NCBI GenBank assembly: GCA_964019055.1 | Contig: OZ025218.1 | Location: forward strand, 5,337,259-5,401,258 | Reading direction: 5' to 3' | Length of the DNA: 64,000 nt | Source: Anthopleura xanthogrammica | Lineage: Eukaryota; Cnidaria; Anthozoa; Actiniaria; Actiniidae | In this document: positions 1-64,000 of the stretch, piece after piece | Layout of the letters: every line of letters begins with the position of its first letter | Position numbering within the stretch: position 1 is the first letter of the stretch | The notes under the pieces: model-generated | What the model was told of the DNA's origin: nothing | The model's input: only the letters and a program-made list of their open reading frames with translations | The model's database searches: none | Made by a program: the position numbers and the translations under genes

Positions 1-349
1 ATGCATTAGCTTGATTGGCTTCCCTTTTTGAGCGTTCGCAAAAATGAATCCATCTTTGCTTTTTGCCTGTTTCTTTTTGGCGACGTTATGAAATATCAAA
101 TCCTGTAGTCCAGTCACTGGGGTGTCCTCTGAGTGGTCTTGTCGTAGTTTTAATAGATCGGCTTGTAGTTTTGGTGCAATTGTAGATCGGGATTGAAGTT
201 GAGTTATTGTTTCAGTCAGTTTCATTTGCGTTTGCTGTTGACAGTCTCGTAAAAGTAAGAGTTCAGATTGCATGTTCAAAAGGGTGGCGTTGGATTTCCT
301 TGTAGATGCGTAAGTTAATTCGTAGAGTGTTCGGAATGGTAGGGTAGAT

Positions 350-350
<1 letters not shown>
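1..350 (-). pseudogene. Downstream part of a LINE-interrupted F-box gene (partial, runs off window)
   Basis: The minus strand is open without a stop from position 348 to the window edge (116 codons) and codes a Gln/Leu/Lys-rich, probably helical, segment ending with a basic stretch. It begins right after the LINE tail and the 6-bp duplication TAGATT (345-350). If the LINE between the two copies of that 6-mer is removed, the codons of this piece follow the F-box exon at 2090-2564 in the same frame (ACA GAA TCT ACC CTA ...). I therefore read it as the original continuation of that exon. No domain is recognised here. The 3' end lies outside the window. Confidence 0.6.
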
Positions 351-415
<65 letters not shown>

Positions 416-2089
416 CTTTAATAGTATTCTCCCTACAGGGTTTTTCAGAAACTATTTACAATACTAGGATTAAATAAATACTAAATATATTATGCTAACT
501 TTAAAAACTCTTGATATGTATATATATATATATATATAAATAGCAGATATCGGAGCTACACCCCACCGCCCCCAAACAACTGCCCGAAGTCAAGGCATTT
601 GGGTCAGTTTCTATACATTTACTGTATTGTTGACCCAAATGCCTCAACCCGAAACAACCGCCCGAAGGCAATGGAGTGGAACTCCGACATCCGCCATTGC
701 ACATGTATAAGTCTGTTTAATTGAGTTCAGCATTTAGATAGTTTTTCATAGCTGTTTTAAAGCTATTTAGTGTAGGACTGTTTTTAATGGACTTATCTAA
801 ATTATTCCAGATGTTGGTCCCTCTGTATACAAAAGAGCGTTGTCCTGCAGCTGTTCTATATAACGGAATCTGCAGCGCGTCGTTATTACGTGTCTTACGC
901 TCGTGTATTGTGTGTCGTTTTTGGAATTTGTTACAGAGGTAACTAGGTGCAAGATTGTTGATGCATTTGTAAGTCATTATGGAGTCCCTTAAGATTAAAA
1001 GCTGTCTTACAGGGAGCCAGTTGAGCCGCCTGAGCAGAGGAGTAACATGGTCGTATTTCCTAGAGTTCGTAACTATTTTGCAAGCAAAGTTCTGAATTGA
1101 TTGTAGTTTGTCTAGATTCGTTGCACTTGTGTTAGCCCACACTGTTGAGCAATAGAGCATCTTACTGAAAACTAGGGATGAGATAATGAGTTGAAGTGTT
1201 TTGGTATCAAAACTGTCCTTGACACGGTTGATTTGAACTAGTTTTGAAAAGCAAGAGGAAACTACATTAGTTATATGGCTGTTATAAGTTAAGTTTGTAT
1301 CGATACTGACACCTAAGTCCTTGGCAGAAGAGACCGGCTCCAATGACTTGCCAAGAAAGGACACAGTTTGAGAGACGGGTAGTCTTGCTAGCAGTTGCCT
1401 TGTACCAATCAAAAGGAACTTGGTTTTGACAGGATTGATAAGTAATTGGTTCTCGCAACACCAGGCAGCCACCCTATGTAGATCTTGCTCCAATTCCTTT
1501 AACGCTGAGTCCACGTCTGATAGTGGGAATGACAGGAACACCTTCGAGTCGTCTACATATGACTCGAGACAGCAGGACTGAGGTGCTAAAGGCAGGTCAT
1601 TTAGATAGATGCAGAACAATAGTGGCGAGAGGATAGCTCCTTGAGGTACTCCATGAGTTATAGTTTGATAGTCCGATAAGGTGGAGTCAATGCGGACAGA
1701 TTGTGTGCGGTTCGACAGGTAGCTTTTGAACCAATTTACTGTTGCAGGCGAGGCTCCAACGTTCGATAACTTATTTAACAATCTTGAATGGCTAATGCTA
1801 TCAAATGCTTTTGATAAGTCCAACAACACAAGGGCAGTAGCTTTCTTCTTGTTCATAGCTTCAAGGATGGAATCTGTGATGTAGATATTCAGAGTCTCAG
1901 TGGAGTGGCATTTTCTATTTCCGCTTTGGTGTGGTGAGAGTTGCTTTTTGCTAATAAGGTAGTTATTCAATTGTTCGAGAGCAATTTTCTCGCAAATCTT
2001 GGCAGCAGTAGGTAAGAGTGACAGTGGTCTGTTGTTGGCAGCCACTTCGTGGTCGCCTTCTTTTAGGATGGGGATGACCTCAGCTTCCT
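351..2089 (-). mobile_element. 5'-truncated non-LTR retrotransposon (LINE) with RT domain, inserted in an F-box exon
   Basis: The minus strand encodes a reverse transcriptase fragment. It starts at the NRPLSLLP-type motif, followed by motif A (LLDLSKAFDSI), motif B (GVPQGAILSPLLF), the catalytic YVDD (nt about 1548-1559) and the CR1/Jockey-type C-terminal region (HVTPLLRRLNWLPV), with a stop at 717-719. The endonuclease and the RT fingers are absent, as expected for 5' truncation. The 3' region ends in a TAA/TTA tract (352-416). The 6-mer TAGATT flanks it at 345-350 and 2090-2095, consistent with a target-site duplication. An imperfect inverted repeat (592-606 with 631-645) lies in the presumed 3' UTR. 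Confidence 0.85.
352..416. repeat. TAA/TTA microsatellite at the LINE 3' end
   Basis: An essentially pure trinucleotide tract. It marks the 3' tail of the minus-strand LINE, adjacent to the target duplication. Confidence 0.95.
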
Positions 2090-2564
2090 TAGATTCTGTG
2101 TAACGTGGTTCAATTCCAAAGTCCTGGAAATAATGCTGCTTCCAAACGTAATTTGCCGACTGGCAGAATTTTTGAAGTTGACGACAAGTTGTAGACATGG
2201 TACAAACATCTCGAGGTGGTAAGTAGGTCAGAACTAAAGTCAGGATTTCTGTAGGAAGTTCAAGAAGTTTGCAGGACGGCTGGACAGGGTTTAGACAGTC
2301 TTCTCTCGTTTTTTTGGTCAGATACTTTTTCGAAACATGTTTAAGTCCACGGCTTTGTACAAGATTGTCGTGACTACCGAGTTTTCCATCTGCAATCCAT
2401 CTGTTGAATTGCCTATAGCAAGCAGCGCATATTGTTGCGGTGTTACCGCTAAAAACCTCGTTAAAACAGGTCTTCAAGTCTTCAATCTTCTCAGCTTTAA
2501 TAGTATAAAGCCTGCTAGTTGTCTTAGTTGCGCAAGTGGCACACTTTTCTCGCACTCGCGGCAT
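717..2564 (-). CDS. Chimeric open frame: zinc finger + F-box fused to LINE reverse transcriptase (615 aa)
   Basis: This is one uninterrupted frame. Residues 1-157 are host sequence (zinc module 8-50, F-box about 98-145). From about residue 158 the frame is LINE RT, with YVDD at 336-339. The fusion arises because the LINE's 5' truncation point happens to be in frame with the exon it entered. It could yield an F-box-RT protein if transcribed, or it may be simple disruption; the sequence does not decide. The RT part has no endonuclease, so autonomous activity is unlikely. Confidence 0.6.
   Translation of the reverse strand: MPRVREKCATCATKTTSRLYTIKAEKIEDLKTCFNEVFSGNTATICAACYRQFNRWIADGKLGSHDNLVQSRGLKHVSKKYLTKKTREDCLNPVQPSCKLLELPTEILTLVLTYLPPRDVCTMSTTCRQLQKFCQSANYVWKQHYFQDFGIEPRYTESKEAEVIPILKEGDHEVAANNRPLSLLPTAAKICEKIALEQLNNYLISKKQLSPHQSGNRKCHSTETLNIYITDSILEAMNKKKATALVLLDLSKAFDSISHSRLLNKLSNVGASPATVNWFKSYLSNRTQSVRIDSTLSDYQTITHGVPQGAILSPLLFCIYLNDLPLAPQSCCLESYVDDSKVFLSFPLSDVDSALKELEQDLHRVAAWCCENQLLINPVKTKFLLIGTRQLLARLPVSQTVSFLGKSLEPVSSAKDLGVSIDTNLTYNSHITNVVSSCFSKLVQINRVKDSFDTKTLQLIISSLVFSKMLYCSTVWANTSATNLDKLQSIQNFACKIVTNSRKYDHVTPLLRRLNWLPVRQLLILRDSIMTYKCINNLAPSYLCNKFQKRHTIHERKTRNNDALQIPLYRTAAGQRSFVYRGTNIWNNLDKSIKNSPTLNSFKTAMKNYLNAELN
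2090..2564 (-). pseudogene. Upstream part of a zinc-finger/F-box gene (SINHCAF-like zinc module plus F-box)
   Basis: The exon opens at ATG 2564. Residues 8-50 hold CATC ... CF ... ICAACY ... RW. That layout resembles the N-terminal zinc module of SINHCAF/FAM60A (CxxC, SRxYT, CF, ICxxC, RW). Residues about 98-145 are a clear F-box (LELPTEILTLVLTYLPP ... C..L ... W). F-box proteins recruit substrates to SCF ubiquitin ligases through SKP1. The coding frame runs into the LINE at 2089 and resumes at 350. The host gene is therefore interrupted on this haplotype, although the zinc and F-box modules remain intact. The SINHCAF comparison is by motif only. Confidence 0.75.
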
Positions 2565-2636
2565 TACACGGCGGATAATATTTTGTTCATCAGCGCTTTA
2601 TTCATTCACCGAAAAGTGTCAATTTTTATGTAGCGT

Positions 2637-3015
2637 TTTATGTGTTTTTGTTGTCATCATTTGAGTACAATTTTCGGTTTATTAGCTAAACAAGATGCTA
2701 AATTTTGAGCTTATTTTTAAAACTTTCTTCAAATATTTTTAGTTAATCTTCGAAAACAATGTTTAAAGTAGATGTCCTGAGAAAATTGCTTCAATAGCTT
2801 GTATAATTTTTGAGTTATGATTTTTTTGTGTGCAAAGCTTGATTTCCGCCATTTTTCTTTCGAAAACTTGTCAAGATGGTCATATTCATTATCTCCAAAA
2901 CGAGCCCGGGACACCCCAATTTTCTTTTCATTTTTGGAATCAGCGTTAAATTCTGTGTAAAATATCTTTCTAAAAACCTTTTGTAATTATTCCTTGCTAA
3001 AGTAGTCAGTCACCT
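2637..3015 (+). repeat. Dispersed repeat family A, partial copy with one terminal end
   Basis: Long blocks match 33590-33878. Examples are the shared phrases AAAGTAGATGTCCTGAGAAA and GCAAAGCTTGATTTCCGCCA, and the end AAAGTAGTCAGTCACCTT. The copy at 33318-33878 has both terminal inverted repeats. This one has only the 3' end and looks truncated or rearranged at the other. Confidence 0.75.
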
Positions 3016-4112
3016 TGAGATAATTCCCTTGTTTTGCACTGCGCATCTTTCTGCGCATACGACTAAAAGCACGGAACTTACACAGCTTAGGCATTTTACT
3101 TTTATATTCTAGGTAAAGATTCTATTCAAAAATAAATTTCCATTTTTTTCTCTTTTTTGAGCGTAAAATTGCGATTTTTTACAACTCGCCCCAGTCTCCT
3201 CTCGACAAGTGTGATTTTTTTGACCATTTTGTGATGTTTTTCACGAAATATATATCTCGAAAACAAGCATGGTGACCCCCATTTTTTATTTGATATTTCA
3301 ATAAAATTGCTGCTGCGCATTATATATCAAAATATCAAGGAAAATTTATTGGATAAATTTTGAAATATTTCGATATTAAAGAATAGTTGAAGCGTGCGAT
3401 TTCTTGACGTTCGTAGAGGCGCACATATTCCCGTTTTTCACTAATATTTCAACTATAACAGTCATTGAATTACTTTGATACATTAAGAAGTTTAGCTTAA
3501 TTAGGAAACTTTGAATTATAGGTACGTTTTGTTATAAAGAAGTACTCTGAACCGAGAATAAAGGTTTTTGATTCCGACTTCCGGTTGCAACCACTTTTCG
3601 CCAAAAACCTATAAATTGCTATATTTGAAGAGCATCTAGCGCAAAAACGAGCATGGTGACCCCCTCTTTTTATTGCAGTTTTTAATTGTCCATTACATGA
3701 TTAATGCCCATGCAAAGTTTCAGAACAAAGTTATTGGTAAAATTTCTTTCGATGGAATCACCTTAACTTGTTTGGCGAAATCTATGAAAACGAATGACTT
3801 TCTTTTATTATGCCTTGAATTTTTCTAAAAATCATATTTTATAGCTTTCCTTGTGTTTCTGCAAAAGATTTTCTGGATTTGTTTTGCAATTTATTATAAA
3901 AAGCACTGGTAAGACTAGAATTCAGAACCGCCATCTTTGTTTCGACATTATCCCGAGTTAGTTTGGAGGTAAATATTTAACACTTATTGACTGGGACCGA
4001 GGGAAACAGTGTGTTTTGTGGTCCCGAGACGACGATGTTTCGTCGCTTTCAGTTGGTATATAACGAAGTGGAATATCCCGAGATAGCGAACCAATGAAAC
4101 TCTAGGAGCAAG
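3016..4112. other. Gene-free AT-rich stretch
   Basis: No convincing exon. The short phrase 'gcatggtgaccccc' occurs at about 3268 and 3649, and an inverted relative is at about 37682 ('ggggggtcaccgtactcg'). This suggests old dispersed-repeat debris. Confidence 0.5.
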
Positions 4113-4215
4113 GATGGCAGAGTTGGCTAGTGTGCGGCCTTCGGTGCGAGAATCCCGAGAATCCCGAATTCTATTCCCAGTAATCTCCCATCCTTGTTTC
4201 GACTTCTTCTTCTTT
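4113..4215 (+). mobile_element. tRNA-like SINE remnant
   Basis: GGATGGCAGAGTTGGCTAGT resembles the acceptor/D-arm and A-box of a Leu/Ser-type tRNA-derived SINE. The downstream CCGAATTCTATTCCC resembles a degenerate B-box. It does not fold as an intact tRNA. Confidence 0.4.
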
Positions 4216-4392
4216 CCGTGTAGCTTTAATTAGCTTTAAATACCAGTAAAACGGAACTGTGATGGAGGGGAAGGGGGGGGGATAAATGAGTAAGTACACC
4301 GTCGGTCTCAAGTTTATCAGTAACACTGACTTAAGTAACTGTCACGAGTTACCGACGTTAAATAAAGTTGATCCTTTACCTTTTGAGAACAC

Positions 4393-5303
4393 GCCATCTA
4401 TGTAGGAGGCTCCTTTGCAGCCGTTCTTAGGGTCGTCACGTCGTCACGCAACGTTTCGCTCCCCACTAACGTCTGCTTACTTGAGCAGAACAATCATTTC
4501 CAAGAATTGACCAATCAGCATAAACCTTCTAAAATCGAGAAGGTTCGTGCTGATTGGTCGTTGGACGACTTTGGCCGCAATACTTTTGCGGGAACCATAC
4601 GATAACGTATCTGATTTCAAACTTCGGTCTTTGCTGACTTATTTATCGTGGTTATCTCTTTCTCTAGCCAGTATTAACTGGAGATCCTACAATTTTATTT
4701 GAGAAAATAAGCGATATATTGAAGTAAGCGCTCGTAACACAAATCTGACAAACAATCAAGCTGTTTGGCGGATGTGAAGTGTGAAGAGCACTGAAGTTTT
4801 TCCAAACGCATTCATCTTCATTGGTGCTAAGGTCACCCTAAGGTCGCCAACATAAAAATAAATCTAAGAAAAATCCGTCTTGTTTGTCCGTAAAAATCTC
4901 AAAACCAAATGGCAAGAAGATATGTGTAAAGAAGGACTTTTACAGGCTCCGACGACGAAGAATTCGAAGTAGCTTCCGAAATTTAGTTTATTACACGGTG
5001 TTCAAGCTATTTACATGTATTTATATCAGTGCCATCATTTCTGCTTTATACAAAACCAGTTCGCTTTAATTGGCTTTTGCGCAACTTGATGATAGACTAT
5101 GAACAACATCGATCTAGTGTCACCGCAGAATTTTCTATCGACGTTTGTAATTGGGTCATCGAAAACAATTGGTCGATTTGGATTGGCTCATGATCACAAT
5201 TGGAAAGGAATGTTCTGCTCAAGTAAGCAGACGTTCGTGGGGAGAGAAGTATTGCGTGACGACCCTAAGAACGTCTGCGTAGGAGGCTATCTATGTAGGT
5301 TCC
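4393..5303. mobile_element. TIR element (MITE-like), about 0.9 kb, arms about 100 bp
   Basis: The left arm (about 4393-4502) and the inverted right arm (about 5201-5303) share CGTTCTTAGGGTCGTCACG and CGTCTGCTTACTTGAGCAGA. No transposase is recognised inside, so it is probably non-autonomous. End positions are approximate because the arms have diverged. Confidence 0.7.
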
Positions 5304-5643
5304 CGCGTTGGTATATACTAAGAGGTATATCCTAGGTCATTTAAGATCGAATGATTGCGAGTTTGACGTTGAATGTTTGCCACCTAATACCGGGCCTAAA
5401 ATCACATCGGGTCTTGGATACACAAAGTACCTAAAGGTATAGAAAATAAATAAACCACTCTCAGAACTAAATGCTTATATGTGCTTCCAGGTGATCTCGG
5501 AGAAGGCGCGCAATGCATTGTTGTTTTTATAGCGGTCCAAAAATATTTTTAAGCAAAACAACATCTTAAACAGACTGTAACTGAGCCTTTATCGTGAGGG
5601 ACTGGGCCGAATCCGGACATTTGCGGACTAAGATCAAAACAAA
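5304..5643. other. Gene-free stretch
   Basis: No exon, RNA gene or repeat structure that I can support. Confidence 0.5.
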
Positions 5644-5922
5644 ATGGCGGAAGCGATTCAAATCTACGAGTATCAAAACAAGAATTTTCCTTCGAAAAAA
5701 CTTAATGAATATAAAATTAGCGTGTCTAGAATTATACGAACTATAACTAAACATTATAGCAAACTCCAACTCAAGACGTCAGGAACTAAAACAGAACTCG
5801 TAGAGCGACTGAAGCCATTGAAGAGCGAGAGTTTATTTGATAAGAGGGTCAACTTGATCAGCAAGACATCACTCTCCAGAGAGAATGTGCTTCTACCAAC
5901 AGCAGGATATATGGAAGTTTGA
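5644..5922 (+). CDS. Small ORF with SAP-like motif (92 aa), possible first exon or domesticated fragment
   Basis: The frame starts at ATG in a reasonable Kozak context (caaaATGGCGG). Around residues 27-53 it contains a helix-turn-helix pattern with LKTSGTKTELVERLKPL, which resembles the second half of a SAP domain (a DNA-binding helix-extended loop-helix that ends GxKxELxxRL). The tail is not recognised and no good splice donor is obvious. SAP motifs occur both in chromatin proteins and in transposon proteins, so this could be a mobile-element fragment. Confidence 0.4.
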   Translation: MAEAIQIYEYQNKNFPSKKLNEYKISVSRIIRTITKHYSKLQLKTSGTKTELVERLKPLKSESLFDKRVNLISKTSLSRENVLLPTAGYMEV

Positions 5923-6135
5923 TACGTCTTTATTTCCCAAACTAAAGCAAGACCAAATGGAGAGGCGTATCAGTCTGCAAAAACACAAGGGAAAATATGG
6001 GGTATCGACAAAACATGGACCCCCGTTCCATGGACCCCCATCATGGACCCGGTCCATGGACTACCCCATACAAAAAACCATTTTTTGATATGAAAACTCG
6101 ACTGAGATTATTGTAATACTTATGTACTTTAAAAA

Positions 6136-6491
6136 GTCGAACGTTTATTCGACAAACTATAGGAACTATGAGCTTGTAAAACTTAATATCTTAATATAAT
6201 GTTGCCATGGAAAAGCTGCCTTTAGTTAGTTTGCCAGACACCGATAGATCCCAAGAAGCCTAAGATCATTTCTGGAGTTGGTTTTCCGCTTTTTTCCCTG
6301 TCATCTTATTAAGTATTTCTCCTCTAAACAAACCAAAATACAACGATCGATATCAACTGCTTGCCATCGATTGCCCGCCATTTTAGGAAGCCCGACCTGT
6401 CATAAAAGGGCGGTACAACATTAGCCGATCGTGAAGCGAGATAAGTTTTACAAGCTCATAGTTCCTATAGTTTGTCGAATAGTTTGTCGAA
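6136..6491. mobile_element. Short MITE/foldback, ~355 bp, ~45-bp terminal inverted repeats
   Basis: The left arm contains ATTCGACAAACTATAGGAAC and continues to TTGTAAAACTTA. The right arm contains the exact reverse complement (AAGTTTTACAAGC ... TATAGTTTGTCGAAT). There is no coding capacity. Confidence 0.8.
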
Positions 6492-6548
6492 CACTGACCC
6501 TGGGAGCCCACCACTTTTAAGCCTGCTCCTTTGGCCGTGATAACTATT

Positions 6549-6625
6549 GTCGCTGGTCCCAAAGGTACGAATATATAAGAACCTTATTTGCATTTCGGAT
6601 TACTTCTCTTCCAACCTTCTAGCTG
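6549..6625 (+). repeat. ~75-bp block repeated at 9869-9945 (TATA and octamer-like motifs)
   Basis: The two copies are almost identical. Each has GCTGGTCCCAAAGGTAC, TATATAAG, and ATTTGCAT, which is the reverse complement of the octamer ATGCAAAT. At 9869 it forms one end of a TIR-like unit. Here it stands alone. Confidence 0.75.
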
Positions 6626-6837
6626 GCCGAACGTGTCTCCTCTGCTCCTTCAACCAAAAGCTGCACGGGCTTTCAAAGTTTGGAAAACTTCGCATAGGCA
6701 AGTAATGTCGCCGAATTGGTTAGGTCTGTGTTCTATGTTAGGTTCTTAATCACAGAGCCGTTGACTTTCTAGCTGGGTTTTTTACACGTGCTTGGTTCTT
6801 TTATATTCTGTTTAAGTTGTACTCTTACATATAGATT

Positions 6838-8500
6838 CGGAGACCGTTTTGTAGTCAGTATTTCAGTCTCGTTTTTAAATTCAATATATCTTAGTAAATT
6901 TATCGCAAGTTTGTCTTGCCGAATTGTTGATAACGAGTTTGTCTCGTGAGTTTAAATTTGAGATATCTCAGTAAATTTATTGGAAGTTTGTCTTGCCGAA
7001 TTGTTGATAACGAATTTGTCTCGTAAGTTTAAATTTGAGATATCTCAGTAAGTTTATTGGAAGTTTGTCTTGCCGAATTGTTGATAACGAGTTTGTCTCG
7101 TGAGTTTAAATTTGAGATATCCCAGTAAATTTATTGGAAGTTTGTCTTGCCGAATTGTTGATAACGAGTTTGTCTCGTGAGTTTAAATTTGAGATATCTC
7201 AGTAAATTTATTGGAAGGTTGTCTTGCTCAATTGTTGATAACGAGTTTGTCTCATGTGTAAAATTCGAAATATTTCAGTGAATTTATTGCACGTTTGTCT
7301 TGCTCAATTGTTGATAACGAGTTTGTCTCGTGTTTAAAATTCGAAATACTTTAGTGAATTTATTGCACGTTTGTCTTGCCGAATTGTTGATAACGAGTTT
7401 GTCTCATGTGTAAAATTCGAAATATTTCAGTGAATTTATTGCACGTTTGTCTTGCTCAATTGTTGATAACGAGTTTGTCTCGTGTTTAAAATTCGAAATA
7501 TTTTAGTGAATTTATTGCACGTTTGTCTTGCTCAATTGTTGATAACGAGTTTGTCTCGTGTTTAAAATTCGAAATATTTTAGTGAGTTTATTGCACGTTT
7601 GTCTTGCTCAATTGTTGATCGGATAACGAGTTTGTCTCATGTTTGAAATTCGAAATATTTCAGTGAATTTATTGCACGTTTGTCTTGCTCAATTGTTGAT
7701 AACGAGTTTGCCTCGTGTTTAAAATTCGAAATATTTCAGTGAATTTAGTGCACGTTTGTCTTGCTCAATTGTTGATAACGAGTTTGTCTCGTGTTTAAAT
7801 TTCGAAATATTTCAGTGAATTTAGTGCACGTTTGTCTTGCTCAATTGTTGATAACGAGTTTGTCTCGTGTTTAAATTTGAGTTATTTCAGTGAATTTATT
7901 GCACGTTTGTCTTGCTCAATTGTTGATAACGAGTTTGTCTCGTGTTTAAAATTCGAAATATTTCAGTGAATTTATTGCAAGTTTGTCTTGCTCAATTGTT
8001 GATAACGAGTTTGTCTCGTGTTTAAATTTGAGTTATTTCAGTGAATTTATTGCACGTTTGTCTTGCTCAATTGTTGATAACGAGTTTGTCTCGTGTTTAA
8101 AATTCGAAATATTTCAGTGAATTTATTGCAAGTTTGTCTTGCTCAATTGTTGATAACGAGTTTGTCTCGTGTTTAAATTTGAGTTATTTCAGTGAATTTA
8201 TTGCACGTTTGTCTTGCTCAATGGTTGATAACGAGTTTGTCTCGTGTTTAAAATTCGAAATATTTCAGTGAATTTATTGCAAGTTTGTCTTGCTCAATTG
8301 TTGATAACGAGTTTGTCTGGTGTTTAAATTCAATGTATTTCAGTGGATTTGTTGCAAGTTTGTCTTGCTAAATCTAAAATTGTTTGTAACGAGTTTTTCT
8401 CGTGTTTAAATAAAATTCAATACATCTCAGTGAATTTATTGGAAGTTTGTCTTACCGAATTGTTTATAACGAGTTTGTCTCGTGTTAAAATTCGAGATAT
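6838..8500 (+). repeat. Satellite/minisatellite array, 77-bp monomer, about 21 units
   Basis: The unit has a GTTTGTCTTGC start, TTGTTGATAACGAGTTTGTC in the middle, and a variable block before TTTATTG. The first units carry the palindrome GAGATATCTC. Later ones carry TTCGAAATATTTC. From about 7871 to 8310 two variants alternate (TTTGAGTTATTTC...GCACG and ATTCGAAATATTTC...GCAAG), making a ~153-bp higher-order dimer. Edges are diverged. There are no spacers or associated genes, so it is not CRISPR. Confidence 0.95.
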
Positions 8501-9790
8501 TCTTTTTGTTTTTGCCTCTGGTGAGCCGTCCCGAAGGGGTTATCTAATACCCTTCATTGCTCTGTCCCTGGACGGGGTATTTCGGGGCTGCTCGCTTCGG
8601 GGTTTGTTTTGCACTTTTATTTGTTTCCCAAGTGCATCTCATTTCGTATCTGTGTCTAGGATCATCGCAAAAGACAAAACACGTATCAAACTTTGTTCCA
8701 TTGTACGGTTTAAGAACAATGGGCTTCTTATCATAATTCGTGAAGTGTGAAATTTTCCTGACTCCAAGGCAATCAGAAGCCTTTTCGTAAACACGCCAAG
8801 TTCAAATCTATTGTTTATTGAGCTCACAGTTGAGTGATCAACGCTCGGAAATGTATAAATTAACCGCCCGAACATTCCCGAAAGATATCCTATTGTTATT
8901 TTAATTTCGTGCGGTATGTTGAGTTCTTTTGCTTACGATAACGAGTCAAGCGATTGACAAAGGAGCCATTGTTTTTCAGATTGCATACCAAAAGTTTGAT
9001 ATGATATCACTTCTGTCCAGAAGAAATGACTTGACATAAAGCGTCTGTCGTGTCTTGCGACTGGGAAGGCAAACCCCAGAGCGTTGCAGCCCCGATCCCC
9101 TTAGCGATTTGCCGTAGTCGCGACCAGAAAGGTAAAATCTAACATAACACCTTATAACATGCTTTCGGAAGGTTCCTGGTCAGGCTCGTCTAGTATCCGT
9201 GACGTCGATGATATCGTGCACAGTTTCCGCAACTTATTTTTCATCACTTTCCTAGTCCTTGATGTGTGGCCCTGGCCTAAGGGCGTGGCGCTCAATCTTC
9301 AAAGTTGTACATTCTGGTCCACCAATGAAAGCATTCAGCATTAGCCGAGTCGAATCCGCCCTAACAGACCTACATCCTATCAAGAATTGCTCTAGGATTT
9401 TTCTGACCTTAAATCTAAGAATAATAACATAACCATGTTCAGCATGATAAATCACTCGAGACTTCGACTTCGACTTGCGACTAGTCCTTTTGCTGCTGAA
9501 CTTTGAATACGCAACTCTTGATACGCTTTAAGATTCTGAGTTTTGGGAGGAAGTCTTTGTATTTTTGAATAAAACAGCCGCTATTCTGTTTTATATGACT
9601 AGAGAAGCTTAATGAGGAATGCTTTGCATAGCATTGTCCTCCAAGCTTGAATTAAAAGTCAGAGGCCTAGATGTTGAGTTTTGGGGGTGTTGAATATCGG
9701 ATGTTGAGTTTGGGGTTCGGTCTTGACTATATATGGACTGTCTCGGAATTTCCTGGGGATGAGACCATGTGATCATTATTAGCGTATGAA
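8501..9790. other. Gene-free stretch between satellite and TIR-like unit
   Basis: Several short open frames occur on both strands but none shows a domain, splice logic or conserved composition. Small inverted words (CCCGAAGGGG / GGACGGGG) occur near 8530-8600. Confidence 0.5.
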
Positions 9791-9792
9791 AG

Positions 9793-10151
9793 GTTTAATG
9801 CGGAGCTAGGTCTGCGTTCCCATAACTTATATATGAGTACAATGGGACCAGTGAAAATATATTACTATTGTCGCTGGTCCCAAAGGTACCAATATATAAG
9901 AACCTTATTTGCATTTCGGATTACTTCTCTTCCAACCTTCTAGGGCCGCCGTACGCGGTATCCAGTGCCCTTATATTATTTTGTGGTCTCATTGTACCCC
10001 CCTGCGACCTGCGGTTCCTCTCCTTGTTTTGCGTCTTTCCCCTCCCACCCACCCTTCTTTTGCACTTCTGTGGTTCTTTGGAGAGCTCCGCCAGGTCTGC
10101 GTTCCCATAACTTATATATGAGTACAATGGGACCAGTGAAAATATATTACT
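9793..10151. mobile_element. TIR-like unit 9869-10140 plus a duplicated right end at about 9808-9864
   Basis: Left end CGCTGGTCCCAAAGGTAC...TATATAAG and right end CTTATATATGAGTAC...GGGACCAGTG are inverted relatives (~30 bp). A second copy of the right-end sequence (from GGTCTGCGTTCCCATAACTT to AATATATTACT) lies directly upstream at about 9808-9864. The unit thus looks tandemly or target-site nested. It has no transposase. Confidence 0.6.
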
Positions 10152-10620
10152 GTGAAGCTACCAAAATGTGAAGATGTTAAACTTTGTGTAAGCAATTATG
10201 TCAATGTCATTCAAGGATCTAAGGAGTGGCTAGCCAGTCGTGTTGGCATTATCACTGCCAGTAAATTACCTGCATTACTAGGTCTGTGTGGACACAAGGA
10301 ATTTAATTCGTCATGGTTTTGTGTCAATAACAAACTTGAAGAGAGTTTGTATAAGCCAAATAAATTCAAGAATTTTGAAAGAGGAAATATACACGCTATG
10401 AAAAAAGAAGTGGTCATGGATATACCTTAGTTTACCAGTTATCGATGACACGATTGCTTTCATTGTACAGATTATAATCTTCAAAAATTTCAGTTTAGTA
10501 ACATTAAATGTTAAAAAGCTACATCTGTTTGAAGTTAAAAAGATTTGTTTGGAAACAACAACCAAGGGTCTATCAGCCTCATTTTCATGTTTTTGGTACA
10601 TTTTAAATGCTTATAACTCT
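10152..10620 (+). pseudogene. YqaJ-like (PD-(D/E)XK) nuclease fragment
   Basis: The open frame to 10430 contains SKEWLASRVGIITASKLPAL and then NFERGNIHAMKKE. These match the N-terminal signature of YqaJ-type exonuclease/recombinase domains (W..R...ITAS). The frame breaks before the catalytic core. A later piece in another frame (LFEVKKICLETTTKG, about 10518-10570) may be the expected (L/F)EIK strand. There is no ATG; the frame begins next to the repeated end at 10151. YqaJ domains are known in phages and in eukaryotic DNA transposons such as ISL2EU, so this is most likely a dead transposon gene. Confidence 0.6.
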
Positions 10621-10845
10621 GCAGTGATTTAATATTTAACAACAGAACTCTACTAAAGTACTAATTTAGACATGCTCTTTCTCGTAATCGAAATATATTT
10701 TTGAAATCATTGATTATTCATGGTGCTCGTTCCCAGTGTTTTACTCTTTTTACATAGGGTCAATATATAGCTTTCAAAAAATGTATACTTTTATGACAAA
10801 ATATTGTAAAGCCCGTGTGAAATTTGAGGTAGTGCGTATAGGGGT

Positions 10846-10977
10846 CCTAAACATATCCTGATACTTTATTTTTTCTAAATGTTTTCATAGTGACTGAGAA
10901 GAAAGAGAGCACCTAAACATATCCTGATACTTTATTTTTTCTAAATGTTTTCATAGTGACTGAGAAGAAAGAGAGCA
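10846..10977 (+). repeat. 66-bp tandem direct duplication
   Basis: Two head-to-tail, essentially identical copies (10846-10911 and 10912-10977) begin CCTAAACATATCCTGATACT and end AAGAAAGAGAGCA. They lie 8 bp before the ATG of the proposed first exon of the RNF213-like gene, so they could fall in its 5' UTR or core promoter. Confidence 0.9.
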
Positions 10978-10984
10978 CCATATA

Positions 10985-11230
10985 ATGAGTAAGCAACATG
11001 ATCCAGGTGACCCAGGAGGGACAAGGGTTGACGACAGACATGAGGGATGGCAGCAAGCAGCTAATGATATGTATCAGGATTTCCATTCTAGATGTCCTGG
11101 TGCTGGTGGATCTGCTACAGACCAATCTTTGCCTGGACAAACTAGTCATGATCATGTGGTAGAGATGGAAGCTGAGCCTTATCATGAAGGAGAAAACAAG
11201 GGAATGACAGCTGACCCAAGTAACATGAAG
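10985..11230 (+). CDS. RNF213-like: RNF213-like giant AAA+ protein, proposed exon 1 (N-terminal disordered tail, 82 codons)
   Basis: An ATG opens a frame of 82 codons rich in Asp, Glu, Gly, His and Pro with no hydrophobic core. A good donor (ATGAAG|GTGAGA) follows at 11231. The exon ends in phase 0, which fits the phase-0 acceptor of the next exon at 21395. RNF213 proteins begin with a long low-complexity tail before their first folded domain, so the composition fits, but there is no diagnostic motif. It could instead belong to another gene, and the intron would be 10.2 kb. Assignment rests on strand, order, splice phase and composition. Confidence 0.45.
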
Positions 11231-11498
11231 GTGAGACTGGCTATGTATATGCATAAACATACATAATATATATATACTCCATGCCACATTATTTTAACAT
11301 AGATTACGGATTAAGGTTTTTACTACCCCTATTTTGAATGTCCTGCAGATCAAGCTCCTGCTACAATCACATAAGCGCATTTGATCTTATCATTAGCATG
11401 TTAATTTGCGCTATATAAGTAATAAATACTAATATTACGATCAATATTGAATAATTAATAATTATATTATTTACTGAATAATTAATTATCTCATTTGT
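11231..11498. other. Start of intron 1, AT-rich
   Basis: No feature beyond the donor site. AT-rich intronic sequence. Confidence 0.4.
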
Positions 11499-11590
11499 TT
11501 ATTCATTCATTCATTCATTCATCCATCCATCCATCCATCTATCCGTTCATTCGCTCATTCATTCATTCATTCATTTATTCATTTATTTTA
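11499..11590 (+). repeat. (ATTC)n/(ATCC)n tetranucleotide microsatellite
   Basis: Repeated TTCA units switching to TCCA units and back. Confidence 0.95.
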
Positions 11591-13080
11591 ATAAATATTA
11601 ATATTACAATCAATATTAAATAATTAATAGTTAACGTAAAAAAGTGATTTAGAATATAAGTTTTTGCTAAATCATGTTAAATCATGGTAGTATCGTCGTG
11701 TATGGGTTAGCCATAGATTTCCGACTCGGAAAACACAAGTGGGACTAATATTAGAAATTTTCAAGGATTTTGCTTCTCCTCACTTAGAAAAAATAGATTG
11801 CAGCCAGGAGGACTCGATCCTGGCCCTTCAGCACCAAATGCTTAATACAATGTCTATCCCAACCCTAACCCTAATCATAAACCTAACCATTAATTCAGCC
11901 ACGAAGTGAATTGGGTTCGTTTATGGTCTTCTCCGTTTTTGTCATATATACCACCATGTTCATAACTACGCGCTGGCGCCAGCCCAAATCGTATTGCAAA
12001 TTTGATAATTCTCTTCCGTCAATCAAACCGTCTGGAATTTATTTAAGTCGAATATTTGAATGGAAACTCGAAAAAATATTTCTTTATATAGAAAGTTGAG
12101 ACAACAATGGTTAAAATGGTGTATTTAGGGAATTTAGGACATTACACTAGCAGCTCAGGCAAGTCGCAATGAAAACTTGGTGGATTGGATTGTTTACCAA
12201 CGCAAAGGTCAAAGTCAGAGTAGCGGTTTGTGCTCGTCTGTGATTTCCAGATCCACGAGTCTTTCAGATAATTTCAAATTTCATTATTTTCAAAATACGT
12301 TTCAAATTACGACTGCCCGAGTTCGGGCGACGATTACCGAAACGAGATCGCCAGTGGTTCGTTTGCTTACGTTGGTGCTGGATCTGTCATCGGTGTGTAA
12401 ACAGAGTGCCACCGTACCTGCCAAAATAATTGGATTATGCGAGCAGACGGGAGGACAATGGATAGCTGGCTCGTTGCCTACCCCGGTACCGTTTTAATGG
12501 TACTGAAGGCGAATTTGATTAACTATATTAACTCTCCGTGATTGACGGGCGGATAAGTATTACTGACGTAATGAACATCGCGCGGTCGCGTTTCTGTTGT
12601 TACATACAGAGCCAAGTACGAAACGGCCGTTACTGGAATAAGCACAAATCGGTTATTCAAACCCTTTGACCTTTGGAGTAAAACTACATTTTAGCAGCAT
12701 AGGAACACAAACACAAGATAAGTAAACAAAAATAACGTTCATTTGATTCAAATAATCGGGGGAAAACTATAGAAATCCAACCACTTTAGGTGTCCTAGTA
12801 CCCTTGCTTTGGACTTTAAATTTAAGACCACGATGTGCGCGCGCACAAAAAGTTCAATTTGTGATGTCATTTTCCCGCCAAAAATCTAAAAATCCGAATA
12901 AGTAAAAACATAGGGTTGTGAGGAACATTGACCTATGATTTATGACCGAGTTTCAAGAATTTTGGAATTACAATGTAAAAGTTAAATGAACAGTGCCGAT
13001 TTCAATGTGTTTTGTTTCCCTTGGGTCTTGACCGATCAGAGCGAGCGAAACTCTATATTCAAGTCTAAAATATTAATGAG
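11591..13080. other. Gene-free intronic stretch
   Basis: A tRNA-like word (GGATCGAGTCC on the minus strand, about 11812-11822) and two telomere-like CCCTAA units (about 11860-11871) occur, but neither forms a convincing feature. The phrase CCACGATGTGCGCGCGCACA at about 12829 relates to family A (33360). Confidence 0.45.
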
Positions 13081-13160
13081 AATAATAATAATAATAATAA
13101 TAATAGTGTTTATAATAATAATAATAATATTAATAATAATAATAATAATAATATTATAAT

Positions 13161-13191
<31 letters not shown>

Positions 13192-13260
13192 TAAATAATA
13201 ATAATAATATAAATAATAATAATAATATTAATAATAATATTAATAACAATAATAATAAAT
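13081..13260. repeat. (AAT)n tract flanking the LINE 3' end
   Basis: A long interrupted AAT/AATATT trinucleotide tract. Together with the tract at 16706-16795 it brackets the minus-strand LINE. Confidence 0.95.
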
Positions 13261-13549
13261 TATTTTTTTTAAATAAATAATGATAGTAAACTTTATTTCA
13301 CAATAATAATGACAATAGTAAAAAAGACACGAAAATATTAACAGTGATTTTGAAGAATAATAAAGATACTAATGATTTATAGAATCTAAAAAAAAGAATT
13401 AATACTAAAAATATCTATTTACATGTAATATTAAAAGGAAATATATAGATCATGAGGATATATCCTAAGACTATAACATAAATCATAGAAAATGTATAAA
13501 AATCTTACATATATGGGGGAAAAAAAACTAATATAAAATGTTCTAGGAC

Positions 13550-14223
13550 CTAAATTTTAGCACGAAATCTATCTAAATCAAAGTCTGTTTCTTGAATATT
13601 TGTAGTTCTCCTAATTGTTCTAGATCCTCTAAGGCAGAGTAGAGCTGATCGTAGTATCGCAAATGAGACTTTGGATCTTATCCAAGACATTGTTGTAGCA
13701 TAGTTCTCTCCTTTCTTTGCTGCGATTAGTTCTGCCAGTGTACTGTGGAATCTTTTACACTCTTCACCCATTCCTCCAGTAGTTGTAAAGACTAATGGGG
13801 TGAAAGTTCCGTGTTCTATATCCATGACTCTTTTGGCGTATGCCCTTTTCTTCTCATTTTCATGTTGACGATATATCCGTTGGGGGGTTTGTTCCTTGTA
13901 GGAATCTGCGTTGGGGTGGCATACCCTTACGTCAAAGAACGCAGACCTCTGCTTTTCCCAGAATCCCCGGGCGTGTATGTCAAGGCGAGCATCAGGCGCT
14001 TTGTTAGCTCGACATCCTTGCAGACCATCGTTAGCATGTCTGCTTCGAGATCCCGAAGCTCATTGTGTCGCTGTATTATGAACCCACCTCGCCTGCAGAT
14101 CATGGCGTGGTCGATATTGAAGGTGTCACCACACACGCATACTGAAGGCTTGTCAGCGATTTCCCAGTCGTATCTGAGTTTTAGAGCGTCCCCGAATTCA
14201 CCTTTGTTCAGATCAAAATCCAT
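13550..14223 (-). pseudogene. LINE C-terminal zinc knuckle and restriction-like endonuclease, frameshifted
   Basis: The part at 13927-14223 holds [20 protein letters not shown] followed by [10 protein letters not shown], a C-x-C...H-x4-C knuckle. The part at 13550-13930 holds [14 protein letters not shown], a basic helix ([16 protein letters not shown]) and [13 protein letters not shown], which fit the D ... K core of the restriction-like endonuclease of R2-type elements. The two parts are in different frames, with the shift near 13930. Confidence 0.7.
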
Positions 14224-14420
14224 GTCCTTGATCGGGATGACCGTAAGCCAATTCGAAGCACCTCTTTCTGTAGCAAGATCTACAGCTCGCTGTGTCTTCT
14301 GGGGTAGAGAGTTCTTGACTTCATCAAGCTTAGTCTGGAGCGCTTCGTTTGTTTTTCTTCGTGCGCTCTGTTGCAGTGACTTTACAGAGGCATCATCTGG
14401 TGGTTCATGAGCTTGTGCAA

Positions 14421-15407
14421 TTATATATTGACCAGTGGCTCTGTGGTCTTGATCGACGCTTCAAAATGCGACGCTGCATCCTGCCTTGGATTTATAAGTC
14501 CGAGCCCCCCTAGTCGCACTGGAAGTGCGACAAGGTCCCTTTCGTTCTTGGTGCAGTGATGGTCTGTAATTGATGGTATAAGAACATCAGCAATTGCACG
14601 CTCTAGGGGTTCTAGTAGCTCTTCTATATCTGGAAGCGTTCGGAGATAATATGTCCAACGGTGCCGTAGTCCAAAAGTGAAGGCCGCATAACATGCTTGG
14701 GGATATGTTGAGCCAAATTCTGCTAGCTTTACCACCTGGCTCACCCAGTCTTCTACTTTTCCTTCAACGTACTCTTCCAGGTATGCTTTAGAGTCCAGGA
14801 CTGCGCCTAAATGCTTTTGACCCTGCGTAGAGATGTTAATCGCAGTCCCTTTAAAGATAGCTCGAGCATGCTCTTCCTTGTCAGGTTTTGTAATAAGCCA
14901 ACACTTTTTGGCATTAGGGTAATACCCAAGATTAGGCCCAGCCTCAGTCAGTTCGTCCCACCACAGCTTAGTCTCCTCCAGTGATCCGGAACCACTTGCG
15001 TCATCAGCAAACCAACACTGTTTCAAATTACTTAAAGTACTCAAACGAGATATTAAAGGTTGTAAACTGATGGCGTACATCGCCATTGCTAGAGGATCCC
15101 CTTGTGTTGTGCCCTCTGCAGACTTGAGTTCTTTTCCTCCGGTTATGAATAGTCTCGCTGGTTCTCGATACGTATTGATAGCGTAGGTTGCAATAGGTGG
15201 ATAGAGTATTCTTATATTATGGAGGGCAGCAGCTCTGTTAAGTGCATTGAATGCATTTGAGGCATCGATCAAGAGTACAGCATCCGTTTCGTCAGCCTCA
15301 AAGATAGAGTGCATTGCATGAACTGCTGCTTCGCTTCCACTCCTAATACCTGCGCAAACCTGTAACGATCCACTGGCCTCGATAATATCTTGCTTGGTAA
15401 CCTTCAT
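14421..15407 (-). pseudogene. LINE reverse transcriptase core (328 aa)
   Basis: RT motif A is [14 protein letters not shown] (residues 45-58), motif B is [15 protein letters not shown] (98-112), and the catalytic FADD lies at residues 133-136 (nt 15000-15011). Downstream are the thumb and LGGLGL region typical of R2/R4-like elements. The catalytic aspartates are intact, but the flanking frames are broken. Confidence 0.85.
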
Positions 15408-16456
15408 GACGCACTTTCAATCACTCTCCTGATAACTTCACCGACACCAATAGGGCGGACCGCGCCCTCGCCCTTGTCTAGAGGGATGAGCCTGTTAGCT
15501 AGTATTGGCTCGATAGTTCGTGGGTCAATGTACTCTGTGCATAGTTTTCTAGCCATTGTTGCCAACGCGTCACAAAGGTTGACACTTGATTTTTTAAATG
15601 ATTTGCACGCGAGAATTCGTTTGAATCCGTTTGCATCAACATTTGAAGGACCACCAGAGCCTTTGGTTCGTAGAGCTGCCTCACGTATCATTTCGCCGTC
15701 GATCTGCTGGTATAACGAGTCGTGTATTTCTTCGGCTGGTCCAAAAAGTATCGACCCGAGCTTTGCGTCTTGTGCTTTAGGGTGTTTCTCTTGGAGTTGT
15801 TTCATAACGTCATCAGTAAGCGGTAGCACTCCGCCACACTCATCCTCACTCAGATATCTCAATGCTGAATTTATCTGGCCCTCCATTACCAATTTGGCGA
15901 ATATCTTGGCTTTATTTAGGGGCTCTGTCTTCTTGGTCTTAATTAAGCGCTTTTGGATCGACCGCCCCTCGCGGAGTAGGCTATCAATTTCCCCTTCTTT
16001 CCAGAGAGCCAGGCGCTTGGCCAAACAATCTTGGTGATGTTTTGCTTTTGATTTCATGGTTGGCTTTTGTAGTGCCGTTGCCAATAGAACAATGGCAGCT
16101 TTCAGAGCTATGTGTTGCATTTGTGATGCATTGTTCCAGTCAGATATGTGTTGTGTTAGTTGGTCAATGAACTCACGCCCAACTTTGCCATACGGGACAA
16201 GAAACGCGTTTTTTCGCCATTGCGTGATTTCATCATATGCTTTAGTTATTATTGATGAATTGACTGTTATTATTGTCCCATCCGCCTTGTGTCCCCAATA
16301 GACAGTTGATGGCGTGTCAACAGCATTGTAGTCGGGTAAACGTCCTGGTACATGCTTGCCGGCACGGGCTTCGCTTAAATCACTTTCAATTGTTGAGTGT
16401 TCAATCTCAACAAAAGATGGTGGTTCCGCGGGGAGTTGTACTGTAGATGTATGCAA
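15404..16456 (-). pseudogene. LINE ORF, N-terminal region up to the RT fingers (350 aa)
   Basis: It encodes the region before the RT palm, including [16 protein letters not shown] and the fingers motif [20 protein letters not shown]. The frame ends at TGA 15404-15406, and the RT continues in another frame from ATG 15407, so an indel has broken what should be one protein. A further upstream piece (EIMKELWDDKEY ... GFKGQNLRDQASRLEK, about 16590-16700) is separated by another stop. Confidence 0.75.
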
Positions 16457-16705
16457 ATCTGTGCGTAGTATAAACTCATTTGCATTTTGGCTTAGAATAT
16501 CGCTATTATTTTGATTTAGATTTCCATTTATATCTCCACTTAAAGTAATATTGTCAATACCACTGCCTGTTGACTCGTTTGTAGAACTGTCACTGATTCA
16601 CTTTGGTTGTTCTTTTCTAGTCTGGAGGCTTGATCTCGTAGGTTTTGACCCTTAAATCCGAGGTGTTCATATTCTTTATCATCCCATAACTCCTTCATGA
16701 TCTCA

Positions 16706-16710
16706 ATAAT

Positions 16711-16741
<31 letters not shown>

Positions 16742-16795
16742 ATAATAATGATAATAATAATAATAATATTAAAAATAATAATAATAATAGTTTCA
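16706..16795. repeat. (AAT)n tract at the 5' side of the LINE
   Basis: Interrupted AAT repeats, continuing into the palindrome that starts at about 16792. Confidence 0.9.
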
Positions 16796-17508
16796 ATAAA
16801 AAATTTAGCGATAGAAAACTTTTTTAAAACATTTTAATAAAAGACGACGTTTCGACGTTTGCTTAACGTCATTATCAAGCCTAAAATGAATTGAAAATTA
16901 CATGATACATATATAAGAAATAGAACAATGAAACTAATTTACAAATATGTGTATAAAAAATATGTACAAAAAAGAAAAGAATAATAAGAATAGCTATGTT
17001 AAACAAAGAAATAAAAATAATAAAATTAAATTAAGTAAAAAGTTTAGCATTAATTGAGTCGCTTTGCACGTTCAAAGTTGGCTTAATTGTTCTTATAAAT
17101 AACATTTCATAAATAATATTTATAATAATAATATAAAAAAAATTAAAAAAAATAAAAAAATAATAATAATATTCATAATATTTATGAAATGTTATTTATA
17201 AGAACAATTAAGCCAACTTTGAACGTGCAAAGCGACTCAATTAATGCTAAACTTTTTACTTAATTTAATTTTATTATTTTTATTTCTTTGTTTAACATAG
17301 CTATTCTTATTATTCTTTTCTTGTTTGTACATATTTTTTATACACATATTTGTAAATTAGTTTCATTGTTCTATTTCTTATATATGTATCATGTAATTTT
17401 CAATTCATTTTAGGCTTGATAATGACGTTAAGCAAACGTCGAAACGTCGTCTTTTATTAAAATGTTTTTTAAAAAAAGTTTTCTATCGCTAAATTTTTTA
17501 TTGAAATT
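16792..17508. repeat. Near-perfect ~715-bp palindrome (foldback element), arms about 320 bp
   Basis: The left arm (16792 to about 17119) and the right arm (about 17180-17508) are reverse complements almost base for base, separated by about 60 bp of A/T-rich sequence. Each arm carries GACGTTTCGACGTTTGCTTA or its complement. Transcripts from either strand would form a long hairpin. Confidence 0.95.
17413..17453 (+). other. Degenerate hammerhead-ribozyme-like core in the palindrome arm
   Basis: CTTGATAAT is followed by stem GACGTT (17424-17429), loop AAGCA and stem AACGTC (17435-17440), then GAAACGTCG. This order matches CUGAUGA - stem II - GAAA of minimal hammerheads such as those in Penelope-like elements. 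The first core block deviates (UUGAUAAU), so cleavage is doubtful. The left arm holds the complementary copy. Confidence 0.3.
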
Positions 17509-17534
17509 ATATAGTAAGCCACTATTAATAGTAA

Positions 17535-17576
17535 TAGTAATGATAATAATAATAATATTAAGAATAATAATAATAA

Positions 17577-17608
<32 letters not shown>

Positions 17609-17810
17609 ATATTAATAATTATAATTATTATAATAATAATAATATTAAGAATAATAATAATAATAATAATAATATTAAGAATAATAATAATATTAATTAA
17701 TTAATTAATAATATTAATAATAATAATAATAAAAAAAATAATAATATTAATAATAATAATAATAATAAAAATATTAATAACAATAATAATGATAATAATA
17801 TTACTTATGA
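17535..17810. repeat. (AAT)n microsatellite tract
   Basis: Long interrupted AAT/ATT tract. Its open frames (poly-Ile) are artefacts. Confidence 0.95.
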
Positions 17811-20213
17811 TATAACGAATTTATAATAAATCTAGATATAGACTAATAAACCTAATTTGCTTTTGTATGTTAAACCGATACATTTGATGCGAAGCTGTCT
17901 GGTTTTACCAAATAAGGCGTGTAAAAGCTCGTTTGGAGCAAAAAGGCGGTGCCTAGAAGTATGTGAATACATTAGAAGTGGTCATACTTTTACGTCGCGC
18001 TCTAAAAAGTGCATGTTCATCATCGGAATTAAATATAAATCATCAGAAGGAATAGGCCACAATTGAGATATTAAAATTCTAGAATGATACCAAGGGTTCC
18101 TGGAATAAAATCACTGCTCAAAATCGCATTAAACCTCATTAAGGTTCAGTGGATATAGTGCTATAGATTGGATTATAACGTTGAGTACTTGAACTGAATA
18201 TTTACTAAGTTGCCTGTGGCAGCCCAGTCATAAAATACCTTAATTATTATTAATTATTATAGTGCTACTGTGATCAAATTTTTGAATTTTTTTGTATAAA
18301 TTAAAAGACCTTTAATAGAGAAGTGAAATGTCGCCTTCCTTTTTCAAATATCTTTTTTCCTTCCTAAGATATTGGAGTCTAAAAATGGTGGCCATTGTTC
18401 CTGATGACGTCATATTTTCAATGCTTGACCAGCTTCCAGGTGATCTGAGGAAAAACGATTAGCCAATCAGATTGTGAATCACTATTCTGAAAAAGAAATC
18501 ATTCCCATTCGTCTTTTCGAGCCCAATCATGGATGAATAGGGGAAAATCAAAACAAAACAAAATAGCATACAAGTACAAATATGCAAGGAAAAGTGTCAT
18601 TTAGCCGATGATTTAAGGCTCAAAATGTTTCTACTTCGAAGAATAAGTTGTCTAGATAAGACTAGGAATATATTTTAATCGATTAGGTCATTATTCATGG
18701 CTTTTTTTACCTTTATGGTTTAACTAAAATTCCCACATCTTACGCTGCTCTTTGGTCCTTGGCAATCTCCAGGATGCTTTAAACCTTAAGAAAATCCTTT
18801 TATCTGTTATTTAGAGTGTCTCGTTTTCAACGAGAAAAGATTTATTGGCGAGAAAGTCGCTCATATTGAGCTTATTTTCAAGATGGCCGCCATGAAACTC
18901 AAGTAAATTGAGCATTATTGAGCGTGCGGTGGATGATGGGATCGATTCTTTTTCAGATCAGGAAATCATGCTTTGCGCGCTTAGTGAGATCACCTGGTTA
19001 GAATTACGATAAGTTATATCTCAGCCCAATTTCAATCAAAATCAACCAAATTTAGCAGCATTACAGTAATGTAGCTGTTCTTCAAAATTGACTATTCAGA
19101 TCAGTTGCCATAGCAACAGTCAAATGAGGCTTGGGAAACATATCTGTTATGGTCAAACGCAAAAATTTAGTCAAACATTTTCTGCTCAAGTTGAAAAATA
19201 GCAAAGCAATTGCTGGAAAGCTAAAAATGTTGTTGGGGTCCTGGACACCAGTCAATTGTCATAGCAACCACAGTTTGTGCTTTTTCATGTTACATGCTTT
19301 GAAAGCAAGTATACTGCAAAGTTTAAATGACATTCATCAAATGCTTTCAGAAATATACTGAAATCTATATTGAAGCAAACTGTGTAATTGTTTATTACTA
19401 GTAAACAAGTATGAAGCTATATTTTTCTGGTTCAAATTCTTTGTTTAAAACGATTAAAAGGAATGATGGGCAAACAAACAAATGAATTTAGCGAGGAAAA
19501 AGAAGAAAAACGATTCTGGTTCAAATACCGAAGAAAGATAGGCCTTTATGGGTTTTTCCGTCGGTGAATAAATCATGTCAAACAGACAATCAACCGAGAT
19601 TGGCTACATTTTTGGCGCGAAACGGAAATCGAATCCCTGCAAGGGAAACAAGTCGTACACTCGCGACTTCGTCGCTCGTAATACACTCGCGTTTCGCGCT
19701 CGCCAAATTTTCTTTACATCCATTAACAGGGAGAGGAAAAGAGAGTGGATGACTTGAAGCAAGTCTACTGAAGAAGCTACACCTTCATGCGCGACCCTAC
19801 GAATCGTTAAAATCGATCATCGGAAACTATATAATCGAATTCATCGATATTAGTGGATAATATACATTTGATTAATATTAAACAATTAACGTAAATTGTT
19901 ACCGTTGAAAAACTTTTCGATAATATTGTTTTGACCCTCATGTAGGATATCGTAATGGTATATTTATATATGAATATTACTTCTTCTTCAGAAGACTGAG
20001 ACCACGAGAACAGAAGAAGACCACGAGGACAAGGAAGTGAGATATCCAGATAACGTAAGTTGTTACCACTGACTCTTTACTAAGTGACCACAGCTTACGA
20101 CAACTTTCACTAATCTCTTATTTTTCACAAGAAAATCAATTTCACAATGGTTTACTATAAGTTCCATAAGGAAATGGTACAAAATGGGGTCACCGTTGTT
20201 GTTGAGGAATGAG
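17811..20213. other. Gene-free intronic stretch
   Basis: No exon with domain or splice support on either strand. Contains the presumed remains of old repeats. Confidence 0.5.
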
Positions 20214-20640
20214 CAAGAGAGCATAAATAAGAGAGGGAAACTTCTTAATAACGCGCGGGCAATGTGAATTCCCGGTTGGGCTATTTTTATCCAAAGTCGT
20301 TTGGTTTTTATTTTTTTGATGGCGTGGACGTGTGCGCTAGCGTTCAAAAACAACATACTTTTCGTCGATTTTTTCAACCTTTTTTCCACAAAATCTATTA
20401 GATAAAGCAAAAAGATCAGGATTGGCTATGTCCTGTTCTCTGATAAAGCACGACTGAGGCTGTTGAACACTCAAAAAGACGCGAAATTTATGTTTTTTCC
20501 CAAAAACATCTTTACAAGCTTTCGCTACTTCCAGGTTTGGATGAAGCACACAATTTTTGATAAACAGGAATAGGGTAGGGCGAAGATTTTTTGGCGCGCG
20601 CGGTTTTAAGAAGTTTCCCTCTCTTATTTATGCTTTCTTG
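20214..20640. mobile_element. MITE family B, copy 1 (~427 bp, ~40-bp TIRs)
   Basis: The left end CAAGAGAGCATAAATAAGAG...GGGAAACTTCTTAA and the right end are inverted repeats (20214-20256 and 20594-20640). The body matches 31911-32280, for example GCGTGGACGTGTGCGC and TCTATTAGATAAAGCAAAAA. There is no transposase. Confidence 0.85.
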
Positions 20641-20959
20641 TCAGCATTTAATGAAAGCTTACGCGCGAGTTTTTGAAGCAAAAATTGCGCCACCGGAAGT
20701 GATCAGAAAAAAAAAATGACAACTCATAAGGTAGTTCTTTGCAGGCTATTTCATGCACTATTGCCGACTAGTGGATCATTCTACAATACGACATGGATAT
20801 TTTTGAATAAAAGACAAAGAAACACCTTGATTTATCATATTTCGTCCTTTCAATGCTCTCAAAAAACTCATAAAGTCAAACAAAACTTCCTACGAAATTC
20901 TATTTTTTCGTACGTTAGAAAAATTAACCTCTTTTAAAAACATTTGGTATAACGTAGAT

Positions 20960-21149
20960 TTTTAGAAGTTCTTTCAGTTAAGCTTATAAAAAGTATAATC
21001 TCGTGCAAAATGTGAGGGTTTTGCCCTTTTGAAGTTCAAAACGTGTATGATTCCTCAATAAAATTTAGTATTTTATTGAGTGGTTTTTGTGCCCGCGCTC
21101 ATCGTGGGCTTAAATCGAGCGTTCGAAAGTAGGCAGTCACCTTAAAACA
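20960..21149 (-). repeat. Dispersed repeat family A, inverted terminal part
   Basis: Read on the minus strand it starts TTAAGGTGACTGCCTACTTT and follows the first ~170 bp of the element at 33318-33878 (CCCACGATG..GCGC, ACACGTTTTGAACTTCAA). The other end is not found, so it is a partial copy. Confidence 0.75.
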
Positions 21150-21394
21150 TTAAATTGTTTTTTTAAATCTAGACCAGTGAGCAACACTTCTGCGACTAAT
21201 GCAGTATTGATTTGTTTTAGCGCTAAAACTCTGTAACTGGAGTTTTAAATTTAGCTAAACTACACTGGAGGGACTTACATAATATTAAAACACGAGACCT
21301 TTTTTAGTCATTATTCAAAAATCATTTTTTTTTTTGTTAAAATAATTGGAACTATGCTATAAACAAATTTTCACTGAAATAATTTTTTTACTAG

Positions 21395-23166
21395 GCTTTG
21401 AAAGCAGTTTTCCATCTTTATGTCCCCCAAGAGGCTAAACAAGTTACACTTCAGTTCTCTAATCAACTAAAGATACACGAGGATGTAACCATAAGTTTGA
21501 CGTGTGATAAAGAACATGGTGCAGATGGTAAATACTGGAAATCGAAATTCATTTACTTTGATCCTGATGAGGTTGAGACGTTGAGGTACGAGTATATTGT
21601 TAAATATCGCGTGGGAATGATTAAGAAAAGTTTCAAGAAAGTTAAAGGCTTGTTTTCAGTTGAAACAGGTTCCAAAGAGACTGAAGCTTACTTCAGACGA
21701 GAAATAAATGGCGGAAATATTTATGATGTGTTTAGAAAGCCCGATAATGATAAAGATGATGAATGTATTTTCGAAGGTCAATTCTTTTATGTCAAGATGT
21801 TGTACAGTGATGTGAACGAGGAGAACTTGAAAAGAATGATGATCGAATGTGAACATGTTGGATTTGCAAATCCAAACTCCACCTTCAATGATAGAAAGAG
21901 TTTTTTCAAATGGGTGGCATCAACAGCAAGGTCTCTCACACCTTCTAAAAGTGCATATATTTGTGCACTTTTGGGTCAGTTTTTTAAAAACATCCGATGT
22001 ATACACCCTCTTAGTATGTACCTGCCTAACAGTACGAAAACAGCCGATGCCTTGTTATTGGAACTGAGCCATTTCCACAAAGAACATCTAACTAATACTT
22101 CATTGAGTTTTATCAAATCCATTGATAATATTCTTCTTCAAGCAAGCTCCTACAAGAACACCTTGGGCTACATATTATATTTTGGCCATCTTTTTGATGA
22201 AACATCTGTCATAAATTTTGTCAAAAGTAATCTAGTACCGTGTATTGACGAGAAAGATTTCAATGAAATTTCGTCGAAGATCGTAAAGAGGCTAATGGAA
22301 TGCAAAGACAAGGATAAACTGAACACGTTCTTGACTTTTGTTATAAGTGAATCACCATCAGTTGACTGTTTATTCAAGCTTTACAGAGTTTTGGAAACGA
22401 GTAATGGTCTAACAGATTTGGTTGAGCCCGTTGTTTCTAAGTTTACTCAGATGTTCTTCACTCGAGAGAGGCAACCAGATCTCTTAGAGACACCTGTATG
22501 GAAAGATGTGCCAAACACTTTGAAACCCAAGCTTGCCATCCATTTTTGTGATGCAGTGACGAAACAACTCGAAACAAGAACATCCTCTTTTGACTATGCC
22601 GTCTTGAAGGACCTCATCCTCGATAAAGTTCTACAGGAATGGGCTACGACAAATGTAGTCAATTTGCTAAGAGTCATCGCAAGTTCTAGGAATAAAGGCC
22701 TTCCTGATGTCACTTGTGAAGTCTTGAACGCGTATAACTTCCACTCATTTTGGGAAAACATGGATCTCAAAGACAAAGGAAGCATTATTCAAGAACTGTT
22801 GCCTAAAAAGATGCAAGCAAGGCAAAGTGAATGCTATTCCAAAACGCAAAAAGTTGTTGGTGCCTTTCAAGTCCTTCAAGAGCTAAGTGAGATTCCAGCA
22901 ATCAAGCAATACGAAGAGCTTATGGAATCTATTTGGAAATACGTTTGTCAGGAGACACAAAGACTTGAACTAAAAGCTATTGTAGACGCCTATGATGTCA
23001 TTCGAAGCTCTTCAAAAGAGATTAGCAGACGTTGGTATATGAGATTATTAACCTTGACTGTAAAACAACAGCAAGCTTGCCTGAATGATGTGAAGCTGAA
23101 GCTTATTGAAATAGTGCGGTCTTCTAGCTCGTTCACTACAAGCTCACAGTCCATAGAAATCGATGG
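21395..23166 (+). CDS. RNF213-like: RNF213-like giant AAA+ protein, exon 2 (CBM20-like domain and N-terminal stalk)
   Basis: The exon starts after a clean acceptor (ttttttactag|GCTTTG) and ends before a consensus donor (GATGG|GTAAGT at 23167) in phase 2. It codes about 590 residues. The first ~75 (AVFHLYVPQ ... W.SKF.YFD ... LRYEYIVKYR) resemble the beta-sandwich CBM20-like domain that starts the folded part of RNF213. The rest is an alpha-helical solenoid like the RNF213 stalk. The open frame's apparent start at 21398 is TTG, so this is not a true N-terminus. The two bases left at its end join the single base at the start of the 41286 exon to make a Gly codon. Confidence 0.8.
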
Positions 23167-23192
23167 GTAAGTTATATTGAACAATTAATAAT

Positions 23193-23310
23193 GGTAATTA
23201 AACTGAGTGGAGTGCAATTTGGTGTGAAATCGCATGACCGCGTAGCGGGAGTGTGATTTGTTAATTGCAAGTTTGATTTCAGACCAAAATTGCACGACAC
23301 GAAGTTCAAT
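23193..23310. repeat. Hairpin at the start of intron 2
   Basis: Arms GTAATTAAACTGAGTGGAGT...GTGAAATC and GATTTCAGACC...CAATTAC pair with a few mismatches around a loop with ACCGCGTAGCGGGAG. The design resembles the hairpins at 26902, 27953, 36186 and 38028. Confidence 0.75.
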
Positions 23311-23596
23311 TACCACTTAAGAGCCGTTGTCTGTAAATATTGAGAATCGGCGGACAGTCGCGAAAAATCGAAATTCTTTTTCTTTCACCAATCAAACCCT
23401 TTTGGTAAGCTATTTTCAAAAATCGTATCGACAGTTCAAACGGATTTTTATTTACTTCAAAATCGAAGATTTTCAAAATGCCCTAAATTGACCATAGACA
23501 GGCACTTTGACTAAGCGAAATTCCTGCATTTTTGTTGGGCTCGTTCACAAAAAACAAAAAAACGAACGGCATTGACCTTTAGTAACGAGCAACATT

Positions 23597-23977
23597 ATTA
23601 TTTCCTCTTTCTAAAACATTAAAAATATCACCGATATTTGGAGTTTTAATATTTTTTTAGAACACTTCACCAGATGCTGTGGAAGCGTTGGCGCCAGAGT
23701 GTAAAATTTACCTATTTTTAAAGTCATCGAATCCAGCTTGGTACATGGAGTTTAAGCCTAAAACCTTGATTTTCTGAAAGATCAACCCTTCTAAATTGGG
23801 GGTAAAAATATTATTGATGGCACTCCAAGCGTTTTTTATTACGAAGCGTAAATGCGAAGCCCGTTTTACTAAAACTCAAGCGCATATTAATGAAGTTTAA
23901 AGGAGTTGAAACGAACAACTTATTTGTTTATTCGATTCCAAACTCAATAAAATATTTTATTTCTTGGAAGCAAATGC
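23597..23977 (+). repeat. Left ~380-bp inverted repeat of a 6.35 kb segment
   Basis: Nearly identical, in reverse complement, to 29573-29950. Shared words include TGGCGCCAACGCTTCCACAG (minus strand here) and AAAGGAGTTGAAACGAACAA. Very high identity by eye suggests a recent origin or gene conversion. Confidence 0.95.
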
Positions 23978-24525
23978 GATTAGCAAATGCTAATTTTGCT
24001 CGATTTTTTTTCCGCCCTCAAGTGTTGCACGATATTTTTTTACTGTGCCAAGTGCTTGCATGATATTTTTTTCAGTCATTTTTTTGATAGTATATAAATA
24101 CAGAATGAATGTCCAATTTTTCATTGACAGTCTATATGCACAAAATACAAAGTATAGTTATCAGACATTACTACCAACGAGTGCATAGTTACATATCTCA
24201 ACTGGCCGCCCTAAAATTTCGATTGCAAGTTGGTCAACGGAATACCAAAAATCCAGACAGGTGCTGAGTTTTCGTAGGCTGGAGCAACTAGGGTTTTTTT
24301 TGTCGTATCTGACGATGAATGATTTTTTTTTTAAGGATCGAGACCTTGCTCGATATTTTTTGGGGGATTTAACCCCCACCCCCATCAAATATCAAATGGT
24401 CCGTCCCTAATATACGTGCTTAACACTCAAAAGGTCACTAAAGTAATAGCTACTATTAAATAGCTACATAGACGGATACGACGAGCATCTCTTTTACTTT
24501 AGAACTCCGATGCCCCCTCCAACTT

Positions 24526-25424
24526 TTAATGACATGAACATTGTTCTACACATTTTTCCAGAAGGGCTATATATGGAGCCTTTCTACGAACTGGCGGGGA
24601 TGGTGCCTCTAGTTCCAGCTCCTTGCACAACATCTGTAGAAGCGCCACTTTAAAACCTTTAAGTTTATCGTCTTTGACCAACTGGCAGATGTTATACTGA
24701 TCAACCACAATGGGGTGCTTCAGTTGCAGTGTAGAGAGGATCGCTTCTCTTGCATCATCGTAGTTCATCTGTTCATCCGCTGCATTGATATCCTCTTCGG
24801 TGACTTCCTTGCCTTTTAATTTCGCAGACAGGCGAGAAAAAAATGATGCAATTTGTCGTGGAGACAAGAATTCTGATACGACAAATAACCGATCTCCATT
24901 CTCATTTTTTGCATGGCGCATGTCTTTAGATACAGCTTCGGCATCAAATTTCTTTTGGGTCTTCTGCCCGATGTTGAACTTCTGCTTTAGATACACTTCC
25001 TGTTTCTCATTAAAACGATAAGCTTTTTTAGTTTCCTTGAGTGCCCATCCTTCTTCCAAAAGGCTTGCTGCATTTCCACTTGAAGTTTTAGGTGCAAGAG
25101 CGGGTAAAGAGCCAATACCCTCCATCAACCGAGAGGCATACGCTTCCTTAGCAATATCGTGCATTGATTTCTTCTCCTGAACTTTCGTACATTTGTCCAC
25201 AGACAAATGTTTTTCTAACGATGAAGCTCTAATGAATACACGCACGCAGCCTTGTTGGGGACAAGAAAACATTGCTGGCTCTGATTTTTCCTCAATTTCG
25301 CTAGTGTCTGATTGCTTCTCAGGGCGATCTTCATCAGTCTTAACATCCTTCTCTTTCGGTTTCGATTTTACAACTTTAAAATCTGAAGTCGAAAAGCCAG
25401 TAGAAAGCCATTTACTGCCAACAT
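24526..25424 (-). CDS. Last exon of the zinc-finger gene (C2H2 finger and conserved C-terminal block)
   Basis: The acceptor is TTTACCAG|ATGTTGG. The frame continues the previous exon (G+AT gives Asp) and runs through an acidic/Lys-rich linker, the C2H2-like finger from about 25265, the conserved RFNEKQEVYLKQKFNIGQKT region, and a Cys-containing C-terminus (CVEQCSCH). The internal ATG at 25272 is not needed as a start. Confidence 0.65.
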
Positions 25425-28400
25425 CTGGTAAAAGATAAAGTAAATTTTAGTTCCTGTCATGTCGTAATTTGATGGTTTGTCGTTTGTCCTCATGTCAGTG
25501 TTTTTTTACATTTACTATAAATTCTTCACCTGAGACGTTTTGAAAAGGAATTGTCTTTGCTTTTCCAACATCATATGCTCGCCAGGCTTTAAGACTGTTT
25601 TCTTCGTACTCAAAATTATTTAGTTTGCTTATCCCCTTTATTTTCTCGAAATCTGGCATAGGTGGCCCATCAATTTCTTCTACGACAGCAACCCTTTAAA
25701 ATAAAGAAGTTTGTTTATGCTAACGTCCGAAAATAAGCCTCCCTAAATTCAAGCCCCCCCTCCCCCGAAATGAAAAGTCCCCCTAATTTATAACAAAAAA
25801 CTTCCTATATAATAAGCCCCCCTTCGAATAAAAGCCAATGGGGGTATTTTAAGGAGCGACTCGAAAATACGTTGATGCGGTAGTCAAGCTAAATGTTATT
25901 TTTTAAATGTTGCTTTATAACACAAAAGACATTCATCAATTGTATTTAATTTGTTGTTTTAACTTCAATTGAAATATTTCATAAAGCTTCTTGTTGTTGA
26001 TTCCATCTTTAGAAAATTTAAAATTTCTTAATTGTCCGCAGCTCACAAAAATTGAAGACACAAAATACCCCCCGAAGATAGCGAAAATAATCCCCCCTGA
26101 ATCATTTATTATTATAATTATAATTTATTATAATCCATTATTTTCGGAGGTTTACAGCTGGCCTACAAATAAACGAGGGAATTACGTGACTAGATTATTT
26201 GAAAAGTTAGTTACCGACATCGATTAACTTACTAACCTAACACCTTCAATGCCAGCGTCACTATCTCACTTGTACGATTCACGTAACGCCTCCTTGTTCT
26301 CTCTGTTACTTCGTTCCATTCAAGCCATGGTCTCCCAAGAGGTTGGATTGAGCACTCTTCCAAGAATGCGTTAAGCTTTGATCGTTGGGCAAGTTGGGCA
26401 TCGTTACATTCTTCGAATGATGATGCTGTACTGCACGTTTCCGGGGAAAAAACAACACTTTCGTCGACAATTTTGAGATCCCTAATATATTCGGTTACTT
26501 TTTCCAGAGAAAGTAGGCTTTTACTGTTTCCTGTAAAATTTAAAATATTCTAATTAGTAGTTTGGTAAGAGGAAAGCATTTCATGTCAATATTACAGCTC
26601 ACCTTTGCAGCACTTGCAGGAACTGCGTCTGTGTTAAACTCCACTAAAGGTGATAAAGTTATCGTGAAGTTGTCCCTGCATTGTTTACAGATTGCTGAAA
26701 TCATAATGGAACCCAATTAATGAACAAAATAGTATTTAATTGCCTGTTTTACTATTTACATATTTGTATATCTCAAGAATAAGTGTATTAGTTGTTTCCA
26801 ATACATAAGCTGATTCTGCACTCTTTAATCCACACTGGCCTTTTGGGGACCGATATTTATGACCTGCAGATTCAGCTGGAATGCAGCACATATAGATTAC
26901 TTCATAGAAAGTGCGGCGTACGGGGTTATATTCACGAGTTGTTTGTGTAAAACACGAACGAGCGAGTCTTCGAGCGAGTGAGTGTTTTTACACAAACAAC
27001 GAGTGAATATAGCCCCGTACAAAGCACTTTCTATGATGTTTTCTCTTTATTATATATATAACTAGAATTCACATACAAACACGTTTATTTTGATTGAATA
27101 AAAATGACAAATTTTGTCGAAACTTTCGTAAGTTTTAAGTTTATAAGTTAAAATGTCATGCAACTGTACATAATTAAAGTGAAAAACTCCTCATGTCAGT
27201 TTATAAAAGGAAAATGAATATACAAAAAGTCAATATAAATATCAAAAATGTACTGTTTTTCATAATTAGTCGCTGTCTGGCGAATCCAAGATGCAATAAC
27301 GGCGGCGCTTTGTTGTTGTTTCTTCACGCAAAGTTGGACTTTCTGCTTGGCTACTAGTGCTTCCCTTGTTCGTCTGAATTCTTGCCCTTCTATTATCGTT
27401 GTTGGGTAGTCTTTCTTTCGTAAGTAACGGTCAAAGCTCGATATGAACGACCTTAAAGTCGTCGGTTCGTATTCATCCCCATCTTTCTTCCTTACTTCAA
27501 CGAGAAAAGCAGAAAGCAGCTCGTCTAAATCTCTTGGCTGGATTTCTTCCAGGTTTTGCTGCACATTTTTGTTTCAAGATATGTAGTCAATAAAGCCAGG
27601 TCTCTCTTCGTCTTGCTTAGTGTGTTTTTGTTTTCTTGGTTTTGAATAAACTCATCTACCGGCACATCTAGTGACACAAAACGACTCGCCATTTTGTTCA
27701 CATCAACAAAGCTACAGAAAACACAACTTTGCTTTGGCGGGAAGCCATTCAAATGTCACAATTGCTCGTTTTATGATTGGTTGGTTTGGTCAACTCTAAA
27801 TTTTGATTGGTTATATTTTTACACAGTGAAAAGCTGTACGCGATGCTAATTGGTCGTATTGCATTTTTCACCAGTGAAATATAAAGCATAGAGATTTTTA
27901 TAATAGAGATTTATTGTATGAAATTCTAGTTATATATATAATAAATAGAGGATATTACACGGTGGCGCGAACATATGAAGTTTATCTTCGAGTGGAAAAA
28001 AAGATTTCACGAGTGAGCGTAGCGAACAAGTGAAATCTTTTTTCCACGAGAAGATAAACTTCATATGTTCAAGCCAACGTGTAATTTTCTTTTTATTATA
28101 TGGATATGAGTGTTTTAGCTGGAAAATAAATAAAAAAATAGACGAAAATGTTCTCCAAAGTGTCTTTATTTTGCAAATAGTCAAAATATAGCAATAATAG
28201 CAAACAATTTATCTTAAAACATGTAAAAAACAAAATGTATATAAATATTGAAAAGTTTCTCTACATTTTGCTGTTTTTAAAGGGATTTAAACTGTTTTTA
28301 AAGTGGCTTACTGGCTTTCGTCGCTGTCTATGATCACACGCCGTCTTATAGAAGATGGTTCGTACTCTTCACCGTTTTTCTTTCGTACGCCAAGGACAAA

Positions 28401-29305
28401 CCTGACTGCAAGATCTTGCAATTCTTTCGGAGGAATTGTATGAATCTCTCGGTTTTCCTGTTCACTTAGGAGAAATTCGTTGAATATTCTCAGGTCATAA
28501 AGTGTCTTTTTCTTTGTATTTTCGTTCTCCTGTTGTTCGCTGAAAGATTTGATGTATTCGTCTGTGACTTTTACAAATCTCGCCATTTTGTCTGACTAGT
28601 GTTTTGACAACTCGCGCCGAAATGAGCGGGGAAAACCAAGGAATGACGTCATCGATATCCTCACTAGTGAGGATATGGAAAATATGTCCACCGTACTCCG
28701 GATGTAGTTTCGTATGAGATCTACGAGTGGCGTATTTTACAGTAAAACACTCATATCCATATAATAAAGCTTTTTATTGCATCTCCAGCGGACGCCAAAA
28801 GATTCTCGATGGCGAGGACAAATTACAATGGAAATGTGTTTGTAAAACATAAATATACCTATGAATGAAAAATAAAATTATATAATTTATAATTAGCCTG
28901 TAAATAATGGTCTGGTGCATGTACGTGATAACTTAGCACTAGCAATAGAGTGAAATCACTAAACCCGTGAAATAGATAATAGACTAATACACATAAGTAG
29001 ACCGACCCTATTTCCATTGTTTTCTTTTGTGTCTATTTGCCGACTATTACACTTTTTAAAAATAAGCAATTTTTATTTTCGTAATTTTCACACTACAATA
29101 AACAATATTCACCTGCTCGTGCAAGGAGAAGCTTTTGTTCGCTATTCACTCCAAGATCGTCTCTTATCTTGCAAAAAATTAGATGGTTTGTGACGTCCCT
29201 TGAGCATTCACCGATTGTAATGTATTCCGTAAAGTCAGGGTTGCTTGACGAAGGGCCACATGTATCTTGGCCACCAACTAACGAAGAGTATTCACAACGC
29301 TGCAT
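24526..29305 (-). CDS. Multi-exon zinc-finger gene between inverted repeats (unknown, repeat-family type)
   Basis: Proposed minus-strand exons: 29305-29113 (ATG, donor GCAG|GTGAAT), 26694-26603 (TTTCAG|, contains ICKQCRDNF), 26530 to about 26237, 25693-25530 and 25424-24526 (stop). Phases agree for the joins 1-2 and 4-5. They do not agree for 2-3 and 3-4, so an exon edge is misread, an exon is missing, or the copy is decaying. The last exon has a C2H2-like finger (CPQQGCVRVFIRASSLEKHL with C downstream) and a conserved block KQEVYLKQKFNIGQKT...FLSPRQIASFFSRL, which I associate with multicopy cnidarian proteins of unknown function. It lies exactly between two 380-bp inverted repeats, so it may be a transposon gene. 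No catalytic triad is recognised. Confidence 0.6.
25725..26150. mobile_element. Probable MITE in an intron of the zinc-finger gene
   Basis: Inverted ends GTCCGAAAATAA (about 25727) and TTATTTTCGGAGG (about 26139), with C-rich (CCCCCC) blocks just inside both. The core is AT-rich. Boundaries are approximate. Confidence 0.4.
26902..27036. repeat. Hairpin preceding TIR element E1
   Basis: The arms (26902-26954 and 26982-27036) pair around a loop with CGAGCGAGTCTTCGAGCGAG. They contain TCATAGAAAGTGC and GCACTTTCTATGA. Confidence 0.9.
27046..27945. mobile_element. TIR element E1 (~0.9 kb, perfect 24-bp TIRs)
   Basis: The 24-bp ends 27046-27069 and 27922-27945 are exact inverted repeats beginning TTTATTATATATATAACTAG. 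The unit carries one minus-strand gene remnant (27196-27692). It lies in intron 1 of the zinc-finger gene, directly after a hairpin. Confidence 0.85.
27196..27692 (-). pseudogene. Crypton/QRICH1-like N-terminal (SAM-like) domain protein, frameshifted
   Basis: It starts at ATG 27692 (MASRFVSLDVPVDEF...). After a frame change at an A-run near 27565 it continues with LEEIQPRDLDELLSAFLVEV and YEPTTLRSFISSFDRYL...EFRRTREALVAKQ. That arrangement matches the N-terminal helical domain of Crypton-type tyrosine recombinases and their domesticated relatives (QRICH1, ZMYM2-4, KCTD1). The recombinase catalytic half (R..H..R..Y) is absent. The same domain appears in E2 and in decayed form in E3. Confidence 0.6.
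27953..28085. repeat. Hairpin preceding TIR element E2
   Basis: The arms (27953-28010 and 28030-28085), with AACATATGAAGTTTATCTTC and its complement, pair around a loop with GAGTGAGCGTAGCGAACAA. Confidence 0.95.
28094..28768. mobile_element. TIR element E2 (675 bp, perfect 26-bp TIRs)
   Basis: The 26-bp ends 28094-28119 and 28743-28768 are exact inverted repeats starting TTTATTATATGGATATGAGT. Inside are one minus-strand ORF and a perfect 22-bp palindrome (28655-28676, centre CACTAGTG). Confidence 0.9.
28308..28586 (-). CDS. Small Crypton/QRICH1-like N-terminal domain protein (92 aa)
   Basis: ATG 28586 to stop 28308. It begins MARFVKVTDEYIKSF and has NENTKKKTLYDLRIFNEFLL, then PPKELQDLAVRFVLGVRKKN and YEPSSIRRR. 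This is the same order as the E1 protein. It ends abruptly with DSDESQ just where the next helix would be expected. It is intact as an ORF but is only a partial domain without a catalytic half. It could be a truncated gene or a small DNA-binding or regulatory protein of the element. Confidence 0.55.
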   Translation of the reverse strand: MARFVKVTDEYIKSFSEQQENENTKKKTLYDLRIFNEFLLSEQENREIHTIPPKELQDLAVRFVLGVRKKNGEEYEPSSIRRRVIIDSDESQ

Positions 29306-29572
29306 GCTTAAAACGTCTTGAACGCATGAACGTTATAAAACCTTGAATCTACCCACAACTGCTCCGTCTAACTGCTTAATTTAAGGACGACAGAGACTTG
29401 CTAAAATGCGATTGCACGTACCTGAAATTTACTATGTATTGAGATCGCGGATCGATAAAGACGATAAACAATGTTCCGATTGATATTCCTCTTTTTTTAA
29501 TATTGTAGGGATATTTCGCAGAGAATCGAAGCCGTAATCTAGTTTAACTAAGGAAGTAAGTAAAAATCGCAT

Positions 29573-29950
29573 TTGCTTCCAAAAAATAGAATATTTTATT
29601 GAGTTTGGAATCGAATAAACAAATAAGTTGTTCGTTTCAACTCCTTTAAACTTCATTAATATGCGCTTGAGTTTTAGTAAAACGGGCTTCGCATTTACGC
29701 TTCGTAATAAAAAACGCTTGGAGTGCCATCAATAATATTTTTACCCCCAATTTAGAAGGGTTGATCTTTCAGAAAATCAAGGTTTTAGGCTTAAACTCCA
29801 TGTACCAAGCTGGATTCGATGACTTTAAAAATAGGTAAATTTTACACTCTGGCGCCAACGCTTCCACAGCATCTGGTGAAGTGTTCTAAAAAAATATTAA
29901 AACTCCAAATATCGGTGATATTTTTAATGTTTTAGAAAGAGGAAATAATA
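29573..29950 (-). repeat. Right ~380-bp inverted repeat of a 6.35 kb segment
   Basis: Reverse-complement partner of 23597-23977. Beyond it the flanks differ (29951: gcggagcacc) and no clear target duplication is visible. Confidence 0.95.
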
Positions 29951-30479
29951 GCGGAGCACCATACTTAAGAAAAAATGGTAATCCATCGAGTTGATATTTC
30001 ATTGCTTGATTGCGCCATCACCTTGTCCGTACGTACAACATACGGCGTGTACCACCACAGGGTTCCCGCTTGATTCCAAAGCGAACTTTGCCTCACATAT
30101 ACATAAAAAAAGCATTGCTTTTCGGCACATAATAAACATTTTTATGGATCAAGAAGTAGTCTTCAAGAATGCAGGTGGTTTTTTTTTTTAGCGAACAATC
30201 GTATATTTTAACTTATTTTGTTCGCCTCCGATCGGCAAATCAAAGAAGACTTTCTCTCAATAGTTTTAATATTTTAATACATAATTTAATTTTATGTTGA
30301 ATGAAATATAAAAAGGAATACATATCCCGCCACATATTTGCCATTTATTCCAGCTAGTAATTGCACATGAATGAGCGATAAGTCTATTTTATGTTGTTGA
30401 ACAACATGTTCTCGTAAGCTTATAACATGTCATAATTTGGTCTTTTACTGAGTCGATAAAATAAAAAGATATACAAGAA

Positions 30480-30900
30480 CATTTCCAAAGGCTGACAAAG
30501 AAAATTATCATTTTGGATCAATAATTCTGTCTCTTGTTCTTGTGAAGTTCAACTGAACTAGCTAGACTGAATGTAAGCAAGTTTGTTTTTCGAAAACATT
30601 TGCCGTTCGTATTTTTTCACCTAAAACCGATACCATTTGCTTAATAAGATCTTCTTCAAAACATAAAATACTTATTAGTTGTATGTTGTCCTTTGAATTT
30701 AATAAGTTTTCTGGTGCTTTGAAGGCGGCTTAAGTTATCGTTTTTCCTTCAGTTTTCCCCCACCGGTTTTTCGTGGAATGCGAGTGTTTTTGTTTGCATC
30801 ACAATGATGCATGGCAGCGCCGTCTCTTCTTCATACCGGTGTTTTTGAATAGCCCAAAGTTTTCTCTAATTAGACAACTATGGTCATTTTAGCACGTGTA
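30480..30900. repeat. Dispersed repeat family C, copy 1
   Basis: Shares GTCTCTTGTTCTTG...GTGAAGTTCAACTGAA...TGTAAGC, and then GCTTTGAAGGCGGCTTAA followed by a T-rich run, with 39340-39780 and 40290-40740. Copies are diverged. Confidence 0.7.
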
Positions 30901-31047
30901 AACAATTAACTTTTGTACTATGGTTATGAAAATTGACCTCGACTTTTTAAAACCTTAGTAAACGTCCAAGTGTAAACACGGCGTCAATGATGTGATGTGT
31001 TTTTTCTGTGGTTGAGGGCCAGACCATAGTTACTGGAGTGGAATAGT

Positions 31048-31492
31048 TTGGAAACCTATTGTTCTAGGTTTTTTGTGTGGCGAGCGATGTTGAAACGTAC
31101 CATCACGTGATATTGACCGTGCACAATGAACCAAAGCAAGAAAATACTAGTTTCCGTACTATTTTCATGTACGAACATTTTGAAAGTGTAAAATTTTCAT
31201 TCTAAGATTACAAAGAAGAGGATAGATAATTCCGCGCAGATACAGTTAAGTTACTAGATGATAAATAAGAAAGCGTTCAAAAAGGTGATTGCCCTTTTCA
31301 GTAAACAATTAATTTTTATCATATAGAATTAATTAAGAAATACCTCCTATTTTATAACATTTTTGAGAAAAAAATCGTCTATGTTCCCTAATTTACGATG
31401 AACAAACGCTGCAACTTTTCCTTCTCTGTGCACGGTCAACGTCATATAACAATAGAAAAAGTTGAACAAAAACCTAGAACAATAGGTTTCCA
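31048..31492. mobile_element. MITE, ~445 bp, TIR TTTGGAAACCTATTGTTCTA
   Basis: TTTGGAAACCTATTGTTCTA at the left and its complement at the right, followed on both sides by GGTTTTT and, further in, by the inverted words TTGACCGTGCAC/GTGCACGGTCAA. Non-coding. Confidence 0.85.
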
Positions 31493-31910
31493 AAATAATT
31501 GAAGGAGCAACCACAGGCAGCCCAAGCTCTTGTTCTGTAGTCCCTTTCTGTCCCTCATGGTCTCTTGGTATATGTGTAACAGCAGATAGCTAGATGGATA
31601 CATATAGTAACAGCAGATAGTAAAGTGAGTATAGTCATGCTTATAATTCTAATCACTTACAACTCCAGGTTCAATAGTAATATTTCCATGTGAAGTTATA
31701 GCAATATTTCAGTGACTGAGAAACCTTTTTCACAACTGAAGAAATAACCTTTATTCTTCAGGAGCGGTTGTACGAAGCCTGAATAGCGCTATATCCCTCG
31801 GATAGTAAATCCTTAATCCAACGTATAAGAATAAATAAGTAACCCATGGTAACCCTTCGAGTTGATTTTTCACGGCTTGATTGCGCCATCACCTTGCCCA
31901 TACGTACAAC

Positions 31911-32280
31911 CAAGAGAGCGTACTGATAAGAGAGGGAAACTTCTTAATACCGCGCGCCATGTGAATTCCCGGTTGTGCTATTTCAAGCTTCCAAAGTCGT
32001 TTGAGTTTTAATTTTTTTTGATGGCGTGGACGTGTGCGCGCGTGCGCTCGCTCAAAAACAACATACTTTTCGTCGCTTTTTTTCACTTTTTTCGACAAAA
32101 TCTATTAGATAAAGCAAAAAGATCAGGATTGACTATGTTCTGTTCTCTGTTAAAAACACGACTAAGGCTGTTGAACACTCAAAAAGACGCGAAATTTATG
32201 TTTTTCCCAAGAAAATCTTTACATCCTTTCGCTACTTCCAAGTCTTGATGAAGCACACAATTTTTGACGCACAGGAGTAG
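31911..32280. mobile_element. MITE family B, copy 2 (right end degraded)
   Basis: Matches 20214-20580 over most of its length (TAAGAGAGGGAAACTTCTTA, TCTATTAGATAAAGCAAAAA, CACACAATTTTTGA). The right TIR is lost. Confidence 0.8.
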
Positions 32281-32475
32281 AGTATAAATAAATAATAAGT
32301 AATACTTTAATAAATACCCATGGCAGAAAAAATGAATTGCGGGAAATGACACATGTCATAAAATTATATCCTTATATACATATACTAGAATAAATAACCA
32401 ACTTGTCTAATGGATAAAGGGCATTATATACATGGAATGTAATATATTATAATCTATGAATAAATAGTGTTCGAG

Positions 32476-33249
32476 TTATTCATACTCATAGCTATAGCAG
32501 CATACAAATGAGAGTTCTTGAATAATAAGATATTTCATTGCAACAAATTGGCTCAGTCTTAGTGTTTTAGTTGTGGATGAACTACAATTAGCACTTCCAG
32601 ATCTTAAATTATATCCGTGGTTGTTTACAATAATAGGCATGATGCTGGGTGAGCACCTCGGGATCACCTCGGCAACAGATAGGTCGTCTACGTATTTTAT
32701 CCTAAAGTTCCAGTTATCCGCTAATGAGTTGACTAATATGGCAAATAGCAGACCAAACTTGGTTCCTTGCGGTATGCTGCCATTGAACATTTCGTATTCA
32801 GACATGACGTTGAAACCTTTTTTAAAGTCGGCAAAAAACGCCCGCACGGAACAGTTCCCTCTGTCAAGCGATTCCAACGTATCATGAAGAAAGTACACCA
32901 AGGCCTGGGTCGTAGAGTGACCATCGAGTGATCCATCTAGTTGTTGTAGGAGAGGCTTTAACGTGAGCCCTTCCATGACTTTGGACAGCTGCGGCGTTAA
33001 AGAAATTGGACGCAAATCGTCTTCAATTGAGGACGGAGGTGAACATTTGGGAATAGGAGAAATAATAGATCGTTTTAATAGCAGTGGGAAGATACCCTCG
33101 AGCATTGATGAGTTGTATATGTTGCATATAGCAGGAGCCAGTTCAAAGGCGAACTCCTTTAGTACTCTATTCGGAAACATGTCCGGGCCAGGAGACTTGT
33201 TACGTCTAATGGACCTAAGTTCGTTGTAGCAATCATTAACGGACACCAA
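32476..33249 (-). pseudogene. LINE reverse transcriptase, internally deleted (257 aa)
   Basis: Contains NKSPGPDMFPNRVLKEF, IISPIPKCSPP...LRPISLTPQLSKV, a shortened motif A (AFFADFKKGFNV instead of D.SKAFD with the following helix), motif B-like GSIPQGTKFGLL and the catalytic YVDD. The region between motifs A and B is deleted. Downstream coding ends early. Confidence 0.8.
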
Positions 33250-33317
33250 GAATTCACAAGGGATTTCGGTGATGTCGTCAATGTGGTCGTTTGGAGAAAG
33301 CGGCTTGAGTCCAGCTG

Positions 33318-33878
33318 TTAAGGTGACTGACTACTTTTGAACGTTCAATTTGAGCCCACGATGTGTGCGCGCACAAAAATCGCTCAAAACCGCATAACAA
33401 CCTTCAACATTTTATTGAGGAACCATACACGTTTTGAACTTCAACAGGGCAAAAAACCCAAATTTTGCACGGGACTCTATATTTTTCTTTGAATTTCCTA
33501 AAACAAAAGGTAAAAATCAATCTTTTGAGAAAGTTTGAGAAAAACGCAATTATTAGAACTTATAAAAAAAGCGTTTTATGTGATTTTATTGTTGTCGTTT
33601 GAGTACGATTTTCGGTTTTTAAAACTTTCTTCAAATATTTTTAGTTAGTCTTCAAAAATAATGTGTAAAGTAGATGTCCTGAGAAAATTGCTTCCAGAGA
33701 TTCTCTAATTTTTGAGTTATTAATTTTTGTGTGCAAAGCTTGATTTCCGCCATTTTCCTTTCGAAAACTTGTCAAGATGGTCATATTCAAAATTCATTAT
33801 CTCGAAAACGACCTGTGTAAAATATCTTTCTAAGAACATTTTGTAATTATTCCTTGCTAAAGTAGTCAGTCACCTTAA
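33318..33878. mobile_element. Family A MITE, complete copy with TTAA flanks
   Basis: TTAA at 33318-33321 and 33875-33878 flanks exact 16-bp TIRs GGTGACTGACTACTTT (33322-33337 and 33859-33874). A TTAA target duplication is characteristic of piggyBac-type elements. No transposase is present. Inserted in the LINE. Confidence 0.85.
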
Positions 33879-34194
33879 AGTTTACAAAGAAATCATTTAC
33901 TTTTCCAGTAAGTTCTTTCCAGTAAGAGACTGGTCACCGAGAAGTTGATTGTACCAGGCTTTATTATCATTCGTAGCACCGCTGAGTTTTTTAGTTTCCC
34001 TCCACCACTTAGAGGAGTTGCCATTTTTGAGATTCTTGATTTTGGAGTTGAAGTATACCAATCTGGCGTTCTTAAATCCCAAACTGACTTGGTTTCTTAG
34101 TTCTTTGTACTGAACTGAGGATTTGCCATGGATAGAGAAAGCCTTTTGTCTTTTAATTATAAGCTCTTAAGGTGGGGTGTGAGCCAGGGCTTGT

Positions 34195-35079
34195 CTAAAG
34201 GAAATCTTTTACACTTTTTAATGGAAAGTACTCGTCAATTGCACTGGTAAGCAGTTGGTGAAAAAGAGAGTATTTCTGATTGGGGTCATCAAGTTGGTAG
34301 ACATCATTCCAATTCTCTCTAGTGGTCCACTGGCCAAAGTTTCTGATGTTATCTTCTTTCATCTCACGTTTTAACAAGACTGAATTGCCTGCTTTTGGGT
34401 TATGCCGTGCTTTTGGTTTAATGAGGATAGCATGATAGTCACTATTACCAATCTTTGGAAGCTGTTTAGGAAGTTCAAACAATGTAGGTTTGTTGACAAA
34501 ACCTAGATCCAATATACCAGTGTCTCTTGTATTACATTTGATGATTTGCGATACACCAAGTAGGCGGGAGATCAAATTGGCCTTTAAGTTAGTGCTACTG
34601 GGATTGAAGTCACCAGTAATGATAACCAGTGCGTCTAATTTTTGAGTTATTAATTTTTGTGTGCAAAGCTTGATTTCCGCCATTTCCGCCTTAATTTCCG
34701 CCAGTGCGTCAGGATGATCCATCAGGAAGGAATCAGTGTTTGATTGCAGATGATCAACAAGTAGTTTTTTATTTTCAGCAGTTGAAGACGGTGGATGGTA
34801 AACAACAGTCAGAAGAACGATAGAGGTATGACGAGGTAGGCGGTAAGGACGAATCGTAAGAGACATGGATTCAATTTCTGAATGCTCATAGTTATATAAT
34901 CTTCGCGATGGATGAGAAGAATGGACAAACACAGCCACGCCACCACCAGCTTTCTTATATAGAGTGTCACGATCTTTCCTATAAAAGTTGAAATCTGAAA
35001 TGTTAACGGCATTATCTGGGGTAATACCATGATCTCCTCGGAGTTCATTGTTTTTGGAGGGACGTTTAATGGCTAACAT
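34195..35079 (-). pseudogene. LINE APE-type endonuclease domain (part)
   Basis: Motifs in order: YRKDRDTLYKKAGGGVAVFV, VIITGDFNPSSTN (GDFN motif), DTGILDLGFVN, and GNSDYHAI, where the usual SDH is SDYH. Upstream is cut by the element ending at about 35085. The 65-bp filler plus 10-bp duplication at 34626-34710 adds 25 codons before the GDFN motif without breaking the frame. Confidence 0.8.
34626..34710. repeat. 65-bp filler copied from family A, flanked by a 10-bp duplication
   Basis: CCAGTGCGTC occurs at 34626-34635 and 34701-34710. Between them, about 48 bp match 33709-33756 of the nearby family A copy. Removing insert and one 10-mer (75 bp) restores the expected endonuclease reading DALVIITGDFN. 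Confidence 0.9.
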
Positions 35080-35084
35080 CCCTC

Positions 35085-35665
35085 CTTCATGAATAGGATG
35101 AGGGAAATTTGTCCCTCATGCAACCCAATCATCGGGACACCGAGTCTGAAAGACCCGGTTCGAAATCTGATGCATTTTTAATCAGGATGTATGTGCTCCT
35201 TCTACAAGCTTTATTCAATGTGGGAAAGAGAAATTTGTCTTTGGGCCTGAGTGAACACGCTAAAACGATATTCGCGCATGCGTAAACGATGTTGTTGGTC
35301 ACCATTTGATTTCAAACAAAACGTTTTCCCATGAGACGCATTATAGATTAGACACATATCAGTTTATTGTGCTAACAATGAACATTCCTCAGTGTTCCCC
35401 CAGAGTAGGGAGTCATCAAGGCTCTTTCAACGAAATCTCTTTAATATATTCTGATTTAAAGCTCATTTAGATCATAATTCTTGATGTTTTCCTCGGAAAT
35501 CATGGTATTACAAACTAATACCATAGCAATTTCGGGATATTAGGGATTAAATGTCCCTCTGCCTCGGGAGGTTTAGTAAAAGTCCCTCGGCCTACGGCGT
35601 CGGGACTTCCACTAAACCTCCCTCGGCTTCGGGGACATTTAATCACTAATATCCCTCATTGCCAT
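35085..35665. mobile_element. Hairpin-bearing element inserted in the LINE endonuclease
   Basis: It begins near GATGAGGGAAATTTGTCCCTCATG (a small hairpin) and ends with a long hairpin (about 35505-35668) whose arms contain GGGATTAAATGTCCCTC and GGGACATTTAATC. It splits the endonuclease frame. Boundaries approximate. Confidence 0.65.
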
Positions 35666-36185
35666 GGTATTACTTATAATCATACCCGTCAACCAGGTCT
35701 CAGTAGGAGTTATTATATCCACCGAGTTCGTTTTACTGACAATGTTCAACTCATCAACCTTTGACAGCAAAGATCTGACATTAGAAGTAAACACGGTAGG
35801 AATGGAAGGACGGCTAGAAGATGTTTTCAATGAGTTCGGTTTAATCTCTTTGTTAATAGATCCAGTTTCTTGTGTCTTGGTAAAAAGGTGTCAGTCTGAG
35901 TATTTAATAAGGCATCTTGATTTCTTGAAGTCGTGTAGCAAGGATTACTGGTACTACTTGAGTTTGAAACCAGATCATTAATAGAAGAACTCGATTGCAA
36001 GGAGTTAAAGGAACCTCCAAGGTTATCCCTCAAAGGTCGGAGAATACCATCGTATTTGTTCTGGGTCCACACACGGGTATGGCGAAAATTGTTTGTAAGC
36101 GGATGCTAAAAATAGCCAAACCTGGAATTCACATGGCGCGCGCGGTGGTATTAGCGGAGCTCCCGCGCGGAGCACTATACGTATA

Positions 36186-36345
36186 GGAAATCGCACGACC
36201 TCGAGTACAATTTGGAATTTAATAGGTACGAGTAATGTTTTGAAAGTTCTTGTAATTGCACGAGCCTTTAGGCGAGTGCAATTAAAGAACTTTCAAAACA
36301 TTACGAGTGCCTATTAATTCCAAATTGTACGAGAAAGTCGTGCGA
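36186..36345. repeat. Hairpin preceding element E4
   Basis: The arms AAATCGCACGAC...ATGTTTTGAAAGTTCTT and AAGAACTTTCAAAACAT...GTCGTGCGATTT pair over about 75 bp around TGCACGAGCCTTTAGGCGAG. Confidence 0.95.
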
Positions 36346-36353
36346 TTTTTTGT

Positions 36354-37582
36354 TTATAGTTCACTCAACAAAATTTTATAAAAAATGCGAAGCGAAGGCA
36401 TTCATCCATCTTCATTGCCAACCTTTGCTATAACCGACCCTTCTCCAAGAAAGCGAAGTCAAGAACAGCATAAAAAGAGTTAACGTTGTTGTAAAAGCTT
36501 TTTAAATTAGTATTTTATGTATGATTTAAACTATAAAATACTAGAAAATAATTTTACATCTCAAGTAAAAAGCCATTTTAATGCATGTTTACATATTTAC
36601 AACCGATTGAATGACAGCTAAACAGCGAATCAAGAAGCGACTTTTCTTTGAAAACGTACTGTGTGAAAACTAAGCGAAAGTTGAGAGTTTACAGTTCGCT
36701 AAAATACGTTTTTTCATCTTAGCATTTGCTAATAGCTGCAAAAAACACAATTTCAAAAATACTTTCTTTTAAAACAAGTTAGCTGGACAACATCAAAAGG
36801 GATAAAAGCGACAAATATGTCGTTCAAGTTAAAAGTTTTGAAGTACAGCTTGCCGTGAACGAGTCGCTAGTGATCAGACCACCATGTGCTTTGGATATTA
36901 TTCCCTCCTGTAGCTTGAAGAATTTCGCTGCTATTTTCTTTGAATGGTGAATTATCTGAAGATTTTATTATTTCAAGACTGGATTGACAACTTGGCGGAT
37001 CAATTAACTCGTGATAAATAGCTGAATTCGTCTCTCTACAACTACTCGACAGTTTGCCGGTAAGATTTGATCTTAACTATTTTAAAACAAAAAACGAGCC
37101 TCTACTCGCTGTGTTTTTTCGCTAAACGGAAAGAAATTTGCTTTAAGACTATTGTTAGCTGTTTTCTACAAATTGTACAATCGTAGATGTGGTGTTGAAT
37201 TTATTTTTCGAGAAAACCACAGAAGACAACAGGTAATAAAACGAGCACATTCAAAGCTCCAACTCAAATTGTTTGGCGAAAACTAGAAAGAAAAAACGAC
37301 TTTCTACTATAAAACATGATTTATTACGTCTTGAATTTGTCTAGTTATCATAATTTGAGGCCTTCCTATGTGTGTATCGAACAGTTTTCTGAAATTTTCC
37401 CATTTTAATCTGTAAAACACTGATTTTTTTGGGAATTTCACTCATTTCACTGGGGAAATTTGCCGCTTTTGGCCGTGTTTCCATAGCAACTTAATTGGTA
37501 CTCCTACGGAGTACCAATTAACAATCTAATTGTACTCCTCTAGACCAATCAGAATCGAGTAATTTTGTCGAGTGTACTATAA
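36354..37582. mobile_element. Element E4 (~1.2 kb, ~22-bp imperfect TIRs), non-coding
   Basis: The left end TTATAGTTCACTCAACAAAATT and the right end AATTTTGTCGAGTGTACTATAA are inverted with few mismatches. A further small hairpin lies at 37491-37521 (14-bp perfect arms). No gene inside is recognised. Confidence 0.65.
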
Positions 37583-38027
37583 TTAAGGTAATTCCGTAGA
37601 AATAGATCCGAACATAGAATTTTAATAAAACTTCGCACAATTATTAAGTTAATGCTGCTCATTCCAAAAATAAAATAAAAAAGGGGGGTCACCGTACTCG
37701 TTTTGGCGCTAGATGAGGGTAATTTATGGCATTTTTAGGGTCGCGCCAAAGAAATTTTCAAATCATGAGAATCGAACAAAAGTCACTACCACTTTCAGGA
37801 AGTCATTTCTTACATTAAAAGATTGACGTTATTCTTTTTTTTATATAGCAAAGCAACAGTTGGATGCGTAAAATTTTTCCAGAAAATGCAGTTGTGTAAA
37901 TAAAGGGACTTTTCAACTTCGATGTGCTCCCTATTATCGATCTGGAAACAGTTTTCCGCAGTATGTTTTGAAGAATATCTTGAAAACGGAACATAGAATT
38001 TTTTTAGATTAAGATATTAAAGGATTA

Positions 38028-38130
38028 TTAACCGAGCGCGAGGTCTGTACGGGAAAATATCAGACCGAGGTCCGTACAAAAAAGACCGAGGTCTGATATT
38101 TTCTCGTAAAGACCGAGCAAGCGAGGTTAA
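38028..38130. repeat. Hairpin preceding TIR element E3
   Basis: The arms (38028-38072 and 38084-38130) with GGAAAATATCAGACCGAGGT and its near complement pair with few mismatches. Confidence 0.9.
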
Positions 38131-38331
38131 TAAATCGTTTATTATATGGCTGTTTTTTTTAGCTGCGTCGAAAAAAAACACGCGAACTTCCGGTATCGCG
38201 CGAATATCGATTGGCCAGGTATCGATCGTTTCCAACTAGTAAAACACATAAAGTCAAAATGTCAAATCGTGCGTTTATTACATCAGAAAACTGCTATTTT
38301 TTTTACACAAAGAACTTTAAAGACCCTTCAA

Positions 38332-38699
38332 ACCGATGTCACAGAATTAAGTTCAAGCATTTTAAATGTTTCTAAGTTGTTTTTTTAAAACAATCGTAAG
38401 CTCATTCTAAGCTCATTCATCGAAGTGGAACAAACTAAACAAGAACTTGTTTAACAGATGGTCTAGGTCGTTAGCTGGTAAGCTTTCAATCTCTGTGTTC
38501 TTTCCAAGGCTGTTCAGACCGATGTCACAGAATTAAGTTCAAGCATTTTAAATGTTTCTAAGTTGTTTTTTTAAAACAATCGTAATAGAACTAAGCTCAT
38601 TCATCGAAGTGGAACAAACTAAACAAGAACTTGTTTAACAGATGGTCTAGGTCGTTAGCTGGTAAGCTTTCAATCTCTGTGTTTTTTCCAAGGCTGTTT
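38332..38699. repeat. 186-bp tandem duplication inside E3
   Basis: Two copies begin ACCGATGTCACAGAATTAAG (38332 and 38518) and end near TTTCCAAGGCTGTT. They differ by a small indel (AGCTCATTCT / AATAGAACTA). Confidence 0.9.
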
Positions 38700-38894
38700 A
38701 AATATTTATGGAGTATGTTCATGTCCGACTTTTTCTAATCGTATTTTTAGCTTTCTGGTTTGTAACGAAGTTTTCAATCTGTTCTTGACTGTTAGGAGCT
38801 GTGTTTTCATATTGTTGGTTTTCATTTTCATGTCCACTTCGAGCTCGTTAGGGTAGTAAAATTCGCTCGGAGAATGGTCCTCTTCCTCGCTCAT
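38560..38894 (-). pseudogene. Decayed Crypton/QRICH1-like N-terminal domain gene in E3
   Basis: Across frames the minus strand reads QEQIENFVTNQKAKNTIRKS, then MNILHKYLNSLGKN and IESLPANDLDHLLNKFLFSL. This is the same order as in E1 and E2 (Q.NKNT..K...L..YL ... I.P.DLD.LL..F). It is broken by a stop and a frame change near 38720. The ATG at 38894 opens a different frame of the same region. Confidence 0.55.
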
Positions 38895-39339
38895 AATTTC
38901 TTTGTTCGCTTTTTTTTAATTTTGCTTATAAATTTCTTGTTTAACGAGAAAAGATGTCAAATTTCACGCCGTGAAAATTGTAAACAAACTCGCAAATTTG
39001 ATATACGATCCGGACCAATTGTCATGGTAACGGTCTGAGATGGGAAAATCTCAGACCGGAAATCAGCCAATCAGAGCGCGCGTACTATCGTAGCCATATA
39101 ATAAATGATGCTAAAGCTATTCCTTATTGATCTAATGAAATAAAAAGATAGGACACCGTGCTCGTTTTCGCGCTACAGCTCGCTAAAGAAAGAATTTTGC
39201 CCTCGAAATGTAGTGACCGAGAAGGGACTAGGGATAGTTTACACCAAAAAAATATTGAATAGGCTGTGATCTCTTTCTAAATTCATACAAAAGTCTCATA
39301 ACAGTGCCCAAAAAAAATTTCAAAGACCAATTACTAACA

Positions 39340-39790
39340 AAGAAAATTATTATCTTGCATTAATGAATATGTCTCTTGTTGCAAGCGAAGTTCAAGTGAA
39401 TGTAAGCTTAAATATTAAATATTTTCCGACAATTTTCAGTGTAGTTCACTTTCCACCTAAACAAATCTTGTAACTTAACATTTGCTGAATAAAATCCTTT
39501 TTTCTATATACATATGTTCATATGTTCTATAATCTATAATTATTTTTCTTCGAATTGAATAAGTTTTCTGATGTTTTTGAAGGCTTAAAATGGTGGATTT
39601 TCTTTCAGTTTTTCCTTCAGCTGATAAAATCAGAAGAAGTGGTCACGTTGTTTCGTAACCGGCGTTCTGCCACGTCACACAATTGTCACGTATTTAGCAC
39701 TAAATATACTATTCTTGGGAGCTCCGCTTTTAGGCAGTGCTTAAATTTATATATTAAGAAGTGTCCTTCTCTCATTTATGCACTCTTGGT
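39340..39790. repeat. Dispersed repeat family C, copy 2
   Basis: Follows copy 1 (30480) and copy 3 (40290) in word order. The end near 39750-39785 also resembles the right TIR of family B (AAGAAGTGTCCTTCTCTCAT). Confidence 0.6.
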
Positions 39791-40289
39791 ACAACGTACA
39801 GCATGCGTACGGCGTGTACCACCACAGGGTTCCCGCCTTATTTCAAAGCAAAACTCGCAAAGGCACAGAAAACATCATTAACAACGCAATAATATAGTCA
39901 AAGATTGATCAATGAATAGTTTTTCTTATTTTTGAAAAGCGAAAAGTACGTTTAATCTATGACTCAAAGCACAGAAGTCAAGTCTGTCTTAAACTGAACG
40001 AAAATCAATTTTTCGTTTTCGCCGAAAGAAGAATTAAGCTTACGATAAGTAATCCAGAAGATGAGGCCTAAAGACCAGAAATAAACTAAGTTAATAGTAT
40101 TTCAATTCCGAAGAAAAGACTTCATAGAAGGTACAGTCATTTATGTTAATTAAGATTTAGTAAAAAATGTGTGTAAAACTCTCGACTCTCTCAAAGCCGT
40201 TGCCTCGGCAAAGATTGACAAAGAAGCTTGGATGGTTGTTTTTTGTTTTTATTACATTTTCTTCAGACATTTTTATGAGCTTTGTCTTA

Positions 40290-40740
40290 ATTACTAGAAC
40301 CAGAAAAGCGATATTTGAAGGTTCGATTTTGCAATAAATCTGTCTCTTGTTCTTGCATGTGAAGTTCAACTGAATGTAAGTAATAAAAATAGCTATTTTT
40401 TTGAGAATTTTTGTTGGAAAACATTCATGGAAGCCGTTCACTGTATTTCAAGCTTGAAAAAGTCTATAAAACAACATTTGCATGATGAAATCCTTTTTTT
40501 ATATATAGGAAATATTTCTTAATTATTTTCCTTCGATTTTAATTTTTTTTAATGCTTTGACGGCTTAAAATATCGATTTTTCTTTTTCTTTTTCCTGCTT
40601 GAAAAACCACGAGGAGAGTTGGTCACACTGTTTCAACGTCGCGTCACACTTGTCACGCATTCATCACTCGATTTATAGTCTTGCTCGAAAAATTGAACCG
40701 GGAGCTCCGCTTTTAGGCAGTGCCTAAATTTATGTTATTT
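40290..40740. repeat. Dispersed repeat family C, copy 3
   Basis: Shares GTCTCTTGTTCTTGCATGTG, AAGTTCAACTGAATGTAAG and GGGAGCTCCGCTTTTAGGCA with copy 2. Confidence 0.65.
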
Positions 40741-41285
40741 GCTCAATGGAACTTTGGATTATTCTTAGGGATTACGGTTCGTAATGTTCTCCGTCCTTTT
40801 TTTTCAACTTTGCGTAGAATTTAAGCTTAATAAGGACCTTAAAAAATTGACGCTTGAACTTGACATTGATGAGGTTTACAAGAATAAAACAAGTGAACCA
40901 AGGGAGGAAGAGAACTATATAACAAACTCTACTCACATTTGGTACCGCGTCCAGGAATCGTAGCCGAGACTTTTAGCACGGTGATTTATAATAATCTCTC
41001 ACTTAAAGTTATTTCCAAAACCAATAAAACTCATCAATCATTATTAGTTTGCAGTGCCGCAAACTGCATGTCTTTCGTCATCGTGAAAAAATTGTTTTAA
41101 AAATGACCTTTCGTCTAATCGAGCAAACAAATAATATTTTGATTTACAGAAACGAAATGTAGGGCTCTAATATACTACATTTTCGTGGAGCAAATTTTTT
41201 TTCATCAATGACTTATGTAAATATCTTATTAAAAGCTTTCTTGATTGTTATCAATGTGTCATTTTTAAATCGTTTCATTTTGCAG

Positions 41286-44200
41286 AGGAAGGGAAGAGAT
41301 CTTACTCATCCTTCTAAACCAGATTATGATGCCAACCGTCAAGTCACAGATCGATCAAAACACAATCAGTAAAATAATAAGACCCGTGTTAACAGACAAG
41401 AAATTGTGGACGGTTATTTTCCAAGCATCAGGAGAAACACATCGGCTTCACGCTCATCCTCACTTCGTCACTGTTGTAAAGGCGATTACTTGGCTTGGTG
41501 AATCGATCAGAACCGGCGAAATTCCTGTGGGCTATCTGAAGAAACCGAAGGATCAAAAAGAGGTTGCAGAATTGCTAGCTTTAGCAAGGTGCCCTACCGA
41601 CCCAAGTGACCGTTCAGACTTGTCACTTGTTAGTCTATGGGAGGAAAAGATGACAATTCTTTCCCAGGAGAGAGAAAGGTTCGAAGAGATCTTGAATTCC
41701 CTCAAAGATGCCATAGATCTCACTAATAAAGTTACAAGAAGCGGAGATTTAGTGATTGTCAAAGATTATAAGGATGTTCTGGAGAAATATAATCACTGCC
41801 AAAAGATCTATCATCAGGCACTTTTTGTGGAAATTCGTCAGGGGAGTTTCTGGGGTTGCCTTGAAGGTCTGATAGAACTCTCTGAGAAACTACACAAACA
41901 CCATCTTACCACCTCAATGCTTTTCGTGAACTTTGCAGAAAACCTCATAAAAGAGGGTGCCCTCAAAAAGAAGAAAGAAATCGAAGAAGAAAAGTTGGTT
42001 GAGGACAAGTTTTTAGAAGACAGTGAAGATATCGACAACAAACCCAACCCTTCCATTGTCCAAAATAATGGCATGACTGTCAGAGAGGTTTTGGTACTCC
42101 TTGCAAGCGATTGTGTTTCTAAGATTACTGATACTTATGAAAAAATCTTAAAAACAGAAGTGTTGCCTGCAGAACTGGATACCCTTTTGGCCAGTATCAA
42201 GAAAGAAGACATTGACAAAGAATTTGAGATCATTGGCAATTTGCAGAAAAAGGGTCGCCTACCGCCTAACATTTTGCATATGCTGCACAACTATGCTAAG
42301 TATGAAGATAAAAAAGAAAGAATCCAAACAGCACTGCGATGTTTGAATGCTCTAGGATACAAGACACCAAATGGCGATTCATATTTATTCCTTCAAACTC
42401 TTGAGGCCTTCTTGCAATGCAAAGAATCGGGGACTTTGGAAAGCATTTCAAACCAAGTTGATAGCATGGAGAACCTTGACAGGAAGCTTAAAACCGACCT
42501 AGTGGACATTCTTAGTGAATTGTCAGAAGCCATAGAGCTCACACATTTCATACTGAAAACTGCGAAAGACAATATGGTAGATTTGGTTGACGCTGTCGAA
42601 GAACATTCAGATCAGCTCATCCAAGAGTCCACGGTGTCCGACCTCATCGATGTTCACAGGTTCCTAAGTGATTTGCTTTCCAGCAAACCAGATGACCCCG
42701 GAAAGTTCCTGGATCAAATTATTGAAGCGTATGAAAACTTAACAAACGACCACTCCGGCATTTCAAAGAAACTCGAAAAAAGTGGCACACCAAAGACAAA
42801 GATGGCTGCAAAAATCAAGGTGTGTAGCTGTAACGTGCACAGCCTTCGAGGTCTGTACATGACTTTGTCTAATCGAGGTGAATTGACCAAGGAAATAATC
42901 AAAAATGCTGTTAATGATGGGTGTTACCAAGTTAGAATTACAGATAATGGAAGTTTTGATGTACTTTTGACTTACACACGTAAAGGCCAAACTAATGCTA
43001 CGGCAAAGTACAACATGGATGAGCTGAATGACCTCAGAAGCCGTGCTCTGTTGATCGTAAATACTCACAAGCCAAATGTTGATGAGATCGAGCGAGAAGC
43101 TAGTGTCATCACGTCCGAAGAACTGAACCAGTTTATTGAGCAGGTCGACCTTATCACCGAGATCACTCGCAAATATGATGCATTGAGAAGGTCAGGATTT
43201 CCCAAATATGGAAAGTCGTTTTGGGTCAAGATGGAATCGACCGAGGAGATCAAGGAAGAGGAGAAACAGGTAGAGAGAGAACTGACAGATTGGAACTCCA
43301 AGTTGCACGATGTACGTAAAAAGAACTTCTTCTGTAACTATTTCCATGCAACGCAATTGTGGGAGCTCGGATCCTTTTTTAAAAAATCGGAATCTGCAAA
43401 AGAGATTTCAAACAAAATATTGGCTTTGTTTCGATGTATCGATAGCCAAGTCAGTAAGGAAGACTTGCCATCCTTCCAATCTAGGTACAAACCCCCAAGA
43501 AACAGTGACATCGAGAGTGAACTTCAAGCTACTGGATCTGCATTAGATGACATATTCAGGTCCTCTCAACAGAAACCTCTTCCAGTTATTGCATCGACTA
43601 TGGAAATTAAAGCCATTGTCGAGCCTGGGAAGCTTTATGTGAGCGTGCTTGAGCATGGAAGCGCCCAAACCGTCCATGTCATCATGACACTTTTCCTGAA
43701 CACTTGTGCATGTCTACCAAAACCGAGCCAACTCTTGTTTTGCCACTCACAAACAACATGGGAAGAAATAGAACTGTTTCTTTCTAGAACCTTTGAAGCC
43801 CATTCTCACGGTATTAGCTGTAAGCTCCATTGTCTCGCCAACGTGGAGAGTCTTCCCAACGACATCCAGTTCCAACTTGTAGACAACTTGAAAAGACTGA
43901 CGGACGAAGACAAATCACCATACCGTCTTGCAGTTGTCTGTCGTGGTGGACCACATCATCACATCGCAGATCAATTTGGAGATAAAACACATTACTTCGG
44001 AGGAATGCCTGATTCAGAGTTGAGAGAGAGGTTTATGATAGAATGTCCAAATACATACTTTGTAAGGTCAGACCTTCCGGGGCTTGGAAAATCTGAGGAG
44101 GTTTTCTCACATGCGGCAGAAAGAGGAATATCGTTCGTTAGTTTCCCAATAAGTGGTCCGTTTTCGCGAAAATACCTGGTTGACAGGCTGTGTGATTTAC

Positions 44201-47200
44201 AGCTCAAGAAGTTCCAGGCACTTCACTTTGACATAGGAGAGGTGGATGATCCAAATGCTTTAGATACATTTCTGTTCGAGTTGATTGTGACTGGCATGGT
44301 TTGTTCAGAAGCCCGACTTTTCAGCTTACCTACTAACCACATTTATATTGAGATCGCGAACACTTTGCAGCAAAAAATGCGAGACTCACTGCCGATTTGC
44401 AAGTGCTTCCAAAAACTGCCAGTGGATTGGAAAGACTGCGACAATTTGATCTGCAGCACAGAGCTGACAAGTCCGGTGCAAGTGGTTTGCCAGTACTTAA
44501 AGGCATATGATAGTGGAACACTTGAAAGTCAGGAAATCCTTTTCAGTGGCCCAAAGAAGGTCAAACGTCTGAGTTCCTCAGCCTGCAAGGCACTTTTGTC
44601 CGAGCATTTCTTTTCTGGCGAAGACCAATCGTTCAATATTCTCGAGAATTTCATTTCCGTACTTTCTGATCAGCTCATGAAGTTCACAAGGAGTCCCTAC
44701 TTCAAACCAAAGAACCTCGTTGATATGGTCGGAAAGTCACATGATGTACGTGTTCGTCTTTTCAAAGCACTTCTTGGAGTTGCTACAAGTTTTGCAGCCC
44801 GATCAATCGCCACGTGTAAGGCAACACAGGCCGAAGCTCTAACTGAAGAGCAAGCGAGAGAGGCTTTGAAGAAGATGCAGTCAGGAGCGGAGACGACCGC
44901 CGCTGAAATGGCTAACAGAGTAGAGGGAATGATTCAGTGGTCTGACAACGAGCACCTTGTGATTATGCTTCATGGAGCTGGTGCAGTAACAGCAATTTAC
45001 CGAGACGTGAACAAAGTGCCACCGGGAGTCAAAGATCTCTTCCAAAGCCAATCTATCAAAGGAAAGGGTAAAGGACTGGAGGATTACAAGAGTATGAGCC
45101 AAGACGAACTTCAGACAAGATTAGAGCGAATTTCTGATGCTCAGGAAAAGCCCGATAAAACTGAATTACAGTCTCTAGGCTATGCTCTCACCCCAGACAA
45201 CATCCTGAAGATGGCCTTGATCATACAAAGAATGCAAGCAAACATTCCCGTTATCATAATGGGGGAAACTGGATGTGGTAAGACCAGCCTAGTACAGTAT
45301 CTAGCCAAAACCTGTAACACGCCTTTCTGTGTGTTCAACTTCCATGCAGGTGTGACAGAAAAACAAATAACTGACTTCATTTCCTCCAAAGACAAAGAGG
45401 CAAGAAATCACCAGGAACAAAACAAATCGTTGTGGGTATTTTTAGATGAAATCAATACCTGTGACTATCTTGGAACCATCAACGAGATTGTATGCCATCG
45501 GTCTCTCTATGGTAAACCGTTAGCTCCAAACCTCGTTTTTGTTGCTGCCTGCAATCCATACCGCCTACGCTCCTCTGGACAAGTAATGACGGCTGGCTTA
45601 GGAGGAAAAACCTTGTTTGATGAGTACTCTAAGTTGGTGTATCGAGTACATCCATTGCCAGAAACTATGATTGACTACATATGGGATTATGGAGCGCTAA
45701 GTGAAGAGGACGAAAAGGCATACATTGGCCGCATGGTGGAGAGGCTCTTTGATGTGAGGTTCAATGTTAAGCTGCTCGTGGAGTTGCTGGCTGCTTCTCA
45801 GGATTTTGTTAGAAAGGCCGACGAAAGTTCCTTCTGTGTGAGCCTCCGAGATGTACATCGTACTACGATATTAATCAAGTGGTTTCACAAGATCCTCCAA
45901 AAACGATCTCCTTTCCTTCATGCAGGACTTTCGTCACGCATACAACAGTTCTTTTGGAAAGCATCACAGTGTGATGATAAAGATCGTGCCATAGTGCTGT
46001 CACTTGCACACTGCTATCTTTCAAGGCTTCCAACGACAGACTTAAGACGCAAATATTGTAAAGAGATGACTAAAATCTTTGTGAAGAGTAGAGGATACAA
46101 GTTTTTATACCCCAGTGATGGATTTGAACAAATTGTTCGAGCCGAACAGGAGGACTGGCTCCTAAGAATGGAGCTTCCACCAGGAACAGCTAGAAATGCA
46201 GCCCTACGCGAGAATGTGTTTGTCATTCTTGTCTGCATCTTGAACAGAATGCCAGTATTTGTCGTCGGAAAACCAGGCTGCAGCAAATCTCTCTCAATGC
46301 AGGTCATCAGAAGTAACCTGCGGGGAAGGGACTCCAAAGATGGTTTCTTGAAAACACTGCCACAACTTTTCGTGGTGTCTTTCCAAGGCTCTGAATCGTC
46401 TACATCTGAAGGCATTGAAAAGGTCTTCGAAAAGGCTAAAAAGTACAAAGAAAAAGCTGAAAACGTTCTACCTGTTGTTTTGTTAGATGAAATAGGCCTG
46501 GCAGAGGTTTCCAAGTTCAATCCACTAAAAGTGCTTCATCGTCTTCTGGAACCTGGTAAAGGTCAATTCCCCGATGTTGCAGTAGTTGGGATTTCAAATT
46601 GGGCTCTGGATGCCGCGAAGATGAACCGGGCAGTACATCTTTCACGACCAGAACCAGACGAAGAAGATCTTTACGAAACTGGGCTTTCTATTCGAGAAGC
46701 ACAGATAAACAAGCCTAGAGAGCGCCCATTCTTGAGGTCAGACGAAAGTCGCTGTAAAAACCAGTTGAAATGCCTTGCTGAAGCTTATTACCAGTATCAC
46801 TCCAAACAAGAGCACGACAACTTTCACGGACTCCGAGATTACTACTCCATGGTCAAGTGTCTTGAAATATCTGCGACTAAGCCAGGCCAAAACAATGAAA
46901 GCATCCAAAAAGCAATGCAGAGGAACTTTGGTGGCCTTTCCAGGGAGAAAGGCGAATTCCAAACACTATTCCTGGAAAAGCTAGAGAACTTCCAAGCCAC
47001 CGAGGAAGTTCTGGAATTCCCTGTCACAGAACTTATCCGAGATAATCTACATGACAAGTTAGCAAGACATTTGATGATCATCACAAATGGAGATTCAGCA
47101 ATCGGCATCTTAGACCAAACTTTGGCAGATTTGAATAAAGAAAAGATCACAATTTTCGGCAGCAGATTTGAGGAAGATCTTTCTGCTGACTATAATCACC

Positions 47201-50200
47201 GTGTTCTCAGCCGAATAATCCTGTGCATGGAACAGAATTGTGTTCTTATCTTACGCGACCTGGAAGGCGTTTATGGAAGTTTGTATGATATGCTTAACCA
47301 AAACTACATCGTGGTTGGCGGCAAGAAAAACTGCCGAATCGCTTTAGGAGCTTTCAGCAACCCCATGTGCCAAGTGGACGATGGGTTTCGTTGTATCGTG
47401 TTGGTTGACGAAAACAAAGTTGATTACTCTGACCCTCCTTTCTTGAACCGATTTGAGAAACAACTTCTTCGATTCTCAGATGTCCTCAATGTCCAACAGA
47501 AAGAAATCATCGAAGAACTGCATGAATGGGTGAAGAGCATCTCGACTGTGACAGGATTCGAGAAAGAGTTCAGTCAAGTGGACATGTTTGCTGGATACCA
47601 CGAAGACACTCTGCCATCTTTGGTCCTTTCTCACAGCCAAGATCAGGATGTCACTGCCAAGGAAGATGTCATAGCTCGTTGTAAAACTGATTTGATGTTT
47701 GTAGCCACACCAGATGCTGTTATTCGAGCTCGTAAGTCTCATCTCTACCAAAGTAATGACGAAGAGGTGAATGAGCTTTACCAAGACTACTTTGAAAATC
47801 CTATCCATCAAGGTTTGAAAGTTTTCCTACAACACTTTCTGGATGCCCAAGACATGGATTCAAAGAGCATGAAACTGTTAGTTATGACTCACAGCAGCGT
47901 TCATACTGACGTTTCCAAATGTGTCAATGAAGACGTTTTCGACGTACAGACAGAGAAATTGAGTTTCTTCAAGTCTGAGAAGGAATTGTCAAAGAGAATA
48001 CAGTATTTCTGGAAGGAATCCAAAGCAAACCTCTTAGTCGTACAGTGCAGACCTGATTCTGATGCTCCCCACATGCTGTTAGTGAAGTCAACCATTGAGC
48101 AACAGCAGAAGGAGTACTTAGACTCTCCTCAAAGCTCTGAATTCCCAAAGCATGTTTGCTTTGTCATTCATCTTCAGCGTGAAGCGAAAAGCGAAGAGGA
48201 TCAACGCAGTTATCGCTGGCAGTTCAACTTCCTAAGTGGATGGAAACAGGTCATGATTGATGTTCTCGAAACCCCAGTGATCCAAATCAAGGAAATACTT
48301 GGAAGTTCAATCGAAAAGGTTTTGGACTCTGAAACCATGCCTTTTGAGAAGGTGGCAGCGGACCAGTTGCTATGGTGCTTCACCCGTATCAAGTACCCGC
48401 CTTCAAAGCAACCTGAACTGAAAGACACAATTGCCCTTGTTGAGTCCATTACGTCCTCTGCCACAATGATGGAATGCTTCAAGACATTGTGTTTTCAGTG
48501 GATAAGAGAAAAGGAAGACCACCCAAATTCAGGAAATAGAGACCAATGGCAAGTGTCTGTAGCCTGTGACCGCAAAACACTGATCAACTGCTCCACTCTC
48601 GTCAAAGCAATGCAGTATTTTGTTACACATCTTGTACGTCGTCCTTTGACAAGAATTGTGTATTTCTTACAAAAGGAATCAGCTTGGAAATCAATGATCG
48701 AATGCGGGGGCATGACTGAACAAGAGAGTGGGAAGTTATTATGTATGGACAGTGTTTTTAACATCCACGATGTTCCTGATCCACAAGATGCGGAGTCTCT
48801 GGTCGTCAGTGTCAGTCACCTGGAACTTCAATACCCTTTTTCCTTTTTGTTCTTCAAAAGAGTCGATGATCTTAAAGAGTTTTTCTCCGAAGAGTACAGA
48901 AGAAAGTGCCTCGAAGTAGAAGACACTTTAGATGAAAATGACGAACTGTCAGAAGCCTCGAAAAAATCAGTAATCGTCAGAGTTGCAAGAAAGGTGCAGC
49001 AAGTTATCACAGAAATCCTTGATTCTGATTACCTTGTCACTTACATACAAGTTTACTTGGATGATGCCCTTGACATTATATCTGAAGAGTTTTCTCAGCA
49101 TTTGACCAGAGAGGATAGAATAAGCATACTGAAAGCCCATTTTGTGGATCATTTGCCAGACGTAACATCAGGAGAGATCAATGATATTCCTCTCGCAGTT
49201 ACACAACTTCACAGCTTGTTTTGGATGGAAGGAGAGACGATAGCACCACTCCTTCACTTTATACAAACTATCATACCTAAAGTACCACTGACTGTTGACA
49301 ACCTAATCAGTAAATTTACGGATATGAAAATGGAAGATATGAAAGCTAAAGAACTCGCGTATAAGCAGAAGAAAGAACCTCCTGGAGACAGTGTAGAGAA
49401 TGTTCTCAAAATTTCCAACCAGGCAAAACTAGGTGGTGGAGAAAATGCTGGGCAAAAGTTTAAGGAAACGGTGATGGAAGAGCTAGACGAATTATCAATA
49501 CCAAACAAACCCGAGAAGCATGACGAACAAAGCCAGGTTTACAGAGAAGAATATGACAACATCAAGCTGCTAACAGAAAAGAGTATAAAGAGCGAGGACA
49601 CACACCCAAGAGAAAATCAGGAAAGCGACGGGATCGTGAAATCTAGTTCTAGTGTGGAGGACGTAAAAGATGACTCTGTTGGAAAAGGTTTGGAGGAGTA
49701 TAACTCTGAGACGATAGACGAGACAAATGAGGATCTTAGTAAAAACGATGGAAGCCTTGAAATTGTCGACTTAGAAAACGATTCTGATAAAGATCATGGT
49801 GATGGAAGCTCTGCCGATGACGATCAGAATTATCATAATGAAGATAATGTGGGCGGAGCACATGCAGAGGCTGATCAGGAGGAAAAGATAACTTTTGAAG
49901 AATTTGTTGTGGAAGAAATCTGCTTGTCTTTGCTTCCGAACGATGTCATTATTAAGTCTTCTGGAGGTATCGTAGCCTGGAGGAGTGTAACAACCTTTGT
50001 TTTATCAACCGCTACTAAGTTTTATACGCAAGTTCCAGCATTTCACTATCTAAAAGTCTGTTATGATTTGTCAACTTTGGTTCATTCACGCCCGGAAGCA
50101 ATGGAATATTTTCTTTACGCCCTTGGAGAACTTGCAAGTATTGTGGAAGAAAAGAACTACTTGGATTCTATGAGAATCTTCGAGTCAATTGATAAATGTA

Positions 50201-53200
50201 TTAAAGATCTTAGAGATGTAGGTGAAGACGAAGAAAAACTGGACGAGTTTCTTTTCTTGTTTTATGCAAGATGCATCGAGTCAAACCCAGACACGCCTCT
50301 TATGGGTGAAATCTTAAAACAAATCTCATCTACTGACGATGAAAGGATTTTACAACTGGCAGTTCCAATCCTATTCCGAATTTTCCGCACAGAGGAAGAA
50401 GCCTTTTCCTTTGAACATTTTGCCAAAGTACTTGATTCACCAGATGATTTAGAGGATTTCCCAAACTTGATCTATGTGAATGAGGCTCTAACTGAGCTGC
50501 AAGCAAGCGAAGTAAAGGAATTTGATTGCCATTTTAACGTCATTTGTTGTGATCTGATCAATAGAATGGCCTTTAAGGAACTAAACTTGACGAAGGTATC
50601 CAGCACAGATGACCCTGTACTCAAAGTCTTCCACAAAGCTGTAGAAATATTGTCGGCGTTAGCTGAAGACGAGGCCCCCAACTGCACGTTTGGGATTATC
50701 TGTGCTGTGTCTTATCTTCGGGCTTTCATTTATGCACTGGCGGGATTCCTTATGGAACAACGGAGCGTACTGGCAAATCATAGCCTGCTTTTGAGTGAGA
50801 TTTTTAAGGAACTAATTGAGGAATTGCCATCCATAAAGGGAAGCCTTAACCTTTTACTCATAAAAGAGCTACGACAAGGAATATGCTTGTATGAAATAAC
50901 ACAACTGGTAGACAGTTGCGAAAAGCTTAATCCCTTGAAGAAAATTGTGAGTTCAGAAGCCACTTCCCTAAAGAAAATAGGCTGCGATCCTTTTCAAAAT
51001 CACGCTGACAAATCAGAAACTGAAATTGCTTTGGGCAAGCACGTGGCAGGTTCTGGTTCAAAGCCTCTCGATGGAATCCTAGGTAGCATCATGGTTACTC
51101 ATAAAAGAAGAATGGAACTTGCAGCTGTTGTCTTCGAACAGTTCTACTTGGTTCGTTCCATCCGTAACCTAAAAGACACCGAAGACGAAGCGGCGAAGTA
51201 CATACTAGACAAGCTGGCTTCTGTCCCAGATCCATACAAAAGGTTTCTACTCAGAATTGCTAACCGAGAAAGTTTCAAATGTTTGCAGCTTGAAGTCACG
51301 CCAGAATCTAGAGCCACAGATGTTGAGGTTGCTGTCCTAATTCAACATTTGTCCGCCATCATTACATCAAGATATAATGGGAAGAGTAGAAACCCAGTTG
51401 TTTGTTGTGTCGTCGACCCTACAGTGATGAGTAATTCTTACATTTTGGCAGCACCTTCCGATACCTCTGGATACGAATGCTGGAATTACTTTAAGGCGAG
51501 TCGGCATCAAAATATCTTGTTTTTCTCCTGCAGTACCTGTGGTACACGATTCACAACAAGCAAAGAGGAATCCACCATGAAATGTCCTAACTGTGGATAC
51601 GCCTGCGAGAGGGAAGAAATGAAAGATAAGGAGTCAATCCCCACAGCTCAAAAGGGATACCTCTATTGCCATCCCGAATCAATGCGTGATGAGATGCTTT
51701 GTACAAGAAACCTAGATCCTGTTGAGTTTCGAATCTTACATCTGATCATTCACGTGGCACTTTTTGCCGGATACTCCCTTGACCTCACCACTGACAAGTT
51801 GTCTGAATTCATGAAGGCAGAAAGTCCATCAGAAATATGTTTCCAATACATACAAGATGATCTGGATGTATTAAGTGCTATATTTTGTTGTACAAAAGAC
51901 AGGACCATTGCGTTCTTGCACCACCTTCTTAAAGAAGCAATGCCATTGCTGACAGACGATTCAGGTCTTCCGTTGCCCCATGACGAGAAGACGAGGTTGT
52001 CTTGGGAGTCGTATTTCTCTAAACTAGTCAAGCCTTTAGTCCAAACGTTTCGTGAAAACCACTTGAAGCCTAGAAACGAGGGCCTTGATACAGAGGACAA
52101 AGGTGCAAGTGGAGGTGAGGAGAAAGATCTAGAAATCCTGATCGAAGAAGTTGAAGAGCCCCAGTTCCCAGACATCGCAGCACGAAACGTCTATCTTCCA
52201 CGGCTTTTCCGAACAAAGCACCAGAACTCTTTTGAAAAACTCAGAGAATTCTACTTGAATAGTTCAAAGGAGGTGAAAGATAATCATCAACTACTTGGAC
52301 TTTTCCTTGACTACCACAAGACATTGAATCGCATTGGAAATCTGGTAGCTCTTAATGCTTGGAGTCGACGGGTGGATGTCTTGCTAAGTCGAAGCTTGAC
52401 TAGAGCGGATGCAAAGAAAAGCAAGATTGGCGATGCTGTCACCGGTGGGGCATTTAAAGAGTTCAGTAAGGCATGGGAAAATGTTGTTCCTCTCTTTAAT
52501 GACGATATGGAGGATCACAAACACATCAGTGAGATTTCTCCCGTTGGATTGTGCTTAGTGGAAAGACAAGATTTGGGTCAATATCTGTGTGCTGCGTTTG
52601 CTGGCCTAGCAAAGCTGCAAAATGAGTTTCTTGATAAATGCTTGGCCATAGCTGCCTCTGGAAAATGTCCTGCACTTCAGTTCCTTTGCAAAAATGGTGC
52701 CATATGCAGCTTGCCATCGGTGCACGTTCAAGATGCCAAAGAAAACGAGATCATTCAATACGAATGGGGAGACAGATTGTTAGAGCACTCACGATATAAC
52801 CTCGAGTATGGACACGGGACTGAAATTAACTACGACCTTACCAAGATAGAGAAAGATATGGCGGGACGTTTCCTTCTTGGTAAAGCATATCTGATGACTA
52901 AGAAGGGCCTGCGCGAGTTCGTTTTCTCGAAGCAGCTGTTCCATGATTGTGCAAACATTCTGAATGACTTGGATCTTTCTATTCCTCAGGCGGAACTCCC
53001 AAGAAACATCGAAACAGAGCTTTTGGGATCAGTAGGGAAATCATTAGATGGTAATCAAGTTCTTTTGGAACACATGGAAATAGTTTTGTGCTTTCTTAAA
53101 CGTACTGGAGGTATGCCTGAAGAAAGCCTATTCGATTACGTGGAAACATGGATGACCACTGCAAGACCATTCCCAAAAGATCTTCTTCCCAAGTCGCAAA

Positions 53201-53610
53201 ACGCAATTCAACTCAGGCATGTTTGCGCACTTTATGAATTCCTCGAAGATAAACTTGCTGTGAAGGCCATTGATTGTGTTGGGGATGAATACCGTAAAGA
53301 ATTTCCAGATAACATCAAAGTGGAAATGGATGGCAATAATTTTTTACAAGATGAAAGCAATGGACAAAGAATCCTCGATGCCACAGTTACAGCCATAAAG
53401 AGATTCATCTTCAGATACCTCAACATGAAGCCAGCAGGGAATCGTTGCTTGGTAGAGTTCATGGAAGATCTGTCTCTCTGGCCCATAAGTATAAGAGCCA
53501 AGAATGATGATTTCAAAATTGAAGAATTCATTCCAACACTGTTCCCAGAGATGCTGACAATTGCACATGCATTCAAGGTGCATAAATACTATCGAGATCG
53601 TCTTAACGAG
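41286..53610 (+). CDS. RNF213-like: RNF213-like giant AAA+ protein, exon 3: AAA core and RING-less E3 module (12.3 kb exon)
   Basis: The acceptor is ttttgcag|AGGAAG and the donor is AACGAG|GTAAGAG (phase 0). It encodes 4,108 codons. Numbering from ATG 41326: helical stalk to about 850; degenerate AAA2 P-loop LPGLGKS (K922); AAA3 Walker A GETGCGKT (K1319) and Walker B FLDE (D1374 E1375); AAA4 Walker A GKPGCSKS (K1654) and Walker B LLDEIGLAE (D1721 E1722), then sensor-like GISNWALD. An acidic low-complexity linker lies at about 2697-2855 and an alpha-helical E3 shell follows. RNF213 is a cytosolic ATPase/E3 that acts on lipid droplets and coats invading bacteria. No RING finger occurs anywhere in this frame. 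At the RZ-finger position a Cys4 motif stands instead (C3402, C3405, C3420, C3423). The C-terminus aligns by eye to the end of RNF213. Confidence 0.9.
45262..46491 (+). other. Catalytic AAA3-AAA4 ATPase sites
   Basis: AAA3 Walker A lies at nt 45262-45285 and Walker B DE at 45445-45450. AAA4 Walker A lies at 46267-46290 and Walker B DE at 46486-46491. In mouse RNF213 these two modules hydrolyse ATP. All key Lys, Asp and Glu residues are present, so the motor part looks active. Confidence 0.85.
51529..51606 (+). other. Cys4 zinc motif replacing the RZ finger
   Basis: FSCSTCGTRF ... MKCPNCGYAC gives C-x2-C-x14-C-x2-C with one more Cys (C3427). It is followed by GYLYCHPESMRDEMLCTRNL and a hydrophobic helix that match the segment after the RZ finger in vertebrate RNF213 (GHVLGNP...TCDR). 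RZ fingers have C-x3-H and end IGG. Both the His and the GG are missing here. Confidence 0.75.
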
Positions 53611-53987
53611 GTAAGAGTTTTACAGTTTCTTTTTCCTGATGTTGGCTTCAATTTGGTTAGTAATTTCCGTTTTTAAAGAAAAAATTATGTTAGTTGAGTG
53701 TCCTGTGCATTAAAATATTGGTGTTTATGTGTGTGTGTGTGATAGTGATGTCACTAATTGGTGTGAAAGCACTAAATCTACCCGACTCCTCTTTTTAACT
53801 GTATACCCTTGAAATGTTTTTTCTTCACCAAGTGGCTCGACTAAAAGTCCCCTTCTTGGCTTTGTTAATCTCTACAACAATATATATATATATTAAATAT
53901 ATCTGGGATTTAGCAATGGCATCTTTATACGTTATTCGTCCTCTTAAATTACAATTGGAATTCAGAAGTTGATTTTTGTGGACGGAG

Positions 53988-54108
53988 AACTGAGGAGAGA
54001 ACCAACCTGCAACCCTATTCACATGACACCAAGCCCGGCAGGACTAGAACCCGGGTCGCATTGGTGGGAGGCGAGTGCTCTCACCGCTGCGATACCCGTG
54101 CTTCCCAT
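53988..54108 (-). mobile_element. tRNA-derived SINE (coral type) in the last intron
   Basis: On the minus strand: GCAGCGGTGAGAGCACTCGC (A-box region), CTCCCACCAATGCGACCCGG, GGTTCTAGTCC (B-box), then GTGTCATGTGAATAGGGTTG and GGTTGGTTCTC. This is the head and body order I know from cnidarian tRNA-SINEs. Confidence 0.8.
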
Positions 54109-54163
54109 AAAATTCACAATAATAACCTATATTTGTTATTTTGTTTCATGTTTTTGAACTTAG

Positions 54164-54274
54164 CTGTATCCCAAAAAGCAGCGATCCTATCCAGCTCTTC
54201 GTTCCCGCTCTACGACACTTCGTCGGCAAGACAAAAAGCGCAAAGGAAATGCAGTAGGAGAAGGATTTACATAA
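54164..54274 (+). CDS. RNF213-like: RNF213-like protein, proposed terminal exon (basic 36-residue tail)
   Basis: A T-rich tract and acceptor (gaacttag|CTGTATCC) lead into a phase-0 frame of 36 codons ending TAA at 54272-54274. This matches the phase of the donor at 53611. The tail is rich in Arg/Lys/Ser (RSRSTTLRRQDKKRKG), a possible nuclear or nucleic-acid-binding patch. If the donor is not used, the protein ends at the stop at 53676 instead. The RNF213 homology already ends close to 53610. Confidence 0.45.
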   Translation: MYPKKQRSYPALRSRSTTLRRQDKKRKGNAVGEGFT

Positions 54275-54817
54275 TTAGTTTTATTTTGGTTAATCAACCA
54301 ACCAGTGAGACCTTCAACCACTGTCCGTCATGCTTATAATCAAATATATAAAGAGCTTTCACGCGGCCTTATAGTTTTTCAGCTGATGAAAAACGTTATT
54401 AGACCGTAGATGTTTGTTGATTATAAACAGTTACTCTTCTCCCGTTGGTATGAAACTTCAATCAGCTAATCGTCCTCGGAGAACTGACCAGGGCGTTGTA
54501 GTATATGGCCTTTTTCTCTGTGGAGGGGTGCCATTAGAGGAAAATGGAGGTCGCCTATTTCATTCCCCTGTCCTCTCCTATTCCTGCCCACTGGATCTTC
54601 GAGGGCGCCATTCCATCTAAGTGGAATTTTACATTTCATTCACATGAAAACATAGATAGTTTTATATACTTATATATCAACACTTGAAATTTCTTACGCT
54701 AGTAAGGTTGAACGTTATATTCATATAATCTTAAGCATGTTGACTGTGTTCCTCCATATATGAAGGAATAACAGATCCGATGTTAATATATATTTACAAT
54801 GTTAGGTCATTACCATT

Positions 54818-55202
54818 TCCCACTTGTTTGCACCGGCCTCCCTCGACCAAGTTTCCACCAGCTTCTCCCCCAATTTGGACCAGCTCCCTTAGTTTGCTTT
54901 AGCTTCTTCCTAAGTTTCACTAGCTTCCCCCTCCACAGATGCCAGTCGATTCTCTCCCACTTTGGACCAATTTCCCCAATTGTCAGTAGGTTCCTCCATT
55001 TGCAACGGCGTCTCCCCATTTGTACTTTCCCAATTTGCACCAGATTCGCTCGCAGTTTGCCCCAATTTTCACCACTTTCCCCCAATTATCAGCAGCTTCC
55101 CCCACTTGAGCCATTTCCCACTAATTTACAGCAGCGCGGTACTCGCCAAATTTGCACCACTTTCACCTCCCCCAGTTTTGCACCAGCTTTCGCCCCCAAT
55201 TA
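54818..55202. repeat. Degenerate minisatellite, unit about 18-22 bp, C/T-rich
   Basis: A repeated theme CCCCCAATTTGCACCAGCTT occurs in about 18 imperfect units. Long open frames here on both strands are by-products of the repeat. Confidence 0.85.
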
Positions 55203-55517
55203 ATAACTTGCTGTGAGGAGTTGGTGGAGACAATCATTGGCCTCCTTTCTTTCTTTTGATCTTTTCCAATTTCAATCAACCAGGAAACAAAATATATTGT
55301 TGGAGTTGTTTAAAAGTACAATTACATGCAATCGTTTCCGGCAAAGCTAAAATGTAGTACCAAAACAACGATACCCAAATGGGAAACCAGTGCTTTCAAG
55401 GGGTGTTGTCCTTGTTGAATATGCTAACATAGTGTTTAATTTAAGATTGTAGTTCTTGCTGATTCTGACAGACATAAATTACATGTTATTGTTAATATGC
55501 CTTAATCATTTGGGTAC
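55203..55517. other. Gene-free stretch
   Basis: No exon, RNA gene or repeat structure that I can support. Confidence 0.5.
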
Positions 55518-55655
55518 AGTTTTTCCCATTTCAGAACACGTGTCATCATTACCTTGTAAATAGAATCATCCATATTCATGTTTTTCTCAAGTGTTACAGG
55601 TAAACGAAGAAATTATGCTCAAGGGAAAGACACGTTGTCTGAAAAGGGAAAATAA
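55518..55655. mobile_element. Degenerate hairpin MITE (relative of 56368-56538)
   Basis: CCCATTTCAGAACACGTGTC ... CTCAAGGGAAAGACACGTTGTCTGAAAAGGG repeats the layout of the 56368 element with mismatches. Confidence 0.6.
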
Positions 55656-56367
55656 CGAATCCTTTTTAGTTATGATATACTTCAGGATTGCTCTTGCTTC
55701 ATGTATATAGAAAAGCTAATTAAAAATCGCCTGATGTAGTTTGATACCTGCTCGATAAAGGGTGGCGATATTTTCTTCCTACACTGGGCAGTTTATACCA
55801 GTTTACAGGATTTCGATATTTTGATGCGGGTTTTTTTTGTGTTCATGCACGTCTTACCAGACTTAGTATTAGTGGATGCAGGAACTCTGTGTGCATCTCT
55901 ACATATAAACAGCCAGTTCAATTTGGAGGAAAAAGCAATAGGTTTCAATTCTCGTTTTTCAAAAATGGACCCCGAACACGACGCTATCTTGGATTTGTTC
56001 AACATGATCCATGATCCTCCACAGTCCTAGATGTTTTATTAAACAACATAACATTGCATAACAAGTTGTCGAGCTCTAAGCCTGCGCATATAATACAGGC
56101 AACCCAGTTTACGCTCTTAAAGCACGGGTGCCAGAGTCCCCTCCACGTGTGGAGTAAAACTAACGCTTTATTTTGTTTTCAACGGTCTAATAACGATCTA
56201 ATATAACAGTGAATGTATGGGTCGAAAATATCTTAACATTCATTTGTAATAAAGTTGGACTAAGCTTTGTCTTTAGTTGTTTTTGATAGCATGTAGATCC
56301 TTCCTAGCTGGTTTTTAGCCGTTTTAAGGGATTTTTTCCCCGCCAGTAATAAGAGAAGAGAAGGCCA

Positions 56368-56538
56368 ATAATAGACCTCTTTACCTTCGTTGTTTGTTGT
56401 GCCCATTTCAGACCACGTGATGCCACTCTTGGGAGTTGATTCTTTCATGTGTAAACATTTTAACAAAAGAACATTTCTCAAGGGAATGACATGTGGTCTG
56501 AAATGGGCAATTTGCATACGAAGGTAAAGAGGTCTATT
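56368..56538. mobile_element. Hairpin MITE, ~170 bp
   Basis: Arms AATAGACCTCTTTACCTTCG ... TGCCCATTTCAGACCACGTG and ATGTGGTCTGAAATGGGCA ... CGAAGGTAAAGAGGTCTATT are inverted. Confidence 0.9.
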
Positions 56539-56711
56539 CCCTTCCTACCTCGAATTTAATCAACTTCGAAAAGAAAAAGGAAATAGGAAATAACACAGGT
56601 CCGTTTAAATACACTGAAATAATGAACCAAGTCTCTGTTCTCAAGCACTCAAATTCATAAACAGCTTTACCGTTTACGAATCCTGAAATCGTTTAGACAG
56701 AAAGGCAACTA

Positions 56712-59700
56712 CTAGGATAAGTCTCGCCTCGAGGTACAATGCCAGAGCAAGATTAGATTTTGAACGCCGTGAACGCATAAGCAATTACCTAAAAGTCAAA
56801 TTGATTTTCTAAAGTACTGTAGTGTTTTACCTGGACATTTTAAATCATGCAATTCAATAAATCCATCCTTTATATACGAAAGTTAAGTTCTAAAATACCA
56901 CGACTTACCCAAGAGAAGAAGTCTTCTGTAGATCATGTTGGCGTATGACTTCTCGACTTCAAAGAAATCTGAATCTGAAAAATATGCAAGTTGCGATTTC
57001 TAGGAAACTGTTTGATTATTCTTCACTTTAATTTCCTTACCGTGATTGGCTAATGTTTCAGGACCATTCTCGGACTGTCATTATTTTAATATATATGTCT
57101 GCAATATTGACTGACATTATTTCAATATATATGTTAAAAAAAAAAAATCTACTCAAATGGATTTATGTCGCAAATTATTTGCCACTGCTAACTATTTTGG
57201 ATATTGTGGAGGAAATTGCAAATCATCAGTAGTCAGTGTTTAAGAGAAGATGTCAGCAAAAATCGAACAAAATCAAAATTGCCGGCAACAGTCAAAAATT
57301 CGATTTCGCTCATATTTTGGTATTAGGTAGGCCTATAAGCGAGATATATCATGGTATGTTTCATTTGTCGAAATATGGCTTCATTTCCGAGAAAAACGAG
57401 AAAAACGAATTTGTCAATAATTGACCCTTTGAGAGAGCCAAAATATACTCCAACTTCGGGGGGCTCGCGTGCCTTTGTAAAAATATCTACATGTTTGATT
57501 CTTAAACAACTGTTTTATATAATGTTTTAACTTTAAAAAGCTGAAATTTCATTGTCTTCCAATAAATTCATAACGGTGAAAAAAAATTATTTACCAGGGT
57601 ACTTTGACGCCTTGTGAAAAGTAACGAATTTTCAAAAAATGTTTTCACCACGTGCTAAATAAAGTAAAAGGCCGATATTAAGAAAATAAAAAGTCGAAAT
57701 AATATTCTTACCGTGACTAAAAGCTTTTTTGGGGGTTTTTATTCTGCAACGAGAAATAAAAATTTAAAGTTGGAGAAATTTCAAAGAACGGCGGCCGATG
57801 CGCTCAATCAAAATGAGGAATTTAAAAATTACCTAATAGAGCAAAATATCGTAAGATAGCAAAGTACCACCTCAAGCTACTGCAGTAACACTACATGGTG
57901 TGGATTAATACAATTGAAATTAGCTCTAAGAAAGATGCAATTTTTCTAGATAAGAGTCGAAGCGAGTTCTTTTACAAATAGCCGTTGCGTGACCATAAGT
58001 GTGACCAGGGAGTTGGGAGACGCGGCATTCTACAAAGAATTAGGTGTGGCCTTTGATGACACCGAGCACGTCTGTACATGTCACGTTCGCATTTACTAAA
58101 GGCGGAATCTACTGGAAATATCCTTCTACGTTTCAGCTTTTATAGAAGTAGGCTTTACTGGACCATCAAGGATTTTTACGGACAGTAATTATGAACCTAT
58201 ACGCTTTAAGAGAAAAGAATTAAAAAGAAAAAATGTATTTACCACGGGCTGTTAGATAAATTTTAAAACAGTCAACATTAAAAGTCTCGCCAAGTATAAC
58301 AAATTTCTCCAACTTTAAATTTTTATTTCTCGTCGCAGAATAAAAACCCCCAAAGAAGCTTTTAATCACGATTAGAATATTATTTCGACTTTTCATTTTC
58401 TTAATATCGGCCTATTATTTTATTTAGCACATGGTGAAAACATTTTTTGAAAATTCTTTACTTTTCACAAGGCGTCAAAGTACCCTGGTAAATAATTTTT
58501 TTTTTCACCGTTATGAATTTATTGGAAGACAATGAAATTTCAGCTTTTTAAAGTTAAAACATTATATAAAACAGCTGTTAAGAAATAAACATGTAGATAT
58601 TTTTGCTAAGGCACGCGAGCCCCCCGAAGTTGGAGTATATTTTGGCTCTCTCAAAGGGTCAATTATTGACAAATTCGTTTTTCTCGTTTTTCTCGGAAAT
58701 GAAGCCATATTTCGACAAATGAAACATACCATGATATATCTCGCATATAGAATCAGTGGCAGTTTTCGGCAATTCTACTTTCGGAAAAAATTCCGATTTG
58801 GAATCACAAAATGCGAGAAATTTTCATTTTTCATAGTCTTTTTTTAATTAAAATCATGTAAAAACTGGACCTTTTCCTTATATTATTCTTTTGTTTGAAC
58901 ACGAAAAAAGTCGATCTTTTCCGCGACAAAAATCTGATTTTTTGAATATTCCATTTTTACACAGATTTAAGAAAACCCCGATCTTTCCAGCCATTTTGCT
59001 TTTTATAAAGACTAAAAAATCCTCGGCTTTTTCCATTAGTTTTGGCGGTAATTTACTGTGGCCGTTTACTTTGTCTGGGCTTGAAGTATTAAAACATGGC
59101 GGAGTACATGGAAGCTAACAAACAAACGATCATAGAATTAGTTAAAGATAATAGGAGTCACAGAGAAATTGCAAATTATCTTCGCGAGGCCTTTCCTGAA
59201 GTGAAGAGGGGTTTTTCGGAGAGGAACGTTAGGTTATTTTGTGCAAACAACAACATAAAGAAAATGAATGCACGAGAGGTCGACCAGATAGTACAAGAGT
59301 GTGTCGAGGAGGTAAGTCATTTCAGAAGCAACCATTGACTTTTAACAGATTAATTATCGTTCCCTACATATTTAAATATTTATTTCAAGTATTCAAGATG
59401 TCCACAGTATTCTCGAACTACAATCCATGGTAGTTATGAGCAGGCAGAGTCAAGTGGTATTTTGTGCATCTTTCATACATTCAGTACAGTGGCTACCGTT
59501 TTATTGATTGATCGATTGACAGGTTGGGCCAACCTATGGGAGAAAAATGATGTTTGGCTATGTTTCTAGTAAGGGTTATTCATTAACAAAGAACCAAACA
59601 AGAGAATGTCTAAAAAGGGTAAATCCAGACAATAACCGAAAACGCCGTGCAGATGCTGTCAGGAGAAGCAATCCGACGCCCTACATTGCCCTTTATCATG

Positions 59701-62700
59701 GTCAAAAACTTCACTGTGACCAAAATGAGAAATTTCAGAGATATGGTTGTACGTTCATAGCTTTTAGCGATGGATACAGTCGCAAGATTGTGTCTCTCTT
59801 TCTTATGCCCAATAAAAATGCAATTGTCGCTTATTCATACTTAAGGTTAGTAGTCCCAATTTTGTTGAGAATTTCCTATTCTAAAATTCATTATCTGAAT
59901 TAGCGAAAGAACGAACAGATGAAAGAAAAAAAAAAGCCTTATTACTGTTTCAAAATGTCTAGCTAAGGGGAACTCCCTCTAACTTAACAGGTGGCACAGA
60001 TCCCTGATCCTACATTTTTATTATATTGTATCACTTAGAGAACTCCTGTTACAAGAAGGAATATGGGACACGATAAGAGTCGACCATGGAACAGAATTCG
60101 CCCTTATGTTGTTCGTCCAGCAGATGTTAAAAGACCACCGTAGCAATCCACACTGCGAACCGTATTTACAGACTCAGTCATGTCAGGTGATGCCAATCAG
60201 AAAATTAGAATACTCAGCCGGTGCATGTAGTAATGTTATAATAAATTATTAATCATCCTTTACGTGATTTAATTTTACAGAATTTAAGAGCTGAAAGAAA
60301 GTGGCCAGAGCTGAACCAAAGGGTGATTTACCCGATAAAGGAAGTGTTGGTTTCCATGGAAAGCCGATTATTATTTAATATTTATGACCCGGCTGTAAAA
60401 TTTTGTGTCTTTTTTGTGACGATGAGTGTTGCTGAAATCGGAGCAAAGCGGTTAGTTGCTGCATGGAATGCACATCCCATAGAGGGTAAATATTCATTAT
60501 AGCTGTACGTTTCCCTGGAAAGCCAAGTCTTACAGGACCCAATTTTACCAGATTCCCGGGCCAGATTCTTATAGTTATAGAGTATCTTAGCATTAAAGAT
60601 ATATATGTGTTCTTTCATTTGAATTAGATTTATTTTTTCACTTTAGGTAGCAAGGAACAGATTCCAAAGGTCATGGCAGCAAATAATTCGCAGGTCAGAA
60701 GGATCGATCCTACCCTTGTACCTTCTGTCGAAGACGCTGTAATTCTATATGAAAATACAGGAGGCAAGCTGACCCGTGAGTGCTGCTTTGGAATAGACCC
60801 CTTGCAGGGCAATGTTGAAGCAATCAGAAGGAGAGAGAGCAAGTTTATAACTGAAAATCCTGCATTTGATATAATTTTCGACCATTTAGTATCCGGGGAT
60901 GGGGATCTATTCGAAAACGCAGTGCTGTCATTCATACAAATAACACAATATCTGTAGATTTATTTGATATATTGTACCAATCAATCCAGAGAAGATAGAT
61001 TACGGTCATCACAATAAAGCTTGTGTTATGTGATATGTCAATAAAAGTTAACAAAAATCATGAAAAGGGTGTTTCTGATGAGTGAGGACCAAACACAAAC
61101 CCAAAGAAACAAGGCCAAATATTAACTTAGCGCGTGCTCTTAATTCTTGTATGGGCTTCCTGTGTGTTTTTGAGGCTTGCCTTTAAAATGTTGGGCTCCC
61201 TGTGTTAGATTTTTCGAAAATGGCTTCCCGATTACCGATGACGAGCTAATTAACCATGGAGCTCTTTTTTACACCAGAAAGCAACCTTCTAATTCCAAAC
61301 ATTATTGCAGCAAATGAATCAAGAGTAAGAAGATTGATTCTAGTTTGGTACCAACGGTTGAAGAGGCAATACAGTAGTATTTATGAAAATACAGGAGGAA
61401 AGCTAAACATTAATGCTGTGTTGGAATCGACCCATTAAAAGACAGACCGGAAGGGATTCCACAGAGAGAGATAAGATTTATGAAAGAAAATCCTTCTTTT
61501 GAAAGCATTCATAATCATTTGATTGGAAGAAATATTGCCTTATTTGAAAAAGCAGTGCTTTCATTTATAGCGATTACTGAGACAGTCTGGCAGAAGATCT
61601 GACTTTATTGATAAGCTGAAATACAAGCTGTTCCCAATACTGCCATGTTAGTGATTTTTACTGGATTTTCCCCATCATATGGATTTTTTTAACTCATTGA
61701 TGGTCCATATTTGAAAACACGAACTCTTAAGAACAATACAACAACTTATTGGCTATGATTAGAATTGAAAATATGGTTAATGACCTCATAAAACCTTTAA
61801 AATGGTTCCTCTTAGTATGATTTGCAAGTTCATTTTATCTTTCAAACTTAAAATTATGCATGGTTCTATAAACATAAAGAATCATGTTTTTGGAATTTCT
61901 GGGCATTCACTATTTGATTACAGATACAGACTGAATTCTGAAGTTTCATATCAGGTTTTTTACCACTATTGACACTTTTAGCATGTTTATATTTATTTCA
62001 TACGGTTTTAACTATTTATATTTGTACGTTTTTTTTAGGGCCATGCATATCTGTATAGATATCAAATCTAACCCTTAATAAAAGTTTATATTATTATTAT
62101 GACTCAGATTTCACTATTTAGATGACGTCATCTTAAAGTATGCCCATTGTATCCCTCCTGATCTTAGTAGCTGATTACTCATTGATTCAAATTTATGTCA
62201 TGTCAGCTAGAATAGAAAATAACTTCTCTAAGGGACTGTTTGTTTATTACATCGCAGGGGGGCTAGTGGTTTTTATGGGGGGGGGGTAAATTTTTGAAAA
62301 AACCCCGCTTTTTGAGGGGGTAAAATTTGATTTAAGAGGAATATAAAGGGGGATAAATTTTTTAAAAGAAAAAATGGGGGTGGGGTAAAATTTTACAGAA
62401 ACTTCTGAGAGGGGGGGGGGGGGGTTAATTTAAAAAAAATAGTCATTTAGTAAAAAACACCAGCCCACCCTGCGATGTAATAAACGAACACTCCCTAATT
62501 TAGGTGATGTCAACTATCAGTCTGATTGAATGCACTCTGCCTTTGTCTTGCCCACAATTAAAACAGCGTAATAATTGATGTCTACATTCCTTAAGGGCGG
62601 TTTGATAAGAACAAAAGAGAGGCACCAGGTCTGTAGCACGTATAAATCTTATTTGGCGTGAGCAATGATTCTCTCTTGACATAAATCATAAAGCTATTTC

Positions 62701-63672
62701 GATAAATTATAAGGATCAGATCACGCAAAATTATTAAATCGAAGATTGTAGTAATGATTTGCTCGGATAATCAAGAAGGAAACTAAATGTGTAAGCGCAC
62801 CGCGTCAGTGAAACGAAACATTGTATATTTCTTCGAGTGTGTGAAATTAAAACCTGTTAACGCGTGTAGGTGAAGTACACAAAGAATTCAAAGATTAAGC
62901 AAGGAAATTTCTCTCTCATTTTGGAGGTATTTCCAATGCTAAACTAGCACTCTGATGACCATCGGCCTAAATTTTCAGGATCAGTTTTAAAGCAGATGGT
63001 ATATTATGCCGATGAGATCCATTTTTACAAATGTGAACCTTCCTTTTCAAACTATTTCATGGCGGAGCTAGAGACGTTAATTTATTCATTTGCATATACA
63101 AGTCTCTTTACCTTTTGTTGCCTCGTTGTCAACGATCTTTAGATGCTTTGAGTCCAAAAGGGTTACTTCGTAGTTTAACTGCTCTTTCAAAAGGGCTGAA
63201 ACTTTCGCAACACTGCTTGTTTCCTCTGTTAAATTTACGATAGTTTGGAATAGTTCCTGGATAGAGCCACTGTTCTTGACTTCACTCACTAAGATACTTT
63301 TTTTCCAACTCTGGGCTGTTACATGTAATCCAGCGGGACGCCTAAATGTCGGTCGGGATGGAGGTGGGTTGAGCTGAGTTCTGGGCTTGCCGCTAGTTTG
63401 GATGTGCTATACATCGGGCTTCCTAAATTTGATGAGGCCGTGTTTCGAGCTATCTCTTCTCCATCCACCAAATAAGTTGAATTATTGTTGACTTCTAGAA
63501 TGTCAAAATCTCCCCTTTCGTCAGGCAATATCACTTCCCCTTCCTTTACTTCTACTAGATAGATTCCCTGATCAGGATTAAGTTTGGAAATCATGGAAAT
63601 GCTTGCAGCATTAAGGCTGGTCATTTGGACCTTGAGTATTTTGCCGTTTCTTTTCAATTTTACGTATGACAT
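56712..63672 (-). CDS. Unknown minus-strand gene, exons 63672-63112, 56974-56909, possibly 56788-56712
   Basis: Exon 1 starts at ATG 63672 (MSYVKLKRNGKILKVQM...). It holds a beta-rich N-terminal segment, then a Pro-rich linker and a helical segment (SIQELFQTIVNLTEETSSVA...). The linker and helices are in another frame: the first frame stops at 63319 and the second is open only from 63406, so there is a 1-nt shift between 63319 and 63406 (mutation or sequencing error). The donor ACAAAAG|GTAAAG at 63111 is phase 1. The acceptor TTTTTCAG| at 56975 continues as DSDFFEVEKSYANMIYRRLL with donor TTGG|GTAAGT. A terminal exon 56788-56712 fits the phase but is weak. No domain recognised. Its ~6.1 kb first intron encloses the plus-strand integrase gene and the foldback element. 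Confidence 0.45.
56909..56974 (-). CDS. Internal exon of the unknown minus-strand gene
   Basis: 66 bp with strong acceptor (CATATTTTTCAG) and donor (GG|GTAAGTCG), open in the frame set by the 63112 donor. It codes SDFFEVEKSYANMIYRRLLL. Confidence 0.5.
57333..58750. mobile_element. Foldback/long-TIR element, ~1.4 kb, arms ~450 bp
   Basis: The arms 57333-57780 and 58301-58750 are near-perfect reverse complements, beginning CTATAAGCGAGATATATCAT and ending TTTAAAGTTGGAGAAATT. The 520-bp centre is unique and contains a short coding-like stretch. Confidence 0.95.
58013..58099 (+). pseudogene. Coding-like fragment in the foldback centre
   Basis: The frame in phase with GGGAGTTGGGAGACGCGGCA reads VTRELGDAAFYKELGVAFDD followed by TEHVCTCHVRIY and a stop (about 57990-58099). 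The composition looks like a real exon end, but no family is recognised. It could be a captured host exon. Confidence 0.25.
59096..60957 (+). CDS. Integrase-core (RNase H-like) domain gene, five exons, 400 aa, intact
   Basis: Exons 59096-59311, 59523-59845, 60039-60186, 60281-60485 and 60647-60957. All donors are GT and acceptors AG, and every phase agrees, giving 1,203 nt. The N-terminal 72 residues form a helix-turn-helix (ELVKDNRSHREIANYLREAF). Exon 2 has LHCDQNEK with the first acidic residue. Exon 3 has IRVDHGTEFALMLFV, the second Asp and a Glu. Exon 4 has WPELNQRVIYPIKEVL and RLVAAWNAHPIEG. This fits the 'integrase core domain' family found as host-like genes in cnidarians and fish, related to retroelement/Ginger-type integrases. 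The reading frame is fully conserved, so it may be domesticated or recently active. No terminal repeats are seen around it. Confidence 0.85.
61276..61600 (+). pseudogene. Decayed duplicate of the last integrase-gene exon
   Basis: Across frames it reads IPNIIAANESRVRR, YENTGGKLNINAV, GIDPLKD, REIRFMKENPSFESIHNHLI and LFEKAVLSFIAIT. These match the exon 60647-60957 in order (IPKVMAANNSQVRR, YENTGGKLTRECC, GIDPLQG, ESKFITENPAFDIIFDHLV, LFENAVLSFIQIT). Several frame breaks are present. The copy sits about 0.6 kb downstream, in the same orientation. Confidence 0.85.
61601..62230. other. Gene-free stretch
   Basis: AT-rich sequence without a supportable feature. Confidence 0.5.
62231..62501. mobile_element. 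MITE with G-run core, ~270 bp, ~46-bp TIRs
   Basis: The left end AAGGGACTGTTTGTTTATTA and right end TAATAAACGAACACTCCCTA are inverted and both continue into CATCGCAGGG. The core repeats (G)n-TAAATTTT units, with one G-run of about 14. Confidence 0.85.
63112..63672 (-). CDS. First exon of the unknown minus-strand gene (frameshifted)
   Basis: ATG 63672. The first frame runs to 63319. A second frame, open from 63406 down to the donor at 63111, continues with KPRTQLNPPPSRPTFRRP and a helical region. The switch must lie in 63319-63406. The annotated ATG-like start of the second frame (63289) is GTG and not a real start. Confidence 0.5.
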
Positions 63673-64000
63673 ATCTAAACTTTCCTTCGTTCAAACCGAG
63701 TACCTTTATGATAGAAAGGCGAAGTAAAAAAGGCTGAAGATTACCACCGCACGCCTGACATTCTTTGTTTTTGATCACGTGGAAAATTATTGGCGCGAAA
63801 AGTTAACCAATATGCCTCAACCACTTCCAGAATCCTTTTCGGAAGTCCATTTTGACGTTGTATTGCACCTATCAATGTAGGTCCCGTGGGGAGGCCAGGG
63901 GGTGGTATTCGGGCAAGGGATGAGGATTTGGAAAAAATCCCTTTAAGAAATTCAAACACCCCAACGTTCAAATTAAATCCCCAGTCCCTTGCCCGAAACC

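What the first reader, a model, noticed from the sequence alone, without database searches (positions are those of the whole stretch)
41286..53610. RNF213-like ATPase whose E3 module has no RING finger
The frame is continuous for 4,108 codons, so a RING cannot be hidden in an unseen exon between AAA core and C-terminus. The AAA2-4 P-loops, the E3 shell and the C-terminal domain are all present, but no C-x2-C...C-x-H-x2-C...C-x2-C series occurs. Published work shows the RNF213 RING is dispensable for some ubiquitylation. A natural RING-less paralogue would be an evolutionary test of that RING-independent mechanism, possibly a specialised immune paralogue in cnidarians.
Basis: partly seen in the sequence, partly recalled or inferred. 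Interest (0 to 1): 0.9.

Follow-up and report, generated by a model that had tools for sequence, protein, structure and literature searches.

The report
RNF213-like giant without ubiquitin-ligase active sites
A sea-anemone gene encodes a giant ATP-driven protein built like the human immune protein RNF213 but without its RING finger and without the cysteine that does RNF213's ubiquitin chemistry, and its many coral relatives look much the same, so it probably works as a motor or coat that no longer attaches ubiquitin.

The parts
21395..23166 (+). Upstream coding exon: beta-rich N-terminal domain (possibly CBM20-like) and helical N-arm
   Evidence: tblastn matches to N-termini of P0039 51-609, P0008 116-670, P0085 244-786; acceptor ACTAG|G and donor GATGG|GTAAGT; in-phase join colinear with P0039 (2-4697 against 51-4644); AF2 model, pLDDT 62, beta strands within residues 2-111 then helices
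41286..53676 (+). Giant 3' exon: AAA core, E3 module, CTD and stop codon
   Evidence: ORF and translation; acceptor TTTTGCAG|AGG
44074..44097 (+). P-loop LPGLGKSE (residues 917-924), assigned to AAA2 by order
   Evidence: assignment inferred
45262..45288 (+). AAA3 Walker A GETGCGKTS (residues 1313-1321)
   Evidence: alignment with RNF213 P0038
45433..45459 (+). AAA3 Walker B WVFLDEINT (residues 1370-1378)
46267..46290 (+). AAA4 Walker A GKPGCSKS (residues 1648-1655)
46474..46506 (+). AAA4 Walker B VVLLDEIGLAE (residues 1717-1727)
49375..49893 (+). Acidic linker rich in D/E (28%), no Cys (residues 2684-2856)
49978..50274 (+). RING slot without a RING: W2885 to C2983 is 99 residues, against 158 in primate RNF213 and 92 in Rhizophagus (anchors chosen by eye)
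50083..53673 (+). E3-module scaffold modelled by AlphaFold2 (residues 2920-4116)
51520..51606 (+). RZ-position zinc ribbon lacking the catalytic Cys (residues 3399-3427): ligands C3402, C3405, C3420, C3423; extra C3427
   Evidence: four short strands in the model
52729..53673 (+). C-terminal domain region (approximate; residues about 3802-4116)
   Evidence: phmmer 3802-3982 to RNF213; hhalign

Best explanation
The gene is a sea-anemone member of an old anthozoan family of RNF213-like giants. It keeps the dynein-like ATPase and the E3-module scaffold but has neither of RNF213's two ligase elements: no RING, and an RZ ribbon reduced to its zinc site with the ubiquitin-accepting cysteine gone. 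Most likely it is a ubiquitin-transfer-dead ('pseudo-E3') machine. ATP binding and hydrolysis in AAA3/AAA4 drive conformational change or self-assembly on a target (membrane, vacuole or pathogen), and the E3 module is now a structural or binding platform. Shown by sequence: architecture, missing RING, retained zinc ligands, missing nucleophile, intact Walker motifs, conservation among the relatives retrieved. Inferred: lack of ligase activity, coat or motor function, immune role.
For: RING absent. At the RZ site, 110 of 116 anthozoan-type rows keep the four-ligand pattern while 114 of 116 have no Cys between the ligand pairs; fungi have Cys at the catalytic column in 39 of 42. Profile-profile alignment to fungal E3 modules (E 1e-134, 1,108 columns) pairs the ligands and puts E3414 at the fungal catalytic-Cys column, beside a 3-residue deletion. 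Ligand conservation 113/115, 114/115, 115/115, 109/113 argues for selection, not decay. Walker A/B intact in AAA3 and AAA4. The model matches RNF213 well above other chains compared. Published precedent: RZ-dead human RNF213 (H4509A, C4516S) deposits no ubiquitin yet still coats T. gondii vacuoles, while Walker mutants do not coat (PMC11549300, passages).
Against: No activity was tested. A relocated nucleophile is not excluded: C2912, C3075 and C3743 are nearly invariant and C3427 occurs in 47 of 115. With a single vertebrate sequence, hhalign against P0038 placed the ribbon differently (P0001 C3405 near the catalytic Cys), although the anthozoan-fungal comparison, with many sequences on each side, supports the ligand alignment. 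Nematostella P0039 and P0067 do have a Cys between the ligand pairs, 6 of 116 rows lack the full ligand pattern, and 3 of 42 fungi also lack the catalytic-column Cys. The same published RZ-dead mutants did not coat bacteria (PMC11549300), so a coat without ligation is target-dependent.
Confidence: 0.6

Rival explanations
1. It is still an active transthiolating E3: another cysteine (C3427 beside the ribbon, or one of the nearly invariant C2912, C3075, C3743) has taken over from the RZ cysteine, and E2 docks on the CTD.
For: E3 scaffold and zinc ribbon strongly conserved; C2912 115/115, C3075 114/115, C3743 112/114.
Against: C3427 is in only 47 of 115; C3075 sits in a CCD motif also present in the RZ-competent fungi, so probably structural. 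The mouse E2-contact residues F5093/W5097/Y5106/E5108 (PMC12075652 section 10), placed in P0038 by their spacing, have no evident counterpart in the window protein, but nor do they in fungi, so that is inconclusive.
Confidence: 0.2
2. It is a dominant-negative or decoy partner: it co-assembles with, or stands in for, an active RNF213 in the same animal and tunes or protects it.
For: The human RING is the docking site of a bacterial effector (PMC12440826, passages), which a RING-less copy would escape.
Against: No anthozoan hit listed in three searches carried a RING or RZ Pfam, though the lists were truncated (120 of 1,670) or word-limited and cannot exclude an active RNF213.
Confidence: 0.12
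3. One reading: a RING-less but otherwise competent E3 that ubiquitylates through the RING-independent RNF213 mechanism.
For: RING is dispensable for auto-ubiquitylation in mouse RNF213 (PMC7311170 section 8) and for ubiquitylation of bacteria in human RNF213 (PMC11549300 passages).
Against: The RING-independent mechanism needs the RZ cysteine, which is missing here.
Confidence: 0.05

Closest known systems
Vertebrate RNF213 (mysterin)
   Different: No RING; RZ catalytic Cys and GECGRP/IGG motifs absent; identity about 32% over the AAA core to primate P0038; long acidic linker
Glomeromycotina RNF213-like RZ proteins (Rhizophagus and others)
   Same: No RING (0 of 45 fungal hits carry a RING Pfam; none by pattern); E3 modules colinear over 1,108 columns; Diversispora AAA core 41%
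   Different: They keep the RZ finger: Cys at the catalytic column in 39 of 42; Pfam ZnF_RZ in 40 of the 45
Uncharacterized anthozoan giants: Actinostola QZH41_001214/001215, Nematostella LOC5509270, Montipora, Stylophora, Pocillopora, Desmophyllum, Dendronephthya, Paramuricea
   Same: Same family by AAA core; no RING found; Actinostola 74% and Nematostella 66% in the AAA core
   Different: Some octocoral copies are named 'E3 ubiquitin-protein ligase RNF213(-like)' in the source, a name not supported by the active-site residues of those whose RZ site aligned (e.g. P0133)
ZNFX1 (the other RZ-finger protein)
   Same: RZ-type zinc finger (link stated in PMC11549300 passages)
   Different: No AAA core (recalled); not compared here

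Membership tests
RNF213 | Dynein-like AAA core with catalytic AAA3 and AAA4 | tested here: met
   PDB phmmer E 5e-150; Walker A/B aligned
RNF213 | E3-back/shell/core scaffold and CTD | tested here: met
RNF213 | RING domain inserted in the E3-back | tested here: not met
RNF213 | RZ finger with zinc ligands and catalytic Cys (human C4516) | tested here: not met
   Ligand ribbon kept, catalytic Cys absent; no ZnF_RZ Pfam match at E<=10, control P0034 2.6e-18
RNF213 | N-terminal CBM20 domain and N-arm | tested here: inconclusive
   Upstream exon has a beta-rich then helical predicted fold; no CBM20 Pfam hit; Foldseek best hit RNF213 9g08 but only E 0.0095
RNF213 | E2 (UBE2L3) contact residues in the CTD | tested here: inconclusive
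   Not recognisable in the window protein or in fungi; weak alignment there
RNF213 | Ubiquitin ligase activity | not testable with these tools
   Needs purified protein
Glomeromycotina RZ-type RNF213-like proteins | RZ catalytic Cys without a RING | tested here: not met
   RING-less: yes; catalytic Cys: no

The most novel reading that the evidence does not exclude
Anthozoans carry a large, ancient, multi-copy family of RNF213-design AAA+ giants that have given up ubiquitin ligation altogether while selection holds the ATPase and the empty RZ zinc ribbon. They would be ATP-driven coats or motors of cell-autonomous immunity or of the symbiosome, showing that the motor/coat function of RNF213 is separable from its ligase in nature, and that the RING is a late insertion in the vertebrate-type lineage.
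Probability: 0.4. Interest if true: 0.78.

Novelty: new variant of a known kind. Interest (0 to 1): 0.6.

Why it matters
What RNF213's ATPase does apart from its ligase is an open question in moyamoya disease and antimicrobial immunity. A family that evolution has kept without either ligase element would let the ATPase and coat function be studied alone. The fungal relatives, RING-less but with the RZ cysteine, would let RING-independent ligation be studied alone. Together they turn the two-ligase puzzle of RNF213 into a natural dissection. The result also warns that anthozoan 'RNF213' annotations should not be read as ubiquitin ligases without checking the RZ cysteine.

Tried and rejected
Chance or mis-frame: rejected. 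The 4,116-codon frame is homologous over nearly its whole length to proteins from several anthozoans.

Hidden RING in an upstream exon: the one homologous exon found (21395-23166) has no C-x2-C. A short first exon (about 50 residues in Nematostella) was not located.

Pseudogene: rejected for this copy. It is intact, with motifs and zinc ligands conserved.

Misalignment of the ribbon: the single-sequence hhalign against primate RNF213 gave a different local pairing. I preferred the profile comparison with fungi because both sides have many sequences and the C-x-C-G and C-P-x-C motifs coincide.

Own-genome search (genome search) was asked seven times and never answered, so copy number in this genome is unknown.

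Whether anthozoans also have an RZ- or RING-bearing RNF213 could not be settled. One search found 1,670 relatives but listed 120, none with a RING or RZ Pfam. No bilaterian invertebrate RNF213 was compared, so RING gain versus loss is unresolved; the tree (36 sequences; P0010 and P0082 skipped for fragment length) is rooted arbitrarily on one primate sequence.

Rows dropped before counts: of 123 anthozoan-type proteins, 116 gave residues at the RZ site (six had no aligned row and P0113 had none at the site) and 115 passed the 900-1,700-residue span filter. Of 46 fungal proteins 42 gave residues at the site.

Literature searched. None of the titles or abstract beginnings listed describes a RING-less, RZ-dead RNF213 family, but searches listed only 20 of more; 'RNF213' with 'pseudoenzyme' gave 0 papers. 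Seen: PMC7311170 (section 8 and passages), PMC12075652 (section 10 and passages), PMC11549300, PMC12440826, PMC13319465, PMC9993606 and PMC9481131 (passages). The paper cited as defining the RZ finger (Otten 2021) is not held and is known only through those.

Full report
What is there. The window's plus strand carries a single 12.4-kb exon, 41286-53676, open for 4,116 codons from ATG 41326. The gene continues upstream. An ORF at 21395-23166 with acceptor and donor signals matches the N-termini of the Montipora, Nematostella and Stylophora proteins (28%, 30% and 26%). Its phase fits the giant exon, and the joined 4,720-residue product is colinear with Nematostella P0039 (2-4697 against 51-4644, 42.8%). 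The 18-kb intron contains a weak transposon-like ORF. The beta-rich start and helical remainder predicted for the upstream exon fit an RNF213-type N-arm, possibly with a CBM20-like domain, but this is not proven.

RING. None by Pfam or pattern (1 of 170 proteins, the primate control; some of the 170 are fragments, 160 non-control proteins gave an E3-module span). By anchors chosen by eye, the stretch W2885-C2983 is 99 residues against 158 in primate RNF213 and 92 in Rhizophagus. The difference of 59 residues happens to equal the mouse RING cut (3941-3999) that left auto-ubiquitylation intact (PMC7311170 section 8). The reported range of the structural match begins at human 4054 (model 45), just after the RING residues named in PMC12440826 (up to L4036).

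In human RNF213 the RZ finger has ligands C4505, H4509, C4525, C4528 and proposed nucleophile C4516. C4516S or H4509A abolishes ubiquitylation of bacteria and vacuoles, whereas RING inactivation had no effect on two bacteria and only partly impaired the T. gondii vacuole (PMC11549300 passages). The window protein has CSTCGTRFTTSKEESTMKCPNC at that place. Against fungal RNF213-like E3 modules (profile-profile E 1e-134) the four ligands pair up, E3414 stands at the fungal catalytic-Cys column, and the three residues after it (GRP in Rhizophagus) are deleted. Across the set: anthozoan-type 116 rows, four-ligand pattern in 110, no Cys between the ligand pairs in 114 (exceptions P0039 and P0067); fungi 42 rows, Cys at the catalytic column in 39. 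Ligand conservation among 115 anthozoan-type E3 modules is 113/115, 114/115, 115/115 and 109/113; the nearby C3427 is 47/115. The metal site thus looks selected and the chemistry site not. 'Anthozoan-type' means neither fungal nor the primate control; members that carry an organism name are anthozoans, most are unnamed.

How widespread. E3-region search: 37 hits, of which 28 are anthozoan-type without RING or RZ Pfam, 8 fungal with RZ, 1 primate with both. AAA-core search: 1,670 hits, 120 listed, none of those with RING or RZ Pfam. Fungal E3 search: 47 hits, 45 fungal, 40 of these with RZ Pfam and none with RING Pfam. In an AAA-core tree of 36 sequences the window groups with the two Actinostola copies (support 1.0) and then Nematostella (0.99), and named scleractinian and octocoral sequences fall in separate groups. 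The family therefore probably predates the hexacoral-octocoral split, and the window is probably from a sea anemone (inference).

How it most likely works. With ATPase motifs intact and both ligase elements missing, the simplest reading is an ATP-driven assembly or remodelling machine that does not transfer ubiquitin. Human RZ-dead RNF213 still coats T. gondii vacuoles without depositing ubiquitin, Walker mutants do not coat, and the RZ-dead alleles fail to coat bacteria (PMC11549300). So a coat without ligation is possible on some targets. This step is inference. A relocated nucleophile and a regulatory decoy role are the main rivals. The induction of a gene named RNF213 in poly(I:C)-treated Nematostella cells (PMC13319465) is suggestive only.

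Verdict. The RING is missing, but so is the RZ nucleophile, so this protein cannot serve as the proposed evolutionary test of RING-independent ligation. The fungal relatives can. The anthozoan family is a new variant: an RNF213 scaffold that seems to have left the ligase business.

Noticed in passing
window 720-2597 (-): An open frame of 626 codons with an F-box (112-158) followed by a reverse transcriptase domain (179-416), an unusual F-box/RT combination.
   Followed up: no
window 14424-15416 (-): Weak reverse-transcriptase match just below the Pfam cutoff, a probable retroelement remnant upstream of the first located exon.
   Followed up: no
window 27199-27573 (-): QRICH1-like match just below cutoff inside the 18-kb intron, possibly a transposon fragment.
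   Followed up: no
P0030-P0037, P0134-P0170 (Glomeromycotina proteins): Arbuscular mycorrhizal fungi have many RNF213-like giants with an RZ finger and catalytic Cys but no RING; the Diversispora AAA core is closer to the window protein (41%) than primate RNF213 is (about 32%).
   Followed up: partly
P0039 (Nematostella LOC5509270), RZ site: The Nematostella copy has a divergent ribbon (YCEKCQGLTVMFKCSTAKPRCASC) with a Cys between the ligand pairs, unlike 114 of 116 anthozoan-type rows.
   Followed up: no
P0082 and P0158 (Diversispora): Fungal relatives named or annotated with a CBM20 domain, suggesting the carbohydrate-binding N-terminus of RNF213 may also be old.
   Followed up: no
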